From positions 1-50,966 of IMG/VR virus record IMGVR_UViG_3300046817_000857: a stretch of DNA of 50,966 bases; one strand, written 5' to 3'. This DNA comes from a virus. Shown here in pieces: positions 1-50,966 of the stretch. Each line of letters begins with the position of its first letter. The stretch's first letter is position 1. The translations under genes were made by a program, and so were the position numbers. Under the pieces are notes generated by a model, which had not been told where the DNA came from, did no database searches, and was given only the letters and a program-made list of their open reading frames with translations.

Positions 1-1
1 A

Positions 2-202
2 GTCATGCGCCGCCTCGCCGAGGGCATCCCACCCTCCCCACCGGAGATTGAAATCATCGTGGCTGATATCCGTCGGCAGCGTGCGATCTACGAATCCGGG
101 GGGAAGAAGGCCCGCTCAATCGATGACGATGCCCTCGCGGATGTGATGAAGGTGATTAAAGGAGCGCAACCGCCAAAGGCACCGCTTAAGAGGAGGTTCT
201 AA
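2..202 (+). CDS. Conserved small phage protein, 5' end cut by window edge
   Basis: This is the 3' part of the gene that is complete at 50218-50436; seven codons are missing here. The protein is rich in Pro, Ile and Arg and has no recognised domain. Comparing the two copies, all eight nucleotide differences within the coding part are synonymous (for example ATT/ATC, GGA/GGG, CTT/CTA), which is direct evidence that it is translated and under purifying selection. The last codons encode KRRF, and the same bases form a strong AAGAGGAGG ribosome binding site for the ORF starting at 202. Function unknown. Confidence 0.8.
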   Translation, partial: VMRRLAEGIPPSPPEIEIIVADIRRQRAIYESGGKKARSIDDDALADVMKVIKGAQPPKAPLKRRF

Positions 203-369
203 TGCCCCGAGCCGCCTCCACCTATCGTGCAGCACGTCGTAACCTTCACAAAAAGGAACATCTTATATGGACCCCGAACTCACACTACCGCCACCAGAAA
301 GCGAAAGCGCCCCCTCTCCATTCCTCCCAGGCACCGATATCCAATTCGCCCTCGATTCGACGAGTATAG
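202..369 (+). CDS. Possible 55-residue basic ORF overlapping the nuclease start
   Basis: An ATG shares its A with the stop of the preceding gene (TAATG) and follows an excellent AAGAGGAGG site. The product would be 55 residues, basic at its N-terminus (YRAARRNLHKKEHL), and it overlaps the first 103 bases of the nuclease in another frame. The allele at 50436-50603 keeps the frame open, but in the overlapping part most changes alter this product more than the nuclease. It may be a real microprotein or just a loading ORF that feeds ribosomes to the nuclease start. Confidence 0.4.
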   Translation: MPRAASTYRAARRNLHKKEHLIWTPNSHYRHQKAKAPPLHSSQAPISNSPSIRRV

Positions 370-1250
370 GGTATTTCAAAACCTGCCCGAGGCTGTACTA
401 CTACACCATGATCGAAGGCTGGCAGTCGAAGGACGAGTCGGTGCATCTCAAATTCGGGATCCTCTACCATGCGGCGCTTCATAACTATGACATCCTTCGA
501 CTTGAAGATCATGACCATGAAGAAGCTGTTTTTCAAGTCGTCCGGTGGCTTTGTGACAACCGCGAAGACTATCCGGACGTTTCGGAGGCGAAACCATCGA
601 TTCGTGCCAAGTCATTTGAGTCCCTTTTACGAACTGTCGTTTGGTACCTCGATAAATATCCCCGTGAAACAGATCCGGCGGAGACGGTAGTGTTGGAGAA
701 TGGGAAGCCGGCTTGTGAGCTTAGCTTCCGGCTGGAATTGGATTGGGGAGCAGCCCAACCCTACCTCCTCTGTGGCCACCTCGATCGTATAGTCAACTTC
801 CAAGACAACCTTTTTGTTATGGATCGAAAAACCACAACCTGGGCGTTGACTGCTTACTACTTCGATCAATGGTCCCCGAACAACCAAATGTCCCTCTACT
901 CCATCGCGGGGCAAATCGTAATCGGCTCTCCGGTGCGCGGTGTAATCATCGACGCTGCGGAGGTGAAGGGGCCAAATTCAAAATCCCCTGGTTATTCCGA
1001 GTTCGCACGGGGGTTTACCTTCCGCACCCCAGACCAAAACGAAGAATGGCTCGCCGACCTTCGTGTCTGGACCTCTGCCATGGAAGCCTGTGCGACCTCG
1101 GGAAGCTGGCCTATGAACGAGGCGTCCTGTGGAAACTATGGAGGGTGCAAATTTAGAGAGGTTTGCTCCAAGTCCCCCAGCGTGCGTGAGAACTTCCTCA
1201 AATCCGAATTCACAAGAGGTGAGAAATGGAATCCCCTAAAAGCGAGGTGA
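267..1250 (+). CDS. PD-(D/E)XK nuclease with Fe-S cluster cysteines (Cas4/AddB-like)
   Basis: A 327-residue RecB-family nuclease. Visible motifs in order are Cys40, His68 in FGILYHAAL, Asp173 in GHLDRI, the DRK core at 186-188, Gln207 in the QMSLYS motif, and a C-terminal cluster Cys288/Cys294/Cys300. One upstream and three downstream cysteines are the arrangement that binds a [4Fe-4S] cluster in Cas4 and AddB. It probably resects or trims DNA ends. It heads a module with a Sak4-like ATPase and a probable single-strand binding protein, suggesting recombination or replication-fork repair. The second allele at 50501 carries a few substitutions in its first 155 codons (such as E4A and D24N) and many silent changes. 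Confidence 0.85.
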   Translation: MDPELTLPPPESESAPSPFLPGTDIQFALDSTSIGYFKTCPRLYYYTMIEGWQSKDESVHLKFGILYHAALHNYDILRLEDHDHEEAVFQVVRWLCDNREDYPDVSEAKPSIRAKSFESLLRTVVWYLDKYPRETDPAETVVLENGKPACELSFRLELDWGAAQPYLLCGHLDRIVNFQDNLFVMDRKTTTWALTAYYFDQWSPNNQMSLYSIAGQIVIGSPVRGVIIDAAEVKGPNSKSPGYSEFARGFTFRTPDQNEEWLADLRVWTSAMEACATSGSWPMNEASCGNYGGCKFREVCSKSPSVRENFLKSEFTRGEKWNPLKAR

Positions 1251-1417
1251 AGCTCCCTCGGCAACCGGAAAAGGTCCGTATTCACTTCACCGGCGATAAG
1301 CGTGATGTGGACCACTACATGAATTGGGTTGATCGAGTCATCACAAATGGTTCCTACGCTCACGTGGTGCGTCAGAACAACGTTCTTGTAGTCTACCCAG
1401 GAGCCGTCAATGACTGA
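1226..1417 (+). CDS. Hypothetical protein, 63 aa
   Basis: A short ORF starting inside the nuclease 3' end, preceded by an AGAGGTGAG site. The product (63 residues) is basic in its first third and ends in a hydrophobic strand (NNVLVVYPG). No domain is recognised. It overlaps the next gene by 8 bases and lies in the nuclease-to-ATPase operon, so it is probably co-translated. The tight packing supports it being real; the function is unknown. Confidence 0.6.
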   Translation: MESPKSEVKLPRQPEKVRIHFTGDKRDVDHYMNWVDRVITNGSYAHVVRQNNVLVVYPGAVND

Positions 1418-1628
1418 TCCACGCGTCCGCTACAAACTCATCCTCGGTAAGTTCGCCGTGGGGAAGGTCAACGAGCGCGGAGCCTCTCTTGAGTTCTCCA
1501 TCGAGCTCCCAGGCCTAGGGCGGCTCATTTGCACCGGGCCAAAAGCCGACGTCCACGAAGGCGACCTTCTCACACTCTACACGGAGATCCTTGCAAATGC
1601 CGAGTCTAGCAAACCATCAGTCGAATGA
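1410..1628 (+). CDS. Hypothetical protein, 72 aa
   Basis: An ATG within the end of the previous gene opens a 72-residue ORF that in turn overlaps the start of the Sak4-like ATPase by 32 bases. The sequence alternates hydrophobic and polar residues (YKLILGKFAVGKVNERG, LEFSIELPG), which suggests a small beta-barrel or beta-sandwich. No family is recognised. Its place between the nuclease and the ATPase makes a role in the recombination module possible, but this is context only. Confidence 0.6.
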   Translation: MTDPRVRYKLILGKFAVGKVNERGASLEFSIELPGLGRLICTGPKADVHEGDLLTLYTEILANAESSKPSVE

Positions 1629-2421
1629 ATTCACCAAGCTCTTGATCGAAGGAGACTCCAAAAGTGGAAAAACTGGTAGCCTTGCTTCTCTCGTTGCCGC
1701 AGGATACAAGCTACGAATTCTCGATTTTGATAACGGGCTCGATGTGCTCAAACAATTTGTCCTTCGAGACTGTCCAAATAACATCAATCACGTCGAATTC
1801 CGAACTCTCCGAGATGATCGAACTGCTTCGAGCGAAGGTCCAAAGATCGCTGGAAAGCCGAAGGCCTTTATCAACGCCTACAAGATGATCGACCACTGGA
1901 GATACGACGATGTGGACCTTGGAGTGCCAAGTGAGTGGGGGCCGGATTGTATCCTGGTTATTGACTCCCTCACCTTTATGTCTGACGCAGCCTTCGACTT
2001 CCACGAGTCCGTTACCCCTGGGTCCACCTCAGGAAAGCATGACATTCGAGCAGTTTACAAATCTGCTCAGGATGCTGTTGAACATGTCCTCGCATTCATC
2101 ACCTCCGCCAGCTTCCGAACCAACGTCATCGTGATTTCCCATGTCAAATACATGGAGATTGAAGGCGCAACCAAGGGCTATCCTGTTTCCGTTGGCAGCG
2201 CTCTGTCCCCCGCCATTCCGAGGTACTTTAACTCGGTCATTCGCTTTGTAACCAAGTCAGGAGGAAAACGTGTAATCGAAACCGTCGCGTCGAGTATGTT
2301 CGACCTCGCTAACCCTAAGCCCTTCGAGATGGAGAAAACCCTCGATATCGAAGATGGATTGGCGAGGTTCTTTGCCACCCTACGTCCACAAGTCGTGAAA
2401 CCGAAACTCAGAAAGGTATAG
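1597..2421 (+). CDS. Sak4-like RecA-fold ATPase
   Basis: A 274-residue P-loop ATPase. Walker A is GDSKSGKTGS near residue 20. Walker B is ILVIDSLT near 125, followed by a RecA-like motif with VIVISHVKYME near 180. This matches the phage Sak4 single-strand annealing/recombinase group found beside a dedicated SSB. I chose ATG 1597 over TTG 1591 because of its spacing from the GGAG at 1583. It overlaps the preceding ORF and is followed after 3 bases by the probable SSB gene. It likely loads on ssDNA during recombination-dependent replication. Confidence 0.78.
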   Translation: MPSLANHQSNEFTKLLIEGDSKSGKTGSLASLVAAGYKLRILDFDNGLDVLKQFVLRDCPNNINHVEFRTLRDDRTASSEGPKIAGKPKAFINAYKMIDHWRYDDVDLGVPSEWGPDCILVIDSLTFMSDAAFDFHESVTPGSTSGKHDIRAVYKSAQDAVEHVLAFITSASFRTNVIVISHVKYMEIEGATKGYPVSVGSALSPAIPRYFNSVIRFVTKSGGKRVIETVASSMFDLANPKPFEMEKTLDIEDGLARFFATLRPQVVKPKLRKV

Positions 2422-2424
2422 TCC

Positions 2425-2901
2425 ATGGCCCAGCCTAAACTCGCAGATATCCTCGAAGCTGAATCCTCTGGAAAGGTTGACCGTCCGAAACCGGTCCCGG
2501 TGGGGAGCTACCTCGCCAAGATCGTTGGGCAGCCGGAACGGGGCAACTCAGAAAAGAAAGGCACCCCCTTCATCCGCTTCGCTGGGGAGTTCATCGAGGC
2601 TCAGGATGATGTTGATGAGGACGACCTCGGGGAGTGGGCAGCGCGGGAGGATGGCTCTGCCCGTTCCCTCCGTGGCACCTCGCTGCCCAAGAACGGCCTG
2701 ACCTTCTACACCACGCCAGATGCCATTTGGCGGCTGGATAAGTTCTACGAAGACCTCGGCGTGCTGGAGAAAGGCAAGTCGCGGAATGACATGGCTGAGG
2801 AAGCTGTGGGGCAGGAGTTCATCGTGAACATCAACCACACCTCCTCGGACGACGGCGAAGCGACCTACGCGAATGTGAAGTCCACCGCGCCGACGGAGTA
2901 A
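2425..2901 (+). CDS. Probable single-stranded DNA-binding protein
   Basis: A 158-residue protein with an N-terminal leader (PKLADILEAE), then a predicted beta-rich core (GSYLAKIVGQ, FIRFAGEFIEA) and an acidic linker (DDVDEDDLGE). This is the look of phage OB-fold SSBs that sit directly after Sak4-type ATPases. The end (SSDDGEATYANVKSTAPTE) is polar and mildly acidic, as in many SSB tails. It starts 3 bases after the ATPase stop and is followed by a strong terminator, so it ends this transcription segment. The assignment rests mainly on context and general composition. Confidence 0.6.
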   Translation: MAQPKLADILEAESSGKVDRPKPVPVGSYLAKIVGQPERGNSEKKGTPFIRFAGEFIEAQDDVDEDDLGEWAAREDGSARSLRGTSLPKNGLTFYTTPDAIWRLDKFYEDLGVLEKGKSRNDMAEEAVGQEFIVNINHTSSDDGEATYANVKSTAPTE

Positions 2902-2912
2902 AGATCAACCCT

Positions 2913-2940
2913 GGGAGGGGCTTCGGCTCCTCCCATTTTC
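2913..2940 (+). terminator. Rho-independent terminator with UUCG loop
   Basis: A 9-bp stem (2913-2921 with 2926-2934, one G.U pair) closes a TTCG tetraloop and is followed by ATTTTC. It lies 12 bases after the SSB stop and ahead of the next ORF, so it probably reduces transcription between the recombination genes and the polymerase genes. Confidence 0.85.
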
Positions 2941-2952
2941 ATGGAGGGGAAG

Positions 2953-3117
2953 ATGCGTAAAGTAAAAGCATTGGACTTAAAAGCCTCTCGGTTATCCATT
3001 AGTTGCGCGGATGGAAGTTATTTTACGTTTGAGCTTAATCAAGATCAGCTTTTATTGTTAATCAAGCAAGCCGTCGAGGCTGTTTGGTTCGGCTATCTTT
3101 TGGTGCCTCGTGACTAA
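2953..3117 (+). CDS. Hypothetical protein, 54 aa
   Basis: An ATG at 2953 follows an ATGGAGGGGAAG ribosome binding site. The 54-residue product begins MRKVKALDLKASRLSIS and ends with a hydrophobic helix (QLLLLIKQAVEAVWFGYLL). Its stop overlaps the GTG of the downstream glycosylase-exonuclease gene by 8 bases, so it may drive translational coupling. No family recognised. Confidence 0.6.
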   Translation: MRKVKALDLKASRLSISCADGSYFTFELNQDQLLLLIKQAVEAVWFGYLLVPRD

Positions 3118-4126
3118 GATCGCGATAGTCGGCGAGGCCTGGGGAGCCGAGGAGGAAAAGGAACGCACCCCCTTTATCGGTGCGTCAGGCTATCACCTAA
3201 CCAAGATGCTGAACGAGGTTGGGATCAACCGGGCGGATTGCCTGGTTACCAACGTCTTTAACCTCCGTCCCAAGGGGAATCGGGTTGAAACCCTCTGCGG
3301 GCCGAAGCCCTATGCCCTACCGGGCTACACGGCCCTCCTGAAGGGGAAGTACCTTCACAAGAAGTACGAACCCGAACTCCTTCGCCTCGGTGATGAACTC
3401 CTCGAAGCCGACCCGAACGTCATCATCGCCCTGGGCAACACTGCCATGTGGGCGCTCCTTGGCCGCACGGCTATATCAAAATTCCGCGGCACCACGGAGC
3501 TATCCACCCACACTGTATCCGGCTTCAAGGTCCTCTCCACCTACCACCCCGCAGCGGTGCTCCGTGATTGGTCCCTACGCCCAGTGGTGGTGAGTGACCT
3601 TCACAAAGCCGCGAGGGAATCGGAGTTCCCCGACCTCCGCCGACCCAAGCGGGAAGTCTGGATTGAGCCAACTATGGAGGACCTTTATGAATTCGACCGA
3701 ACCTACCTGGCAGGAACTGTTCGATTGTCTGTCGATATTGAAACAGCAGGATCGCAAATTACGTGTATTGGTTTCGCACCCTCGCCAGGTGTTGCTATCG
3801 TCATTCCATTTTTTGACACCCGAAAGAAGGGAAGAAGTTATTGGGACACTGAGCAACTTGAAAGGGACGCTTGGGCATACGTCAAGGGCGTTCTTGAGAG
3901 AGCATCGATCACTAAGCTCTTTCAAAACGGGCTCTATGATATAGCCTTTCTCTGGCGAGCGATGGGGATTAGGGTTGTGAATGCGACGGATGATACCATG
4001 CTCTTACATCACTCCCTTCAGCCGGAGTCCCTCAAAGGCCTTGGGTTTCTTGGCTCGCTCTACTGCGATGAAGGCCCTTGGAAGCACATGCGCGCGAAGC
4101 ATGAAACGATTAAGAAGGATGAATGA
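3110..4126 (+). CDS. Uracil-DNA glycosylase / 3'-5' exonuclease fusion
   Basis: Two domains in 338 residues. Residues 1-170 resemble family 4/5 uracil-DNA glycosylases: GEAWGAEEE (8-16), PFIGASG (21-27) and the TYHPAAVLR motif (144-152). Residues 200-338 form the proofreading exonuclease of family A polymerases: ExoI DIE (209-211), ExoII NGLYD (273-277) and a DDTMLLHH segment. In many phages these are fused to the polymerase domain. Here the ORF stops at KKDE and the polymerase resumes at 4352 in the same frame, 225 bases on. The start is GTG. It would remove uracil and proofread for the polymerase encoded downstream. Confidence 0.82.
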   Translation: MTKIAIVGEAWGAEEEKERTPFIGASGYHLTKMLNEVGINRADCLVTNVFNLRPKGNRVETLCGPKPYALPGYTALLKGKYLHKKYEPELLRLGDELLEADPNVIIALGNTAMWALLGRTAISKFRGTTELSTHTVSGFKVLSTYHPAAVLRDWSLRPVVVSDLHKAARESEFPDLRRPKREVWIEPTMEDLYEFDRTYLAGTVRLSVDIETAGSQITCIGFAPSPGVAIVIPFFDTRKKGRSYWDTEQLERDAWAYVKGVLERASITKLFQNGLYDIAFLWRAMGIRVVNATDDTMLLHHSLQPESLKGLGFLGSLYCDEGPWKHMRAKHETIKKDE

Positions 4127-4127
4127 T

Positions 4128-4355
4128 ATGGGATTCACACCTGGAGACTTTACAACCCAAGATGGCACGAGCTATCATTGGGAAATAAAACACGGTGGAA
4201 GAATTGTACTGTGGGATAAGCTTGAAGCGGAGCAGATTCTATCACTTTCTACAGATGACGCAGGTAAAGCTGCATCCCAACTTCAGCTTCTCGTTGATAT
4301 GGCTCTTGCTTGGTCAGGAGATTTCAGCCGCCCACAAGTAAAACGTGACGAATGA
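4128..4355 (+). CDS. Small ORF between exonuclease and polymerase genes
   Basis: A 75-residue ORF starting one base after the exonuclease stop and overlapping the polymerase start by ATGA. No domain is recognised; there is an aromatic N-terminal part (SYHWEIKHGGRIVLW) and a helical segment (AASQLQLLVDMALAW). It ends KRDE-stop, echoing the KKDE-stop of the upstream gene (GAYGAATGA at both ends). The intervening 225 bases are a multiple of three. This looks like a gene inserted into a formerly continuous exonuclease-polymerase ORF, though a split that evolved otherwise is possible. Confidence 0.6.
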   Translation: MGFTPGDFTTQDGTSYHWEIKHGGRIVLWDKLEAEQILSLSTDDAGKAASQLQLLVDMALAWSGDFSRPQVKRDE

Positions 4356-5836
4356 AAATCATCGACACCTCCATCACCGATCCGGAAAACCTCACCCCAT
4401 GGGAAAAGGAGCAGGTATACAATGGCCTCGACTGTTGCATCACCAGCGAGGTGCTCGGCGTGCTTGAGCCCCAGCTTGACAATCATACCACAGACACTTA
4501 CAGATTTGCTAGAGAACTACAAGGTCCAGTGCTCGAAATGCGGCTTCGAGGAGTACTGGTTGATCAACATCGCAAAGCAGAAGTCATCGACGAGTACCTC
4601 GACAAGCTCGACATCTTCGAAACCTCCCTCGAAGCCATCGTCCGCAACGCCTGTGGAATCTTCGGCTTCAACTGGCGCAGCCCCACCCAACTCCAGGAGC
4701 TCTTCTATGATCGCCTTAGAATTCCCCCTGTACGATGGAAAGGCAGGCCTACGGTCAATCGCGGGGCTCTTGAGAGGATTGAGTGCTACCCGATCGCCTG
4801 GGCGATTATACAGCACATTAAGGCAATGCGTGATCTGGCAAAGAAAGTATCGGTTCTCAAGACTGAGATTGACTCTGATGGTCGAATGCGAACTTCCTAC
4901 AACATCGGAGGCACGACTACTGGGAGACTATCCTCGTCCTATAGTGAGTTTGGGACAGGGACGAACTTGCAGAATATCGAAGAGGCGCTTCGGTCAATTT
5001 TTATCGCCGACCGAGGGATGAAAATGGGGTACGCAGATGCGGAACAAGGTGAGTCAAGGGTTGTCGGAGCGATTGAATGGAATCTATTCCAGATCGGCAC
5101 CTATCTCGATGCATGTGAAGGTGGAGATCTCCACACAAACGTCGCCAAGCTCGTCTGGCCACGTCTTGCCTGGACAGGTAATCCTAAAGTTGATCGAAAG
5201 CTGGCTGAGCGACCCTACTACCGTCATTATGACAGACGGTTTATGTGTAAAAAGATTGGACACGGTAGTAACTACGGAGGCAAGCCAAGAACATTGGCCA
5301 CCCAAGCTAAAGTAGATATTGAGTTGATCGAGGACTTCCAGCCGAAGTACTTCGGTGCCTTCCCAGCGCACCACGAATGGCACAACTGGACCAAGGACCA
5401 GCTTCGGGACTTCGGCTACCTCGTTTCCCTCACGGGGCGCAAGCGGTATTTCTGGGGCCGGAAAGATGACGACTCCACCTTCCGTGAGGCGGTAGCTTTC
5501 CAAGGCCAGGCCCTGGGGGATATCCTCAACCGGGGGATGCTAAACGTCTGGCGGGAGAACAACTGCCAACTCTTAATGCAAATCCACGACGCAATCCTAT
5601 TCCAATACCCCGAAAAGGAGGAAGATGAAATCCTCCCCAAGGTCATTTCCCAGCTGCGCTACCCGATTGAACTCGAAGGAGGCCGACAATTCAACATCCC
5701 CTACGGCTGCAAAACCGGCTGGAATTTTGGGGTCTACGACTCGAAGGACAATCCAGATGGGCTTAAAGAATTCAAAGGCGGGGACAAACGGAAGCGGACG
5801 CCGCAAGTTAACCTCATGGATCGACCGGTTCGTTAA
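4352..5836 (+). CDS. Family A DNA polymerase, polymerase domain
   Basis: A 494-residue PolA-type polymerase without its own exonuclease domain. Visible motifs are TTTGRLSSS (188-196), NLQNI (205-209), motif A DAEQGESR (D229, with E234 at the steric-gate position and R236), motif B around R296-K300-YGG (308-310), and motif C QIHDA (410-414), in which the usual Glu after the catalytic Asp413 is Ala. The first 35 residues (NLTPWEKEQVYNGLDCC) are the linker normally found inside fused proteins. It is probably the replicative polymerase and likely works with the upstream exonuclease polypeptide. Confidence 0.9.
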   Translation: MKIIDTSITDPENLTPWEKEQVYNGLDCCITSEVLGVLEPQLDNHTTDTYRFARELQGPVLEMRLRGVLVDQHRKAEVIDEYLDKLDIFETSLEAIVRNACGIFGFNWRSPTQLQELFYDRLRIPPVRWKGRPTVNRGALERIECYPIAWAIIQHIKAMRDLAKKVSVLKTEIDSDGRMRTSYNIGGTTTGRLSSSYSEFGTGTNLQNIEEALRSIFIADRGMKMGYADAEQGESRVVGAIEWNLFQIGTYLDACEGGDLHTNVAKLVWPRLAWTGNPKVDRKLAERPYYRHYDRRFMCKKIGHGSNYGGKPRTLATQAKVDIELIEDFQPKYFGAFPAHHEWHNWTKDQLRDFGYLVSLTGRKRYFWGRKDDDSTFREAVAFQGQALGDILNRGMLNVWRENNCQLLMQIHDAILFQYPEKEEDEILPKVISQLRYPIELEGGRQFNIPYGCKTGWNFGVYDSKDNPDGLKEFKGGDKRKRTPQVNLMDRPVR

Positions 5837-7004
5837 CTACGCAGAAGAGGAGGCGGAAAGCTGTGCGATTTATAGAAAATGGTGCGGAATTACCGCGGTT
5901 GCTGCGTGTTTGGAGCAAAAGGTGTGGCTTAAATCCCCGGCACCGCTATATCCAAATCTTTACACTCTTTTGGTCGGCCCTCCTGCCGTGGGAAAGAGTC
6001 GTACTATTGGGGTGGCTAGGTCTCTTTTGGGTACTCTTACTGATTTCCCTTTTGCGCCTACTTCTGTAACCATGGCAGCCCTAGTCGACTCCCTCAAGGA
6101 ATGCGAGCGCAAGTACACCCAGGTTCCAGGGCCTACTGTCTTTTACAACTCAATGACGCTGGTGCCAGATGATCTCCAAGTCCTCATGTCAACTTACGAT
6201 CTCAGTCTCATCGCTGGACTCACAACATTCTATGACGTTAACCACCCGTATAGAGAACAAAGACGAACTGGGGATCTCAGAATCGAAATTAAACGACCCC
6301 AGCTTTCTATCCTGGGTGGAACAACACCTTCACACTTGTTTGGATTCATACCTGAAGAGGCTTGGAGCCAGGGGTTCACCTCGAGGATGATCCTGGTTTA
6401 CTCCGATGAGAAAATCAAAAAGCGAGTGCGATTTACCTTCGATGACCAAAAGAAACCCGATGACCTGATCCACGATCTGAAGATCATCAACTCACTCATA
6501 GGGGAGTTCAGCGTCGATGAAAAAGCACTTGCAGCTTTTGAAAACTGGATCGAGGCTGGTGAGCCCCCCGTCCCCTCACACAAACGGCTGGAGCATTATC
6601 TTGGGCGCAGGTACCCGCACCTGCTCAAGCTGTCGATGGTGTCGTCGGTTGATCGGGGGAATAGTCTTGTCATCGCGGTCGAAGACTTCAACCGAGCTCT
6701 CGGTTGGTTGATTGAGGTAGAGCACGCTATGCCCAGGATATTTGCTGAGGGGCCGAGGTCGGTGGAGTCGAAGGTGATGGAGGAGGTGCATTATTTTATT
6801 AAGCAATTGGATATCGCTGGCTTGGGAATCCCCGAATCCAAGGTGAAGAACTTCGTCCTCCAACGGGTATCCCCAATGCAATACAAAGCCTTCTTCGAGG
6901 CGCTTGAGATTGGGGGGTATATCAAGCGCGCTGGGCACGATAAGACGACGAAGGAACCACGGTGGATCGCGATGAACCGGGAGGTTAGTGGATCCCTCGG
7001 GTAA
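5757..7004 (+). CDS. DUF3987-type helicase/primase ATPase
   Basis: A P-loop ATPase of 415 residues from the chosen start. Walker A is VGPPAVGKSRT. Downstream come a Walker B-like region with DDLQVLMSTYDL and a LSILGGTTPSHL segment, typical of phage DUF3987 proteins linked to helicase or primase-helicase functions. The preferred ATG at 5757 has GAAGGA 8 bases upstream and overlaps the polymerase by 80 bases. The reading frame is open further upstream, so the N-terminus is uncertain. It is the last gene of the rightward convoy, and its end overlaps a minus-strand gene. Confidence 0.7.
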   Translation: MGLKNSKAGTNGSGRRKLTSWIDRFVNYAEEEAESCAIYRKWCGITAVAACLEQKVWLKSPAPLYPNLYTLLVGPPAVGKSRTIGVARSLLGTLTDFPFAPTSVTMAALVDSLKECERKYTQVPGPTVFYNSMTLVPDDLQVLMSTYDLSLIAGLTTFYDVNHPYREQRRTGDLRIEIKRPQLSILGGTTPSHLFGFIPEEAWSQGFTSRMILVYSDEKIKKRVRFTFDDQKKPDDLIHDLKIINSLIGEFSVDEKALAAFENWIEAGEPPVPSHKRLEHYLGRRYPHLLKLSMVSSVDRGNSLVIAVEDFNRALGWLIEVEHAMPRIFAEGPRSVESKVMEEVHYFIKQLDIAGLGIPESKVKNFVLQRVSPMQYKAFFEALEIGGYIKRAGHDKTTKEPRWIAMNREVSGSLG

Positions 7005-7149
7005 GCCCCCCGATCAATTCACTCGCGATCCAACATGCTACTGCCAGCCAGCCAAGATGCCAGTAGGTGTTGGGGATCGGGCTCCATCGCGCAGCGATGC
7101 ACGCGAAGACGAAGGCGAAGACGAGGAGGATTGGTCCAACGTTCTGCAT
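6985..7149 (-). CDS. Small membrane protein, 54 aa
   Basis: The product begins MQNVGPILLVFAFVFACIAA and has a second hydrophobic stretch (YWHLGWLAVACWIASELIGG), so it is predicted to have two membrane helices. It starts one base after the DUF3309-like gene and is the last gene of the leftward convoy. Its final 20 bases are antisense to the end of the DUF3987 gene. A role in lysis timing is possible from its place after the holin, but is not shown by the sequence. Confidence 0.72.
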   Translation of the reverse strand: MQNVGPILLVFAFVFACIAARWSPIPNTYWHLGWLAVACWIASELIGGLTRGIH

Positions 7150-7150
7150 A

Positions 7151-7315
7151 TCACAGTCTCCCGGTTAAGAGTAAGATCACAAGCACGATTACCAGTATCC
7201 CCACGATTCCCACCCCTCCATGGCCGTAGCCATAGCCGTATCCCCAGGGGAGCACGTCACCGCCGAGGCCACCGAAGAGGATTAGAATTAGGATTATCAA
7301 TAAAATCAAACTCAT
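7151..7315 (-). CDS. DUF3309-like small membrane protein
   Basis: A 54-residue protein made of two hydrophobic segments (SLILLIILILILFGGLGG and GIVGILVIVLVILLLTGRL) joined by a Gly/Tyr-rich turn (WGYGYGYGHGG). This is the pattern of the DUF3309 family of small proteobacterial membrane proteins. The start ATG overlaps the preceding stop as ATGA. It sits in the lysis block and may modify holin behaviour or the envelope. That is inference; the family has no established function known to me. Confidence 0.75.
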   Translation of the reverse strand: MSLILLIILILILFGGLGGDVLPWGYGYGYGHGGVGIVGILVIVLVILLLTGRL

Positions 7316-7527
7316 GTTTTGCCCCTTTCTGCTTTTCCTTCGAGCACACCCTTTGCGCGCTCAGCTTCGCCAGTGACCTTCACCAGCGCGTCCTTGATAC
7401 TGTTGGTATTTGTAGATAGTTCTTTTATATCCTTCGCATGTTTGCGTGAGACAATCAAGTTATAGACCGCGATACAGGCAAAGATAAACTCTCCCATTCC
7501 GCGGAGGAAGTCGCCTATATCTCCCAT
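7312..7527 (-). CDS. Small protein with N-terminal membrane helix, 71 aa
   Basis: The chosen ATG at 7527 has AAAGGA upstream. The product starts MGDIGDFLRGMGEF, has a hydrophobic segment (IFACIAVYNLIV) and then a charged helical region ending in RAKGVLEGKAERGKT. The topology (one helix, cytoplasmic coiled tail) fits a small lysis accessory or spanin-like component, but no family is recognised. It is followed by an ATGA junction. Confidence 0.65.
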   Translation of the reverse strand: MGDIGDFLRGMGEFIFACIAVYNLIVSRKHAKDIKELSTNTNSIKDALVKVTGEAERAKGVLEGKAERGKT

Positions 7528-7540
7528 AACACAGATCCTT

Positions 7541-7939
7541 TTACGTTTTAACTTTCTCACTCGGAGAGGCATCGGCCACTGCCTGGGAGGTGACAACCAC
7601 CGCCTTCACTTCAGGTTGGGCTGCAACCGCATCCCGCAGCGTCGCTGGCGCCACCGCCTGCACAGCCTGTACCAACGCACGAGGCTCCGCAGCCTGCACC
7701 GCAGCGACCTTGGCTTGCGTTGTGGCATTATGCGCTGACCACCAACCCATGGCAAGGGTGGCTATCGGCCCCACGCCAATGGCGATTTCCTTTATCCCAT
7801 TGAAGATATGGTCGAAGTCGGTCATCAGATCTGTACTGGAGGTCTGGGACATAATCCCAAACACCGTCGCTGCGCCAGCAACGTAGGAAACAAGATGCTT
7901 CCCACTAGCCAGCAGTACACTCAACTGATCCTGGGTCAT
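7541..7939 (-). CDS. Probable holin, 132 aa
   Basis: The protein has two hydrophobic segments (LVSYVAGAATVFGIM near 16-30 and IAIGVGPIATLAMGWW near 52-67) followed by an Ala/Val/Gln-rich C-terminal tail. It starts as ATGA overlapping the endolysin stop. Size, helix number and its place next to a muramidase-like gene support a holin that permeabilises the inner membrane. The long alanine-rich tail is unusual; an alternative is a membrane-anchored lysis regulator. Confidence 0.6.
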   Translation of the reverse strand: MTQDQLSVLLASGKHLVSYVAGAATVFGIMSQTSSTDLMTDFDHIFNGIKEIAIGVGPIATLAMGWWSAHNATTQAKVAAVQAAEPRALVQAVQAVAPATLRDAVAAQPEVKAVVVTSQAVADASPSEKVKT

Positions 7940-8805
7940 GAGGTCCGCGCTGGAAACGACGCTTTAATCTGAGCCGCGATGACTTCAAGCTGCTTAGCGA
8001 TGATGGCTCCAACATTCCCGCCAGCCTGGATTTCCATGACCGCCTGAAGCAGCCCATCTAGGATAGGCAACAACGGCAGGATAGCCTTAAGCGGAGGGAA
8101 GAACGTCGCTACGATTGGTAGAATGCTCCCTACGGTTTTCAGGGCATTCTCAATATCAGCTACATTGATTTGCGGGAAAGTAAACTGCTGCCCCGTGGCA
8201 GGGTGAGTGACTACTACGGTAGGAACGGCCGGTGTATCGGGCATCTTAGTCTCCTCAAATGCGATAGCGCCACTGTGCTCTAAAGCTTTCAATATGGCGG
8301 CGCACCCACATTGAACATCCACTACACCTGGACTGAAGACATGATCAGCAGTGTACTTCCCGCTGACGTATTGATTCGTCCACGACCAAATATAAGGGGA
8401 GTTGATGTTTTTACTAAAGTACCCAAAGCCATTATACGCCTCTGAGTTGTATAGACAAAACTCAACCGTCCAAGGTAGTGGATTGCGGTACTTCTTAAGC
8501 GCCTCAACCGCTCCCGCTTCCCAGGAATTCCAAGGCCCCAGACCCGCAGGGACTTGTGTGGTTACTTGGTTAAGTGGCTGGCCGTTGCCGAGGAAGGTAT
8601 CGAAATCAAAGTTAGCCTCACGGTAGTGCCAACAGCCGATGACAAACCACGGTACCTCTGTCTGAGCTTCGACAGTTTGATACCTCGTTTTGTTCGAAAC
8701 GATTTTATCCGCCAACGAGGCCGCAGCTGCGGCCTTCTCTGGCTTGGTAACACATGCATTCCAGAGGTTGCGATATCCAGCTTCAGTGACTTCGGGTGTA
8801 ATCAT
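7936..8805 (-). CDS. Probable endolysin (lysozyme-like)
   Basis: A 289-residue protein. Residues 50-105 contain VPWFVIGCWHYREANFDF, an NGQPL turn and a following SWEAGAVEAL helix, the pattern of a lysozyme-like family in which the Glu of HYRE (E63) is the likely catalytic acid. The second half holds a Pro/hydrophobic stretch (ILPIVATFFPPLKAILPLLP, about 235-255). I chose ATG 8805, with GGAGG 5 bases upstream and TGAGATG coupling, over the longer GTG at 8817. It lies next to the holin and a CHAP-like protein, so it probably degrades peptidoglycan. Confidence 0.65.
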   Translation of the reverse strand: MITPEVTEAGYRNLWNACVTKPEKAAAAASLADKIVSNKTRYQTVEAQTEVPWFVIGCWHYREANFDFDTFLGNGQPLNQVTTQVPAGLGPWNSWEAGAVEALKKYRNPLPWTVEFCLYNSEAYNGFGYFSKNINSPYIWSWTNQYVSGKYTADHVFSPGVVDVQCGCAAILKALEHSGAIAFEETKMPDTPAVPTVVVTHPATGQQFTFPQINVADIENALKTVGSILPIVATFFPPLKAILPLLPILDGLLQAVMEIQAGGNVGAIIAKQLEVIAAQIKASFPARTS

Positions 8806-8806
8806 C

Positions 8807-9163
8807 TCAGCCTCCACGAGGATTACGAATTGAGTATCCCGCTAGGGAAACCTCATGCACCTGAGTTCGGTGGTGGCCGCTGTTGGCATCGTAGACAATC
8901 GCTCGGCCATGGCCGGTTACTCGCTCGATCACCATGACATGGTGCCTCCGCACCGCCACCATTCCTGACGCAGCCTGGGCTGAAGGATATCGAAACCAAT
9001 TCGCTGCTAGCCATAGACCCCGGACCGGGTGCCCAAACACCCTAACACTAGCACCACAGCCACAGAACGACACCGACGGACACCCTGCCGGATGCCCAAC
9101 TACCTGCGCCCTTACTTCCGTTGCCCCGGCTAAGGCTGCGCAGAGAATCAAAATCCACTTCAT
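8807..9163 (-). CDS. Secreted CHAP/NlpC-like protein
   Basis: A 118-residue protein with a clear Sec signal (MKWILILCAALAGATEVRAQ, cleavage near 20). The mature part has a Cys in FCGCGASV (C36), a His pair in RRHHVMVIE (74-75) and YDANSG with Asn94, an order that fits a small papain-fold cysteine amidase or peptidase. It overlaps the stop of the giant core protein by ATGA and precedes the endolysin. A peptidoglycan amidase acting in the periplasm is plausible; catalytic assignment is tentative. Confidence 0.55.
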   Translation of the reverse strand: MKWILILCAALAGATEVRAQVVGHPAGCPSVSFCGCGASVRVFGHPVRGLWLAANWFRYPSAQAASGMVAVRRHHVMVIERVTGHGRAIVYDANSGHHRTQVHEVSLAGYSIRNPRGG

Positions 9164-12100
9164 TTCCGTCTACCTTCCTTTGTTACCGCTTCAATACCAT
9201 GCTGGATTAAATCCGGCTGGCCAATCGCCTTGCCCGTGGTCAACGCTCGGTATGTCTCCGCAGGTGACCTTGGTGCCTGCTTCGATCCATGCATCGCATT
9301 CCAGCCCGCCTCCAGGATATTCCCAGCCTCTCCAGGCACACCGGTAGCAAGCCCGATCAGACTTGTAAAGTCCTTAATCGTCTTCCCTCCGTGCTCCTTG
9401 TCCATCATCTTTGTGATTCGAGGAATACCTGTTTTATCATCCGCACTCTTTGTGACATCCATCAACGACGAGGCAACGGTCTTCAATTCACTATCCAACA
9501 TCCCCGCTCCACCCTCACCGGAGGTCAGAAATCCATGCACCATCTCTCGGGCAACTGGGATTCCAAGTGTCGCACCCTCCGCGAGATACTCCGCAGTCTT
9601 ACCTAACCAGCCTTGTTTCTTTTTCTCCGGATCGGGAGTGACCATGTGCTCAACCATTACTGGCCATAAGGTTGAGGTGGCTACTAGCAACGCTGCCTTC
9701 CCTAGATGCCCTCGAATTTCTGCGAAGTCGGCTTCCTTGTAGTTATCCTTCGCGTATTTGGTTCTCCAATACGCCTCAAACTGGCGCTGGAGCATCTGAT
9801 TGAATACGGAATACAGCGATGTAAACAGCCGACTCATGGCGTTCCCACGCATGATCCCGGGTCGAGCGGTGATCGCAGTAGACCCATGCGCACGAAGCAC
9901 GATGGAATTCGCAATCTCAATCGCGGTTCCCTCGTATTCTTGAGGCAGCTTATTCGGAAACTTCTCCCCAAGCTCTGCCATCTGTTTCTTATACTCCGCC
10001 AACCAACTCGGCACAGATGACATCATATCCGACCAGCCAACCAAAAATCCACCCTTCTCCAGCATCCAATCCCGCGCTGCCCAGAAGCCTTTGTTCTGAA
10101 ATTGCAGCCCCTCCCACCGCCCACCAAGGGTTTCACGGATGGTCTGGAATCTCCTCTGGAGCTCCAGGCTTTTGCTCAGAGCAAAGTTGAAGTTGCTCGT
10201 AAATCCATCAGGGGAGGTAGCGAATAGCGACTTAACTTCCCTAGCAAAGTTTATCGGCCCTACCTCCGCAACTGAATTCAGCGCGGCAGTTGGCCCATGC
10301 TTCTCCGCAGTACGGATGTTCCATCCGATAAACGTACCAATCATATTCCTCCGGAAGAACTCTGAAATCCTCCCAAGCATCTGATCCGAAACCGTGCTCA
10401 CTCCTTTCCCACCACCGATGATATCCCTCAGCCAATCATCCATCATATGCAGCACAGCTTCGCCGGAATGGCGTTCTATCGCATGCCGAAACTCGGTGTC
10501 TCGGAGCATCTTACCGAAGTTGGTCACAAACGGCCGGAAAGAGGTGTCATATAAAATCTGCGACATCCTTTGCGGCAAGCGGTTCAAGGTCAAATCCGTT
10601 GGCGCTGCGTAAGAGGTGCGTCGGATTTCCGATCCCGTGGCGGTGGTGGACTTGAAGTACCCGGTATCAAATAGCCCACCCAGGCTCTCTGGGTTGATCG
10701 GTGACAGCCCCTCCGCAGCCCGACTAGTCCCAAGCTCCTTTTGATCATAAATCATCGGGGAGTACCACCCCTCACGCATCACACCATGGGGGTCTTCGAA
10801 TGGGTGCAACTCGACTAGGTCCGGCACCACACCGTTTTGGTCCCGGATCATTTCCCGCAAATCAGCAAAGGCTTCTTTATTAATATCCCCCACCTTCTGC
10901 CAGGTGTCCCACATCTCCTTGGTGGAGTGCTCTTTCAAATACGCCCACAGTTGATCCTTATCCACCTTCCAGCCACGAACAAACTTATCCATATTATTCG
11001 GATTACCCATGTCCATGATAATCCGCTGCAGGTTCTCCATGGTCATATTGACCATCTCATTTCGAGACACTCGCTTCAGCAGGTTCGGCAGGGGTGCCTT
11101 GAGATTGACATCCTTGATCCCTTTGAACGCATCATCCAGCTTTGATCCATACTCCTTAATCCTCGCCGAAAGCTCCGACGCTGCCGACATGGCCGGATAG
11201 ACCACGTTCATATTAAAGAACCCATGCTTATCGCCCAGGTCCCAGCGGTTGAAAACCGAGAAATTCTGAATCAGCTTTCCATACACTATGTCCTTCACCG
11301 CGCCCGTTAGCTTCCCAATCCCCTGAACATTATACGGCGTTCCCGTCTTACCCTGCTTCGCCAACTGTGGAATGGCTTGGTTCTCTATAACCTCCCGTAG
11401 AGCAACCTTCCCTGCCCTAGTCGTGTATACCTTATCCTCCCTCCCAAGCTTATACAACTGCATCACTGCATCCGAGAACCCTTTGAATTGCTCATAGGTC
11501 ATCTTATCTAGAGGGATCTTTTCCCCAGCGTAAATCCAATCTGGCAGCAATATCTGCATCGCCTTCATATTAGATTCACTCTCAACAAACTGCGCAAGTG
11601 GCTTGGCAGCCCTGACGTCGTCCTCGAGGCCCTGAATCGACTTCCCCGTTTTCAACCCTGCATTGCCAACGATATCCCTCAAATGCGCGAGGTAGCTCTT
11701 ATCCATCCCGTTGTACTTAGGATTGGCTACCCGATCGGTGATCTTATCCGTCGCCTTCCGCAGCTTCTCATAAGCCTTGGCTTCATTCGCCATCAGCATG
11801 GAGATGTATTGCTGCTGCTTGAATTTGAAGGCCTCCTTAAAATCCCCATCAAGCAAAGCAAGCTCCGTGGCGCGCCCTGCTCGGCCTGCGGAGGCAAGAT
11901 ACTTATCCACGCTGTGCGCCGAAATCGGGGTTTCCCCAAACACCCTCTTTACCCCCTCCTTGAGCTTGGCTTTTGTAAAGGGAAGCTCGTCGGTATTCTT
12001 CGCTAGGGCGATTGTTTCTTGATGCAGAATGTCAAGCTGAGTTTGGGATACTACGTGGTCCTTTGCCTCCTCAAGGATCTGCTGCTCCAGATCCCCAAAC

Positions 12101-15036
12101 TCTCGAGACATTCGATCCTGCGTGATCTTCTCCACGACTTTATTAAAGTGCTCCCTCGGCCCAAGCTTCCCACGCTCAGCGTGAAGTTGTTTCAACCCAT
12201 CCAACATCAACTGTGCGGTGGGGTACCCAAGCTGAGTCGCAGCGTCGTCAGGATTCATCCCTCCGGGCTTGAGGTAGTCCTCCGGTAGTCCAGCCTTCTG
12301 CTCAGCGCTGAGCTTATCACTATCCAGCCGGACCCGCCCTGGGAGCTTATCCCCCAAATACGACCCTTCCCTCAACAGATTATCCGCTGCAATATCCGGC
12401 CGCCCAAGCAGGCGCTCCCTTACCTCCTTCTTAACCTGCGCCTCCATAGTCTTCCACTCAGTCGTCTGCCGCAGCCGTTCCCTCTTCTCCGCGTCCAGGC
12501 GGAACTTCTCCATATCCTCTTCCGCTTGCTGCCGGATCTTCTCCTGATACTGCCGATACTCCTTAACCTTCATCCCCACATCGGCGGCTTTATCGAACGC
12601 CTCCCGGTCCTCCATCCGGGTGAGCCCAGGGAGCTCGAGTTGGGTGTCCTTAATCGCATCCGTCGATACCTTCCCCTTTCCCTTCGCCTCCGCCCTCAGC
12701 GCCTCGATGTCCTTGCTCAGGCTGAACACCGCATCCATGGCTGTCTTAGGCACAGCCTTTCCAGTCAGGCGCTCCCAGAGATCTTGGACAATATTCCTTA
12801 CCGCGTCCCAAACAGTACTAGCTCTCCTTAAACCAAGATCGCTAATGAGCTCCTTAGAAATTGGTGTTGATTGCAGTACCTTCTGGAACCCCTCCTTTGA
12901 CATAGCCTCAGCAATAAATTCCTTCTCGTTTGTAAACGCATAATTTTGAAATTCAAACAGCTTTGGATTCAGCTTTCTAAAAGCATCAACCTCATTCATC
13001 AACCCTCGAATAGAGGCCTTAATCTCGGGGAACTTTTCAATCTGCGCAACCGTTATCGCATGGCTGCCTTCGTGCATCAGCACATGCAGCGCCACATGAG
13101 GCTGCCACTCGGTTACATCCTCGCGAATGAATATCTTATTCGTTCCATCTTTATAGAGTTGATGAAACCCTCCAGCGTTACTTCCTACAAAAGCCCTAGC
13201 CATGTCCTCCTGAGAAATGACATGTACCGGGACATCCTTGGCAAGGCGGGTAATCGTCTCCCCGAAGTGCTTCATGATAGGGCTGTCGGTAGAGGACTCA
13301 ACCGCGGATTTAGAAAGGACTTCTCCTAGGGTTGTGGAATGGAGGGGCTGAACATCAAATGTGTTATGGTTATAATCCCAAACTGTATGCGTCTCCCCCG
13401 TGCGCAGGAAGTCGGTGGTCTGCTTTGGAGTCGGGCGAAGGGGGATGGAAGCCTTACGCTCTGGCCCAGCGCCACTGATTCGCCAGCCTTCAATGAATTC
13501 AGCGCGGGGGAATTCAACTTGCAACTGCCGAAGCAAGCCACTTAGCTGACGCGGCCCCAGGAATCCGGGCAAGCCTTCAGTAGTTCCCGCTGCAACGTGA
13601 GTGACGATCAGCGTCTGCCCATCATCTTTCTCTACTATCGTCGCTCCACCAATACGCTTGCCTTGAGGATCCTCAATATCAAACGAGTGCCCCGGAACAC
13701 CCTCCTCCGGCTCGACTCTCGTCAGCCTCATCTGCCCAGGCGCAGCGATTGGATCCAACCCAGCGCTTCGCCGGATGGCGTCCACCGAATCGATCGGCGC
13801 TGGCTTCTCCTCACCCTTCTCCAGCTTTGCCTCGTTGAGCGTCATCCCGCCCTTGCGGAACCGGATATCATCCTGCAGCGCCTTGAAAACATCCGGCTCA
13901 ACTCGAGCCAAGAACGCTGAAAGCGGAACCTCTACATCTCCACCGTACGTTTCAGCTGCCTCAAGCTGCTTCCCTAGATCGGGGATGAATCCGAGGATCC
14001 CATCATCCTCCGTCGGAGGCTTGTCCCCATACAGCTTCCGCACCGCCTCCGCGCTGATATCCACCGACGCATCAGTATGCTGCGCAACGAAATTCTCAAG
14101 CAACTCCGGCGCACGCTCCTTGGTGGTGCTCTTTCCAATCTCCTTTACCGTATCCCCCAGATTTCCTATATCCTGCTTCGCCTGATCGGCATAGATATCA
14201 TCGATAACCTTATCCAGCCCAATCGGTGGCTTCACCCCCTGCTCGAGATACGGCTTGACCTTTCGATAAAGCTCCGCAGCCTGGCGATTTTGGCTGTCCT
14301 GCGCAGCCTTCTTCACCGCTCCTTCCCCAGGCTCGACGTGAGGGATCTCTCCCGTCATGCCCATCTGCATCAGGGTTTCAGCGGTTCCAAGGGCAGCTTC
14401 TTTGATCTGCGCTGCGGCCTCGGGGCTCGCACCCATTCGCTGCGCACCGGTTTCAACCGCTGCCCCACCACCTTCTAGCGCTCCGGAGATGGTGCGGTTC
14501 ACCGCCTCAGGTAGGACACCTATAGTCTGCGCAATCCGTGCGAGGTTGTTCCAGAGGAACGGATAGTCCCTGGCCCAATCAGGAGGCTGCTCCGCGATAG
14601 CCTTGCCAAACCTACCCTGCTCAGTGAAGGCCTTGTAGAATCCTTTGACCGCGCTCTCAGCCGTGTCGGTAGGAGCGCTCAGAATACCCGTGGCTGTCGG
14701 GCCAAGAAAGTGCAATCGGTGGGAAATCTCATCAAGCTGCCCCCAGTCGTCCGACGACACCACCGGTGCCATCGGGTGGGAGCCAGCATAATCCCGGAGG
14801 AACTTATTGCTGCTCAACAACTGCGACGTCAACGCAGCCTTGTGCTGTTGTTCAAACTGATCGAGGTTCCCATACACCAACGCTGGGTCAGTCCCAGTGG
14901 ACTTCCCAAGCTCAATCGCCCGTGCGCCATCATCAGGATTCGCATCCAGCCCCTGCAACGCACTTGACTGTGCCTGCCGCTGCTGGCCTATGATCCAATC
15001 AGCGTCACTTGGATTGGGGAACAGTGGGTCTGCCAC
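9160..15036 (-). CDS. Giant virion core protein with HExxH metallopeptidase motif
   Basis: A product of about 1958 residues, the largest in the genome. Around residue 655 it carries MHEGSHAI, an HExxH zinc motif, in a segment like zincin domains of large polyvalent phage proteins. Later regions are Lys/Glu-rich helices. Position after T7-like core proteins suggests an internal virion protein ejected with the genome. The preferred GTG at 15036 has AAGGA 8 bases upstream; an in-frame TTG at 15069 lacks such a site. No transglycosylase motif was recognised. Confidence 0.72.
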   Translation of the reverse strand: MADPLFPNPSDADWIIGQQRQAQSSALQGLDANPDDGARAIELGKSTGTDPALVYGNLDQFEQQHKAALTSQLLSSNKFLRDYAGSHPMAPVVSSDDWGQLDEISHRLHFLGPTATGILSAPTDTAESAVKGFYKAFTEQGRFGKAIAEQPPDWARDYPFLWNNLARIAQTIGVLPEAVNRTISGALEGGGAAVETGAQRMGASPEAAAQIKEAALGTAETLMQMGMTGEIPHVEPGEGAVKKAAQDSQNRQAAELYRKVKPYLEQGVKPPIGLDKVIDDIYADQAKQDIGNLGDTVKEIGKSTTKERAPELLENFVAQHTDASVDISAEAVRKLYGDKPPTEDDGILGFIPDLGKQLEAAETYGGDVEVPLSAFLARVEPDVFKALQDDIRFRKGGMTLNEAKLEKGEEKPAPIDSVDAIRRSAGLDPIAAPGQMRLTRVEPEEGVPGHSFDIEDPQGKRIGGATIVEKDDGQTLIVTHVAAGTTEGLPGFLGPRQLSGLLRQLQVEFPRAEFIEGWRISGAGPERKASIPLRPTPKQTTDFLRTGETHTVWDYNHNTFDVQPLHSTTLGEVLSKSAVESSTDSPIMKHFGETITRLAKDVPVHVISQEDMARAFVGSNAGGFHQLYKDGTNKIFIREDVTEWQPHVALHVLMHEGSHAITVAQIEKFPEIKASIRGLMNEVDAFRKLNPKLFEFQNYAFTNEKEFIAEAMSKEGFQKVLQSTPISKELISDLGLRRASTVWDAVRNIVQDLWERLTGKAVPKTAMDAVFSLSKDIEALRAEAKGKGKVSTDAIKDTQLELPGLTRMEDREAFDKAADVGMKVKEYRQYQEKIRQQAEEDMEKFRLDAEKRERLRQTTEWKTMEAQVKKEVRERLLGRPDIAADNLLREGSYLGDKLPGRVRLDSDKLSAEQKAGLPEDYLKPGGMNPDDAATQLGYPTAQLMLDGLKQLHAERGKLGPREHFNKVVEKITQDRMSREFGDLEQQILEEAKDHVVSQTQLDILHQETIALAKNTDELPFTKAKLKEGVKRVFGETPISAHSVDKYLASAGRAGRATELALLDGDFKEAFKFKQQQYISMLMANEAKAYEKLRKATDKITDRVANPKYNGMDKSYLAHLRDIVGNAGLKTGKSIQGLEDDVRAAKPLAQFVESESNMKAMQILLPDWIYAGEKIPLDKMTYEQFKGFSDAVMQLYKLGREDKVYTTRAGKVALREVIENQAIPQLAKQGKTGTPYNVQGIGKLTGAVKDIVYGKLIQNFSVFNRWDLGDKHGFFNMNVVYPAMSAASELSARIKEYGSKLDDAFKGIKDVNLKAPLPNLLKRVSRNEMVNMTMENLQRIIMDMGNPNNMDKFVRGWKVDKDQLWAYLKEHSTKEMWDTWQKVGDINKEAFADLREMIRDQNGVVPDLVELHPFEDPHGVMREGWYSPMIYDQKELGTSRAAEGLSPINPESLGGLFDTGYFKSTTATGSEIRRTSYAAPTDLTLNRLPQRMSQILYDTSFRPFVTNFGKMLRDTEFRHAIERHSGEAVLHMMDDWLRDIIGGGKGVSTVSDQMLGRISEFFRRNMIGTFIGWNIRTAEKHGPTAALNSVAEVGPINFAREVKSLFATSPDGFTSNFNFALSKSLELQRRFQTIRETLGGRWEGLQFQNKGFWAARDWMLEKGGFLVGWSDMMSSVPSWLAEYKKQMAELGEKFPNKLPQEYEGTAIEIANSIVLRAHGSTAITARPGIMRGNAMSRLFTSLYSVFNQMLQRQFEAYWRTKYAKDNYKEADFAEIRGHLGKAALLVATSTLWPVMVEHMVTPDPEKKKQGWLGKTAEYLAEGATLGIPVAREMVHGFLTSGEGGAGMLDSELKTVASSLMDVTKSADDKTGIPRITKMMDKEHGGKTIKDFTSLIGLATGVPGEAGNILEAGWNAMHGSKQAPRSPAETYRALTTGKAIGQPDLIQHGIEAVTKEGRRK

Positions 15037-16759
15037 CGGAGGTGTCCTTGGGCTTGGAGTAAAGATCAATAAACTGGCTGCGTAGGTAGGCGCGATAGAG
15101 TTCCTCGTCGGTGGGTTCTAAACCACCCTTGGCTACGATATCGTTGACAATGCCCTTATCATCCGCCCACTTCTTTACCACCGACATATCTCGGTCAAAG
15201 GCCGGGCGCTTGGTTCCACCAAAGAACATCCCAAAGGTCCCGGGTTCGGTGCGTTGATGTATCACAGCAGGGCCGATGGTGTTGACGATATCATCATGCC
15301 CTGGGGGCCTGCCTTTTTCCTCCCGCCAAGCATCGATTCCAGCCTGAAGTGCCCCGGTGTAATGATCATAGTCAGTCGCATCTGCGCCCTGAGTTGGGCG
15401 GAAGTAGATGCCAAGCGCACGAAGCTCAGCTGCTCGGCCCTGTCGTAGCCAGCCCATTGCACGATTCAGCATCGGGTCATCGGCAGGCTTAGCAATAGCC
15501 TGCGCCCGCTTTGCCATCAGGCTCCGCTGCTGCTCTTGAGAGAGGTTATACTTGGTGAAGTCCGCATCGAGAAAGGCCTCACGGTCGTTGTAGTAGAGCC
15601 CCGTCAGCGCGGTGAAGTTCTCCTCCTGTCCGTGCTTATCCCGCGCGGCATTGTAGGAGTTGATCATCCCCGGAATGCGCTCCCGCGCATCAGCAGGCAG
15701 GGCATCAATTGTGGCAGCCATCTGAGGATCTGCTCGGAGTTCGCGGACATCGACCACGCCCTTCTGAACCGCCTCCATCACCTTCTGAATCCCGGTGTTC
15801 TTGTCCTGATTCGCGATGTACCGATCCGTAGTGATCTTCCCCTTCAACGCCTGAAGGGCATCCTTCTCGAAAAGCGGATCATCGTGGGCCAGCTTAGGTG
15901 AAGCAGCCTTAACTTCGTCCTCCATCTGCTTCGCGGTTTTGTCGGGGGAATAAACCGAGTTGGCAAGATTGGCTGAGCCAATGGCACGGTTCTGTGCGCG
16001 GGTTATCAGCAACGCTTTCTCATAATCATCCTGCGTTAGCTGCCCAGCCTTTTTAGCCGTGTCCAGCATTGGGAAAGCTGCCTGCGGATCGTCATGCGCA
16101 ACCTGCCCGATCCTTCCCAGCCAAAGCCTGCTCTGACTTTGCATTTTCAAAGCGGCCGCCCGATCCGGAGTCAGCCCTTTCGCACTGGCGATGGTATCAT
16201 CCGCAGAGTCGGTCATCCCCAGCTTGTACTGGAACTCCTCATTGCTCTTAGGATCAACAAACGTCTTAGCCGCGATATCCTTCTGTGCCTGGGCAGTGCC
16301 GATCACGCTTCGTTTATTCTCATCCGCTGCATGCCCGGCTGCGGAGAAGATATTCCGCTGCATGAAAGGCAGAGTGTCACGATCGTAATATCGCTGCGCA
16401 AACTGAGTCCCCAGCTTTCCACGAATCTCTGTCCGTAGATCCTGCTGAGCTTTGATATATCCAGGAAGCCCATCCGCGGCTGCCTGACCTTCAAGGGAAC
16501 CATACTGTGCATGGAGCAAGGAAGCCTTCTCAGCGTATTCACTCTGTGCCTCGCGGGCGTCTGTTTCGTTCCGCAGGTCCTGCAACGCCATAGCACGGGT
16601 GAAGAGTTCCCCACCAACTTGTTCCGTGGTCGCACCCAAGCCTTGCAGCGCAGCGCCGACATTGGCACCAAAGGCTGCTGGCGGGGTGGAGACGGAAAGC
16701 TGCTCACTACCACCAGCGGGCTCGACGGAGGAATAGGGTTGGTACGGAACCTGAGCCAT
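15005..16759 (-). CDS. Internal virion core protein, 584 aa
   Basis: A long, mostly helical, Ala/Gln/Lys-rich protein starting MAQVPYQPYSS. It contains a segment typical of podovirus internal proteins (FAQRYYDRDTLPFMQ near 143-157) and many predicted helices with alternating charge. It starts by TGATG overlap with the stop of the gp14-like gene and overlaps the next gene. By position it corresponds to T7 gp15-type core proteins that assemble the ejection conduit. Sequence similarity to T7 gp15 itself is not evident by eye. Confidence 0.68.
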   Translation of the reverse strand: MAQVPYQPYSSVEPAGGSEQLSVSTPPAAFGANVGAALQGLGATTEQVGGELFTRAMALQDLRNETDAREAQSEYAEKASLLHAQYGSLEGQAAADGLPGYIKAQQDLRTEIRGKLGTQFAQRYYDRDTLPFMQRNIFSAAGHAADENKRSVIGTAQAQKDIAAKTFVDPKSNEEFQYKLGMTDSADDTIASAKGLTPDRAAALKMQSQSRLWLGRIGQVAHDDPQAAFPMLDTAKKAGQLTQDDYEKALLITRAQNRAIGSANLANSVYSPDKTAKQMEDEVKAASPKLAHDDPLFEKDALQALKGKITTDRYIANQDKNTGIQKVMEAVQKGVVDVRELRADPQMAATIDALPADARERIPGMINSYNAARDKHGQEENFTALTGLYYNDREAFLDADFTKYNLSQEQQRSLMAKRAQAIAKPADDPMLNRAMGWLRQGRAAELRALGIYFRPTQGADATDYDHYTGALQAGIDAWREEKGRPPGHDDIVNTIGPAVIHQRTEPGTFGMFFGGTKRPAFDRDMSVVKKWADDKGIVNDIVAKGGLEPTDEELYRAYLRSQFIDLYSKPKDTSGGRPTVPQSK

Positions 16760-17349
16760 CAGTAAAGGCTCCCTGTCTGCACACCGGGATACAACCCCAT
16801 CCCACCCTGCGTTGGATCACCACCGCCTCCGAAAGCCGGTCCCATTTGCAGCCACTTACTCGACACCGACCCCACCCCACCGATGATGCTGGAGATGGCA
16901 CCGATGGTCCCAGCTTCCTTTGAGGTCGTAGCTGCAGTGCTCAGTGCTCCGGCTGACGCCACATCCCCAGCCGCGGCTACCTCGTATCCGTACGCCCGCT
17001 TTGCAGCGTTCGCTGCAATGATCCCCTGATTCTGCTGCCCCACCTCAACCTCGCTCGCGATCACGCGATCCTGACTCGCCCCTGCGATATTGCTCGCACC
17101 GAACGCAGCCCTGGTTGCACCAATAACCGCCCGCTCACGCATCCCAGCTTGTTCTGCCTGAACCCCGCCGGACTCGATCGCATAGTTCGCATCTTGCTTT
17201 TTGATTTGCGCATTAACCCTCGCCACCCCGGCTTGGTAGTTATACATCGCTGCTTCAGACTGACTCTGCTGAAGCTTTCCAAGGGCGCTGATCCCTGCGC
17301 CTGCGGCAGTGGATGCCAGACCAATACCTGCGGTTACTGGATCAGCCAT
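16759..17349 (-). CDS. T7 gp14-like internal virion protein
   Basis: A 196-residue protein opening with a small-residue hydrophobic segment (GIGLASTAAGAGISALG), followed by a long Ala/Gln-rich helix (AMYNYQAGVARVNAQIKKQD) and a Gly-rich end. This fits T7 gp14-like inner core proteins, which enter the outer membrane during ejection. Its start lies 8 bases inside the previous gene and its stop overlaps the next start. The assignment rests on pattern and gene order. Confidence 0.68.
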   Translation of the reverse strand: MADPVTAGIGLASTAAGAGISALGKLQQSQSEAAMYNYQAGVARVNAQIKKQDANYAIESGGVQAEQAGMRERAVIGATRAAFGASNIAGASQDRVIASEVEVGQQNQGIIAANAAKRAYGYEVAAAGDVASAGALSTAATTSKEAGTIGAISSIIGGVGSVSSKWLQMGPAFGGGGDPTQGGMGLYPGVQTGSLY

Positions 17350-17770
17350 GAGCGGCCTTCTTTCGGATCATAAAGGGAATCTTCCCGTCCACTGTGGGAC
17401 CGAACTCCGCTCCCAGCCAGCCTAGCCAGCGCTTGCCGGAAGGATTATCGCACATCACATCCCCCACTATCGTTGGGTAAATTCTCAACGCCTCTTCAAT
17501 ATAGCGCTGACTATGCCGAACGAGGAGGAACTTATGCTGCGCTGCGACTTCAGTGGCAAGCATCCAGAGATAGGCTGTGGTGGAAAGCAGCGTGGGCGGG
17601 ATCAACCCCCACATACAAGCCAGTTGGCCGTCCACGAAGCCGTATCGGATATCGATGCTCCGATGCACACACTCACGCAGGATCTTCTCTGCATTCAGCC
17701 TCCCTGCAACCGGGCTTCGACGGAGAACCTCTTTCAGTGAGATGTCACTGCTCCGAGAGATCGATATCAT
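17342..17770 (-). CDS. T7 gp13-like (DUF2833) GNAT-fold virion protein
   Basis: The 142-residue product has an acetyltransferase-like layout: an N-terminal helix, a strand reading YGFVDGQLACMWG, a helix (ATEVAAQHKFLLVRHSQRY) and a late strand with WLGWLGAEFG. T7 gp13 and DUF2833 proteins share this pattern, and gene order (tail nozzle, gp13, gp14, core) agrees. It is probably an assembly factor for the internal core. No catalytic function should be assumed. The start is ATGA-coupled to the tail nozzle gene. Confidence 0.7.
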   Translation of the reverse strand: MISISRSSDISLKEVLRRSPVAGRLNAEKILRECVHRSIDIRYGFVDGQLACMWGLIPPTLLSTTAYLWMLATEVAAQHKFLLVRHSQRYIEEALRIYPTIVGDVMCDNPSGKRWLGWLGAEFGPTVDGKIPFMIRKKAAHG

Positions 17771-20700
17771 TTTCCATCTCCCACAGTCGTTTCAGGCATC
17801 GCACCGAGAATCGTCGCGGGGTAGGGCAGATTCTGCTGAATACAATAATTCCCCGCCGTGTCCCATTCCTGATCAATGATGGTCCGGCCATCCCCATTCA
17901 CGAGGTCGGTCACCTTTGCCACTCCCGTTGAGGTGGTCGGAACGTTCCCGAGGATGAAGTCCTTCATCGCCACAACCGTCGCGAAGGTCTTGCCGACCTG
18001 TAATCCCAATGTGTCCGCCACTCTCAACGTCAGCCCGGTGATTTTCTTCCGCTTTCCCTGCACCGTTGGCTCGCCCAGGTCCAGCGGTAAGGTCTGGAGT
18101 TGTGGGAGGTAGGCCAACCCTAGGGTAACCTTGGTGGCTGTTAGGCCCAAGGCTACAGTTCCTAAGGCTGAGACAGTATACGGCCCTACGGCCACGCCAT
18201 CTGCCACACCAACAACACTCTGACCGATCAGCTGGGTCAATCCACTCACGCTCGTAATCGGGGTCCATATAGTAAAACCTCCGTAGATAAGGAGACTTTG
18301 GTTGTTGTAATAATTAAAGACTGGCGGCGGCCGCACTACAACTGCATCAACCTGTTGTGCAGAAGTAAAAGAGGTTATCTTATATATTCCGCCGTTAGTT
18401 CGAACTATCCAATTGTTTGTGGCCATGGTAGAAGTAAAGGGAGCATGAGCAAACTCTTGGAAGGTCACAGGATTTCCCGCGGCACTTACATCGCCGAAGA
18501 TACTTAAGGGAGCAAGAAAGCTTAGCGCTGGCTGTGTTTGCAATGCGCAATCTACAGACCAAGAGTCCTCATAACCATATGAAAAGTAACGGTCAGCCAT
18601 GCGTTCGATGTAGGGAACGAGGGTGGAATCAGGCAACCGCCGTTCGACAAGAACATAAACTGCATCTACCACGTTACCAGTCCCAACAGTTTCAACTACC
18701 GAACACACCGATCGAAAGCTGCCAGAGGTATCATGATGGGCCCAACCGATAAGCTCTTGTTCTTTTACATACGCAAGGGAAAGCATCTGGCCATCGTTGC
18801 GAACTGCCCAAACGGTTTTGAATGGTTCCTCCGCCCAACACCAATCAAGGAGGTAATAATTAAAAAAGAGATGGTTGGAGAGGACGGAGATATCAGAGCC
18901 GGTGAAGAGTTGAGCATAGAGATTGTAGTTCAAACTCCGAACGTAGTTGCCCTTGTTGGTGGTATAAAGAGCATCGGTGTTGATCTTAATCGGGCGCAGG
19001 TCGTTGGTGCCGTTGAAGGACTGCGGTTGAGCAACGACGTTGGTCGGGGTTATTGGAACCTGCGTCGAGATACCGCCCCCGCCGTTGATAAGCCAGGCGC
19101 CCTTGCCGGTACCTGCGATGATACCGGTGGGCACCGGCAGCAACCAGCGAATATCATTCAACTCCTCGGAGACGATCGTGCCAGAGATTGCATCGTCATC
19201 TTGTGATGGGTTTGAGACGTTAAAGTTAAAAAAGCTTCCGGGCTGGGAGAAGTTGAACGATTGAATTGCCTGCAAGGAGCCAGCAAAGGCCAGCCGCTCT
19301 TGGATAAACCCTGGCACACCAGGATTCCCTGAACTAGCAGGGCCAATCACAGCTGTAGCCGCGGCTGCCCCAGCAGAGAAGGTCACGGCAGGAGCAGTAA
19401 CATAACCGTTCCCATCCATGACCGGTAGAATATCCTTCAAGCCCCAGGTGAAGCTGATGCCAAAAGAGCCACCGCTAGCATTAAACCCAACAAACCCAGC
19501 AGCGGTACAACCGCCAGGGCTTACAGGATTAGTCGGAGTAGAACCAACAGTGATCGATCCAGAGCTAATCGGGGATGCCCCAACGCTGGTAACTTCCCAA
19601 AATGAATGCCCACCTCCTGTGCCAATAAGAGCTGTGCCAGTGATGCGAAGTACAATTCCGTTTGAAAAAGTGAGCAGTGACCCGTTTGGATCTGGCCCAG
19701 TTGTGAGAATATCTTGATTTCCGGTCGCGTGCGTGATGGCGCCTACGACAGTGACCCCAAGTGATGCAATAGACGTTGCGGTCTGCCCACTCGGTGGTGC
19801 TGCGACGATCACGCCTGGAACAGTGGTATAGGTCCCAGCAGTTGTTACGTTATAGCTTGTAACCCCTGGGCCGATGAATGGATTCTCGATAATTGGCGGA
19901 GTTTGCGAGAAGTCAGCAACGATACCTGGATATGCCTCGTTGAAAACAGCAGTTGTGACATTGCCAACAAAACCATATTGCGCACCAGATGATGGCACAG
20001 AGCCATTGATTGGAAGGGTTTTGTAAACATTATAGCTAACCGCTCCGGTTACCGCTGTCCAGGTTACTTGGATAGTACCAACGGTTGTACCGATGTATAG
20101 CAAAGAGCTAAGGATCAACGCCACCGACGGCCCGCTTTCCTGGCCGTTTATATCCACGGCCGTGACACGATAGCCGTAAAACCAAGTCCCAGCACCGATG
20201 TTGGTCCCTGCGCCGTTTGCAAGGCCGGTTGGGGTGCCTATAGCTGGGCCAAAAGCCGCATTCACCAAAGTCCAGTTCGCCGCGGAGTTGATGGTCAAGA
20301 CCACAGGGGCATACGATGGATGGGTGATAATAAGTGAAGTTACGTCTTGAACAAACTTCAACCCGGGATTGCCCGTTGCAGCATTGGGAAAAAGGTCGTC
20401 GCGGTTGTACGGAGAGCTAATAAGGTATACGCGCTGAGCTACTCCACCTGAGGTATATGAACCAAAGGTAGTGGTATTAATAGGATTATCATTAAGATCG
20501 GTTAGAGTATAGGTATCAACGGTAAGAACTATGACTTTATAATAATTCCCGTTTAATTGAGTCATGCCTCCGACGCTGGAGATGAAAATACGTTGGCCGG
20601 TGACATAACCATGCGCAACGTCAGTAACAACGCCAGGATTGGCATTAGTTATGCCAGTGATAGCAGTTGCGGTTTCAAGTACAGAGGCACCATTAGTATA

Positions 20701-20964
20701 GAAGGCAATATAGTTTTGGCCAAATTCGAGAACATAGGAAAGATTTGAAGAGGGTTGAAACGGAATAAGACGGGAGCCAATGCCAAAGCCTTGATTGATA
20801 AACCTTGTTCCTTGTCGGGTCGACGCACCACCACCGGAGTAATCAACATAGAAATTGCGCATCAACGCAGCGCCAGAGTGGTATTTCTGGACATCCACCC
20901 GCGAACGGAGCTTCGGTGCCCACTCGCCGGAAGCAAAACTGGTTTTGATTGTTGGCTGTGCCAT
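17767..20964 (-). CDS. Tail nozzle / tubular protein B-like, 1065 aa
   Basis: The N-terminus (FASGEWAPKLRSRVDVQKY, then NFYVDYSGGGASTRQGTRF) is the hallmark of podovirus tail nozzle or stabilisation proteins of the T7 gp12/P22 gp10 type. The remainder is a long beta-rich protein with repeated Thr/Gly/Val strands and an inserted fibronectin-like region (GTWFYGYRVTAVDINGQ). At 1065 residues it is longer than T7 gp12, consistent with inserted surface domains. It follows the gp11-like gene with a TGATG overlap. Confidence 0.8.
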   Translation of the reverse strand: MAQPTIKTSFASGEWAPKLRSRVDVQKYHSGAALMRNFYVDYSGGGASTRQGTRFINQGFGIGSRLIPFQPSSNLSYVLEFGQNYIAFYTNGASVLETATAITGITNANPGVVTDVAHGYVTGQRIFISSVGGMTQLNGNYYKVIVLTVDTYTLTDLNDNPINTTTFGSYTSGGVAQRVYLISSPYNRDDLFPNAATGNPGLKFVQDVTSLIITHPSYAPVVLTINSAANWTLVNAAFGPAIGTPTGLANGAGTNIGAGTWFYGYRVTAVDINGQESGPSVALILSSLLYIGTTVGTIQVTWTAVTGAVSYNVYKTLPINGSVPSSGAQYGFVGNVTTAVFNEAYPGIVADFSQTPPIIENPFIGPGVTSYNVTTAGTYTTVPGVIVAAPPSGQTATSIASLGVTVVGAITHATGNQDILTTGPDPNGSLLTFSNGIVLRITGTALIGTGGGHSFWEVTSVGASPISSGSITVGSTPTNPVSPGGCTAAGFVGFNASGGSFGISFTWGLKDILPVMDGNGYVTAPAVTFSAGAAAATAVIGPASSGNPGVPGFIQERLAFAGSLQAIQSFNFSQPGSFFNFNVSNPSQDDDAISGTIVSEELNDIRWLLPVPTGIIAGTGKGAWLINGGGGISTQVPITPTNVVAQPQSFNGTNDLRPIKINTDALYTTNKGNYVRSLNYNLYAQLFTGSDISVLSNHLFFNYYLLDWCWAEEPFKTVWAVRNDGQMLSLAYVKEQELIGWAHHDTSGSFRSVCSVVETVGTGNVVDAVYVLVERRLPDSTLVPYIERMADRYFSYGYEDSWSVDCALQTQPALSFLAPLSIFGDVSAAGNPVTFQEFAHAPFTSTMATNNWIVRTNGGIYKITSFTSAQQVDAVVVRPPPVFNYYNNQSLLIYGGFTIWTPITSVSGLTQLIGQSVVGVADGVAVGPYTVSALGTVALGLTATKVTLGLAYLPQLQTLPLDLGEPTVQGKRKKITGLTLRVADTLGLQVGKTFATVVAMKDFILGNVPTTSTGVAKVTDLVNGDGRTIIDQEWDTAGNYCIQQNLPYPATILGAMPETTVGDGK

Positions 20965-22127
20965 CAGTACGGGCTGTACCCGGCTCCCCAGTCAAAGGAA
21001 AGGTTTGGAGAATACTCGAAGTTGGGCCCAACACCGTAGCCGCCACGAGTTCGAAGGAAGTCAGGAGTGACGTCGTTTACGGTAATGCCTTCGTTGCCAT
21101 CGGCTTTACGAGCTTCCATTATCATGTTATTAGCAAGCTGGATTTGCTGATTAGCCAAGGCCTTATCGCCCGAAAGCTGAAAGGTTAGTCGAGCAGCAAG
21201 AATATGAATCCAAGCATCTTGAAAGAGAGGATCCATTGTATTAGGATCAGTAACCTGTCCATTGTAACAAAGAATGGCCTGGGTTTGATTGCAGAGAATT
21301 ACTCGCTGGGAGATACCGGTAAAGCTCAAAATAAAGGTAGCCCCAGTACCATTGCTTGGGAGGGTAGTGATACTACTAACAGCACGACCTTGAGAAACAG
21401 GATTCGACTGCGCGGAGAAGTAGCTGCCGCCAAGAGGAGCAGATTCGCCCGAGACTTGATTAATGATGGCTATTGAAGTGATAGTTCCGCCAATTCCAAT
21501 ATCAGTGACTTCAAAAAGAGCAGGAGCCCCGGCATTCATAGTATAAGTCGTAAGACTTTGTGGTTGCCCAACTGGAGCAGAGTTTTGCACAAACGTATAG
21601 GTTGGCTGGGGAAGAAATATAATGTCGCCCACTTGGTAGTTAATCCCTGGGGATACAATCACAGCATTTACTACGCTGAGGAAGAAATCGGTGGCAACAA
21701 CAAACTTCAGTGCAGGACCTGTCCAGCCAGTTTGCCCTGCGCCGGTGACGGTCCCAGCGGGGTAGATCGGAACACCGCCTGCCTGGGTGGTGTACTGAGG
21801 GATAATCATCCTTGCACGGATGCAATCAGCAGGATATTGATACTCATACGACCAAGGTTGCGGAGGCAGACCGCGCTGCCAAAGTGGCGCACCTGCGGTG
21901 GGATTTTCTGGATTGCCTGGGATAGTCGAGATATAAACAAGTGGTGCCCACCTTGTTGTGCAATCCCAAGGAGCCATACGAATTAGATCGTCTCGAAGCT
22001 GAAACATGATAAGCTGACATTGGATCGCCTCGTTCGAGGTTTGGTTATTGAACTCAGCCTGGGTCATGTTTGTGCGTGAGCCCATGGCCTGCAACGCACG
22101 ATTAGCGATATCAAGATTAGTGGTCAT
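20964..22127 (-). CDS. Tail tubular protein A / head-tail adaptor-like
   Basis: A 387-residue protein starting DIANRALQAMGSRTNMTQAE, with a helix bearing MFQLRDDLIRMAPWDC, as in T7 gp11/P22 gp4-type gatekeepers. The C-terminal part (DPLFQDAWIHILAARLTFQL) resumes the same family pattern. Between them lies a beta-rich insertion of roughly 150 residues that is not part of the usual core. It would sit between portal and nozzle. Confidence 0.78.
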   Translation of the reverse strand: MTTNLDIANRALQAMGSRTNMTQAEFNNQTSNEAIQCQLIMFQLRDDLIRMAPWDCTTRWAPLVYISTIPGNPENPTAGAPLWQRGLPPQPWSYEYQYPADCIRARMIIPQYTTQAGGVPIYPAGTVTGAGQTGWTGPALKFVVATDFFLSVVNAVIVSPGINYQVGDIIFLPQPTYTFVQNSAPVGQPQSLTTYTMNAGAPALFEVTDIGIGGTITSIAIINQVSGESAPLGGSYFSAQSNPVSQGRAVSSITTLPSNGTGATFILSFTGISQRVILCNQTQAILCYNGQVTDPNTMDPLFQDAWIHILAARLTFQLSGDKALANQQIQLANNMIMEARKADGNEGITVNDVTPDFLRTRGGYGVGPNFEYSPNLSFDWGAGYSPY

Positions 22128-22139
22128 AGTTTAAGTTTT

Positions 22140-23327
22140 CTATGTTGGGGAAATAGTTGTTGTATTTGTACTTCCAATCGCACTCGCATTTACAGCTATA
22201 TGAATATTCGGTCCAACAACCCCTAGATCGGCGCCAGCACGCGTTGCTATCATATACTGATTGGCAGGGTTGCCATGGAGATATCCAACGTTTCCGATGA
22301 TGCTGAAAAGAGATGTGCTATCGATATCAGCAAAGATGTGCGCTCCCGCACTTCCGGTATTGTCGATGTTATCGCTAATACACATGTTCGTAATCCATCT
22401 GCCGTTGGCATCGTTTGGGACATAAATACCCCGTGATGTATTCGATGTTGTTTGCCCCTGGAATTCATTTCCATTGATTATGACGTTGCTTATAGAGCCA
22501 GTTGCTCCAGCCCGATTAAACTGAATCCCGGCAGCATTGTTGTTAGGAGCGCCGATACCTTCAATACTGTTCCCAATTATCATCACGAGGCTAGAAGTCG
22601 CCCCATTAGGGAGATTAAGAATAATCCCGCCTAACTGCGCAAACATCTTATTGTTGATAATCCTGGCTCCCCCTGACGTGTTCAAAATTATAGCTGTCCC
22701 ATTAGTTGGCGCAAACGTATTGCCATCAATACTATAATCGCCTGCATCAGTGTTGGTTGAATTTTGAACTATCAGTCCATTCCCTCCATTTGTTCCATAA
22801 GCGTCAAAAAGACATGCGCGTATGGTAAAATATACTGATCTATTAATTCCGATACATGTATCCGCATTACGGATATATAAATTATCAAACAAGCAATGTT
22901 GGGTATAACTTGCAGTAGCGCAACTCAAAGTAATTGCAGTTGTAGAAGCCGTAGCCGCTGACGGATAGGCAATCGCTAAATCCTTAAGTTCCACGCTAGC
23001 TAACGAAGCAAGAACGATATTGATACCATTGATCCCAACAGTCGGAATTATCACAGACGGCGGGGTGGTTTGGCCGCCTGCACCACATCCCATAAGCGTG
23101 ATCGGGCTGGTGACACTTAGAGCAGTGGTTATTTTGTACGTTCCAGTAGGGAAGAAAACGATTCCTCCCCCTGCTGATTGCGCGGCATTGATTGCGTTTT
23201 GAATTGGGGTGGTATCATCGGCAACGTTGTTGCCCACAGCGCCATAATTGTCTTTGACGTTGTACCATCCGCTTAACGAAGGTGCAGCAAAGATACCGTC
23301 CTGGCGAAGATAATTTGTCATTGTCAT
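22140..23327 (-). CDS. Tailspike with pectate-lyase-like beta-helix
   Basis: A 395-residue protein. Its early part (NVKDNYGAVGNNVADDTTPI, then AINAAQSAGGGIVFFPTGTY) is the classic start of the Pectate_lyase_3 right-handed beta-helix of phage tailspikes. Asn-rich rungs follow (IINNKMFAQLGGIILN, VIINGNEFQGQ). It probably binds or cleaves a host surface polysaccharide. The start overlaps the stop of the upstream gene by ATGA. Catalytic residues were not identified. Confidence 0.78.
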   Translation of the reverse strand: MTMTNYLRQDGIFAAPSLSGWYNVKDNYGAVGNNVADDTTPIQNAINAAQSAGGGIVFFPTGTYKITTALSVTSPITLMGCGAGGQTTPPSVIIPTVGINGINIVLASLASVELKDLAIAYPSAATASTTAITLSCATASYTQHCLFDNLYIRNADTCIGINRSVYFTIRACLFDAYGTNGGNGLIVQNSTNTDAGDYSIDGNTFAPTNGTAIILNTSGGARIINNKMFAQLGGIILNLPNGATSSLVMIIGNSIEGIGAPNNNAAGIQFNRAGATGSISNVIINGNEFQGQTTSNTSRGIYVPNDANGRWITNMCISDNIDNTGSAGAHIFADIDSTSLFSIIGNVGYLHGNPANQYMIATRAGADLGVVGPNIHIAVNASAIGSTNTTTISPT

Positions 23328-23875
23328 CCACCTACTACAATATAGCCAAAAGTTCGATCAACACGAGAGTTATTTGCATGGGTTACTACAAACTGCCCGG
23401 TTCCAGGGACGATTGAAGTTGTAGCCATGTCGTTTGCAGCATCCTGCGTTTGTGGAGAGAGGACCACAAAGCTTGATGTCGAGCAATTCGCTACTGTTAC
23501 AGTTGTAGTAGTTGCGTTTGCAGTAAGGGTAAATGTTCCTACGCTTCTAACGCCAGCACTCCATGTCATAGGCGTGCCTGCACCGGCAGAAGTCGGCACC
23601 TGTCCAGCAACGCTGGGCGTGACTGGCAGATAGAAATTAGAGTTGCCACTGACTGTTGATCCTGTCACAGCATACCATGTCGCTTGTCCTCCAGCAGCGC
23701 CAGTTACCGTTCCGCCCCCACCTCCACCACCGGAGAATGAAGTGAATGGCACCGCAGAAGGTGGAGCGGTGGTTAAACTTCCACAGACTGTATTTGGTGG
23801 AAACACACCATTGCATTGGGCCTGCGCCAAGCTGGGGGCAAGAAGCAGAGCGATGATAAGAAGGAGCTTTCTCAT
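23324..23875 (-). CDS. Signal-peptide-bearing fibre-like protein, 183 aa
   Basis: It starts with a clear Sec signal (MRKLLLIIALLLAPSLAQAQ), then a Pro/Ser region, a Gly run (GGGGGGG near 50) and a Thr/Val-rich beta C-terminus (TLTANATTTTVTVANCS). The composition resembles trimeric fibre or head-decoration proteins of phages. Virion proteins rarely need a signal peptide, yet this is one of several with one in this operon. It is ATGA-coupled on both sides. Confidence 0.68.
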   Translation of the reverse strand: MRKLLLIIALLLAPSLAQAQCNGVFPPNTVCGSLTTAPPSAVPFTSFSGGGGGGGTVTGAAGGQATWYAVTGSTVSGNSNFYLPVTPSVAGQVPTSAGAGTPMTWSAGVRSVGTFTLTANATTTTVTVANCSTSSFVVLSPQTQDAANDMATTSIVPGTGQFVVTHANNSRVDRTFGYIVVGG

Positions 23876-24300
23876 GATTGGTTTGTCCAGCCACGTAAGG
23901 TATTAGATGGATACAGAACGAAGCCGCCATAAGCGGAGGTGATTTGGATCGAGGGCAGGCCCATTATGGTTTCAGCCACAGAATTGGATTGGATTGTGAT
24001 TGGATTCGTACCACCATACCCACCAATGTCTACAATTCCGATCGAGTTCTTAGCATAGTTACCGGGGAGAACGCCTGCGGGCACAGTAGGGTCAATCGCA
24101 GAGGGTAAGATTATAATCACGTCCCCCGCGACGTTTACGTGGACGAGATTAGTACTTGGATCAAGGGTGTAGGTACCAGCGACGGTGATAGTAAAAAGGT
24201 TTCGCGCTGGGACTCGCACCCAACCTACACTAGGACCGAGATAGAAATCGACCCATTCGCGGGAAGTTCCGCCTTGATCAAGGTCCAGTTGGGAGGACAT
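23872..24300 (-). CDS. Hypothetical virion-associated protein, 142 aa
   Basis: I chose ATG 24300 (MSSQLDLDQGG), which has an AGGAG site and follows the previous stop (TAAGATG). The protein is beta-rich, with segments such as FTITVAGTYTLDPSTNLVHV and DVIIILPSAIDP, similar to head domains of phage receptor-binding or fibre proteins. No catalytic motif is seen. It lies immediately upstream of the secreted fibre-like gene. Confidence 0.62.
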   Translation of the reverse strand: MSSQLDLDQGGTSREWVDFYLGPSVGWVRVPARNLFTITVAGTYTLDPSTNLVHVNVAGDVIIILPSAIDPTVPAGVLPGNYAKNSIGIVDIGGYGGTNPITIQSNSVAETIMGLPSIQITSAYGGFVLYPSNTLRGWTNQS

Positions 24301-24301
24301 C

Positions 24302-24568
24302 TTATACTCCTGGAGGTATAGGATTAGGTGTAGTGGGTAAAATAGCTTCGGCAAGCGCAACTAGTGATGCAGTGAGCGCAGCTAATTCGGCTCCATAAGT
24401 TTTAGCCGAGAAGCGATGTGCATCACTAGTTGAAATACCATCTCCACACCAGTCTGTTGCTTGAGCAACAGGCCACCGATTGAATGGCGCTTGACTCATG
24501 GTGGGCGCTGCGAAGCGGCACTCGTTTGCCGTGTGATAGAAAATACAAGTGCCGCAAGTATCGGCCAT
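24302..24568 (-). CDS. Four-cysteine small protein, 88 aa
   Basis: The chosen start gives MADTCGTCIFYH. Cysteines lie in CGTC (5-8), in NECRF and in TDWCGDG, which could bind a metal ion or Fe-S cluster. The C-terminus is a helix (AELAALTASLVALAEAIL) followed by a Pro-rich tail. I recall such CxxC...C...WCG proteins as recurrent in phages but with no function known to me. The stop lies next to the following start. Confidence 0.62.
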   Translation of the reverse strand: MADTCGTCIFYHTANECRFAAPTMSQAPFNRWPVAQATDWCGDGISTSDAHRFSAKTYGAELAALTASLVALAEAILPTTPNPIPPGV

Positions 24569-24570
24569 AA

Positions 24571-24765
24571 TCAGTGCCTTCCTTGCGATCCGCAGCAACC
24601 GTGGTTGGATCCACCGATCCCGACGCTCTGGCTCATCTGTCCAGACGGGCCCTTCGGTGGGGAGTAGGGAAGTTCCTTGGCCTGGGTTACCCCACCCGAC
24701 GACGCCGTGGGGCGTTGGTTGCTGGGGGAATCAGGGCCGTATTCAGAGAGGATATCCCGAGCCAT
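24571..24765 (-). CDS. Small conserved phage protein, 64 aa
   Basis: A 64-residue Ser/Gly/Pro-rich protein (DILSEYGPDSPSNQ near the start, HGCCGSQGRH at the end). It is packed directly behind the previous stop (TAAATG). Low complexity and a paired Cys at the end suggest a disordered virion or assembly linker. No domain recognised. Confidence 0.55.
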   Translation of the reverse strand: MARDILSEYGPDSPSNQRPTASSGGVTQAKELPYSPPKGPSGQMSQSVGIGGSNHGCCGSQGRH

Positions 24766-24993
24766 TTATACCTCCTCGGTGCGCCGGAAGAACGGGGTGG
24801 GACTGGGTGTAGGAGTGGGCTTCTCGGCCTCAACTTTCTTTGCCACCGCATCGGCGTTCTCCTTGGCTGCGCCTTCTGCATGGACTTCGAGTTCACGCTG
24901 CGCAGCATCGGTCAGTGCCTTCAACCTCGGCCACTGGTGAGCCAGATCCGAAATCGAAAGCAACTTATGCACCGCATCCCAGTTAACACTCAT
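24766..24993 (-). CDS. Hypothetical protein, 75 aa
   Basis: It has a helical N-terminal half (VNWDAVHKLLSISDLAHQW) and an Ala/Glu/Lys-rich helix, then a Pro/Thr tail (PTPTPSPTPFF). The start is ATGA-coupled to the upstream gene. This is one of the small conserved genes between the secreted cluster and the tailspike; function unknown. Confidence 0.6.
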   Translation of the reverse strand: MSVNWDAVHKLLSISDLAHQWPRLKALTDAAQRELEVHAEGAAKENADAVAKKVEAEKPTPTPSPTPFFRRTEEV

Positions 24994-25226
24994 GTATGCC
25001 TCCTCTGGCTTCCGCCGTGGTGGATGGTTTTCCCCGAGTCCTTCGGGGCCTCAAAGCCTCGACCGGCGTCCATGGAGATCGAGGAGCCGTGGAGGATCTT
25101 TCCGGTGTCGGTTGCGTGGTTGCCGAGGGCCTGGCCAATTTGACTCACGCCCGCAGGGGAGATTGCATGGGCTCGAGGCTCACGCTTCCCAGCGCTTACT
25201 GAGTTGTGTCCTGATCCTTGTCGCAT
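24990..25226 (-). CDS. Hypothetical protein, 78 aa
   Basis: A His/Gly/Ser-rich protein with a central GVSQIGQALGNHATDTGK and a C-terminal HHGGSQRRHT. It overlaps the previous gene by 31 bases and the next by ATGA. No domain recognised; the tight overlaps support it being expressed. Confidence 0.58.
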   Translation of the reverse strand: MRQGSGHNSVSAGKREPRAHAISPAGVSQIGQALGNHATDTGKILHGSSISMDAGRGFEAPKDSGKTIHHGGSQRRHT

Positions 25227-25600
25227 TCACCATTCTCCTTTGGTTTGGTTAGCAGCCGTGTGTGATCCCAGCGATTCTCGGGATCGGATGCCATGTCGCG
25301 GCGGACTTTGTTGAACGTCCCGCCTTCGGCATTTTGCTCCGTCATCAGCTGGCGGAAGCGGTCGTCACAGCGTTCCATTTCCCGGAGTTGGTGGACTGGA
25401 ACAACGTGACCGAGTTCTTCGTACATGTACTTAATGTCATGAAGATCGTGCATGTAGTTCATAAACCGCCGGATCTTCTCCGGGACTTCCTTCTCCGCCT
25501 CGCTGATGTAGAAGATCACCTTCACCATCATCTCACGGATCATCTTCATCTCGCGGGCGATGCGTTCGAGGGTTACTTCCTGGGGAGTGTCATCTGCCAT
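25196..25600 (-). CDS. Hypothetical helical protein, 134 aa
   Basis: An almost fully helical, charged protein (LERIAREMKMIREMMVKVIF, then EVPEKIRRFMNYMHDLHDIK) with a Glu/Lys/Asp-rich end. A coiled-coil assembly role, for example a chaperone or virion linker, is plausible. Its start overlaps the last base of the upstream gene. Function unknown. Confidence 0.62.
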   Translation of the reverse strand: MADDTPQEVTLERIAREMKMIREMMVKVIFYISEAEKEVPEKIRRFMNYMHDLHDIKYMYEELGHVVPVHQLREMERCDDRFRQLMTEQNAEGGTFNKVRRDMASDPENRWDHTRLLTKPKENGECDKDQDTTQ

Positions 25601-26103
25601 CAGACCCTACGCGTTTCCGGCTTCTTCGCCTGGAGTTCTGCGTTCTGCATCATAAGTTCGGCGAGTTGGGCTTGGAGGGCATCGAACTCCGCACGGCTGA
25701 CACCGGATTCGGTGACAGTCACGGCTGGCACCGGCATCTTGGAGGTAAGCTCCGCCAGTTGCTTCTCCAGCGAGCCCAGAAGGCTGGCGCTGAAGCCCTG
25801 ACCGGGGAGGGATTCGATCGGATGTTTCCAAGACGCAGCGTGCTGGGCAGAGATGGCCTCAGCCTCAGCGTCCAACGGATCCATCGCTGGGGTTGGGGTG
25901 CCTTCGAAGATCGAGTCGGTCGCCAGCCCCTTACCCTCAAGGCAGACTAACGTCTCAGCCTCGAAGTAAAAGGGGACTTTGAATCGCTTCCGCCGCTCAC
26001 GGCCATTGACTCGATCGGTTTCCTTGTACTCCCACTCGACCTCGTCGAGATCGGGCGGGCGGCCGTAGAGGTAGTGTGGTTCGGTTAGTTTCCAACGAGC
26101 CAT
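25600..26103 (-). CDS. Hypothetical protein with C-terminal coiled coil, 167 aa
   Basis: The N-terminal part (WKLTEPHYLYGRPPDLDEVE) looks like a small beta domain. The C-terminus is a predicted coiled coil (RAEFDALQAQLAELMMQNAE). It lies in the block of small genes preceding the tailspike and overlaps the VPLPA-CTERM gene by 19 bases. I recall proteins with this arrangement in other phages, but cannot name a function. Confidence 0.62.
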   Translation of the reverse strand: MARWKLTEPHYLYGRPPDLDEVEWEYKETDRVNGRERRKRFKVPFYFEAETLVCLEGKGLATDSIFEGTPTPAMDPLDAEAEAISAQHAASWKHPIESLPGQGFSASLLGSLEKQLAELTSKMPVPAVTVTESGVSRAEFDALQAQLAELMMQNAELQAKKPETRRV

Positions 26104-26708
26104 TGTGTTCTCCTTAGAGTAAGCAGGGCTAAAAGGCCAGCGGCGAAGAGTGGGAGCGCTGGAGGCAACGGGGTGACTGTCGGAGGATCGACTGCTGTGC
26201 CGGTCAGATCGGTGAATTTATTCTCCCAGCTATAGTAGATATCGTAGTCGGTCCAATTATCCAGGAGGCCATTTCCAAGGGCGCCGCCCCCGACCGAGAA
26301 CTGCAATTCGTTGTATTCGAACAAGAAGAAAAAACTCCAACTCTGCCCGTCCTGGGAAAGATTCCAAATGTGTCCTCCGGGAGTAGTAGCACTATTAAAA
26401 TTGGTGATGAGCGCCTCGGGGCCGGGAATGGTATAGTTCGAAGTGTCGACGGTGAGATTGTAGGCCGTAAGCACGCCGTCCACGACGTCGACTGTGCCGG
26501 TCAGTGATTCGGTCACGCTGGAAACCGTGCTGGGGGCACAACCGCTGGGAAGGCTACTGCATTGCGGATTGGGGGAATAGAAGTAATTCTCAAGATTCGC
26601 ATCGTAGAACTTGGTATGAAACACCCCGTCGATGTTCCAGGTCGCGGCATTTGCCTGTTCAAGGGACAGAAACAAAAAACAAGCTATTACAAGATTTCGA
26701 TAGGTCAT
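26085..26708 (-). CDS. Secreted protein with VPLPA/PEP-CTERM-like sorting tail
   Basis: A 207-residue protein. An N-terminal Sec signal (MTYRNLVIACFLFLSLEQAN) is followed by a Thr/Ser/Asn-rich beta domain. It ends with TPLPPALPLFAAGLLALLTL followed by RR: a Pro-Leu-Pro motif, a membrane helix and a basic anchor. That tripartite tail is the exosortase recognition signal of VPLPA-CTERM proteins. The start at 26708 is fixed by an ATGA overlap with the beta-helix gene. It looks like a host-type surface protein carried as a phage gene. How it would be sorted after infection is inference. Confidence 0.78.
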   Translation of the reverse strand: MTYRNLVIACFLFLSLEQANAATWNIDGVFHTKFYDANLENYFYSPNPQCSSLPSGCAPSTVSSVTESLTGTVDVVDGVLTAYNLTVDTSNYTIPGPEALITNFNSATTPGGHIWNLSQDGQSWSFFFLFEYNELQFSVGGGALGNGLLDNWTDYDIYYSWENKFTDLTGTAVDPPTVTPLPPALPLFAAGLLALLTLRRTQWLVGN

Positions 26709-29700
26709 GGGGTCATTCCAAAGCCGTGCCGGATGTAGGGATTGATGCCGTTGTTCGCAGTCAGAGCCGGGTCCCAGTTCCACCTTGCGTTGTTGAGCGC
26801 GGCTGTCATGTAGCCGTCGATCGTTGCCGTCAGCCCGAGCGATGCAGCGTAGGTTTCCGCCGTTCTTTCAGGATTTGGATAAATCGTTGTTGGAGAGCAA
26901 GTGTACGAATACATCGTTGTACTCGAAGCCGTTTGATTTGGTGAAACCTGCCAACTCGTACCGGACCCTCCTGTGATCGTGGTGTTTGCGGTAACGCCAG
27001 GACCGGCGAGATTCTGTCCAATCGCGATGGGGCCGTTTATCAATCCGCTTGTTGCAAGATTATTGGGTGCAGTTATTACTCCGGTGAATTGCGCTCCAGT
27101 ACAGAACGTATTGGGAGTCCAGATATTGGCTGCACCACTGCCGGGGATACCACCAGGAGAGTCGTTTGTTCCACCGCTATCTCCTGGGGAGGGCGCAACA
27201 GCGCCATCAGGCCAGTTGAAAATGACATTATCGGTGAAGCTTAAGTTATGCACACCATTGGTGTCTATGGTCGCAACAGTGAGTTGCCAGCCAGTCAAGT
27301 TTGCCACTGCGTCAACTCTTATTTGAAGTCCACTTGCGCCCCCAGGAGAAGCCGTCAGCACGTCATTAACAACATAATTCGTGCCGGTACTCACTATCCT
27401 ATAAAAGGTCATTCCGCCCGGCGTGGTTTCGGCACCGGGGTCTGACCCAGTGAGAAGAGACCATTTTATGTGATCAGTATCGGTGCCTGCAATGGCGGTC
27501 CATGTCCCATTGTAAGCAGATGGGGTTGCGCCGGTGACTGTGAACTTCTCCCCTACATGAACACCGTAGGTGAAATCGTTGAACCCAGTCGTCCCAGTAG
27601 CAGTGGCTTCGTAGAACCCAGTGCCACCATTAAGCGCCCTCGTAATTCCGGTGAAACTCTCAAGAGCGAACGCAGCGCGTGCTCCTGCCCCAGCCATGCT
27701 CCCACTAAAGTTAGTCAGTGCAACGCCGTCCACAGGACCGAAGTTCACATTGGCAGGAACGGCTGGGCAATACGGAGACGCGAATGTAGTGCCGTAATAT
27801 CCTGGAGTCCCGCCAGTCCCAGCAGCAGTAAGCGTGGTTCCTTCTGTGTTGATACTGGGATAACCTGAAACCGGCGTCAGCACATCTCCAACCAGAGAAG
27901 TTCCAGCAAGTTGTTCTGCCAGAATCACATCAGTGATGGAACCACTTGCGACCGTTATAGCAAACGTCGATAATGTACTGCTGTGCCCTCCAGTGAAAGT
28001 TCCTGTGCCACCAATACAGCTATAAATTCCTGCTGTCCCTCCAGTCCCCGGATTTGACGCGATTGCAGTAGACACTTTTCCATTGAAGCCGTCAGCTGCG
28101 GCGTACCATGAAAAGGGGCTGACAGAACCATCCAAGTTAGCAATTAGATTATTTGTGGCCACCACATCGTTGGAATTGTAAAATTGTATACCCTGAGGAG
28201 GAGTTCCATTCGGAGTAGAATAAAATGACATGATGACATTGTTTGTAGCAGTCGTATTGCTGTCCAAGGTTGGATCGCCCTCAAAATGACCAACATCAAA
28301 GCCGTAAGTTCCGGCATATGTAAAATTATTATCGATGGTGCCGCCGCCACGAAATTGAAAATCTTCCGATCCACTCCTAGCACTGGTATTTCCACGCCTA
28401 CTGCCACGAACGGCATTCCATTGAAGATAGGCGTTTCGCGATGTTGTATTGCCAACCGTCAGACTTGCATCATTGTATCCACATAGGTCCAGTACGTTCT
28501 CATCAACCTGAAATCCGGTAGACATGGGTCCGCCGCCGGGTGTCGTCAGACTGCCCCCGACTGGATTTATAAGGTCAGCATTGATACCAAGAGCGCGGTT
28601 TCCGTAGCAGTGGTCCGTTTGAGAGCGTCGAATAGTGATATCGTAATTTTGTGCAAAGTCAGCAATGTTTATGCCATCGGAGTACCATTCAGCACGGACG
28701 TCCTCAACCAAAATACCAATCTTTTGTCCGGGGATTGAAACGGCTGTAGTAGGATCGACCACGTTGCCGGAACCGACATACTCACCACTTCCGGGGTCAC
28801 GCTGCGCTGAGTAGAAATGCAGACCCATTAAAGCAATATAATTTCCCGCCCCCTGAATTTGGATTCCTGCGCGTGCTGAATATAGATGATCGTTTCCTGT
28901 ACCCTGCATAGCTGCGTATGCTGCCGTTGCGCTTGGGCTTTTAATAATGGGGCGAGCCCGCGCCCCTGACGGGAGGTCTGGAGATGTCGCTGGAACGGCC
29001 TCGTCATAGGCCCCAACAACTAACGGCTCTAGTTCAGAGGCACCCCCGAGAGGAAAATTGTCCGATCCGCCCGCGATGCTCCATCCTCTCTCTAATGACT
29101 GCCCGGTAAAGGTGTCTCCCATTCGCAGCAGGAGCCAGTCGGGTTTTCCAGAGCGCAGCGCAAACCCGTTTCCAGCCCCTGCCGTGTGCCAGTTACCAAT
29201 CGTGCCAAGGCCAGTGCCGTCGCCATTGAAGACGGACGAACTGCCCGTGTTGTTAGGGTCATATAATCCTGGTCCTGTGCCACCAACGCCCTTGGTAAGC
29301 GTCTTGACTGGGCCATGGATGCCGGGAGCAGCAGATGTATACGCCATAGTCATAGGGCCGGTACAGGAACCAGAGCAAGTCAATGTCCCACTCGCATCAG
29401 GCAACCCGGTGCGGCTGGTCATCTGCACGAGCTTCTGGCTTGTCACGCTCACTGCGACGGTAAAGGCCTTGCCGTTAGGGCTGGTGTAAGTGTCACCCGC
29501 CACTGGGCTGGTGTTGGAGCTTAGGACGAACTGCTCTGTCGTATTATCGTCCACGAATGTCGGGGTCGAGCCGTCACGAAGATCACTCCCCATCGAGTCG
29601 GAGACATAGATAATGTTGGTGAACGCAGCGCTGGGCAACGTGCCGTCGCTGGGACCGATAGCCGTCCAGCCAGACGCAGTGGTGGAGCCATAAGTGCCGA

Positions 29701-30100
29701 GAGCTAGCCCTGGGCCACCAGCAATGGTCACATTAATCGTGAAGTTCCCAGGCGTGACCGAGGGGGTAGTGCCGGACACCGATATAGTGATCGGAATAGT
29801 TGGGTGGGTCGCGTTAACGAGGTTGGTGTTGTTGGCAACGGTGACCACGCCAGTTGTCGAATTGATCTGAAAGACGCTGAGAGCGTCGGTCAGAGACCAC
29901 GATGGGGTGCCAGTGAAAGAACCAACAATCGAGGCCGACCCTAAGAACGTGCCGTTGGCCGACATCTCCACAATGAAGGTGTTGGAAAGCGCAATGGTGT
30001 TCGGTGGCGGCGGGGCGGTTCCGCTGCCATGAATCCATGCCACCGCAGGAAGAAGGCAGACATAGAGGGCTACAATCGAGACGAGGAACAGCCGTTTCAT
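26705..30100 (-). CDS. Signal-bearing giant beta-helix protein, 1131 aa
   Basis: It starts MKRLFLVSIVALYVCLLPAV, a Sec signal. A cadherin-like segment follows (ALSNTFIVEMSANGTFLGSA to about residue 130). A long parallel beta-helix region then has Asn/Gly-rich rungs (NYIALMGLHFYSAQ, NYDITIRRSQTDH, NNVIMSFYSTPNG). The late part is Gly/Thr-rich repeats. A carbohydrate-binding or lyase role at the cell surface or on the virion is likely. It begins by TGATG overlap with the SGNH esterase stop. Confidence 0.7.
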   Translation of the reverse strand: MKRLFLVSIVALYVCLLPAVAWIHGSGTAPPPPNTIALSNTFIVEMSANGTFLGSASIVGSFTGTPSWSLTDALSVFQINSTTGVVTVANNTNLVNATHPTIPITISVSGTTPSVTPGNFTINVTIAGGPGLALGTYGSTTASGWTAIGPSDGTLPSAAFTNIIYVSDSMGSDLRDGSTPTFVDDNTTEQFVLSSNTSPVAGDTYTSPNGKAFTVAVSVTSQKLVQMTSRTGLPDASGTLTCSGSCTGPMTMAYTSAAPGIHGPVKTLTKGVGGTGPGLYDPNNTGSSSVFNGDGTGLGTIGNWHTAGAGNGFALRSGKPDWLLLRMGDTFTGQSLERGWSIAGGSDNFPLGGASELEPLVVGAYDEAVPATSPDLPSGARARPIIKSPSATAAYAAMQGTGNDHLYSARAGIQIQGAGNYIALMGLHFYSAQRDPGSGEYVGSGNVVDPTTAVSIPGQKIGILVEDVRAEWYSDGINIADFAQNYDITIRRSQTDHCYGNRALGINADLINPVGGSLTTPGGGPMSTGFQVDENVLDLCGYNDASLTVGNTTSRNAYLQWNAVRGSRRGNTSARSGSEDFQFRGGGTIDNNFTYAGTYGFDVGHFEGDPTLDSNTTATNNVIMSFYSTPNGTPPQGIQFYNSNDVVATNNLIANLDGSVSPFSWYAAADGFNGKVSTAIASNPGTGGTAGIYSCIGGTGTFTGGHSSTLSTFAITVASGSITDVILAEQLAGTSLVGDVLTPVSGYPSINTEGTTLTAAGTGGTPGYYGTTFASPYCPAVPANVNFGPVDGVALTNFSGSMAGAGARAAFALESFTGITRALNGGTGFYEATATGTTGFNDFTYGVHVGEKFTVTGATPSAYNGTWTAIAGTDTDHIKWSLLTGSDPGAETTPGGMTFYRIVSTGTNYVVNDVLTASPGGASGLQIRVDAVANLTGWQLTVATIDTNGVHNLSFTDNVIFNWPDGAVAPSPGDSGGTNDSPGGIPGSGAANIWTPNTFCTGAQFTGVITAPNNLATSGLINGPIAIGQNLAGPGVTANTTITGGSGTSWQVSPNQTASSTTMYSYTCSPTTIYPNPERTAETYAASLGLTATIDGYMTAALNNARWNWDPALTANNGINPYIRHGFGMTP

Positions 30101-31362
30101 CAGTGTAGCCTCGATGTGTCGATGATACCGCTGGATTGGATCAGACCGTAACCACCAGGAGAGGGATGTACGCCATCGGCCGTGGAATAGAAATCGGTCC
30201 CATCGACAATCCAAAGCGAATTGTTCGTGCCAGTTCCGAGAATGCTGGACGTATTGTAGGAGCCGCCAGGAGGGCCTACGGTGGCGGCCAGCAAGTCGGT
30301 GTTGAATCCTGCAACACTGGTTTGGAACGCGGTCGTCATCTGATCGACCGTTGTCGTCCAATTATTGGCCATATCGGTTGTCCAAGGAATTATCGTAGTT
30401 TGGATGATTGTCTTGCTGCCGATCATGTTGGCAGTCAGGGTCGTGTACATAGTGGCCAAACTGGCTTCCATCACTGCAAGCGACTCACCATCGGCAGCGA
30501 AGTTGTTGTGGCCGTAGCCACTGATGGCGCTGGTGCAGTATTGCAGCTCTTTATCACGCTGGGTATGCCCAGCGTTGAAACGCGAGGAGGTATCATTGCT
30601 GATGCCCATGTTAACGTAGCCAAGAGTGGGTCCGACGGACCTAGCGAGTATTCCAACGTCGCCGGAAGTCCCGGAATATACATCGTGCGCGCCATCCACG
30701 ATGCTGTCACCGAGCAGGCAGACCGATGCCTGGGCATTAGGAACCTTTCCGACTATTGTCAGGGGGAACGACATGAACCCAACTGTAAGCGGGACCGTGC
30801 CGCAGTCCACCGTATGGTCGGCTATGCCGCTGACCCCAACATCGATCAGGTCTCCGGTCGCCCAGTCTCCTACTTCGTCGGAATAAATGAGGCCAGAGGC
30901 GTTGGTGAGATACTCCCCAACGAAGAACTTCGTATTTGTTGGGATGGTTATATTTATGGGATCGGACAGGACATCGGTTCCCTTGGCCACGGTAACCGAG
31001 GACATTCCGGAGAACGTCAGCGGGTGGCACACTCCGACTGGGTACTCGACATCGCCCTTGATAACGCAATCGGAGCCAGGAGCCGACTCGACATCGGTGG
31101 AGATGAATACATACCAGCAGCCGAAGCGGACTTGAAGGCTAGTTACTGCGGTGCGGGTGTAGTGAAACGACCGAGCCATCATTTGGTTGTTTGAGGTGTC
31201 GTATGATGCCAGGAGTTTGCCCCGGGTGGCGACCAGGCCTGTGTAGTTGATGGCGCCAGCGTTGAAGATATTGAAGACCTGAGCATAGGCCATCCCGGAA
31301 ACGAGGACGATCAATGCGGCGATAGATATTAGACGACGGTACCGTACTCGCAGGTCGATCAT
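30100..31362 (-). CDS. Secreted SGNH/GDSL esterase
   Basis: A 420-residue protein with a signal peptide (LISIAALIVLVSGMAYAQ, cleavage near 28). SGNH blocks are visible: LLGDSIVDG with Ser220 (block I), NMGISND with Gly253 (block II), GYGHNN with Asn286/287 (block III) and DGVHP with Asp396 and His399 (block V). The N-terminal 200 residues form a beta domain. It probably deacetylates a surface polysaccharide or other acyl substrate. The start is fixed by a TGATG overlap at 31362. Neighbours are a concanavalin-like protein and a beta-helix protein. Confidence 0.82.
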   Translation of the reverse strand: MIDLRVRYRRLISIAALIVLVSGMAYAQVFNIFNAGAINYTGLVATRGKLLASYDTSNNQMMARSFHYTRTAVTSLQVRFGCWYVFISTDVESAPGSDCVIKGDVEYPVGVCHPLTFSGMSSVTVAKGTDVLSDPINITIPTNTKFFVGEYLTNASGLIYSDEVGDWATGDLIDVGVSGIADHTVDCGTVPLTVGFMSFPLTIVGKVPNAQASVCLLGDSIVDGAHDVYSGTSGDVGILARSVGPTLGYVNMGISNDTSSRFNAGHTQRDKELQYCTSAISGYGHNNFAADGESLAVMEASLATMYTTLTANMIGSKTIIQTTIIPWTTDMANNWTTTVDQMTTAFQTSVAGFNTDLLAATVGPPGGSYNTSSILGTGTNNSLWIVDGTDFYSTADGVHPSPGGYGLIQSSGIIDTSRLH

Positions 31363-32270
31363 CAGAAACCCCAGAAGGTATGTGCGTTCGCACTCAGCGT
31401 GTCCATAGTGCTTGAGCTTGGCCCGTCGTTCCAAGCACCTACTTCCACAACAGACCCATTCAAAAAGCTGCTTGCGCCCCCAAGCTGGAATTGCGTCGTG
31501 AGAGTGCCGTTGCCGCAGTCTACGATGTTGGGAGCGGTGCTGTTGATGTGGATGTCTGACGAGGTGCTGTTCCCGAGGACTGACAGAGAACCCCAATTCC
31601 CGTCTAGCCCGCTACCGGAAGCTAACTGATCGAAGCTACCGAAGACACAAAACACTTCATTGGCCGCACCACTCAAATTAACCCCCACCGAAGGACCGAG
31701 GTCCTGCCGCGCAGCTGTAAATGTGTGGTTGAAAACATAGTTAAAGACATATGGCTGAGAGGGACCTGTAAAACTTAACGGAGACTGATAGACGGCGCTT
31801 GTGCCATTGAAGGTGAGACATGGACTAGATGTCAGCCCCGAGCAGCTGACTGTTAGAGTAGCTCTGCTGGCTATCGTGTTCTGGACAAGATCGCAAGAAC
31901 CAGTACAGTTTCCACCCGCTGTCTGGTCGTAGATTTTCTTGACCGTGCAAACGACTATGGAGCAGTCTGAACCACCAATCGTAGTAATGACAAGAGCGCC
32001 GGTTGTCGCATCGCTAATCATGTCTGCGCATGCGACGTCGGCTACGTTGCAGACATTGATGGCTGCGTTGCCTCGCGTTGCTGAACTAAAGGCGCGCAAA
32101 CCACTCCATGCCAACGGGGTTGTAATCCCAAGATCACCGGGACCGATATAGCTGCCGCCACCGCCTCCACCGGGAGCGCCTTTCCCCGCACCTGTCATGG
32201 GGACTTGCGCCTGTGCAAGACAGAAGAGCCCAAGACAGAACAGGGTTATGGATACGATGCGATAGATCAT
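31362..32270 (-). CDS. Secreted concanavalin/GH54-like sugar-binding protein
   Basis: A 302-residue protein with a signal (MIYRIVSITLFCLGLFCLAQ), a Gly run and a domain with CSIVVCTVKKIYDQTAGGN and PCLTFNGTSAVY. This resembles the N-terminal part of GH54 arabinofuranosidase B and LamG-type folds (the VxxIYDQ motif). Paired Cys in CTGSCDL are consistent with disulphides in the periplasm or outside. No catalytic pair was assigned, so binding is safer than hydrolysis. Confidence 0.65.
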   Translation of the reverse strand: MIYRIVSITLFCLGLFCLAQAQVPMTGAGKGAPGGGGGGSYIGPGDLGITTPLAWSGLRAFSSATRGNAAINVCNVADVACADMISDATTGALVITTIGGSDCSIVVCTVKKIYDQTAGGNCTGSCDLVQNTIASRATLTVSCSGLTSSPCLTFNGTSAVYQSPLSFTGPSQPYVFNYVFNHTFTAARQDLGPSVGVNLSGAANEVFCVFGSFDQLASGSGLDGNWGSLSVLGNSTSSDIHINSTAPNIVDCGNGTLTTQFQLGGASSFLNGSVVEVGAWNDGPSSSTMDTLSANAHTFWGF

Positions 32271-33949
32271 GGCACTCTTTGAACGTATGTGATGTTGCCG
32301 GACAGATCGCCCGAACCAGACTGGAACAGGCAGAGATCGTGGGCTGCTGTGTTCGTCAGAGCTATAGTCCCAGCTCCACTGCCTTGGGTTTCACCACCGT
32401 TCGCAGCAAGGGAAAGTCCGTGTGTTGCGGTGGTGGCGCCGATGACTGCTTCGGCGGCGGTATCGCACTCGGTTGATGCCTTAGTGCCATCTGCGATCGA
32501 CCATATCGTGGCGGCCGAAGCGATCAGATGGAGGGAGCAGATGTAAATCTTCTGAGAGCTAGCAAGTGACACGAGCTTGATTGTCGTAGTTCCGGTCATG
32601 GATATTGGAACATTGGTCTTGGCCGCGAACATGCAGGGATCGGCGGCGGTCTGATTATTGGCGAGCACGACCGGGGAGCTAGCCGACATCGCGGCTTGGC
32701 CATTGCTGTTCGCGTTGGTCACCGACACGCCGTTGGTGGTACCAGGGGTGGTCTGGTCGATGCGGACGTTGCCAATGATATTCGTACCAGCGGGAATGGG
32801 CCCGGTGATGGCGGAATAGAGAGCATTGCCGGTTGTGTCAACATCGATGATCTGGGCGCGCTTGGTGGTGAGACGCGCAGTGCCTTCCTGTCCGGTGGTG
32901 AGCGTAGCAGAATCATTAAACACGCCACCACTGGGGACAAAGACAGACATCCCAGCAGTCCACGCTGCCGCATCCACCACGCTGACGCCGGAGCCAGAGC
33001 AATTGCCACAGGTGACCGCAAGCTCGTTGCTCGAGTTGACGTTGGCGCCACGGGCGTTGCCAGCAGCATCGCGGATGATTCCGTAGGCGCCCTTAGTGGT
33101 GCCAGAGGCGCGGTCCCAGGTGGTGCCGTTGAACAGCCAAGAGGCCACGGCGCCGGTGTTGTTGCCGTTAACGCCATCGGCCAGCGCTAAAGCGGACAGC
33201 CAGTTCTGCGTGTTGGTACCATCGCTCATGGCAACTCGGACGGGATTGCCGACAAGCGCGGCACCAGTGGCGCCAGGGCCAACGACCTGCGCGTTGAGAT
33301 TGGATGCCGTGGCCTGCGTGACGGCCGTGGTCGAGCCAGTGTCAATAACAGCGTGGAGATTGGAGCCAGTGGCTTGGCCTACGACCCAAGGGGAGGTGCC
33401 TTGTGTCACAGAACCACCTCCGCCGCCTCCTCCACCTCCACCAGAGCCAGTGGCGATGCCCGAGCCACCAACCATATTGACGGTCGTGGTCGAGGTCGAG
33501 GTGATACAGGAGAGTTGGGTATTGGCACCGACGGTAAAAGCGAACCAGCTATTGGGAGGAATAAGCTGGTCCGAGGTTGTTGCTGATGCGCCTAGTTTAC
33601 AGTAGGCGCCATTGGTCGCGCCGACATTCGAAGCAACGACAACGGTACCGGAAGGGAGGGTACCAGTAGCGCTGACGGTGCTAACGGAGATCGGCGTTCC
33701 GGTAGACTGAACGGTGGGAAAGCCGGAGATGGTTGCGGTGGCCGAGACGGTTGCGTTAACGCAAAGGGCACCAGTTTCATCCATCGTGCCGAAGCCCTGC
33801 GTGGCAGCGAGGGATTGTGCTGCGCAGGTAGGGACAACGACGAAGCCACCAACAGTTACGCCCGCAGGTGGGGGCATGGTGAAGTTCTGAGCCTGGGCTG
33901 GCGCTAGGCCCAGGAGCGCGGAGAATAGCGCCAGCCAAAGCTTTTGCAT
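32267..33949 (-). CDS. Signal-bearing fibre-like protein, 560 aa
   Basis: It begins MQKLWLALFSALLGLAPAQA. The body is Thr/Gly/Ala-rich beta repeats with a Gly run near 180 and repeated pieces of the type QATGSNLHAVIDTGST and QATASNLNAQVVG. This is typical of phage fibre and decoration proteins. Cys are sparse and paired (CGNCSG). It is ATGA-coupled to the concanavalin-like gene. Whether it is in the virion or exported is not decidable from sequence. Confidence 0.65.
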   Translation of the reverse strand: MQKLWLALFSALLGLAPAQAQNFTMPPPAGVTVGGFVVVPTCAAQSLAATQGFGTMDETGALCVNATVSATATISGFPTVQSTGTPISVSTVSATGTLPSGTVVVASNVGATNGAYCKLGASATTSDQLIPPNSWFAFTVGANTQLSCITSTSTTTVNMVGGSGIATGSGGGGGGGGGGSVTQGTSPWVVGQATGSNLHAVIDTGSTTAVTQATASNLNAQVVGPGATGAALVGNPVRVAMSDGTNTQNWLSALALADGVNGNNTGAVASWLFNGTTWDRASGTTKGAYGIIRDAAGNARGANVNSSNELAVTCGNCSGSGVSVVDAAAWTAGMSVFVPSGGVFNDSATLTTGQEGTARLTTKRAQIIDVDTTGNALYSAITGPIPAGTNIIGNVRIDQTTPGTTNGVSVTNANSNGQAAMSASSPVVLANNQTAADPCMFAAKTNVPISMTGTTTIKLVSLASSQKIYICSLHLIASAATIWSIADGTKASTECDTAAEAVIGATTATHGLSLAANGGETQGSGAGTIALTNTAAHDLCLFQSGSGDLSGNITYVQRVP

Positions 33950-33958
33950 TTGAGTCTC

Positions 33959-34411
33959 CTAGCTCGAGCTAACGCACATATAGGCGATGGTGTTGTTAGC
34001 GGTCGAGGTTTGGGTGATGGTTAGGGTGGTAGTGGCAGTGGCATAGGAGAGGGCCGCAAGGATTGCGGACTTCGGGGTCAGGAGACAGACCGGAGCGGTG
34101 ACGAAGGGCGTGCCAAAAGTGAGTACGCAAGAGGTGGTGGCGGAGGTGCCAACGGTGATGACACCAGCGAAGTCGGTGCCGACAACAGAAGGGGAGGTCG
34201 TACCGCAGTTGGCTGCCGCCACCGTCGGGGGTGGCCCACCTCGGGTTGTAGTGAGGAGGTGGTTAGGGAGGTAGATGTTATTAGAGGTGTCGTAGCCGAT
34301 AAGACCGGTTGGGTCCTGAGAGAGTTGGACTGCTTTGTTGATGTTCTGGGCATAGGTGAGGGCCAGACCAAGAGCCAGGATCACAGCCGAGGGGAGAAAG
34401 AGATTCTTCAT
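33959..34411 (-). CDS. Signal-bearing small protein, 150 aa
   Basis: The signal segment MKNLFLPSAVILALGLALTY is followed by a beta-rich domain with paired Cys (TTSCVLTFG, APVCLLTPK) and a C-terminal TTTLTITQTSTANNTIAYMC. The pattern resembles the distal domain of phage fibre proteins. ATGA coupling joins it to the next gene upstream. Function unknown. Confidence 0.62.
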   Translation of the reverse strand: MKNLFLPSAVILALGLALTYAQNINKAVQLSQDPTGLIGYDTSNNIYLPNHLLTTTRGGPPPTVAAANCGTTSPSVVGTDFAGVITVGTSATTSCVLTFGTPFVTAPVCLLTPKSAILAALSYATATTTLTITQTSTANNTIAYMCVSSS

Positions 34412-35052
34412 TGTGGTGCCTCCGTCCAGCGGAATGTTACGTTGAGAAGAGCAGTGGGTGAAGTGGCGTTGAGGTTCACGCAGATCTGCTGCGCTGCACC
34501 ACGTAGAGTTGGGGCTTCCGAGAAGGTCCGTTCGGCATAGTCGAACAGGACGTAGGGGGTTACCGCCGCACCAACGGTGGTTGCGACCAAGCCAAGGTTG
34601 GCACTGCTGATAATGCCGGGGGCAGAGTCAGGGATGGTAGGGTTGGCCGTGTAGGAGACGAGGGTTGCGGTGGAGGTTGGGTTGGTACTGTCCAAAGCGT
34701 AGGCTACAGGGAGGACAGCGTTGGTGCCGGGGGTGCCACCGGTATCGGCGGAGGCGTTCTTCTTGATCAGCACAGGGATGGAGATAGCTGTGCCGGAGCC
34801 GCTGACGCGGACCGATTGAACACGGATCACACGAGTAGCAGAGCCTGCGATACAGGCGATGTCAGTGGCAGAAGCAGCAGGGATGATACCTACGCCGGTA
34901 GCAGCGTAGGTAGCGACGGAGGGTTCCTGAACACAGGTGACGCCGACTTGTGGGACGTTGTTAACGCCACCAACGCCAACGCAGGAGACCTGAGCTTGGG
35001 CCGCCCCCGCAAACGCGAGGGAAGCAACAAGGGCAAGGAGAAGTTTCTTCAT
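34408..35052 (-). CDS. Signal-bearing protein, 214 aa
   Basis: I chose ATG 35052 (MKKLLLALVASLAFAGAAQA) because it gives a textbook Sec signal and follows the cement gene stop after one base (TAACATG). The mature part is a Val/Thr/Ala-rich beta protein with Cys pairs near its start (SCVGVGG, GVTCVQE). It resembles head-fibre proteins found after cement genes. It is the first of the signal-bearing series in the operon. Confidence 0.65.
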   Translation of the reverse strand: MKKLLLALVASLAFAGAAQAQVSCVGVGGVNNVPQVGVTCVQEPSVATYAATGVGIIPAASATDIACIAGSATRVIRVQSVRVSGSGTAISIPVLIKKNASADTGGTPGTNAVLPVAYALDSTNPTSTATLVSYTANPTIPDSAPGIISSANLGLVATTVGAAVTPYVLFDYAERTFSEAPTLRGAAQQICVNLNATSPTALLNVTFRWTEAPQ

Positions 35053-35053
35053 G

Positions 35054-35587
35054 TTAGTTCGCCACCGTGATACCAGCAGGGTAGCCGCCGAGGACCGCGT
35101 TCTTGGTGGATTGGTACATTTGATCGTGACGGTCAAGGACGATGTAGGCTGCGATGGTCGGGTTGCAGGTGGAGACGGTGGTGTAGACCAGCTTAAGGAA
35201 GCGCGGGACGGCAACGCCAGCGGGTGGACGAGGCATATCCATGTCCATCAGGCGAGCGCCAACGACAAGCTGGGCGGTGGTATAGGCTGGGGAAACCCAC
35301 CAGACGGAGAAGGTGGAGGGGACGCCAGCGGCAGTGTCGATGGCGCCCTCGAGGGTGACAGTCATCGAGGTGCCAGTGGTGGCAGCGGTGATGACCTGGA
35401 CCAGGAGCTTGAGGGCTGGATCGTCGCCGATGCCGATATCGCGAGCTTGGCCTACGCCAAGGATAGTCGCGGAGGTGGTTGGCAAACCAAGGTTGCCAAG
35501 GTCGATGATGTTTGCGGAGTCTTGGGTGGTGCCTGACGCCGTGATGAGAGACCCGGTGTCGAAGGCAAGGAGTGCGTCGAGGATCAT
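35054..35587 (-). CDS. Bbp16-like capsid cement protein
   Basis: A 177-residue protein starting MILDALLAFDTG, then NIIDLGN and ARDIGIGDDPALKLLVQV, the layout of the Bordetella phage BPP-1 Bbp16 cement/decoration family. It directly follows the major capsid gene, as in that phage. It probably stabilises the expanded capsid. A GGGAGG ribosome binding site precedes the start. Confidence 0.8.
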   Translation of the reverse strand: MILDALLAFDTGSLITASGTTQDSANIIDLGNLGLPTTSATILGVGQARDIGIGDDPALKLLVQVITAATTGTSMTVTLEGAIDTAAGVPSTFSVWWVSPAYTTAQLVVGARLMDMDMPRPPAGVAVPRFLKLVYTTVSTCNPTIAAYIVLDRHDQMYQSTKNAVLGGYPAGITVAN

Positions 35588-35601
35588 GGTACATGCCTCC
35601 C

Positions 35602-36645
35602 TTAAGTGAGCGCGGTTTCGTTGTTGAGGATGGCGTCACAGGTTCGAATCGGGATGCCGCGGAAGGTGGTGACGGGTTTGCCATCGAACTCCTCGATGCG
35701 GAGGAGGACGTTGGTTTTGTTCATAGCCTGAAGGTCGAGGTAGGTTCGGACGACACGGTTGCAATAGATGACACTGCGACCCATATTTGCGCGAACCTCG
35801 GGAGTGTCGGAGGTCTGGATGGTACCGGCTGAAACGGGCTGGGTCGGGAGTTTGTAGATGGCCCGGACCAGGAGATTGATAAGGTTCGCTGCGGACACGC
35901 CGGTGAGCTGGGTGATGTCGATGTTCGCGATACGGACGATATAGCGCCAGTCGCGGAGGACGTAACCGATCTCCCATTTAAAGTGATCGCGGTAGGCTTG
36001 ATAGGTGTTGCCCGAGGCATCGGTTACCGGCCACTCACCCATGTCACGGTGCTGGAGGCCGGTGATCTTGCCCTTGGGGAAGGTTGCGTGGGCGGTATCG
36101 TCGCCCCAGACCTTGAGCCAGATCGAGGTGTTGGTCGAGGCTGCGCCGCCGCCATCGAGGACGTTGTTGGCGGTTTGGGAACTGGCGGTGGTCTTAGTGG
36201 AGTATCGAGGGGACAGCCCGGTGAACCGCTCTGGGTTCACGAACTGGTTCCCGTAGATCATTGTCGCGGCGATCTGCTGGGACATACCTTCAAGGAAGGC
36301 CTTGACTTCGGAGAGCCGGAACTCGGCGGTGTTGCCGTTGAGATCCGCGATGTCCTTGTCAATAACCGAATACGTCTCAAGATTACCGCACGTATCCACA
36401 ATCTGAGCCGTGGTGCTTTTTGCATTCGGCACACCTTGATTGAGCAGGCGCCAAGTGGCCTGGGGCAGGCCAGTTCGGACGGTGGTCTTGTGCCCGGTTG
36501 GGAGGTTCCCCTCGACGACCATCATGTCCTCGAGGATTTCGTTCGTCTGGGAAAGGAGCTCGATGATACGGGCGACCTTGTATCCGTCATCAAGCCGCTT
36601 GGCCCAGTCTGCGTACGTCAGCGCGACGTTGCCGATGGTAGCCAT
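35602..36645 (-). CDS. Major capsid protein (BPP-1 type)
   Basis: A 347-residue protein with an N-terminal helix region (ADWAKRLDDGYKVARIIELL), then NEILEDMMVVEGNLPTGHKT and GLPQATWRLLNQG, which are characteristic of BPP-1-like HK97-fold capsid proteins. It is placed between scaffold and cement genes. The C-terminus (IRTCDAILNNETALT) lacks any further extension. High expression is expected from this position. Confidence 0.85.
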   Translation of the reverse strand: MATIGNVALTYADWAKRLDDGYKVARIIELLSQTNEILEDMMVVEGNLPTGHKTTVRTGLPQATWRLLNQGVPNAKSTTAQIVDTCGNLETYSVIDKDIADLNGNTAEFRLSEVKAFLEGMSQQIAATMIYGNQFVNPERFTGLSPRYSTKTTASSQTANNVLDGGGAASTNTSIWLKVWGDDTAHATFPKGKITGLQHRDMGEWPVTDASGNTYQAYRDHFKWEIGYVLRDWRYIVRIANIDITQLTGVSAANLINLLVRAIYKLPTQPVSAGTIQTSDTPEVRANMGRSVIYCNRVVRTYLDLQAMNKTNVLLRIEEFDGKPVTTFRGIPIRTCDAILNNETALT

Positions 36646-36658
36646 GAGTTATGGTTTC

Positions 36659-37372
36659 CTATTGCCTGGTTGAGGAAGGGAGCGTTGGCCACATGGCAGC
36701 GGCTGCGGATGGTGGCGCCGTACGTCCGGACTGGGATTGACCCTCCTTAGACGGACCATTACCTGCAACGTGCGTGCCCTCAGTTACCTTCTCGGCAAGC
36801 CGGGAGATGACGCGGATGAAGGCAGGGTGGTTGCCGACTCCGGTTAGGTCCATGGCTGCTTTGAAGTCTGAGGCCAGCTTCGGATCGCCAAGGCCATCAA
36901 GGGCCTTGGATATGCGAACGTTGATCTCCTGACCCGGGCCGAGCTTGCCGCGCAGGTCGGGGTGCGATTCGGAATCCTTGCGCCAGCCGTCGGTCATTTC
37001 TTGATAGGCCTTAGCTGGGGCGGAGGAGAGTTCGGAAATTTGCTTTCCGTAGAAATCGACGAGGGACTGGGCAGCGTCTTGGGAAAGGCCCAGGCCTTTG
37101 AAGAGGTTATCGGCTTCGGTTTTGATTTCAGGCGAAAGAGTAACGCCGTCAGGGAGTTTGTAGTCGGCGTACTTCTCCGGGGCGCCTTCGGCTGCCTTGA
37201 CTTCAGCCTGCTCTGGAGACTTATCCTCAGTGAGTAGTGTCTTCCCCGGCTCCGTCGTCTCCGGGGTCGTACTCGAAGGTGACTGATCCGTCTGCGTCGT
37301 CTGGCCGTCCGAGATCTGACCCTCCGCCGTTCGCGTCACTCCCGCTGTGTCCACTGTCGTCTCGTCGGGCAT
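36659..37372 (-). CDS. Scaffolding / capsid assembly protein
   Basis: A 237-residue acidic protein with a disordered Thr/Gln/Glu-rich N-terminus, a helical middle (IKTEADNLFKGLGLSQDAAQ) and a Ser/Gly/Pro-rich tail. This is the usual look of scaffolds encoded just before the capsid gene. ATG 37372 has AAGGA 8 bases upstream; a GTG at 37399 is an alternative. The first 146 bases overlap the Bbp19-like gene in another frame, a long dual-coding stretch. Confidence 0.78.
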   Translation of the reverse strand: MPDETTVDTAGVTRTAEGQISDGQTTQTDQSPSSTTPETTEPGKTLLTEDKSPEQAEVKAAEGAPEKYADYKLPDGVTLSPEIKTEADNLFKGLGLSQDAAQSLVDFYGKQISELSSAPAKAYQEMTDGWRKDSESHPDLRGKLGPGQEINVRISKALDGLGDPKLASDFKAAMDLTGVGNHPAFIRVISRLAEKVTEGTHVAGNGPSKEGQSQSGRTAPPSAAAAMWPTLPSSTRQ

Positions 37373-37682
37373 TTGCTTGTTCCTTATCGGTTTGCTCACG
37401 CATCATTTGGATGTATTGATCGGGCGCCCATCGCACCACGTCAGTAAGAAGTTGCAGACCCACACTTCGCTTGCCTTCATTAAACGCACCAGATAGCGCT
37501 TCACCCGTGAAGGTTGTGGAGAATATGGCGCAGTCGGCAAGGATAGAATGCACCCAATTCCTGCCACCAGGAGAAGCCATGAGATTAAAAATAACAACGC
37601 GACGCTCTGCTTCAGCGTGCTTAGCAGCGCGGGTTGCACGACGAAGGGCTCGGAGGTCGGCTGCGTTGTAGTGGTCATTCAC
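37227..37682 (-). CDS. Bbp19-like structural protein
   Basis: A 151-residue protein with GGRNWVHSILADCAIFSTTF and GAFNEGKRSVGLQLLTDV, the core of the Bbp19-like phage family. Its C-terminal 50 residues are a Gly/Asp-rich acidic tail (GSDANGGGSDLGRPDDADG) encoded by DNA that also encodes the scaffold N-terminus in another frame. It starts at a GTG overlapping the preceding stop (GTGA). Confidence 0.75.
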   Translation of the reverse strand: MNDHYNAADLRALRRATRAAKHAEAERRVVIFNLMASPGGRNWVHSILADCAIFSTTFTGEALSGAFNEGKRSVGLQLLTDVVRWAPDQYIQMMREQTDKEQANARRDDSGHSGSDANGGGSDLGRPDDADGSVTFEYDPGDDGAGEDTTH

Positions 37683-37987
37683 GTCTCGGCTCCGGGGATA
37701 AAACAGCGGATGGCAAGCTGTCCCTCATATTCGTAAGGCCAAACGATAGCCTGGCCAAGACGATTGGAAGCGGAGATAAGTGCGTCGTCGGGGACGACTA
37801 TTTTTTGTCCGTCAACGATTACCCAATAGTGAGCGCCTTTGATTCCCCAATCGTCGGTTGCAACGGTGCGTCCATCAGCGAAGGAGCAGCAAAGACCCTT
37901 TCCACTTTTAAGTGAGTCAAACCAGCCCTTGAGTTGGGAATCGGGGTAAGAGCCAGCGATCAAAAGGAGAGCGAGGAGTATTTTCAT
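37679..37987 (-). CDS. Small secreted protein, 102 aa
   Basis: It begins MKILLALLLIAGSYPDSQLK, a short Sec signal. The mature part has CCSFADGRTV and HYWVIVDGQKIVVPDD, a compact beta domain with a CC pair and a final Cys. I recall similar proteins in proteobacterial phages, but no function is known to me. It is ATGA-coupled to both neighbours, inside the head-assembly block, which is an odd place for an exported protein. Confidence 0.65.
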   Translation of the reverse strand: MKILLALLLIAGSYPDSQLKGWFDSLKSGKGLCCSFADGRTVATDDWGIKGAHYWVIVDGQKIVVPDDALISASNRLGQAIVWPYEYEGQLAIRCFIPGAET

Positions 37988-38154
37988 GCCGCGATCTCCC
38001 TGCGCATCCAGACTTGGGCATGCTCGCCAGTGACAAACATTTGAAACACTTCCCAGCCGTCTTGGCCGAAGCGGTTGAGGACAACGGTGGCTTCCTCGGC
38101 TGTGCTGTAGCCGAGGCCCTCGACTAGTTCATTTTTGTATTCAAACCGTTTCAT
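37984..38154 (-). CDS. DUF4177-like small protein, 56 aa
   Basis: A 56-residue product starting MKRFEYKNELVEGLG, followed by LNRFGQDGWEVFQMF and HAQVWMRRE. The FEYK...L..xGxDGWE layout matches DUF4177-type small domains. Both ends are ATGA overlaps (with the portal stop at 38151 and the secreted protein start at 37987), which confirms the frame. No function is established for the family. Confidence 0.72.
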   Translation of the reverse strand: MKRFEYKNELVEGLGYSTAEEATVVLNRFGQDGWEVFQMFVTGEHAQVWMRREIAA

Positions 38155-39968
38155 GCCGCACCGGTTAGTTTGGTGAGGAGGGAGCCTGAACCGGGCTGGG
38201 CTTCGGAGAGGGTTTTGGCTCCTGCGGCTAGCTTCTGTGCGGTGTCGGCTTGGGCGGCCTGTTGGGCTTGCTGGGCTTGCGCTGCGCGCTGTTGACGAAT
38301 CGCAGCCAACTGAGAAGGCGAGCGAATGAGTTTGGGATCGTTATTGTATAGATGCGATACCTTATCGAGTCCGTAGTCAATGTCAACGTTATCGACAGCT
38401 GCGGGGTCAATCCCGGCGAGCGCTCCCACCATGTTGAATAGACGTTCAATCCCAGAGGCTTGATTCGCATTTTGGGCGAGCTCGATCATGGAGGTGAATT
38501 CGATGGTAAGGTGCTTTCCTTGAGCCTCCGCAGGAGCGGGAGGCAAAATACCTGCCCTTGAGGCGATGCCGAACACTCGATCATGAATCTTAGCGAAGCC
38601 CTCGTGATTGAGACGTTCAAGGACTGGGCCCAGCATAAGCATTGCTTCCGCTCGTCGAGCGTCGATTTCGGTAGCGGTGACGTTGGAGCGGGTTTCGAAC
38701 TGGGAGATAACTTTGAAGAGATCATTGTAGAAGGTGCTCCCTATGCGGGCCCGGACTTCCCCAAGCTGCTCCCGCATTTCGTTGACCTTGGGATCAACGG
38801 TGTAGACCGGAGCGAAGCCAGTTTTGCCCTGAGCGATCATACCGGAGACGTAGGTCACGCCGCCAGGGAGGAGGGAAGCGGGCTGGTTTTTCAGTTGGAC
38901 ATCAGCGATCATCGGAGGGTTGACCATTTTGTCAATGCCCTGCGAGAGCCGCTTGGTTTCTAGTTGCAGCTGTTTGATATCGGGTAGAGCGTCCATACCA
39001 GGGGATCGGCCGTACGCATCATTAGATACGAGATCCCATCGTGTGACGATGGCGGGTGACTCATGAAAACCTCGCTTGCGGAGTAGACCCGGGCTGTATG
39101 ATGAGCCTCCTTGAGGAGATGCAGAGCCACCCCACTCCCAATAGCATTCTCTATAGGCGAAGGATTCTGGGACACCGTATGTCCTTCCATCGATGTTGGG
39201 CTCAACCATGTGGGCAATGACGAGCTCACGGGTTAGCGATGTGCCGCCTTGGGCCCAGAGGGAGGCGGTGGACGGGGAAAGGTTTTCGACTCCGAATTCT
39301 TCCGCGGCCTGGGAAACAGTGTAAGTAAACTCCCGAGCAAAGATGCAAGGGCGAAGTTGACCATCGTTATCAACATAATACTCGCCCAGGCAAGGATTAA
39401 CGCATCGGATGACATTGTCGAAGTCCTCGTAGATGAGCATGGAGGCGGTGCCGAAGACGACGAGGTCGAAATAGAAGATGGCGAGGGAGTCATAGAAGTT
39501 GGATTCAGCGAGGACCAGACCGATGATGCGTTCGACCTCGGCTAGCCACAAGGACACAGGCGAGGTTTGTGTAGAATCCAATCGCCCCAGCTTGTAGCGG
39601 AACCAGCGCTTGGTGGGATCGCTGCAACCCATCATCATCCCGGCAGCCAAGTTCCTTGCTGCCATCGAGCCAGTCGAGTCTAAGATGTGGGCGTTGATCG
39701 GAGAGCCTCGGGCCATTTGATTCGGGGTGATCAGCCATTTGTACCTTCGAGGGAGTTCGTAATCGGCGAGTTCACGCCAGTGCACCCACCAGGAGAAGCG
39801 GTTTACACGGAGGCCGATGAGGCGGGATTCGGAGGCCCGGCGGAAGGCGATTTCAGGATCAGAAGCTGGGCCGGGGGCAAGACGGTTGGTCGCGCGGCGC
39901 ACCTTTGCCCGTGCCTCGGGGGAGAGGTTGGGGTAGGTGGAGGTGGCTGCAGCGGAGCCGTATTGCAC
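38151..39968 (-). CDS. Portal protein
   Basis: A 605-residue head-tail connector of the podovirus type. Its early region (FSWWVHWRELADYELPRRYK, then STGSMAARNLAAGMMMGCSD) is typical. LGEVRARIGSTFYNDLFKVI and VTATEIDARRAEAMLMLGPV match the wing/stem helices of this family. The end is a Gln/Ala-rich tail (QQRAAQAQQAQQAAQADTAQ). The start is a GTG sharing its G with the preceding stop (TAGTG). It forms the portal ring through which DNA is packaged. Confidence 0.88.
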   Translation of the reverse strand: MQYGSAAATSTYPNLSPEARAKVRRATNRLAPGPASDPEIAFRRASESRLIGLRVNRFSWWVHWRELADYELPRRYKWLITPNQMARGSPINAHILDSTGSMAARNLAAGMMMGCSDPTKRWFRYKLGRLDSTQTSPVSLWLAEVERIIGLVLAESNFYDSLAIFYFDLVVFGTASMLIYEDFDNVIRCVNPCLGEYYVDNDGQLRPCIFAREFTYTVSQAAEEFGVENLSPSTASLWAQGGTSLTRELVIAHMVEPNIDGRTYGVPESFAYRECYWEWGGSASPQGGSSYSPGLLRKRGFHESPAIVTRWDLVSNDAYGRSPGMDALPDIKQLQLETKRLSQGIDKMVNPPMIADVQLKNQPASLLPGGVTYVSGMIAQGKTGFAPVYTVDPKVNEMREQLGEVRARIGSTFYNDLFKVISQFETRSNVTATEIDARRAEAMLMLGPVLERLNHEGFAKIHDRVFGIASRAGILPPAPAEAQGKHLTIEFTSMIELAQNANQASGIERLFNMVGALAGIDPAAVDNVDIDYGLDKVSHLYNNDPKLIRSPSQLAAIRQQRAAQAQQAQQAAQADTAQKLAAGAKTLSEAQPGSGSLLTKLTGAA

Positions 39969-40138
39969 TATGTGGGTTCCTTTGCGGGTGGCTTTTCGAA
40001 TCGACCCTGACGGTGCATCTCGGCCAGGGCCATTAGAAGCGCTGGCTCAGAGGGCATAGGCTGAGCGGGAGCGGAGGGCTGGTTCTTGGTGATCGGGACT
40101 ACGGGCATCTGCGGCTCGGAGAGTAGGTCGGAAGACAT
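39968..40138 (-). CDS. Hypothetical protein, 56 aa
   Basis: ATG 40138 gives MSSDLLSEPQMPVVPITKNQ, a Pro-rich polar sequence followed by a short helix (ALLMALAEMHRQGRF). The stop overlaps the portal start. Likely a disordered small head-assembly factor; no family recognised. Its first 40 bases overlap the preceding ORF. Confidence 0.55.
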   Translation of the reverse strand: MSSDLLSEPQMPVVPITKNQPSAPAQPMPSEPALLMALAEMHRQGRFEKPPAKEPT

Positions 40139-40392
40139 AAGGCCCTGCGCCCGTAGCCTACTCCCCGCAGATAGCCGAGATAGCAACCACGTTGTGTGCG
40201 TGACCATGTCCTGTGCGCAGGCTTGTGGACAAGGTGCTGAGCGCCAAGTGCGATGAAGTGTTGCTCAGCGAAGCAAGTCGCCCCTATGTCCCGGGGGCTT
40301 GAGTCGGTGGGTGCGTCGATCAAACGCACCCGTTTCCCTAGCCAGACACCAGCCCATTTGCGGAGGCACTCGATTAGGAGGGATTTGTTCAT
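40099..40392 (-). CDS. Hypothetical protein, 97 aa
   Basis: It starts as ATGA over the stop of the preceding gene and reads MNKSLLIECLRKWAGVWLGK. The N-terminal half looks folded, while the C-terminal half is Arg/His/Gly-rich and reads less naturally (THRTWSRTQRGCYLGYL region). Coupling supports translation, but the true 3' end may be compromised by a frameshift. Function unknown. Confidence 0.45.
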   Translation of the reverse strand: MNKSLLIECLRKWAGVWLGKRVRLIDAPTDSSPRDIGATCFAEQHFIALGAQHLVHKPAHRTWSRTQRGCYLGYLRGVGYGRRALCLPTYSPSRRCP

Positions 40393-40586
40393 GTGCCAAG
40401 GAGGGTCTTTTGACCCGTGTTGGAGGGATTAGAGGAAAGCTGCGCGCCGAGAAAGGTGGGCTGCGAGGCTTTGGCTTTTGGCTTTTGCCCAGGGGCGGCC
40501 TGCGCACCGAAGGCAGGTGGAGCCGCAGGGGTGGTTTGGGGGAGCACCGGTGCCGGGGGCGTGGGAGTGGGGGCGGAGAGGCTCAT
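40389..40586 (-). CDS. Pro/Ala-rich small protein, 65 aa
   Basis: A low-complexity, Pro/Ala/Thr-rich product (PTPTPPAPVLPQTTPAAPPA) that is probably disordered. It is locked between the terminase stop and the next ORF by ATGA overlaps on both sides. A linker or assembly role is possible; composition alone gives no function. Confidence 0.55.
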   Translation of the reverse strand: MSLSAPTPTPPAPVLPQTTPAAPPAFGAQAAPGQKPKAKASQPTFLGAQLSSNPSNTGQKTLLGT

Positions 40587-42088
40587 GCGTCCTCCAGTTC
40601 GAAGGTGCGGTAGGGGTCGTATTCGTGCTCGACGAGGGGCTTGCGGGCGTGCTCGCCACCGGCAAATTCATGCGGCGCCAGCGCGTGCGCGAAGGTGGTG
40701 ACAAAGGCATCGATGTCATCGAGCTCGAGATCGGGCTCGAGTTTCAGCATGTCCTCTTTAGAGATCAGCTGGATCTCATCGCGCTTGTTGATGGTGTATT
40801 TGATGGAGCTAAATTGGCGAAGCAGATCTGGGTCGTTGGGGATGCAACCGGTCTTGAGCCACGCCCGCGCTGCGCCGTACATCCCGGAGCGCTTGTTTGC
40901 GTAACGCTCGCCTTGGCTGCCCCAAGTGTGGTGCGGGGTGTCGTCCTTCGCACCGAACTGGACTTCGTAGCAATGGAGAGCCTTGGCACGGATTTGGTCC
41001 ACTACACCACCGCCCACACCACCACCGTCGATGAAGATGCCATCCGCATGGTAGGTGAAGTTGGCCTCGAAGATCCGATCAGAGAGTTGGACCGTGCTCA
41101 GTCCTTGGTACCGCTGCCGATCATAAGTCCGCGCATCCCTTCCCTTGCGCGGGTAGATGACAGAAGAATTCTTCCCATAGCGTGCAACATCAACCCCAAG
41201 AGCAAGGGGATCAGATATACCAGAAACAGCATCGCGAAGAGCAGCTGCCTGAACATCTTCAGCGGAGAAGAACTCCATCTCGCCAACGCGCGGGAACTGG
41301 CCGTAAATGCGGATGCGACAGAAGTCGGAGTCTTCGCCATAGGCGGTGATCCACTTTGCGATTTGGGTTTTGTTGGTGAAGCGGACGGTGCGGGAGTCGA
41401 TCTCGGTGGAGTGCCAGTAGGTGGAGAAGGCACCGCCCGGGAAGCAGTCTTTGAAGCGGCCGACGTTGCGGGTGGGGTTGCCGAAGACCAGCCAGATTAT
41501 CTGCGTGTCCTCATCGGTGAGCGCACCTTCGGAGGTTTCCCAGATTACGTTGGGGATGGCGGAGGCTTCGTCGAAGATGAGGAGGATTCGTTTGCCTTTA
41601 TTATGGAGCCCTGCGAAGGCCTCGGTGTTGCGCTCGGACCAGGGAACCATGTCGATGCGCCAGGTGCGCTCCCGCTCGGGGTGGAAGAGCGAGGTGGCGG
41701 TGAGCTTGAACAGATCCTTCGCGATGAAGAGGTGGTACCACTTGCCAAGCTCCGCCCAGGTTTTGGTTTTCAACTGGGTTTCGGTGTTGGCGGTGATCAC
41801 GCCCTTGGTATCGGTCATGGTAGAGATGGCCCAGAGGATGATCCAGGCAACGCAGCAGGACTTTCCGACCCCGTGGCCGGAGGCAGTGGCCTCCTGGATC
41901 GCAGCCTCAGCGGTGATTAGGCCATCACGAATGCGGCCGAGGAGGGCTTTCTGCCATTCCTCAGGGCCGATCTCGTCAGCGAGCCGTCCAGGCTGCCCCC
42001 AAGGGAACGCACCCATGACAAAGGCAAATGGATCCCCGGAGACCGAAGCGAGCCAGGCAATGAGGCGTGGGTCGAAGTTAGCGTCCAC
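40583..42088 (-). CDS. terL: Terminase large subunit
   Basis: A 501-residue packaging motor. The ATPase domain has Walker A GHGVGKS (71-77) and Walker B ILLIFDEAS with Asp173-Glu174. The nuclease domain begins at LGVDVARYGKNSS and includes FIDGGGVGGG, an RNase H-like fold. The start is a GTG two bases after the small subunit stop. It cuts and packages concatemeric DNA; the circular permutation inferred from the assembly would fit a headful mechanism. Confidence 0.92.
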   Translation of the reverse strand: MDANFDPRLIAWLASVSGDPFAFVMGAFPWGQPGRLADEIGPEEWQKALLGRIRDGLITAEAAIQEATASGHGVGKSCCVAWIILWAISTMTDTKGVITANTETQLKTKTWAELGKWYHLFIAKDLFKLTATSLFHPERERTWRIDMVPWSERNTEAFAGLHNKGKRILLIFDEASAIPNVIWETSEGALTDEDTQIIWLVFGNPTRNVGRFKDCFPGGAFSTYWHSTEIDSRTVRFTNKTQIAKWITAYGEDSDFCRIRIYGQFPRVGEMEFFSAEDVQAAALRDAVSGISDPLALGVDVARYGKNSSVIYPRKGRDARTYDRQRYQGLSTVQLSDRIFEANFTYHADGIFIDGGGVGGGVVDQIRAKALHCYEVQFGAKDDTPHHTWGSQGERYANKRSGMYGAARAWLKTGCIPNDPDLLRQFSSIKYTINKRDEIQLISKEDMLKLEPDLELDDIDAFVTTFAHALAPHEFAGGEHARKPLVEHEYDPYRTFELEDA

Positions 42089-42090
42089 GC

Positions 42091-42744
42091 CTAGAACCTC
42101 CGGCCGAAAGCAGGTCGGGGAAGAACCTCCCCACGAGGCTCCTCCCCTTCCTGCGGCGCCGAAAGTTGAGGGGCTGGCGGAGGTGTATGGGCGACACCAG
42201 CCCCTCCCTCACGGGAAGAATCGGGGGAGGACAACTTCCCGGAGACGAGCTTTGCGGAGCGCGAGCGGTCGATGGCTTGATCCAACTGCGCTGCGAAATC
42301 GACATTCACGTTGATGTTGGTTGCGTGCTTCCCAAAGCCGACACGGTCTGCGGAGAGCTCGAAGATCTTCGCGGATTCGCGGACGGGCATACGCTCATCG
42401 GCGTCCTCATAATAATTGAGGGTGTCCTGCATCGCCATGGCGGAGCGCAGGGCGTTTTGCACCGAGACGTTGCGGAGGAGTGCGATCTCATCGAACCCCG
42501 CCATCTCGCGCACGTGCTCGTGATTACGAAACTGCGCTACGAGGTTCTGCATCGCTGGGTCGAGGGAGAGTTGCCCCACCCGCTCGGGGGTGTAGTCCAG
42601 CCGCGCTGCGATCTCATTCCGTGTCAGCCCCGCAGCGATGTACTTCGCAAGCAACCGATGACGCTCCTTGATGCGCTGCAAGGCAGGGCGCCGATCTTCA
42701 TCAGGGATATATCCCCCCTTAGGCCGCCCGCGCGTCCGCGTCAT
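42091..42744 (-). CDS. terS: Terminase small subunit
   Basis: A 217-residue protein with an N-terminal helix-turn-helix (YIAAGLTRNEIAARLDYTPE near 36-55) for recognition of the packaging site. A central oligomerisation region follows (EIALLRNVSVQNALRSAMAM), then a Pro/Ser-rich tail. It lies directly before terL. Its 5' end overlaps the preceding small ORF by 26 bases. Confidence 0.82.
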   Translation of the reverse strand: MTRTRGRPKGGYIPDEDRRPALQRIKERHRLLAKYIAAGLTRNEIAARLDYTPERVGQLSLDPAMQNLVAQFRNHEHVREMAGFDEIALLRNVSVQNALRSAMAMQDTLNYYEDADERMPVRESAKIFELSADRVGFGKHATNINVNVDFAAQLDQAIDRSRSAKLVSGKLSSPDSSREGGAGVAHTPPPAPQLSAPQEGEEPRGEVLPRPAFGRRF

Positions 42745-42919
42745 ATCTCGGATCCTCGGGGCCCAGCCCCTCCATGAATTTCAACTTCGGCAGGCTCGGC
42801 TTCCCCCGCTTCGCCACAACCTCATCCTCCGCGACCAGTTTACGCAGGCTTCGGTGCCCTCTGCCAGTCCCACGCAGCACTCCGCCATTGTGCCCACGCC
42901 AAAATCCCATTTCCCTCAT
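42719..42919 (-). CDS. Small basic protein, 66 aa, first gene of the leftward convoy
   Basis: ATG 42919 has GAGAAGGG upstream and gives MREMGFWRGHNGGVLRGTG, a basic, Gly-rich sequence. It is the first ORF after the predicted leftward promoter and overlaps terS by 26 bases. It may be a small DNA-binding protein or simply a leader ORF. No family recognised. Confidence 0.55.
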   Translation of the reverse strand: MREMGFWRGHNGGVLRGTGRGHRSLRKLVAEDEVVAKRGKPSLPKLKFMEGLGPEDPRYDADARAA

Positions 42920-42939
42920 CTCCAAACCCTTCTCAATTC

Positions 42940-42975
42940 TACCCCTATTTTGAACTTCCAAGCCCTAAAAGTCAA
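42940..42975 (-). promoter_or_regulatory. Leftward sigma70-type promoter
   Basis: On the minus strand a TTGACT -35 box (42975-42970) is followed after 17 bases by CAAAAT (42952-42947). The -35 and its following spacer (TTGACTTTTAGGGCTTGG) match the rightward promoter at 47026 at 17 of 18 positions. Transcription would start near 42940, about 20 bases ahead of the first ATG. It is the best candidate for driving the whole virion convoy. Confidence 0.72.
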
Positions 42976-43105
42976 GCAAAAAGGGAGGGGCAAAAAGTAA
43001 ATTTTAATATTTTTGCGCGGAGGGGTAGTGGGCCGGCGACGAGGACCGATTTTTGGGGTGGGGGGTGGCTTTCGTGAGGGTTCGTTCACGTAACGTTCCG
43101 CGAAC

Positions 43106-43126
43106 GCCATGCGGGTGGCGCATGGC
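43106..43126. repeat. Perfect inverted repeat (8 bp arms)
   Basis: GCCATGCG (43106-43113) and CGCATGGC (43119-43126) flank a 5-base loop. There is no T-run, so it is not a standard terminator. It lies between the divergent gene blocks and could be an operator or an RNA hairpin in the rightward leader. Confidence 0.6.
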
Positions 43127-43214
43127 TGGGTGTCGAAATGAGCATGGCGTTCACGGTTTGTCTGTGCGATGATCGGTGTGTCGATCGGGCAATCACGCCC
43201 ATTGGAGACATGTC

Positions 43215-43532
43215 ATGAAGGCGCTCTTTGGATACAACTTCGGCCGTGCGAGCATTGCGATTATTCCTGACAGCCAGAAGAAGGCGAGCAAGGAGGATTG
43301 GACGCAGGTGGACTTCGCCACGTTGCCAAGTGAAGCGCAAGTAGCGTTCAAGGCGTTTCAGGATTATAACGAGGAGTTGAAGGCGACTGAGGCGTTCAAG
43401 CGAGTACAGGCTGCCAGGACAGAGTATGAGATGATCATGCGCAGTGTGTTGGGGATCAAGTCGGATAAGCTGAGCAAGCAATCGTTTGCGGATTATCTAG
43501 CATCGCGAACGGAGGCTGGTTATGCGGCGTAG
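43215..43532 (+). CDS. Hypothetical protein, 105 aa, first rightward gene
   Basis: ATG 43215 has GGAG 7 bases upstream and gives MKALFGYNFGRASIAIIPDS. The rest is a charged helical protein (PSEAQVAFKAFQDYNEELKA). It is flanked downstream by a 28-codon ORF and a terminator, so it probably forms its own short early transcript. No family recognised. Confidence 0.65.
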   Translation: MKALFGYNFGRASIAIIPDSQKKASKEDWTQVDFATLPSEAQVAFKAFQDYNEELKATEAFKRVQAARTEYEMIMRSVLGIKSDKLSKQSFADYLASRTEAGYAA

Positions 43533-43608
43533 ATCACGGCGGCGAGCGCTCGCCCAAGTATGGGCAGCGTTGCACCGCTACCAATGGCTGCGATATAGAT
43601 ACGGCTAA
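43522..43608 (+). CDS. Arg-rich 28-residue microprotein
   Basis: ATG 43522, with GGAGG 6 bases upstream, opens MRRRSRRRALAQVWAALHRY and ends WLRYRYG. Nine of the 28 residues are Arg and there is a hydrophobic/aromatic face, so it could bind nucleic acid or membrane. It overlaps the previous gene by 11 bases and sits just ahead of the terminator. It is very short, so confidence is limited. Confidence 0.45.
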   Translation: MRRRSRRRALAQVWAALHRYQWLRYRYG

Positions 43609-43631
43609 GGCACAGCGCAAAGGATAAGATC

Positions 43632-43655
43632 GGCCTGGCATGTCCAGGCCTTTCT
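43632..43655 (+). terminator. Rho-independent terminator
   Basis: A perfect 7-bp stem (GGCCTGG 43632-43638 with CCAGGCC 43644-43650) with a 5-base loop is followed by TTTCTT. It ends the short transcript that begins upstream of 43215. Confidence 0.85.
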
Positions 43656-43680
43656 TGCGTTCTGTGTGTTCACGGTTTGG

Positions 43681-43718
43681 TCTAAAACGCCTTGGCGTGG
43701 TCGCTGGTGCGTTTTAGA
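43681..43718. repeat. Perfect 10-bp inverted repeat
   Basis: TCTAAAACGC (43681-43690) and GCGTTTTAGA (43709-43718) flank an 18-base loop. It lies right after a copy of the 12-base repeat. It could be a dimer-binding operator or an RNA stem; no T-run follows. Confidence 0.7.
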
Positions 43719-43816
43719 TCAGGCCGCTAGGTGGGTAGCGAGGCGGGTCGACAAGCGCACCACGGGCCACGGCTGGCGGATTGGAGGGCCTTCTGTGAGC
43801 GGTCAGATCGAGCCAT

Positions 43817-44087
43817 CCCTGATCCGATCTGATCCTACTCTTATGCTACTCTCAATCTACTCTCATAGCCTAGTCATGGCTGTTTGGGCACATTGGCAGA
43901 AGGTATTGAAACATTCGGATAGTGTTCCTTATGATAAAAAAAAAAAAAAAAAAATTAAGGACAGTAAGACCCGCCCACACTGTGTAAAATCGAGATAGGT
44001 GCCCAAACAGTCGGGACTAGACTATGAGAGTGGAATGAGAGTAGGATGAGAGTGGGATGAGGTAGAATGAGGCGGGATGAGAGTGGA
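43817..44087. other. Candidate replication origin: inverted iteron arrays around an A tract
   Basis: On the right, six tandem degenerate repeats of 10-11 bases run from 44024 to 44087 (ATGAGAGTGGA, ATGAGAGTAGG, ATGAGAGTGGG, ATGAGGTAGA, ATGAGGCGGG, ATGAGAGTGGA). On the left (43817-43866) the same units occur on the other strand, becoming more degenerate outward. Between them the arms continue as an imperfect palindrome (ACTCTCATAG...GACTGTTTGGGCAC type) and enclose a 19-A run at 43936-43954. No gene is supported in 43609-44217. Iterons, dyad symmetry and an AT tract are typical of origins, but binding by a phage initiator is inference. Confidence 0.55.
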
Positions 44088-44163
44088 CTAGGTGCGTGGG
44101 AACATTCGCAGCGTGCGGAGCGGGAATAGGTGACGATATGCACGCAGCGCGGTGCGATTATTG

Positions 44164-44192
44164 TTGCAACCAACGGTGAATTCTGATATACT
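44164..44192 (+). promoter_or_regulatory. Strong extended -10 promoter
   Basis: TTGCAA (44164-44169), a 17-base spacer and TATACT (44187-44192) are preceded by a TG-N extended -10 element (TGA). The distance to the 44218 ATG is 25 bases, with GGGGAG in between. It likely drives the small-gene block. Confidence 0.72.
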
Positions 44193-44217
44193 GTGAGTTG
44201 AAATCGGGGAGTAGCAA

Positions 44218-44421
44218 ATGCCACTAGCACGAAGCGGGATATACGATACGCTTTATCGACTTGCGTTAAAGCTTGCGAAGAAATCAGTCATGGCAACAAT
44301 GGTGCAGCGTGGGTATGATCCTACGGACTTCTCGCCAAGGGATATTGGGAAGTCTGCTAGGATATTGGTTGACAGCGATCCAAAGTGGATTGAACAGGCA
44401 AAGCGGAGGTTGAAGATATGA
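44218..44421 (+). CDS. Hypothetical protein, 67 aa
   Basis: It begins MPLARSGIYDTLYRLALKLA, a basic amphipathic helix, followed by RGYDPTDFSPRDIGKSARIL. First gene after a strong promoter, with GGGGAG before the start. It overlaps the next gene by ATGA. It could be an early host-takeover or DNA-binding factor; no family recognised. Confidence 0.6.
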   Translation: MPLARSGIYDTLYRLALKLAKKSVMATMVQRGYDPTDFSPRDIGKSARILVDSDPKWIEQAKRRLKI

Positions 44422-44657
44422 CCCAGCGAATATCAATCACTGAAGCGCGAGATGCACCTACCATTTCATGGACGCCCTCAGAGCAACTCGAACGGATGAT
44501 TGACAGCCAAGGCCTTGGGAGTGTGCTTGAAATGATCCGGGAGATTTGCTACGAGAAGGCGAATCATATCGCGGTGGAGTGGCAGGATATGCCGCTTGCA
44601 AAGCGATGGATTGCCTATGCGATACGGATCAATAACGTTGTGCAAGCTATTCGCTGA
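44418..44657 (+). CDS. Hypothetical protein, 79 aa
   Basis: A mostly helical product (SEQLERMIDSQGLGSVLEMI, then EKANHIAVEWQDMPLAKRWI). ATGA-coupled to the upstream gene. No domain recognised. Confidence 0.6.
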   Translation: MTQRISITEARDAPTISWTPSEQLERMIDSQGLGSVLEMIREICYEKANHIAVEWQDMPLAKRWIAYAIRINNVVQAIR

Positions 44658-44669
44658 GCAGGAGGGACC

Positions 44670-44759
44670 ATGTCAGCAATCATCACCGGAGCCATGCTCC
44701 TACTAAGCGTGGCTGTGACAGCCTACGTATGGGCCATCCTGATAACGATAGGATGGTGA
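44670..44759 (+). CDS. 29-residue membrane microprotein
   Basis: ATG 44670 follows an excellent GGAGGGA site. The product MSAIITGAMLLLSVAVTAYV followed by WAILITIGW is a single transmembrane helix. It lies between the 44657 stop and the first of two paired hairpins. Small single-helix phage proteins often modify host membrane complexes, but nothing specific is shown. Confidence 0.55.
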   Translation: MSAIITGAMLLLSVAVTAYVWAILITIGW

Positions 44760-44806
44760 TTGCAAGCCCTAGAGCATCTACACGGTGCTCTAGTTCGTGC
44801 AATCCC
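44760..44806 (+). ncRNA. Structured RNA element, copy 1
   Basis: An inner 7-bp stem CTAGAGC (44769-44775)/GCTCTAG (44787-44793) lies inside a framework GCAAGCCCTA...TAGTTCGTGCAATCCC that is shared with copy 2. TTGCA/TGCAA (44760-44764, 44798-44802) can form an outer stem. The inner stem sequence differs from copy 2 yet pairs fully, which is covariation. A processing signal, leader or attenuator are possible roles. Confidence 0.6.
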
Positions 44807-44821
44807 CAGGGACCGAAAGCC

Positions 44822-45010
44822 ATGTATACAGTTTACATCACAGTCAATCAAGCTAACGGCACAGAATTTGATATGACAACACGAGAGTATGCAACACATG
44901 CTGAACTGATAGACGGACTGGGTGCGATTGTGGATAATGCTACGGTGCATTGTCTTGAGAGCACCACACACGGTCCTAGCTCTATCATTCTTACCGTTGT
45001 ACCACAGTGA
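44822..45010 (+). CDS. Hypothetical protein, 62 aa
   Basis: ATG 44822 gives MYTVYITVNQANGTEFDMTT, then LIDGLGAIVDNATVHCLEST and a final strand SSIILTVVPQ. It looks like a small alpha/beta domain. The gene is bracketed by the two homologous hairpins. Function unknown. Confidence 0.6.
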   Translation: MYTVYITVNQANGTEFDMTTREYATHAELIDGLGAIVDNATVHCLESTTHGPSSIILTVVPQ

Positions 45011-45054
45011 GTGCAAGCCCTAAGCCCTTACGGGGGCTTAGATCGTGCAATCCC
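45011..45054 (+). ncRNA. Structured RNA element, copy 2
   Basis: An inner 8-bp stem CTAAGCCC (45020-45027)/GGGCTTAG (45034-45041) with a 6-base loop. It is flanked by the same GCAAGCCCTA and TAGATCGTGCAATCCC framework as copy 1. The stem bases differ from copy 1 while pairing is kept. Downstream, 45055-45135 holds a four-codon ORF at 45087-45101 after AGGAGGG. Confidence 0.6.
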
Positions 45055-45135
45055 TAGCACAACCATCGGCAGCAATAGGAGGGAGTATGAAAGAGTCCTA
45101 GGATGCCCTTGGCCCAACCAATAGGAGCCACTAAT

Positions 45136-45774
45136 ATGCCCATGATAGCGGTTGCTATCACCAAAGCGAAGAAGAACATAAGCGTAGACACCGAGGCCTT
45201 CTCGGATGAAATCTACGCAGCGATTTTTCAGGAAGGCCTCAAAACCCTCCTGAATAAGAACATGAGCAAGATCACGGTCAAGGACCTTGATGGTGACGAA
45301 CTTGCCGAAGCACAGTCCGCTGCCCTCGCGAAGGGCGAGGAAAACCTGAAGAACCTTGTCGAGGGCAACCTTAAGAAACGCAAGGCTGCGGCTAAGGAAG
45401 GTCGAGAGGTGACTACCGAAGCTCGGCGCTTGGCGCGCGAGGCAGTGAAGGCTGCCTTCCGTGAGGCGGGAAAGAAGATCACTGGCATCAAGTCCAGTGT
45501 GATTACGGCGGCGGCGGATGAGCTTATCGCCGAGGATGATTCCTATCTCGTTAAGGCACGAGAGAATGTCGCGAAGATGAAGGCTCGTGAGAGCATCATC
45601 GCGAAGCCGAAGGAAGGCACTGCGTTGGCTGATCTTATTGCCTCTGCAGAAACCGCCAAGCCCAAGGTCGCGCCTACGAGGAAAAAGAAGGACACTGCCA
45701 CTGCGGAGGATGTTGCAGCGGCTGTGAAGGTTGCTAAGAGCAAGGGCAAGCCTGCCCAAGCCACAGCGCACTAA
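45136..45774 (+). CDS. Lys/Ala-rich protein with histone-like tail, 212 aa
   Basis: ATG 45136 has AGGAG upstream and gives MPMIAVAITKAKKNISVDTE. A region KRKAAAKEGREVTTEARRLA follows near 85-105, and the C-terminus is Lys/Ala/Pro-rich (APTRKKKDTATAEDVAAAVK), similar in composition to bacterial histone H1-like proteins. A DNA-coating role is possible. An upstream in-frame ATG at 45103 lacks a ribosome binding site. The gene is followed by a hairpin at 45779. Confidence 0.62.
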   Translation: MPMIAVAITKAKKNISVDTEAFSDEIYAAIFQEGLKTLLNKNMSKITVKDLDGDELAEAQSAALAKGEENLKNLVEGNLKKRKAAAKEGREVTTEARRLAREAVKAAFREAGKKITGIKSSVITAAADELIAEDDSYLVKARENVAKMKARESIIAKPKEGTALADLIASAETAKPKVAPTRKKKDTATAEDVAAAVKVAKSKGKPAQATAH

Positions 45775-45778
45775 ATCG

Positions 45779-45802
45779 TTAAGTGGAGTCATGACCACTT
45801 AA
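45779..45802 (+). repeat. 8-bp hairpin after the histone-like gene
   Basis: TTAAGTGG (45779-45786) and CCACTTAA (45795-45802) form a perfect stem with an 8-base loop, 5 bases after the stop. The following TCTTGC is only weakly T-rich, so it is either a weak terminator or a stabilising 3' hairpin. The remaining leader to 45963 contains a short TGCCC/GGGCA stem and no gene. Confidence 0.6.
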
Positions 45803-45963
45803 TCTTGCGGCCGGTTGCATTCTATATCAAGGCATTAGAAGACGGCCTATGTTCTTCTAGCACGATCTAGCACTTCTAAAGCTAGCTGCTGATCTGGGAA
45901 TGTCCTGGGTATGACGTAAAACTGCCCAATTCCCTGTAGTAGGGCAACGTAAGGAGAACTGTT

Positions 45964-46776
45964 ATGTATATACATTCGGAACTTAGGATGGATGATTGGG
46001 AGCGCGATCATCCCGAATGGGCTAAGATCAGCGATCTAAAAGTCGGTGACATCGTTGATCTTCACGGCTTTGACTGCGCAAGTGGGCCGGTCACGCTCGA
46101 ATACGATGAGTACCATGGGGAGTTATACTTCCCTTGTTCCAAGGGCAAGCATTTCGTCTCTGGCCAACTTGATGCTGATGGGTATCTTGTTGGTATCACC
46201 ATCCGCCCAGCCGACACTATCATTCCTACCACTCAGGAAACCATTCCTACCACAACCCAGGAGTCTCCTTCCATGTCTTTCAACGCCGACGACGCCACCT
46301 CCGTGTCCAAGTTCTTCCAAGGTCTTGCGGACAGCGTGATCCAGGCCTCCACCCTTGCGAAGGAGGTGGAGGAACTTCGCAGCGTGGTTGAGCAGCTGAA
46401 GCACGATGTTGAGGTTTATCGTGAGACTACCGCGAGGCTGGATGAGGAAGTCCAGCGGCTGCGTACTGAGCGCCAGGCCCTCCAGGATGAGAACGCCCAA
46501 CTCCGAGCTGACCTCGATAAGGAGCGCAGCGATCACGGCACAACGGCCAATCTCCACAGCATCGCGGTTGCCACGGGAGATAATTGGCATAATCAATTCA
46601 TCGCCACGGCTCAGACCCTCGATACCACCAAGAGGGAGCGTGACGATGCACAGATGAAAATCATGGAACTGGAGGACGCCCTTCGGAATATGTCGGAAGC
46701 TAGGGATCATTGGTTCCAGACCGCCAATGATGTTCAATCGAAGTTGAATTCAGTTAAGGTTGCCATCGCAGCCTGA
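45964..46776 (+). CDS. Hypothetical protein with long coiled coil, 270 aa
   Basis: An N-terminal domain of about 80 residues (HPEWAKISDLKVGDIVDLHG, then ELYFPCSKGKHFVSGQ) is followed by a Thr/Pro linker (PTTQETIPTTTQE) and a long coiled coil (LAKEVEELRSVVEQLKHDVE through ALRNMSEARDHW). AAGGAGA precedes the start. It may tether or scaffold other proteins. No family recognised. Confidence 0.65.
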   Translation: MYIHSELRMDDWERDHPEWAKISDLKVGDIVDLHGFDCASGPVTLEYDEYHGELYFPCSKGKHFVSGQLDADGYLVGITIRPADTIIPTTQETIPTTTQESPSMSFNADDATSVSKFFQGLADSVIQASTLAKEVEELRSVVEQLKHDVEVYRETTARLDEEVQRLRTERQALQDENAQLRADLDKERSDHGTTANLHSIAVATGDNWHNQFIATAQTLDTTKRERDDAQMKIMELEDALRNMSEARDHWFQTANDVQSKLNSVKVAIAA

Positions 46777-46787
46777 TCGAATAATCC

Positions 46788-46815
46788 GGGGAGGGCAGAA
46801 ATGCTCTCCCCCTTT
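46788..46815 (+). terminator. Probable rho-independent terminator
   Basis: A 10-bp stem (GGGGAGGGCA 46788-46797 with TGCTCTCCCC 46802-46811, one G.U) closes a GAAA loop and is followed by CTTT. It lies between the coiled-coil gene and the next small ORF. Confidence 0.72.
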
Positions 46816-46831
46816 CATTATGGAGGACACA

Positions 46832-46978
46832 ATGTCTAAGCCACGCAAGCCCATAGCTTTCCTCCCACCCTCTCCGCCTGATAACGAGACGGAAGGAGAC
46901 CGCCTATTGCGAGCGATCTTGGAAACCATGAAAGATATCCGCGCCATACTCCTACGCAATGAGGGGATGGCGAGATGA
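46832..46978 (+). CDS. Hypothetical protein, 48 aa
   Basis: The product MSKPRKPIAFLPPSPPDNET continues with a helix (GDRLLRAILETMKDIRAILL). A TATGGAGGACACA site precedes the start. Function unknown. Confidence 0.55.
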   Translation: MSKPRKPIAFLPPSPPDNETEGDRLLRAILETMKDIRAILLRNEGMAR

Positions 46979-47025
46979 TCCATCCCGACTAGGCCATATC
47001 AGCTGGACTAGGTAAGGGATTGTTC

Positions 47026-47054
47026 TTGACTTTCAGGGCTTGGCCTGCTACAAT
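47026..47054 (+). promoter_or_regulatory. Rightward sigma70-type promoter sharing its spacer with the leftward promoter
   Basis: TTGACT (47026-47031), 17-base spacer, TACAAT (47049-47054). The spacer begins TTCAGGGCTTGG, matching the minus-strand promoter at 42975 almost completely (17 of 18 across -35 and spacer). Transcription would start near 47061, just ahead of the 47077 gene. Confidence 0.8.
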
Positions 47055-47076
47055 GGTACCTAGAATGGAGGAGGGC

Positions 47077-47265
47077 ATGTCTTTGACCACTTGGCGCAAG
47101 CTTGAAGCTGAAATCATCTCCATCCTCCGGGAGAATAACTTCACCATCATCCGCAATGCTGACAGCGGGGACACGCTCATTGAGCTTGATCACGATTACC
47201 GCGTGACCTTTTCACTAACAACCTTCGCTAAGGAACTTGCCCAGCGATTGGAGAGCGGATCATGA
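47077..47265 (+). CDS. Hypothetical protein, 62 aa
   Basis: It follows a GGAGGAGGG site and reads MSLTTWRKLEAEIISILREN, then IIRNADSGDTLIELDHDYRV, an alpha/beta small domain. It is the first gene after the promoter at 47026. Its stop overlaps a short 11-codon ORF (47262-47297) that may help couple to the next gene. Confidence 0.62.
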   Translation: MSLTTWRKLEAEIISILRENNFTIIRNADSGDTLIELDHDYRVTFSLTTFAKELAQRLESGS

Positions 47266-47290
47266 CCCCCAATGAACAAAGGCTCACACC

Positions 47291-47578
47291 ATGGTAGCCC
47301 CAACCTTCGCAAACTCCCCCTCCTACTCCTGCCGAATCTGGCATGATCGAGGGGCGATCTATGTCGAACTCGCATCGGGCCTCATCACGAAGTTTGACAA
47401 AACCGAAGGTGCCTTGTCCAAAGTCCTTAAGCTCCTTGATCGCGAATCCCGCAATCAACCCACCAACGGCCGCTCACGGGCAACCTTCCCTATGGAGCCC
47501 AAACGAGTGAAGCCAGAGGTATCGGCTGAGTCAAAGTCCAAGGCCCTGGAAATCTTACGCAGGAAGGGAATCCTCTGA
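47291..47578 (+). CDS. Hypothetical protein, 95 aa
   Basis: N-terminal strands (YSCRIWHDRGAIYVELASGL) are followed by a helix (LSKVLKLLDRESRNQ) and a basic C-terminus (SKSKALEILRRKGIL). It is ATGA-coupled to the next gene. No domain recognised. Confidence 0.6.
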   Translation: MVAPTFANSPSYSCRIWHDRGAIYVELASGLITKFDKTEGALSKVLKLLDRESRNQPTNGRSRATFPMEPKRVKPEVSAESKSKALEILRRKGIL

Positions 47579-47820
47579 TGACCAACCGTCTCCCCTATGA
47601 AACCATCGGCGGAGCCATCTCCGAGGCCGATACATTCGCCCAGCTTCTTGAGCACCTTCGCATGGCTGAGGAGGCTGCCTATATGATCGGGCACCTCAAT
47701 AAATCCAATGACCAACCCATCCGTGGGCAGGGCTTCCTTGCCATTGGCGAGATGTTGAAGCTAACTCAAATCAACGTCACCAAACTCGCAACTGCCTCAG
47801 TGCGGAACCTTCGGCAATGA
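47578..47820 (+). CDS. Hypothetical helical protein, 80 aa
   Basis: Residues 20-75 are helical (QLLEHLRMAEEAAYMIGHLN, FLAIGEMLKLTQINVTKLA). It starts at the last base of the preceding gene and ends in an ATGA overlap. Function unknown. Confidence 0.6.
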   Translation: MTNRLPYETIGGAISEADTFAQLLEHLRMAEEAAYMIGHLNKSNDQPIRGQGFLAIGEMLKLTQINVTKLATASVRNLRQ

Positions 47821-47981
47821 GTGATGATAGCAAGCAACTGAAGACCGAGATCGAACGGCTTCGCGCGGTGCTCAAGGATGGGTGGTCAACATTGGCGCTA
47901 TTTAACGTCAAGAACTACCACCATACTTTGGTAACCCTACAGGCGCAGTTATTCACGGCCCTGGAGCAGAAATACCTATGA
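47817..47981 (+). CDS. Hypothetical protein, 54 aa
   Basis: MSDDSKQLKTEIERLRAVLK followed by NYHHTLVTLQAQLFTALEQK, a short coiled-coil-like protein. Both ends are ATGA overlaps, which supports its translation. Confidence 0.62.
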   Translation: MSDDSKQLKTEIERLRAVLKDGWSTLALFNVKNYHHTLVTLQAQLFTALEQKYL

Positions 47982-48280
47982 CCCTCGAAGCCCTCATCCT
48001 CTCCCTGAACTCCACCGGTTGGCTGGTTGGCTCACTTTGCCAACTCGCCCCAGGGGATTGGTATGTCTGTATGATTGACGATGAAGGCTTTGCCCATACC
48101 GCCACGGCCGAGGATCCCTGCGAGGCAATCCTAGCTGCCGTTGAGCGCCCACCGATGGGCCGGGTCTACTCCCATACTCTCGGCCTCCTTGAGGACAGCA
48201 AGGGCACCCCCGTGGATAAGATCGACCTCGTTGCCCTTGGACTGAAGGTCCAACGTGAGCCAATCAAGAGGAGGTTCTGA
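47978..48280 (+). CDS. Hypothetical protein, 100 aa
   Basis: An alpha/beta product (LAPGDWYVCMIDDEGFAHTA near 23-42; HTLGLLEDSKGTPVDKIDLV near 65-84) resembling small phage proteins with a WYVCMID strand. It ends IKRRF, where the codons also form the AAGAGGAGG site for the helicase, as happens before 202. Function unknown. Confidence 0.6.
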   Translation: MTLEALILSLNSTGWLVGSLCQLAPGDWYVCMIDDEGFAHTATAEDPCEAILAAVERPPMGRVYSHTLGLLEDSKGTPVDKIDLVALGLKVQREPIKRRF

Positions 48281-48281
48281 A

Positions 48282-49715
48282 TTGCTCTCCCCATCCACAC
48301 GCCTAGCCCCTACCGAGGAACAGGCTGCTATACTTGATTCCGCTCGCGCTGAGGGCAACCTTCAAATCAACGCCCTCGCTGGCACCGGCAAGACCGCCAC
48401 GCTCAAGATGATCGATGGTGTCCTCGGCCGCAAATCCAACATCCTCTACCTTGTATTCAACAAACGCAACGCCGATGAGGCCATCGACTCCGGTGAGTTC
48501 TCCTCCACAACCAAGATCAAAACCCTCAACGGATGTGGGCATGGGATTTGGCAAGCCGCCCAAGGTCACCTTACCCTCAACCCAAAGAAAACCATGGAGC
48601 ATTTCCGTGAGCACATCTCCTCCTGGTCCAAACCGGATCAATCCGATGCGTGGGCGGAATTATCTATGGTTCGACAAGGAATTGAACTCGCCAAAGCCTT
48701 GGGTTATATCCCTGATGGCAAGTATCCCAATGCTAATCGCCTATGTGATTGGGATGCTCTGGCCCTTGCTCTCGATGAGCCTCCTTCCCCATTAGCCAAG
48801 GACTTAATCGATGCCCTCCTCATTCTCTCTATCAAAACCGCCTACCGAGGGTATATTGACTATAACGATCAAATATACATGCCCGCGTTGTTTGGAGGAA
48901 CATTCCCTAGATTTCCATGCGTCATGGTTGACGAGGCTCAGGACCTTTCTCCCGTTAACCATGCGATGCTCGACAAACTTGCCAGGGGCCGGCTCATCTC
49001 TGTTGGTGACCCTTGGCAGTCTATTTACGGCTTTCGCGGTGCACGGCAAGAGGGAATGCATTATCTTTGTGAGAGATTTGCCATGTCAGTATCAGACCTT
49101 TCCATCTCCTTCCGCTGCCCCGAAGCCGTAGTCCGCTCAGTCCATTGGCGAGTCCCGCATTTCAAATGGTCCAAACCCGGAGGCTTTGTTGGAGAGCTTA
49201 AAAACCCCACCCTCGGAGGAATCCTTGACAACTCCGCGATTATCTGCCGCAACAACGCGCCGCTATTCCGCCTGGCCCTACGCTTGCTTGGCGCTGGCCG
49301 CAGCGTTCGTGTGCATGGTTCTGATATGGGGCCAAAAGTGGCCGGGATTATGCGAAAGCTGGGACCGGAGGACATGTCTCAAGACTCCACCCTCTCCGCG
49401 ATAGAGGATTGGGAAGGGGAGCGGCTGGAGGCTGGGAGCAAAACCTCCAAGGACATCGCGGACTGTATGCGGGTCTTTGCCCACTACGGGCCGACGTTGA
49501 AGCACGCCCTGGCCTACATCGAGCATCTCTTCGAACAAAAGGGCGCGATCGACCTCCTTACCGGGCACAAGGCGAAGGGCCTGGAATGGGATCGGGTCTA
49601 TTTCCTCGATGAATGGATGATCGGCCCGGAGGAGCAGGAGATGAACCTTCGATATGTAATCATGACCCGTGCGAAAAACGAACTTTTCCTCATCAACTCA
49701 AGGGACATTCGATGA
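48282..49715 (+). CDS. UvrD/PcrA-like superfamily 1 helicase
   Basis: A helicase of about 477 residues. Visible motifs are Walker A NALAGTGKTAT, motif II VMVDEAQDLSP, motif III GDPWQSIYGFRGA, SISFRCPEAVV, motif V LLTGHKAKGLEWDRVYF and motif VI YVIMTRAKNELFL. The TTG at 48282 has AAGAGGAGG 7 bases upstream; a GTG at 48255 would put that site inside the gene, so TTG is preferred. It is the first enzyme gene of the DNA module and probably unwinds DNA for replication or repair. Confidence 0.88.
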   Translation: MLSPSTRLAPTEEQAAILDSARAEGNLQINALAGTGKTATLKMIDGVLGRKSNILYLVFNKRNADEAIDSGEFSSTTKIKTLNGCGHGIWQAAQGHLTLNPKKTMEHFREHISSWSKPDQSDAWAELSMVRQGIELAKALGYIPDGKYPNANRLCDWDALALALDEPPSPLAKDLIDALLILSIKTAYRGYIDYNDQIYMPALFGGTFPRFPCVMVDEAQDLSPVNHAMLDKLARGRLISVGDPWQSIYGFRGARQEGMHYLCERFAMSVSDLSISFRCPEAVVRSVHWRVPHFKWSKPGGFVGELKNPTLGGILDNSAIICRNNAPLFRLALRLLGAGRSVRVHGSDMGPKVAGIMRKLGPEDMSQDSTLSAIEDWEGERLEAGSKTSKDIADCMRVFAHYGPTLKHALAYIEHLFEQKGAIDLLTGHKAKGLEWDRVYFLDEWMIGPEEQEMNLRYVIMTRAKNELFLINSRDIR

Positions 49716-50047
49716 CAGCCCCCACCACTCGGCTCTCTTATGGCGACGCCTACGATGCCCTTGATCGGGCGAAGGATGACCTTAAGGGAATCCGAATTAA
49801 GTTCTCCGACTACGCTGCGGCGTGCACCTTCCGCTCGAGGTTGCACTATGCACGCACCGTGGATCGGAGGGATAACACTCAGATCTACGATGAAGGGGAC
49901 CCTCTTTACGGCCGCTCAGTCTACGACCCCCTCGTTGTGCGAATCAAAGAAGACACCGAGGGTGCGTGGTGGGTCTACGTCGAACACGCCTCGATCGACT
50001 CCATGATCGTTGAAAGCCTCTCCGAACTTGATGACGCTGCGGAATAG
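49712..50047 (+). CDS. Hypothetical protein, 111 aa
   Basis: ATG 49712 overlaps the helicase stop (ATGA). The product MTAPTTRLSYGDAYDALDRA continues with a basic helix and a strand-rich end (AWWVYVEHASIDSMIVESL). It may modulate the helicase given the coupling, but no domain is recognised. Confidence 0.62.
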   Translation: MTAPTTRLSYGDAYDALDRAKDDLKGIRIKFSDYAAACTFRSRLHYARTVDRRDNTQIYDEGDPLYGRSVYDPLVVRIKEDTEGAWWVYVEHASIDSMIVESLSELDDAAE

Positions 50048-50052
50048 TGCCG

Positions 50053-50201
50053 AAACGGCTCCTTAGCCGTCCGAGAAGGAATGACTCCCTCTCGCTGATG
50101 ATGGCAGGTCCATTGGTTCCGTAGAAGGACTGTTCAACCGTATCCGCGGTTATGTTCACCCTGACACCCCAGGGGTAGGCCCAACCATCCCGCCCCTGGG
50201 G
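50053..50201 (+). promoter_or_regulatory. Leader with two hairpins before the 72-aa gene
   Basis: The 170-base gap 50048-50217 has ACGGCTCCTTAGCCGT (6-bp stem) near its start. At 50167-50175/50193-50201 CCCCAGGGG and CCCCTGGGG form an inverted repeat with a 17-base loop. The second stem ends just before the AAAGGAGG site of the 50218 gene, so it could control its translation. No gene seen in the gap. Confidence 0.55.
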
Positions 50202-50217
50202 GCTTAAAGGAGGACCA

Positions 50218-50436
50218 ATGAACGACCTAAACGAAGTCATGCGCCGCCTCGCCGAGGGCATCCCACCCTCCCCACCGGAGATTGAAATCATCGTGGCTGA
50301 TATCCGTCGGCAGCGTGCGATCTACGAATCCGGTGGGAAGAAGGCCCGCTCAATCGATGACGATGCCCTCGCGGATGTGATGAAGGTGATCAAAGGGGCA
50401 CAGCCACCGAAGGCACCGCTAAAGAGGAGGTTCTAA
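50218..50436 (+). CDS. Conserved small phage protein, 72 aa
   Basis: The complete version of the gene cut at position 2. MNDLNEVMRRLAEGIPPSPP is followed by helices and a KRRF end. AAAGGAGG precedes the start. Across the two alleles all eight differences in the shared part are silent, so selection keeps the protein. Function unknown. Confidence 0.78.
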   Translation: MNDLNEVMRRLAEGIPPSPPEIEIIVADIRRQRAIYESGGKKARSIDDDALADVMKVIKGAQPPKAPLKRRF

Positions 50437-50603
50437 TGCCCCGAGCTAGCATCACTTATCGTGCAGCACGTCGTAACCTTCACAAAAAGGAACACCTTAT
50501 ATGGACCCCGCAGTCACACTACCAGCACCAGAAAGCGAAAGCGCCCCCTCCCCATTCCTTCCAGGCACCAACATCCAATTCGCCCTCGATTCGACGAGTA
50601 TAG
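50436..50603 (+). CDS. Possible 55-residue basic ORF, second allele
   Basis: Allele of 202-369 (MPRASITYRAARRNLHKKEH start). The frame stays open, but changes in the part overlapping the nuclease are mostly amino-acid altering. Confidence 0.38.
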   Translation: MPRASITYRAARRNLHKKEHLIWTPQSHYQHQKAKAPPPHSFQAPTSNSPSIRRV

Positions 50604-50966
50604 GATATTTCAAAACCTGCCCGAGGCTCTATTACTACATCATGATCGAGGGCTGGCAGTCGAAGGACGAATCGGTGCATCTCAAATTCGGGATTCTTTA
50701 TCATGCGGCGTTACACAACTATGACATCCTTCGACTCGAAAACCATGACCATGAAGAAGCTGTTTTTCAAGTCGTCCGGTGGCTTTGTGACAACCGTGAG
50801 GACTATCCGGATGTTTCAGAGGCCAAACCTTCCATACGTGCCAAGTCTTTTGAGTCACTTCTTCGGACAGTTGTCTGGTACTTGGATAAGTATCCCCGTG
50901 AAACAGATCCGGCGGAGACGGTAGTGTTGGAGAATGGGAAGCCGGCTTGTGAGCTTAGCTTCCGGC
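50501..50966 (+). CDS. PD-(D/E)XK Fe-S nuclease, second allele, cut by window edge
   Basis: The first 155 codons of the nuclease seen whole at 267-1250. Substitutions E4A, L5V, P9A, D24N, T47I and D81N are set against many silent changes. Cys40 and His68 are kept. Confidence 0.85.
   Translation, partial: MDPAVTLPAPESESAPSPFLPGTNIQFALDSTSIGYFKTCPRLYYYIMIEGWQSKDESVHLKFGILYHAALHNYDILRLENHDHEEAVFQVVRWLCDNREDYPDVSEAKPSIRAKSFESLLRTVVWYLDKYPRETDPAETVVLENGKPACELSFR

Follow-up and report, generated by a model that had tools for sequence, protein, structure and literature searches.

A phage-encoded cell-surface protein candidate built like a VPLPA-type exosortase substrate

The whole stretch of DNA analysed here (50,966 bases, hereafter the window) belongs to a tailed phage whose capsid (PF20911), portal (PF12236), and terminase genes are of podovirus type. 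The gene for the major capsid protein lies at 35602..36645 on the minus strand, and its product is 82% identical to those of three related records (L175, L177, and L178). The portal, or head-to-tail connector, is encoded at 38151..39968, also on the minus strand. The exact end repeat of a complete genome was absent. Positions 1-732 and 50235-50966 overlap inexactly: the 732-base stretches share 92% identity, and the pattern resembles the joining of two strain variants at the termini of a genome that is circular or permuted.

Between the capsid and tail genes sits a block of exported genes. From 35052 to 26085 seven adjacent minus-strand genes overlap or nearly touch, each of them encoding a Sec signal, and several of these signals end in AQAQ or AYAQ; elsewhere in the window Sec signals are rare. 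The products are 214 aa (34408..35052), 150 aa (33959..34411), 560 aa (32267..33949), 302 aa (31362..32270), and 420 aa long (30100..31362, with an SGNH/GDSL-like hydrolase domain matching PF13472 just under the cut-off), followed by a repetitive protein of 1131 aa (26705..30100) and, last in the run, the product of the gene studied here (P0001, 26085..26708), which we call the CTERM gene. The 302-aa protein is 75% identical to its counterpart in a relative (G001) and 35-42% identical to those of five other records. One more exported gene, the eighth in this region, lies at 23324..23875 on the minus strand and encodes 183 aa with a Sec signal. Exported genes thus span 23324-35052 within the late block of this tailed phage, and a similar, partly different Sec-signalled set was seen at the same place in L175, L176, L178, and G001. 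The pectate-lyase-like tail spike at 22140-23327 has no signal peptide (PF12708, with several PHROG tail-spike matches) and, unlike its exported neighbours, is likely a virion depolymerase.

The CTERM open reading frame runs on the minus strand from an ATG at 26708 to a TAA ending at 26085 and encodes 207 aa. The original prediction of an N-terminal Sec signal, of a C-terminal tail followed by RR, and of ATGA coupling to the upstream gene was borne out. Residues 1-21 (MTYRNLVIACFLFLSLEQANA, 26646..26708), followed by ATW, form a good Sec signal with an AxA-type site and a 9-residue core of mean Kyte-Doolittle value 3.3. In the tail (...VDPPTVTPLPPALPLFAAGLLALLTLRRTQWLVGN) the motif TPLPPALPLFA (residues 179-189, 26142..26174) starts 29 residues from the end and precedes the remainder of a hydrophobic helix (score 2.4) with its basic end, AGLLALLTLRR (26109..26141). 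The next gene (MARWKL..., 25600..26103, minus strand) shares 19 bases with the CTERM 3′ end and uses the arginine codons, AGG AGA, as its Shine-Dalgarno; the last CTERM codons overlap both that Shine-Dalgarno and the start codon (AAGGAGAACACAATGG). At the other end the CTERM ATG overlaps the TGA of the 1131-aa gene (ATGA, 26708-26705). That upstream gene had been called a beta-helix, an identity that no model confirmed. The fold of the ectodomain between signal and tail was not recognised: AlphaFold2 on two sequences gave a pLDDT of 39 and no fold prediction, and a PDB profile search returned matches at chance level only. A search for homologues in cultured phages, proposed with the original prediction, found none for the CTERM protein, its large exported neighbour, or the gene at 31362-32270.

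The tail had been assigned to the VPLPA/PEP-CTERM class. None of the curated CTERM models (including TIGR03370, TIGR02595, and PF07589) scored the CTERM protein above its cut-off, and TIGR03370 and PF07589 did not report it. Matches below cut-off were found for XDP1 (15.9 bits vs. 125), MYXO-CTERM (15.8 bits vs. 20), and GC_trans_RRR (14.8 bits vs. 15.85). As a positive control, the tail examined from another phage (G007, which has three) exceeded the TIGR03370 cut-off of 25.35 bits, with 28.3 bits for the full-length protein and 33.0 for the tail alone. We also used an independent HMM, built solely from the VP[VL]PAA[AV]WLF tails of other phages. Among 1189 six-frame C-termini from the window and its relatives, the CTERM open reading frame was the sole window C-terminus matched (E 0.007; next 0.81). 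Over 773 C-termini from 13 phage records the value was 0.0045, compared to 0.59 for the next non-CTERM sequence, and the G001 relative likewise stood above all noise. A second HMM, made from PLPAALPLF tails and therefore partly circular, gave 4e-8 to 7e-8. A position-blind DNA pattern for [TVAI]PLP[PA]ALPLF found 28 sites in IMG/VR, 25 of which were truly C-terminal and accompanied by a hydrophobic stretch plus two or more basic residues. Bare tails in tblastn against phages and plasmids returned nothing, an uninformative result because the BLAST low-complexity filter probably masks such tails. The independent HMM, the position-blind pattern, and the conservation of the motif at the protein level indicate that the tail is more than a chance resemblance. 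Membership in a curated family failed, and a VPLPA-like tail that appears to be under selection in a phage, supported by the independent HMM and an evolutionary test, is what stands of the original assignment.

The evolutionary test compares one pair of sequences, the window CTERM gene and that of G001, the sole diverged relative found. The two proteins are 44-50% identical, both carry the Sec signal, and the motif TPLPPALPLFA is the same in each. In a block of 23 codons (DLTGTAVDPPTVTPLPPALPLFA) there were 11 synonymous differences and 1 non-synonymous difference. Outside this block identity was 28% for the remaining helix and end and 25% for the central part of the ectodomain, and the G001 tail (FGLGVLLWRGTRAK) keeps the same plan with different basic residues. 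In this pair, a fixed motif ahead of a drifting helix fits the prediction for a recognised sorting signal rather than a plain anchor, since an anchor needs no fixed pre-helix sequence.

The leading alternative is nevertheless a C-terminally anchored inner-membrane protein, with a Sec signal and a stop-transfer helix that is never cut. Such a protein would act at the periplasmic face, for instance in superinfection exclusion by blocking genome entry. Many known phage exclusion proteins are small and reside in the membrane or periplasm, and the failure of the curated models and a basic end consisting merely of RR fit this explanation as well. The pattern of conservation is the reverse of an anchor's need, however, and unrelated phage proteins carry PLPxALPLF equally far from their C-termini. 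We regard an uncut anchor as a serious explanation that is unlikely to be the correct one.

VPLPA-type tails recur in several unrelated phage lineages. The podovirus contig G007 (L055) has portal and capsid proteins of the same families as the window (32-39% identity) and encodes three VPLPA-CTERM paralogues (6009-6665, 6861-7511, and 14856-15509), all running in the opposite direction to its late genes. G008 has replication genes in common with the window (48-63% identity for most of them) and carries an unrelated VPLPA protein. On six other contigs the gene for a CTERM-tailed protein and that for an HK97-type large terminase are about 2 kb or less apart. The ectodomains of the tail-bearing proteins in other phage contigs are unrelated to that of the CTERM protein. 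This recurrence in unrelated phages suggests that phages may borrow the host sorting pathway.

Several further tail-bearing sequences were observed. One G007 paralogue lies right beside the small terminase gene, and the three together show a classic moron placement. PLPAALPLF-tailed proteins adjoin the terminase genes of HK97-type contigs in L008, L014, L012, L019, L028, and G005, and the L014-type protein is weakly like NCBIfam FxDxF. A PEP-type tail protein is encoded in a virus record of jumbo size (L140, IMG/VR 3300031088_000008, 416,714 bases). Several PEP-CTERM tails were found in IMG/VR 2751185896_000001 (L113, L127, and L150) and 2698537050_000003 (L153), one of these records having an isolate-like id; they could be phage genes or host flank. 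PEPxTWAM tails gave 95 stretches in IMG/VR, and 3 of the 33 such records searched have the TerL_ATPase family. Because many of these stretches could come from provirus flanks, they were not counted as evidence of phage carriage. Single-linkage clustering of the full set of tail proteins put 92 into one cluster and was discarded, since common tails and signals join proteins that are otherwise unrelated.

The relatives of the window differ in this region. L175, L177, and L178 have neither the large exported gene nor the CTERM gene, other Sec-signalled genes stand at the corresponding place, and the MARWKL gene directly follows the SGNH-side gene. L181 retains the large exported gene (63%), and a fibre-like gene replaces the CTERM gene at the same ATGA junction. 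Given this absence and this exchange, the CTERM gene is accessory and moron-like, and lies at a swap point. G001 has five genes of the exported block in the same order as the window (46, 75, 61, 61, and 44%), and its genes beyond these five do not match those of the window. The exported set therefore seems to move as a unit. The original prediction had described a host-like signal inside a virion operon; the position between capsid and tail genes agrees with it, and the description is only partly right because the gene is accessory and is the last of seven with Sec signals.

This variability would also be expected of a host VPLPA-CTERM gene acquired at a recombination-prone spot between exported genes, with no function for the phage and a tail that is a relic. 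The absence of the gene from relatives with 82% identical capsids and its replacement in L181 fit such an origin, as does the low synonymous divergence at the CTERM 5′ end (dS 0.07), which suggests a recombination junction. A relic, however, would hardly be kept in two otherwise different phages with its motif under apparent purifying selection. The neighbouring exported genes moved along in the same order, and a protein-pattern search found no cellular relatives of the CTERM protein. We consider such a passenger origin improbable. A tail or fibre accessory protein of the particle, with the hydrophobic C-terminus as a tip or trimer element and an incidental "signal", would suit a late-strand gene between capsid and tail genes and near tail-spike-like genes, and it is very improbable given a tail that matches sorting tails and seven adjacent genes with clear Sec signals, whose products would leave the cytoplasm where particles are assembled.

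On balance, and with guarded confidence, we favour the reading that the CTERM protein is a phage-made cell-surface protein, built like a VPLPA-type exosortase substrate, that is cut by a host exosortase and alters the surface or matrix of the infected cell. No exosortase is encoded in the window phage or in any of the 13 phage records, so a host enzyme would be needed. Exosortase systems belong to Gram-negative bacteria (PMC1569441). The listed relatives of the window capsid and portal infect Gram-negative bacteria. The closest cultured DNA polymerase is that of Caulobacter phage Kuura (37%), and the same search found no exosortase in a Caulobacter vibrioides control genome. The CTERM tail has Pro at the position where the usual motif has Ala, and TPLPPALPLFA was absent from 84,980 species genomes; for these reasons host enzymes may not use the TPLPP variant. 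The shortness of the basic end, whose RR codons also serve as a ribosome-binding site, is a further ground for doubt.

In the PEP-CTERM/EpsH model a substrate is exported by Sec, halts at its C-terminal helix, is cleaved at the motif, and is released to the outer membrane or matrix (PMC1569441). By analogy, the CTERM protein, which closes the run of exported products, would be produced during late infection and threaded through Sec. Its C-terminal helix would lodge in the inner membrane and stop further transfer, leaving the basic end on the cytoplasmic side. A host exosortase would then cut at or near TPLPP at the outer surface of the inner membrane, the phage supplying only the substrate, and the freed protein would end up in the outer membrane or in the exopolysaccharide matrix. 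The likely effect would be a changed surface or matrix of the infected cell, with receptors masked against superinfecting or progeny phages, for example. Alternatively it might block superinfection or keep progeny from sticking to debris. Superinfection block and matrix adhesion are guesses at the function.

A broader proposal is that phages of exopolysaccharide-making Gram-negatives commonly hijack the host exosortase. A transferable Sec-signalled set (in this phage seven neighbouring genes, one of them for an SGNH-type hydrolase) and a CTERM-tagged protein would together rebuild the infected-cell surface or matrix in late infection. We put this forward tentatively and think it doubtful in so general a form.

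The exosortase tail is a known address label in bacteria. Should phages of several unrelated lineages use it as well, exosortases would become machinery that phages exploit, and infection may remodel the biofilm matrix from inside the cell. The poorly understood exosortase reaction would also gain simple phage-borne test substrates, and the tails would draw attention to phage genes of a kind so far overlooked in collections of environmental viruses. The literature searched, with most subscription journals lying outside it, yielded no account of exosortase substrates encoded by phages, and the founding PEP-CTERM paper (PMC1569441) does not mention phages.

Compared with known systems, the CTERM protein is built like a VPLPA-CTERM substrate, with failed membership in the curated models and an exosortase dependence that is predicted. 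Like the VPLPA-CTERM and PEP-CTERM substrates (TIGR03370, TIGR02595; Haft et al. 2006, PMC1569441), it combines a Sec signal and an unrelated ectodomain with a membrane-edge motif, a hydrophobic helix, and a basic end, the tail lying within about 30 residues of the C-terminus. Unlike them, it is encoded by a phage, has TPLPP with Pro for Ala, ends in only RR as its basic residues, and scores below the curated cut-offs, and its gene stands in a run of several coupled genes, not in a single-gene operon. Substrates of MYXO-CTERM and myxosortase (TIGR03901, TIGR03382; PMC11980579) have the same three-part plan and gave weak model matches below threshold, but their motif has an invariant Cys before the helix, whereas residues 160-207 of the CTERM protein contain none. 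With phage morons and superinfection-exclusion surface proteins the CTERM gene shares an accessory position in a late block, absence from close relatives, and an exported product; no such protein with an exosortase-type tail is described in the literature searched. The other phage VPLPA proteins (G007, G008, and the L008/L014 group) resemble it in carrying a Sec signal and a PLPAALPLF tail among phage genes, and differ in having unrelated ectodomains on different backbones and at different positions.
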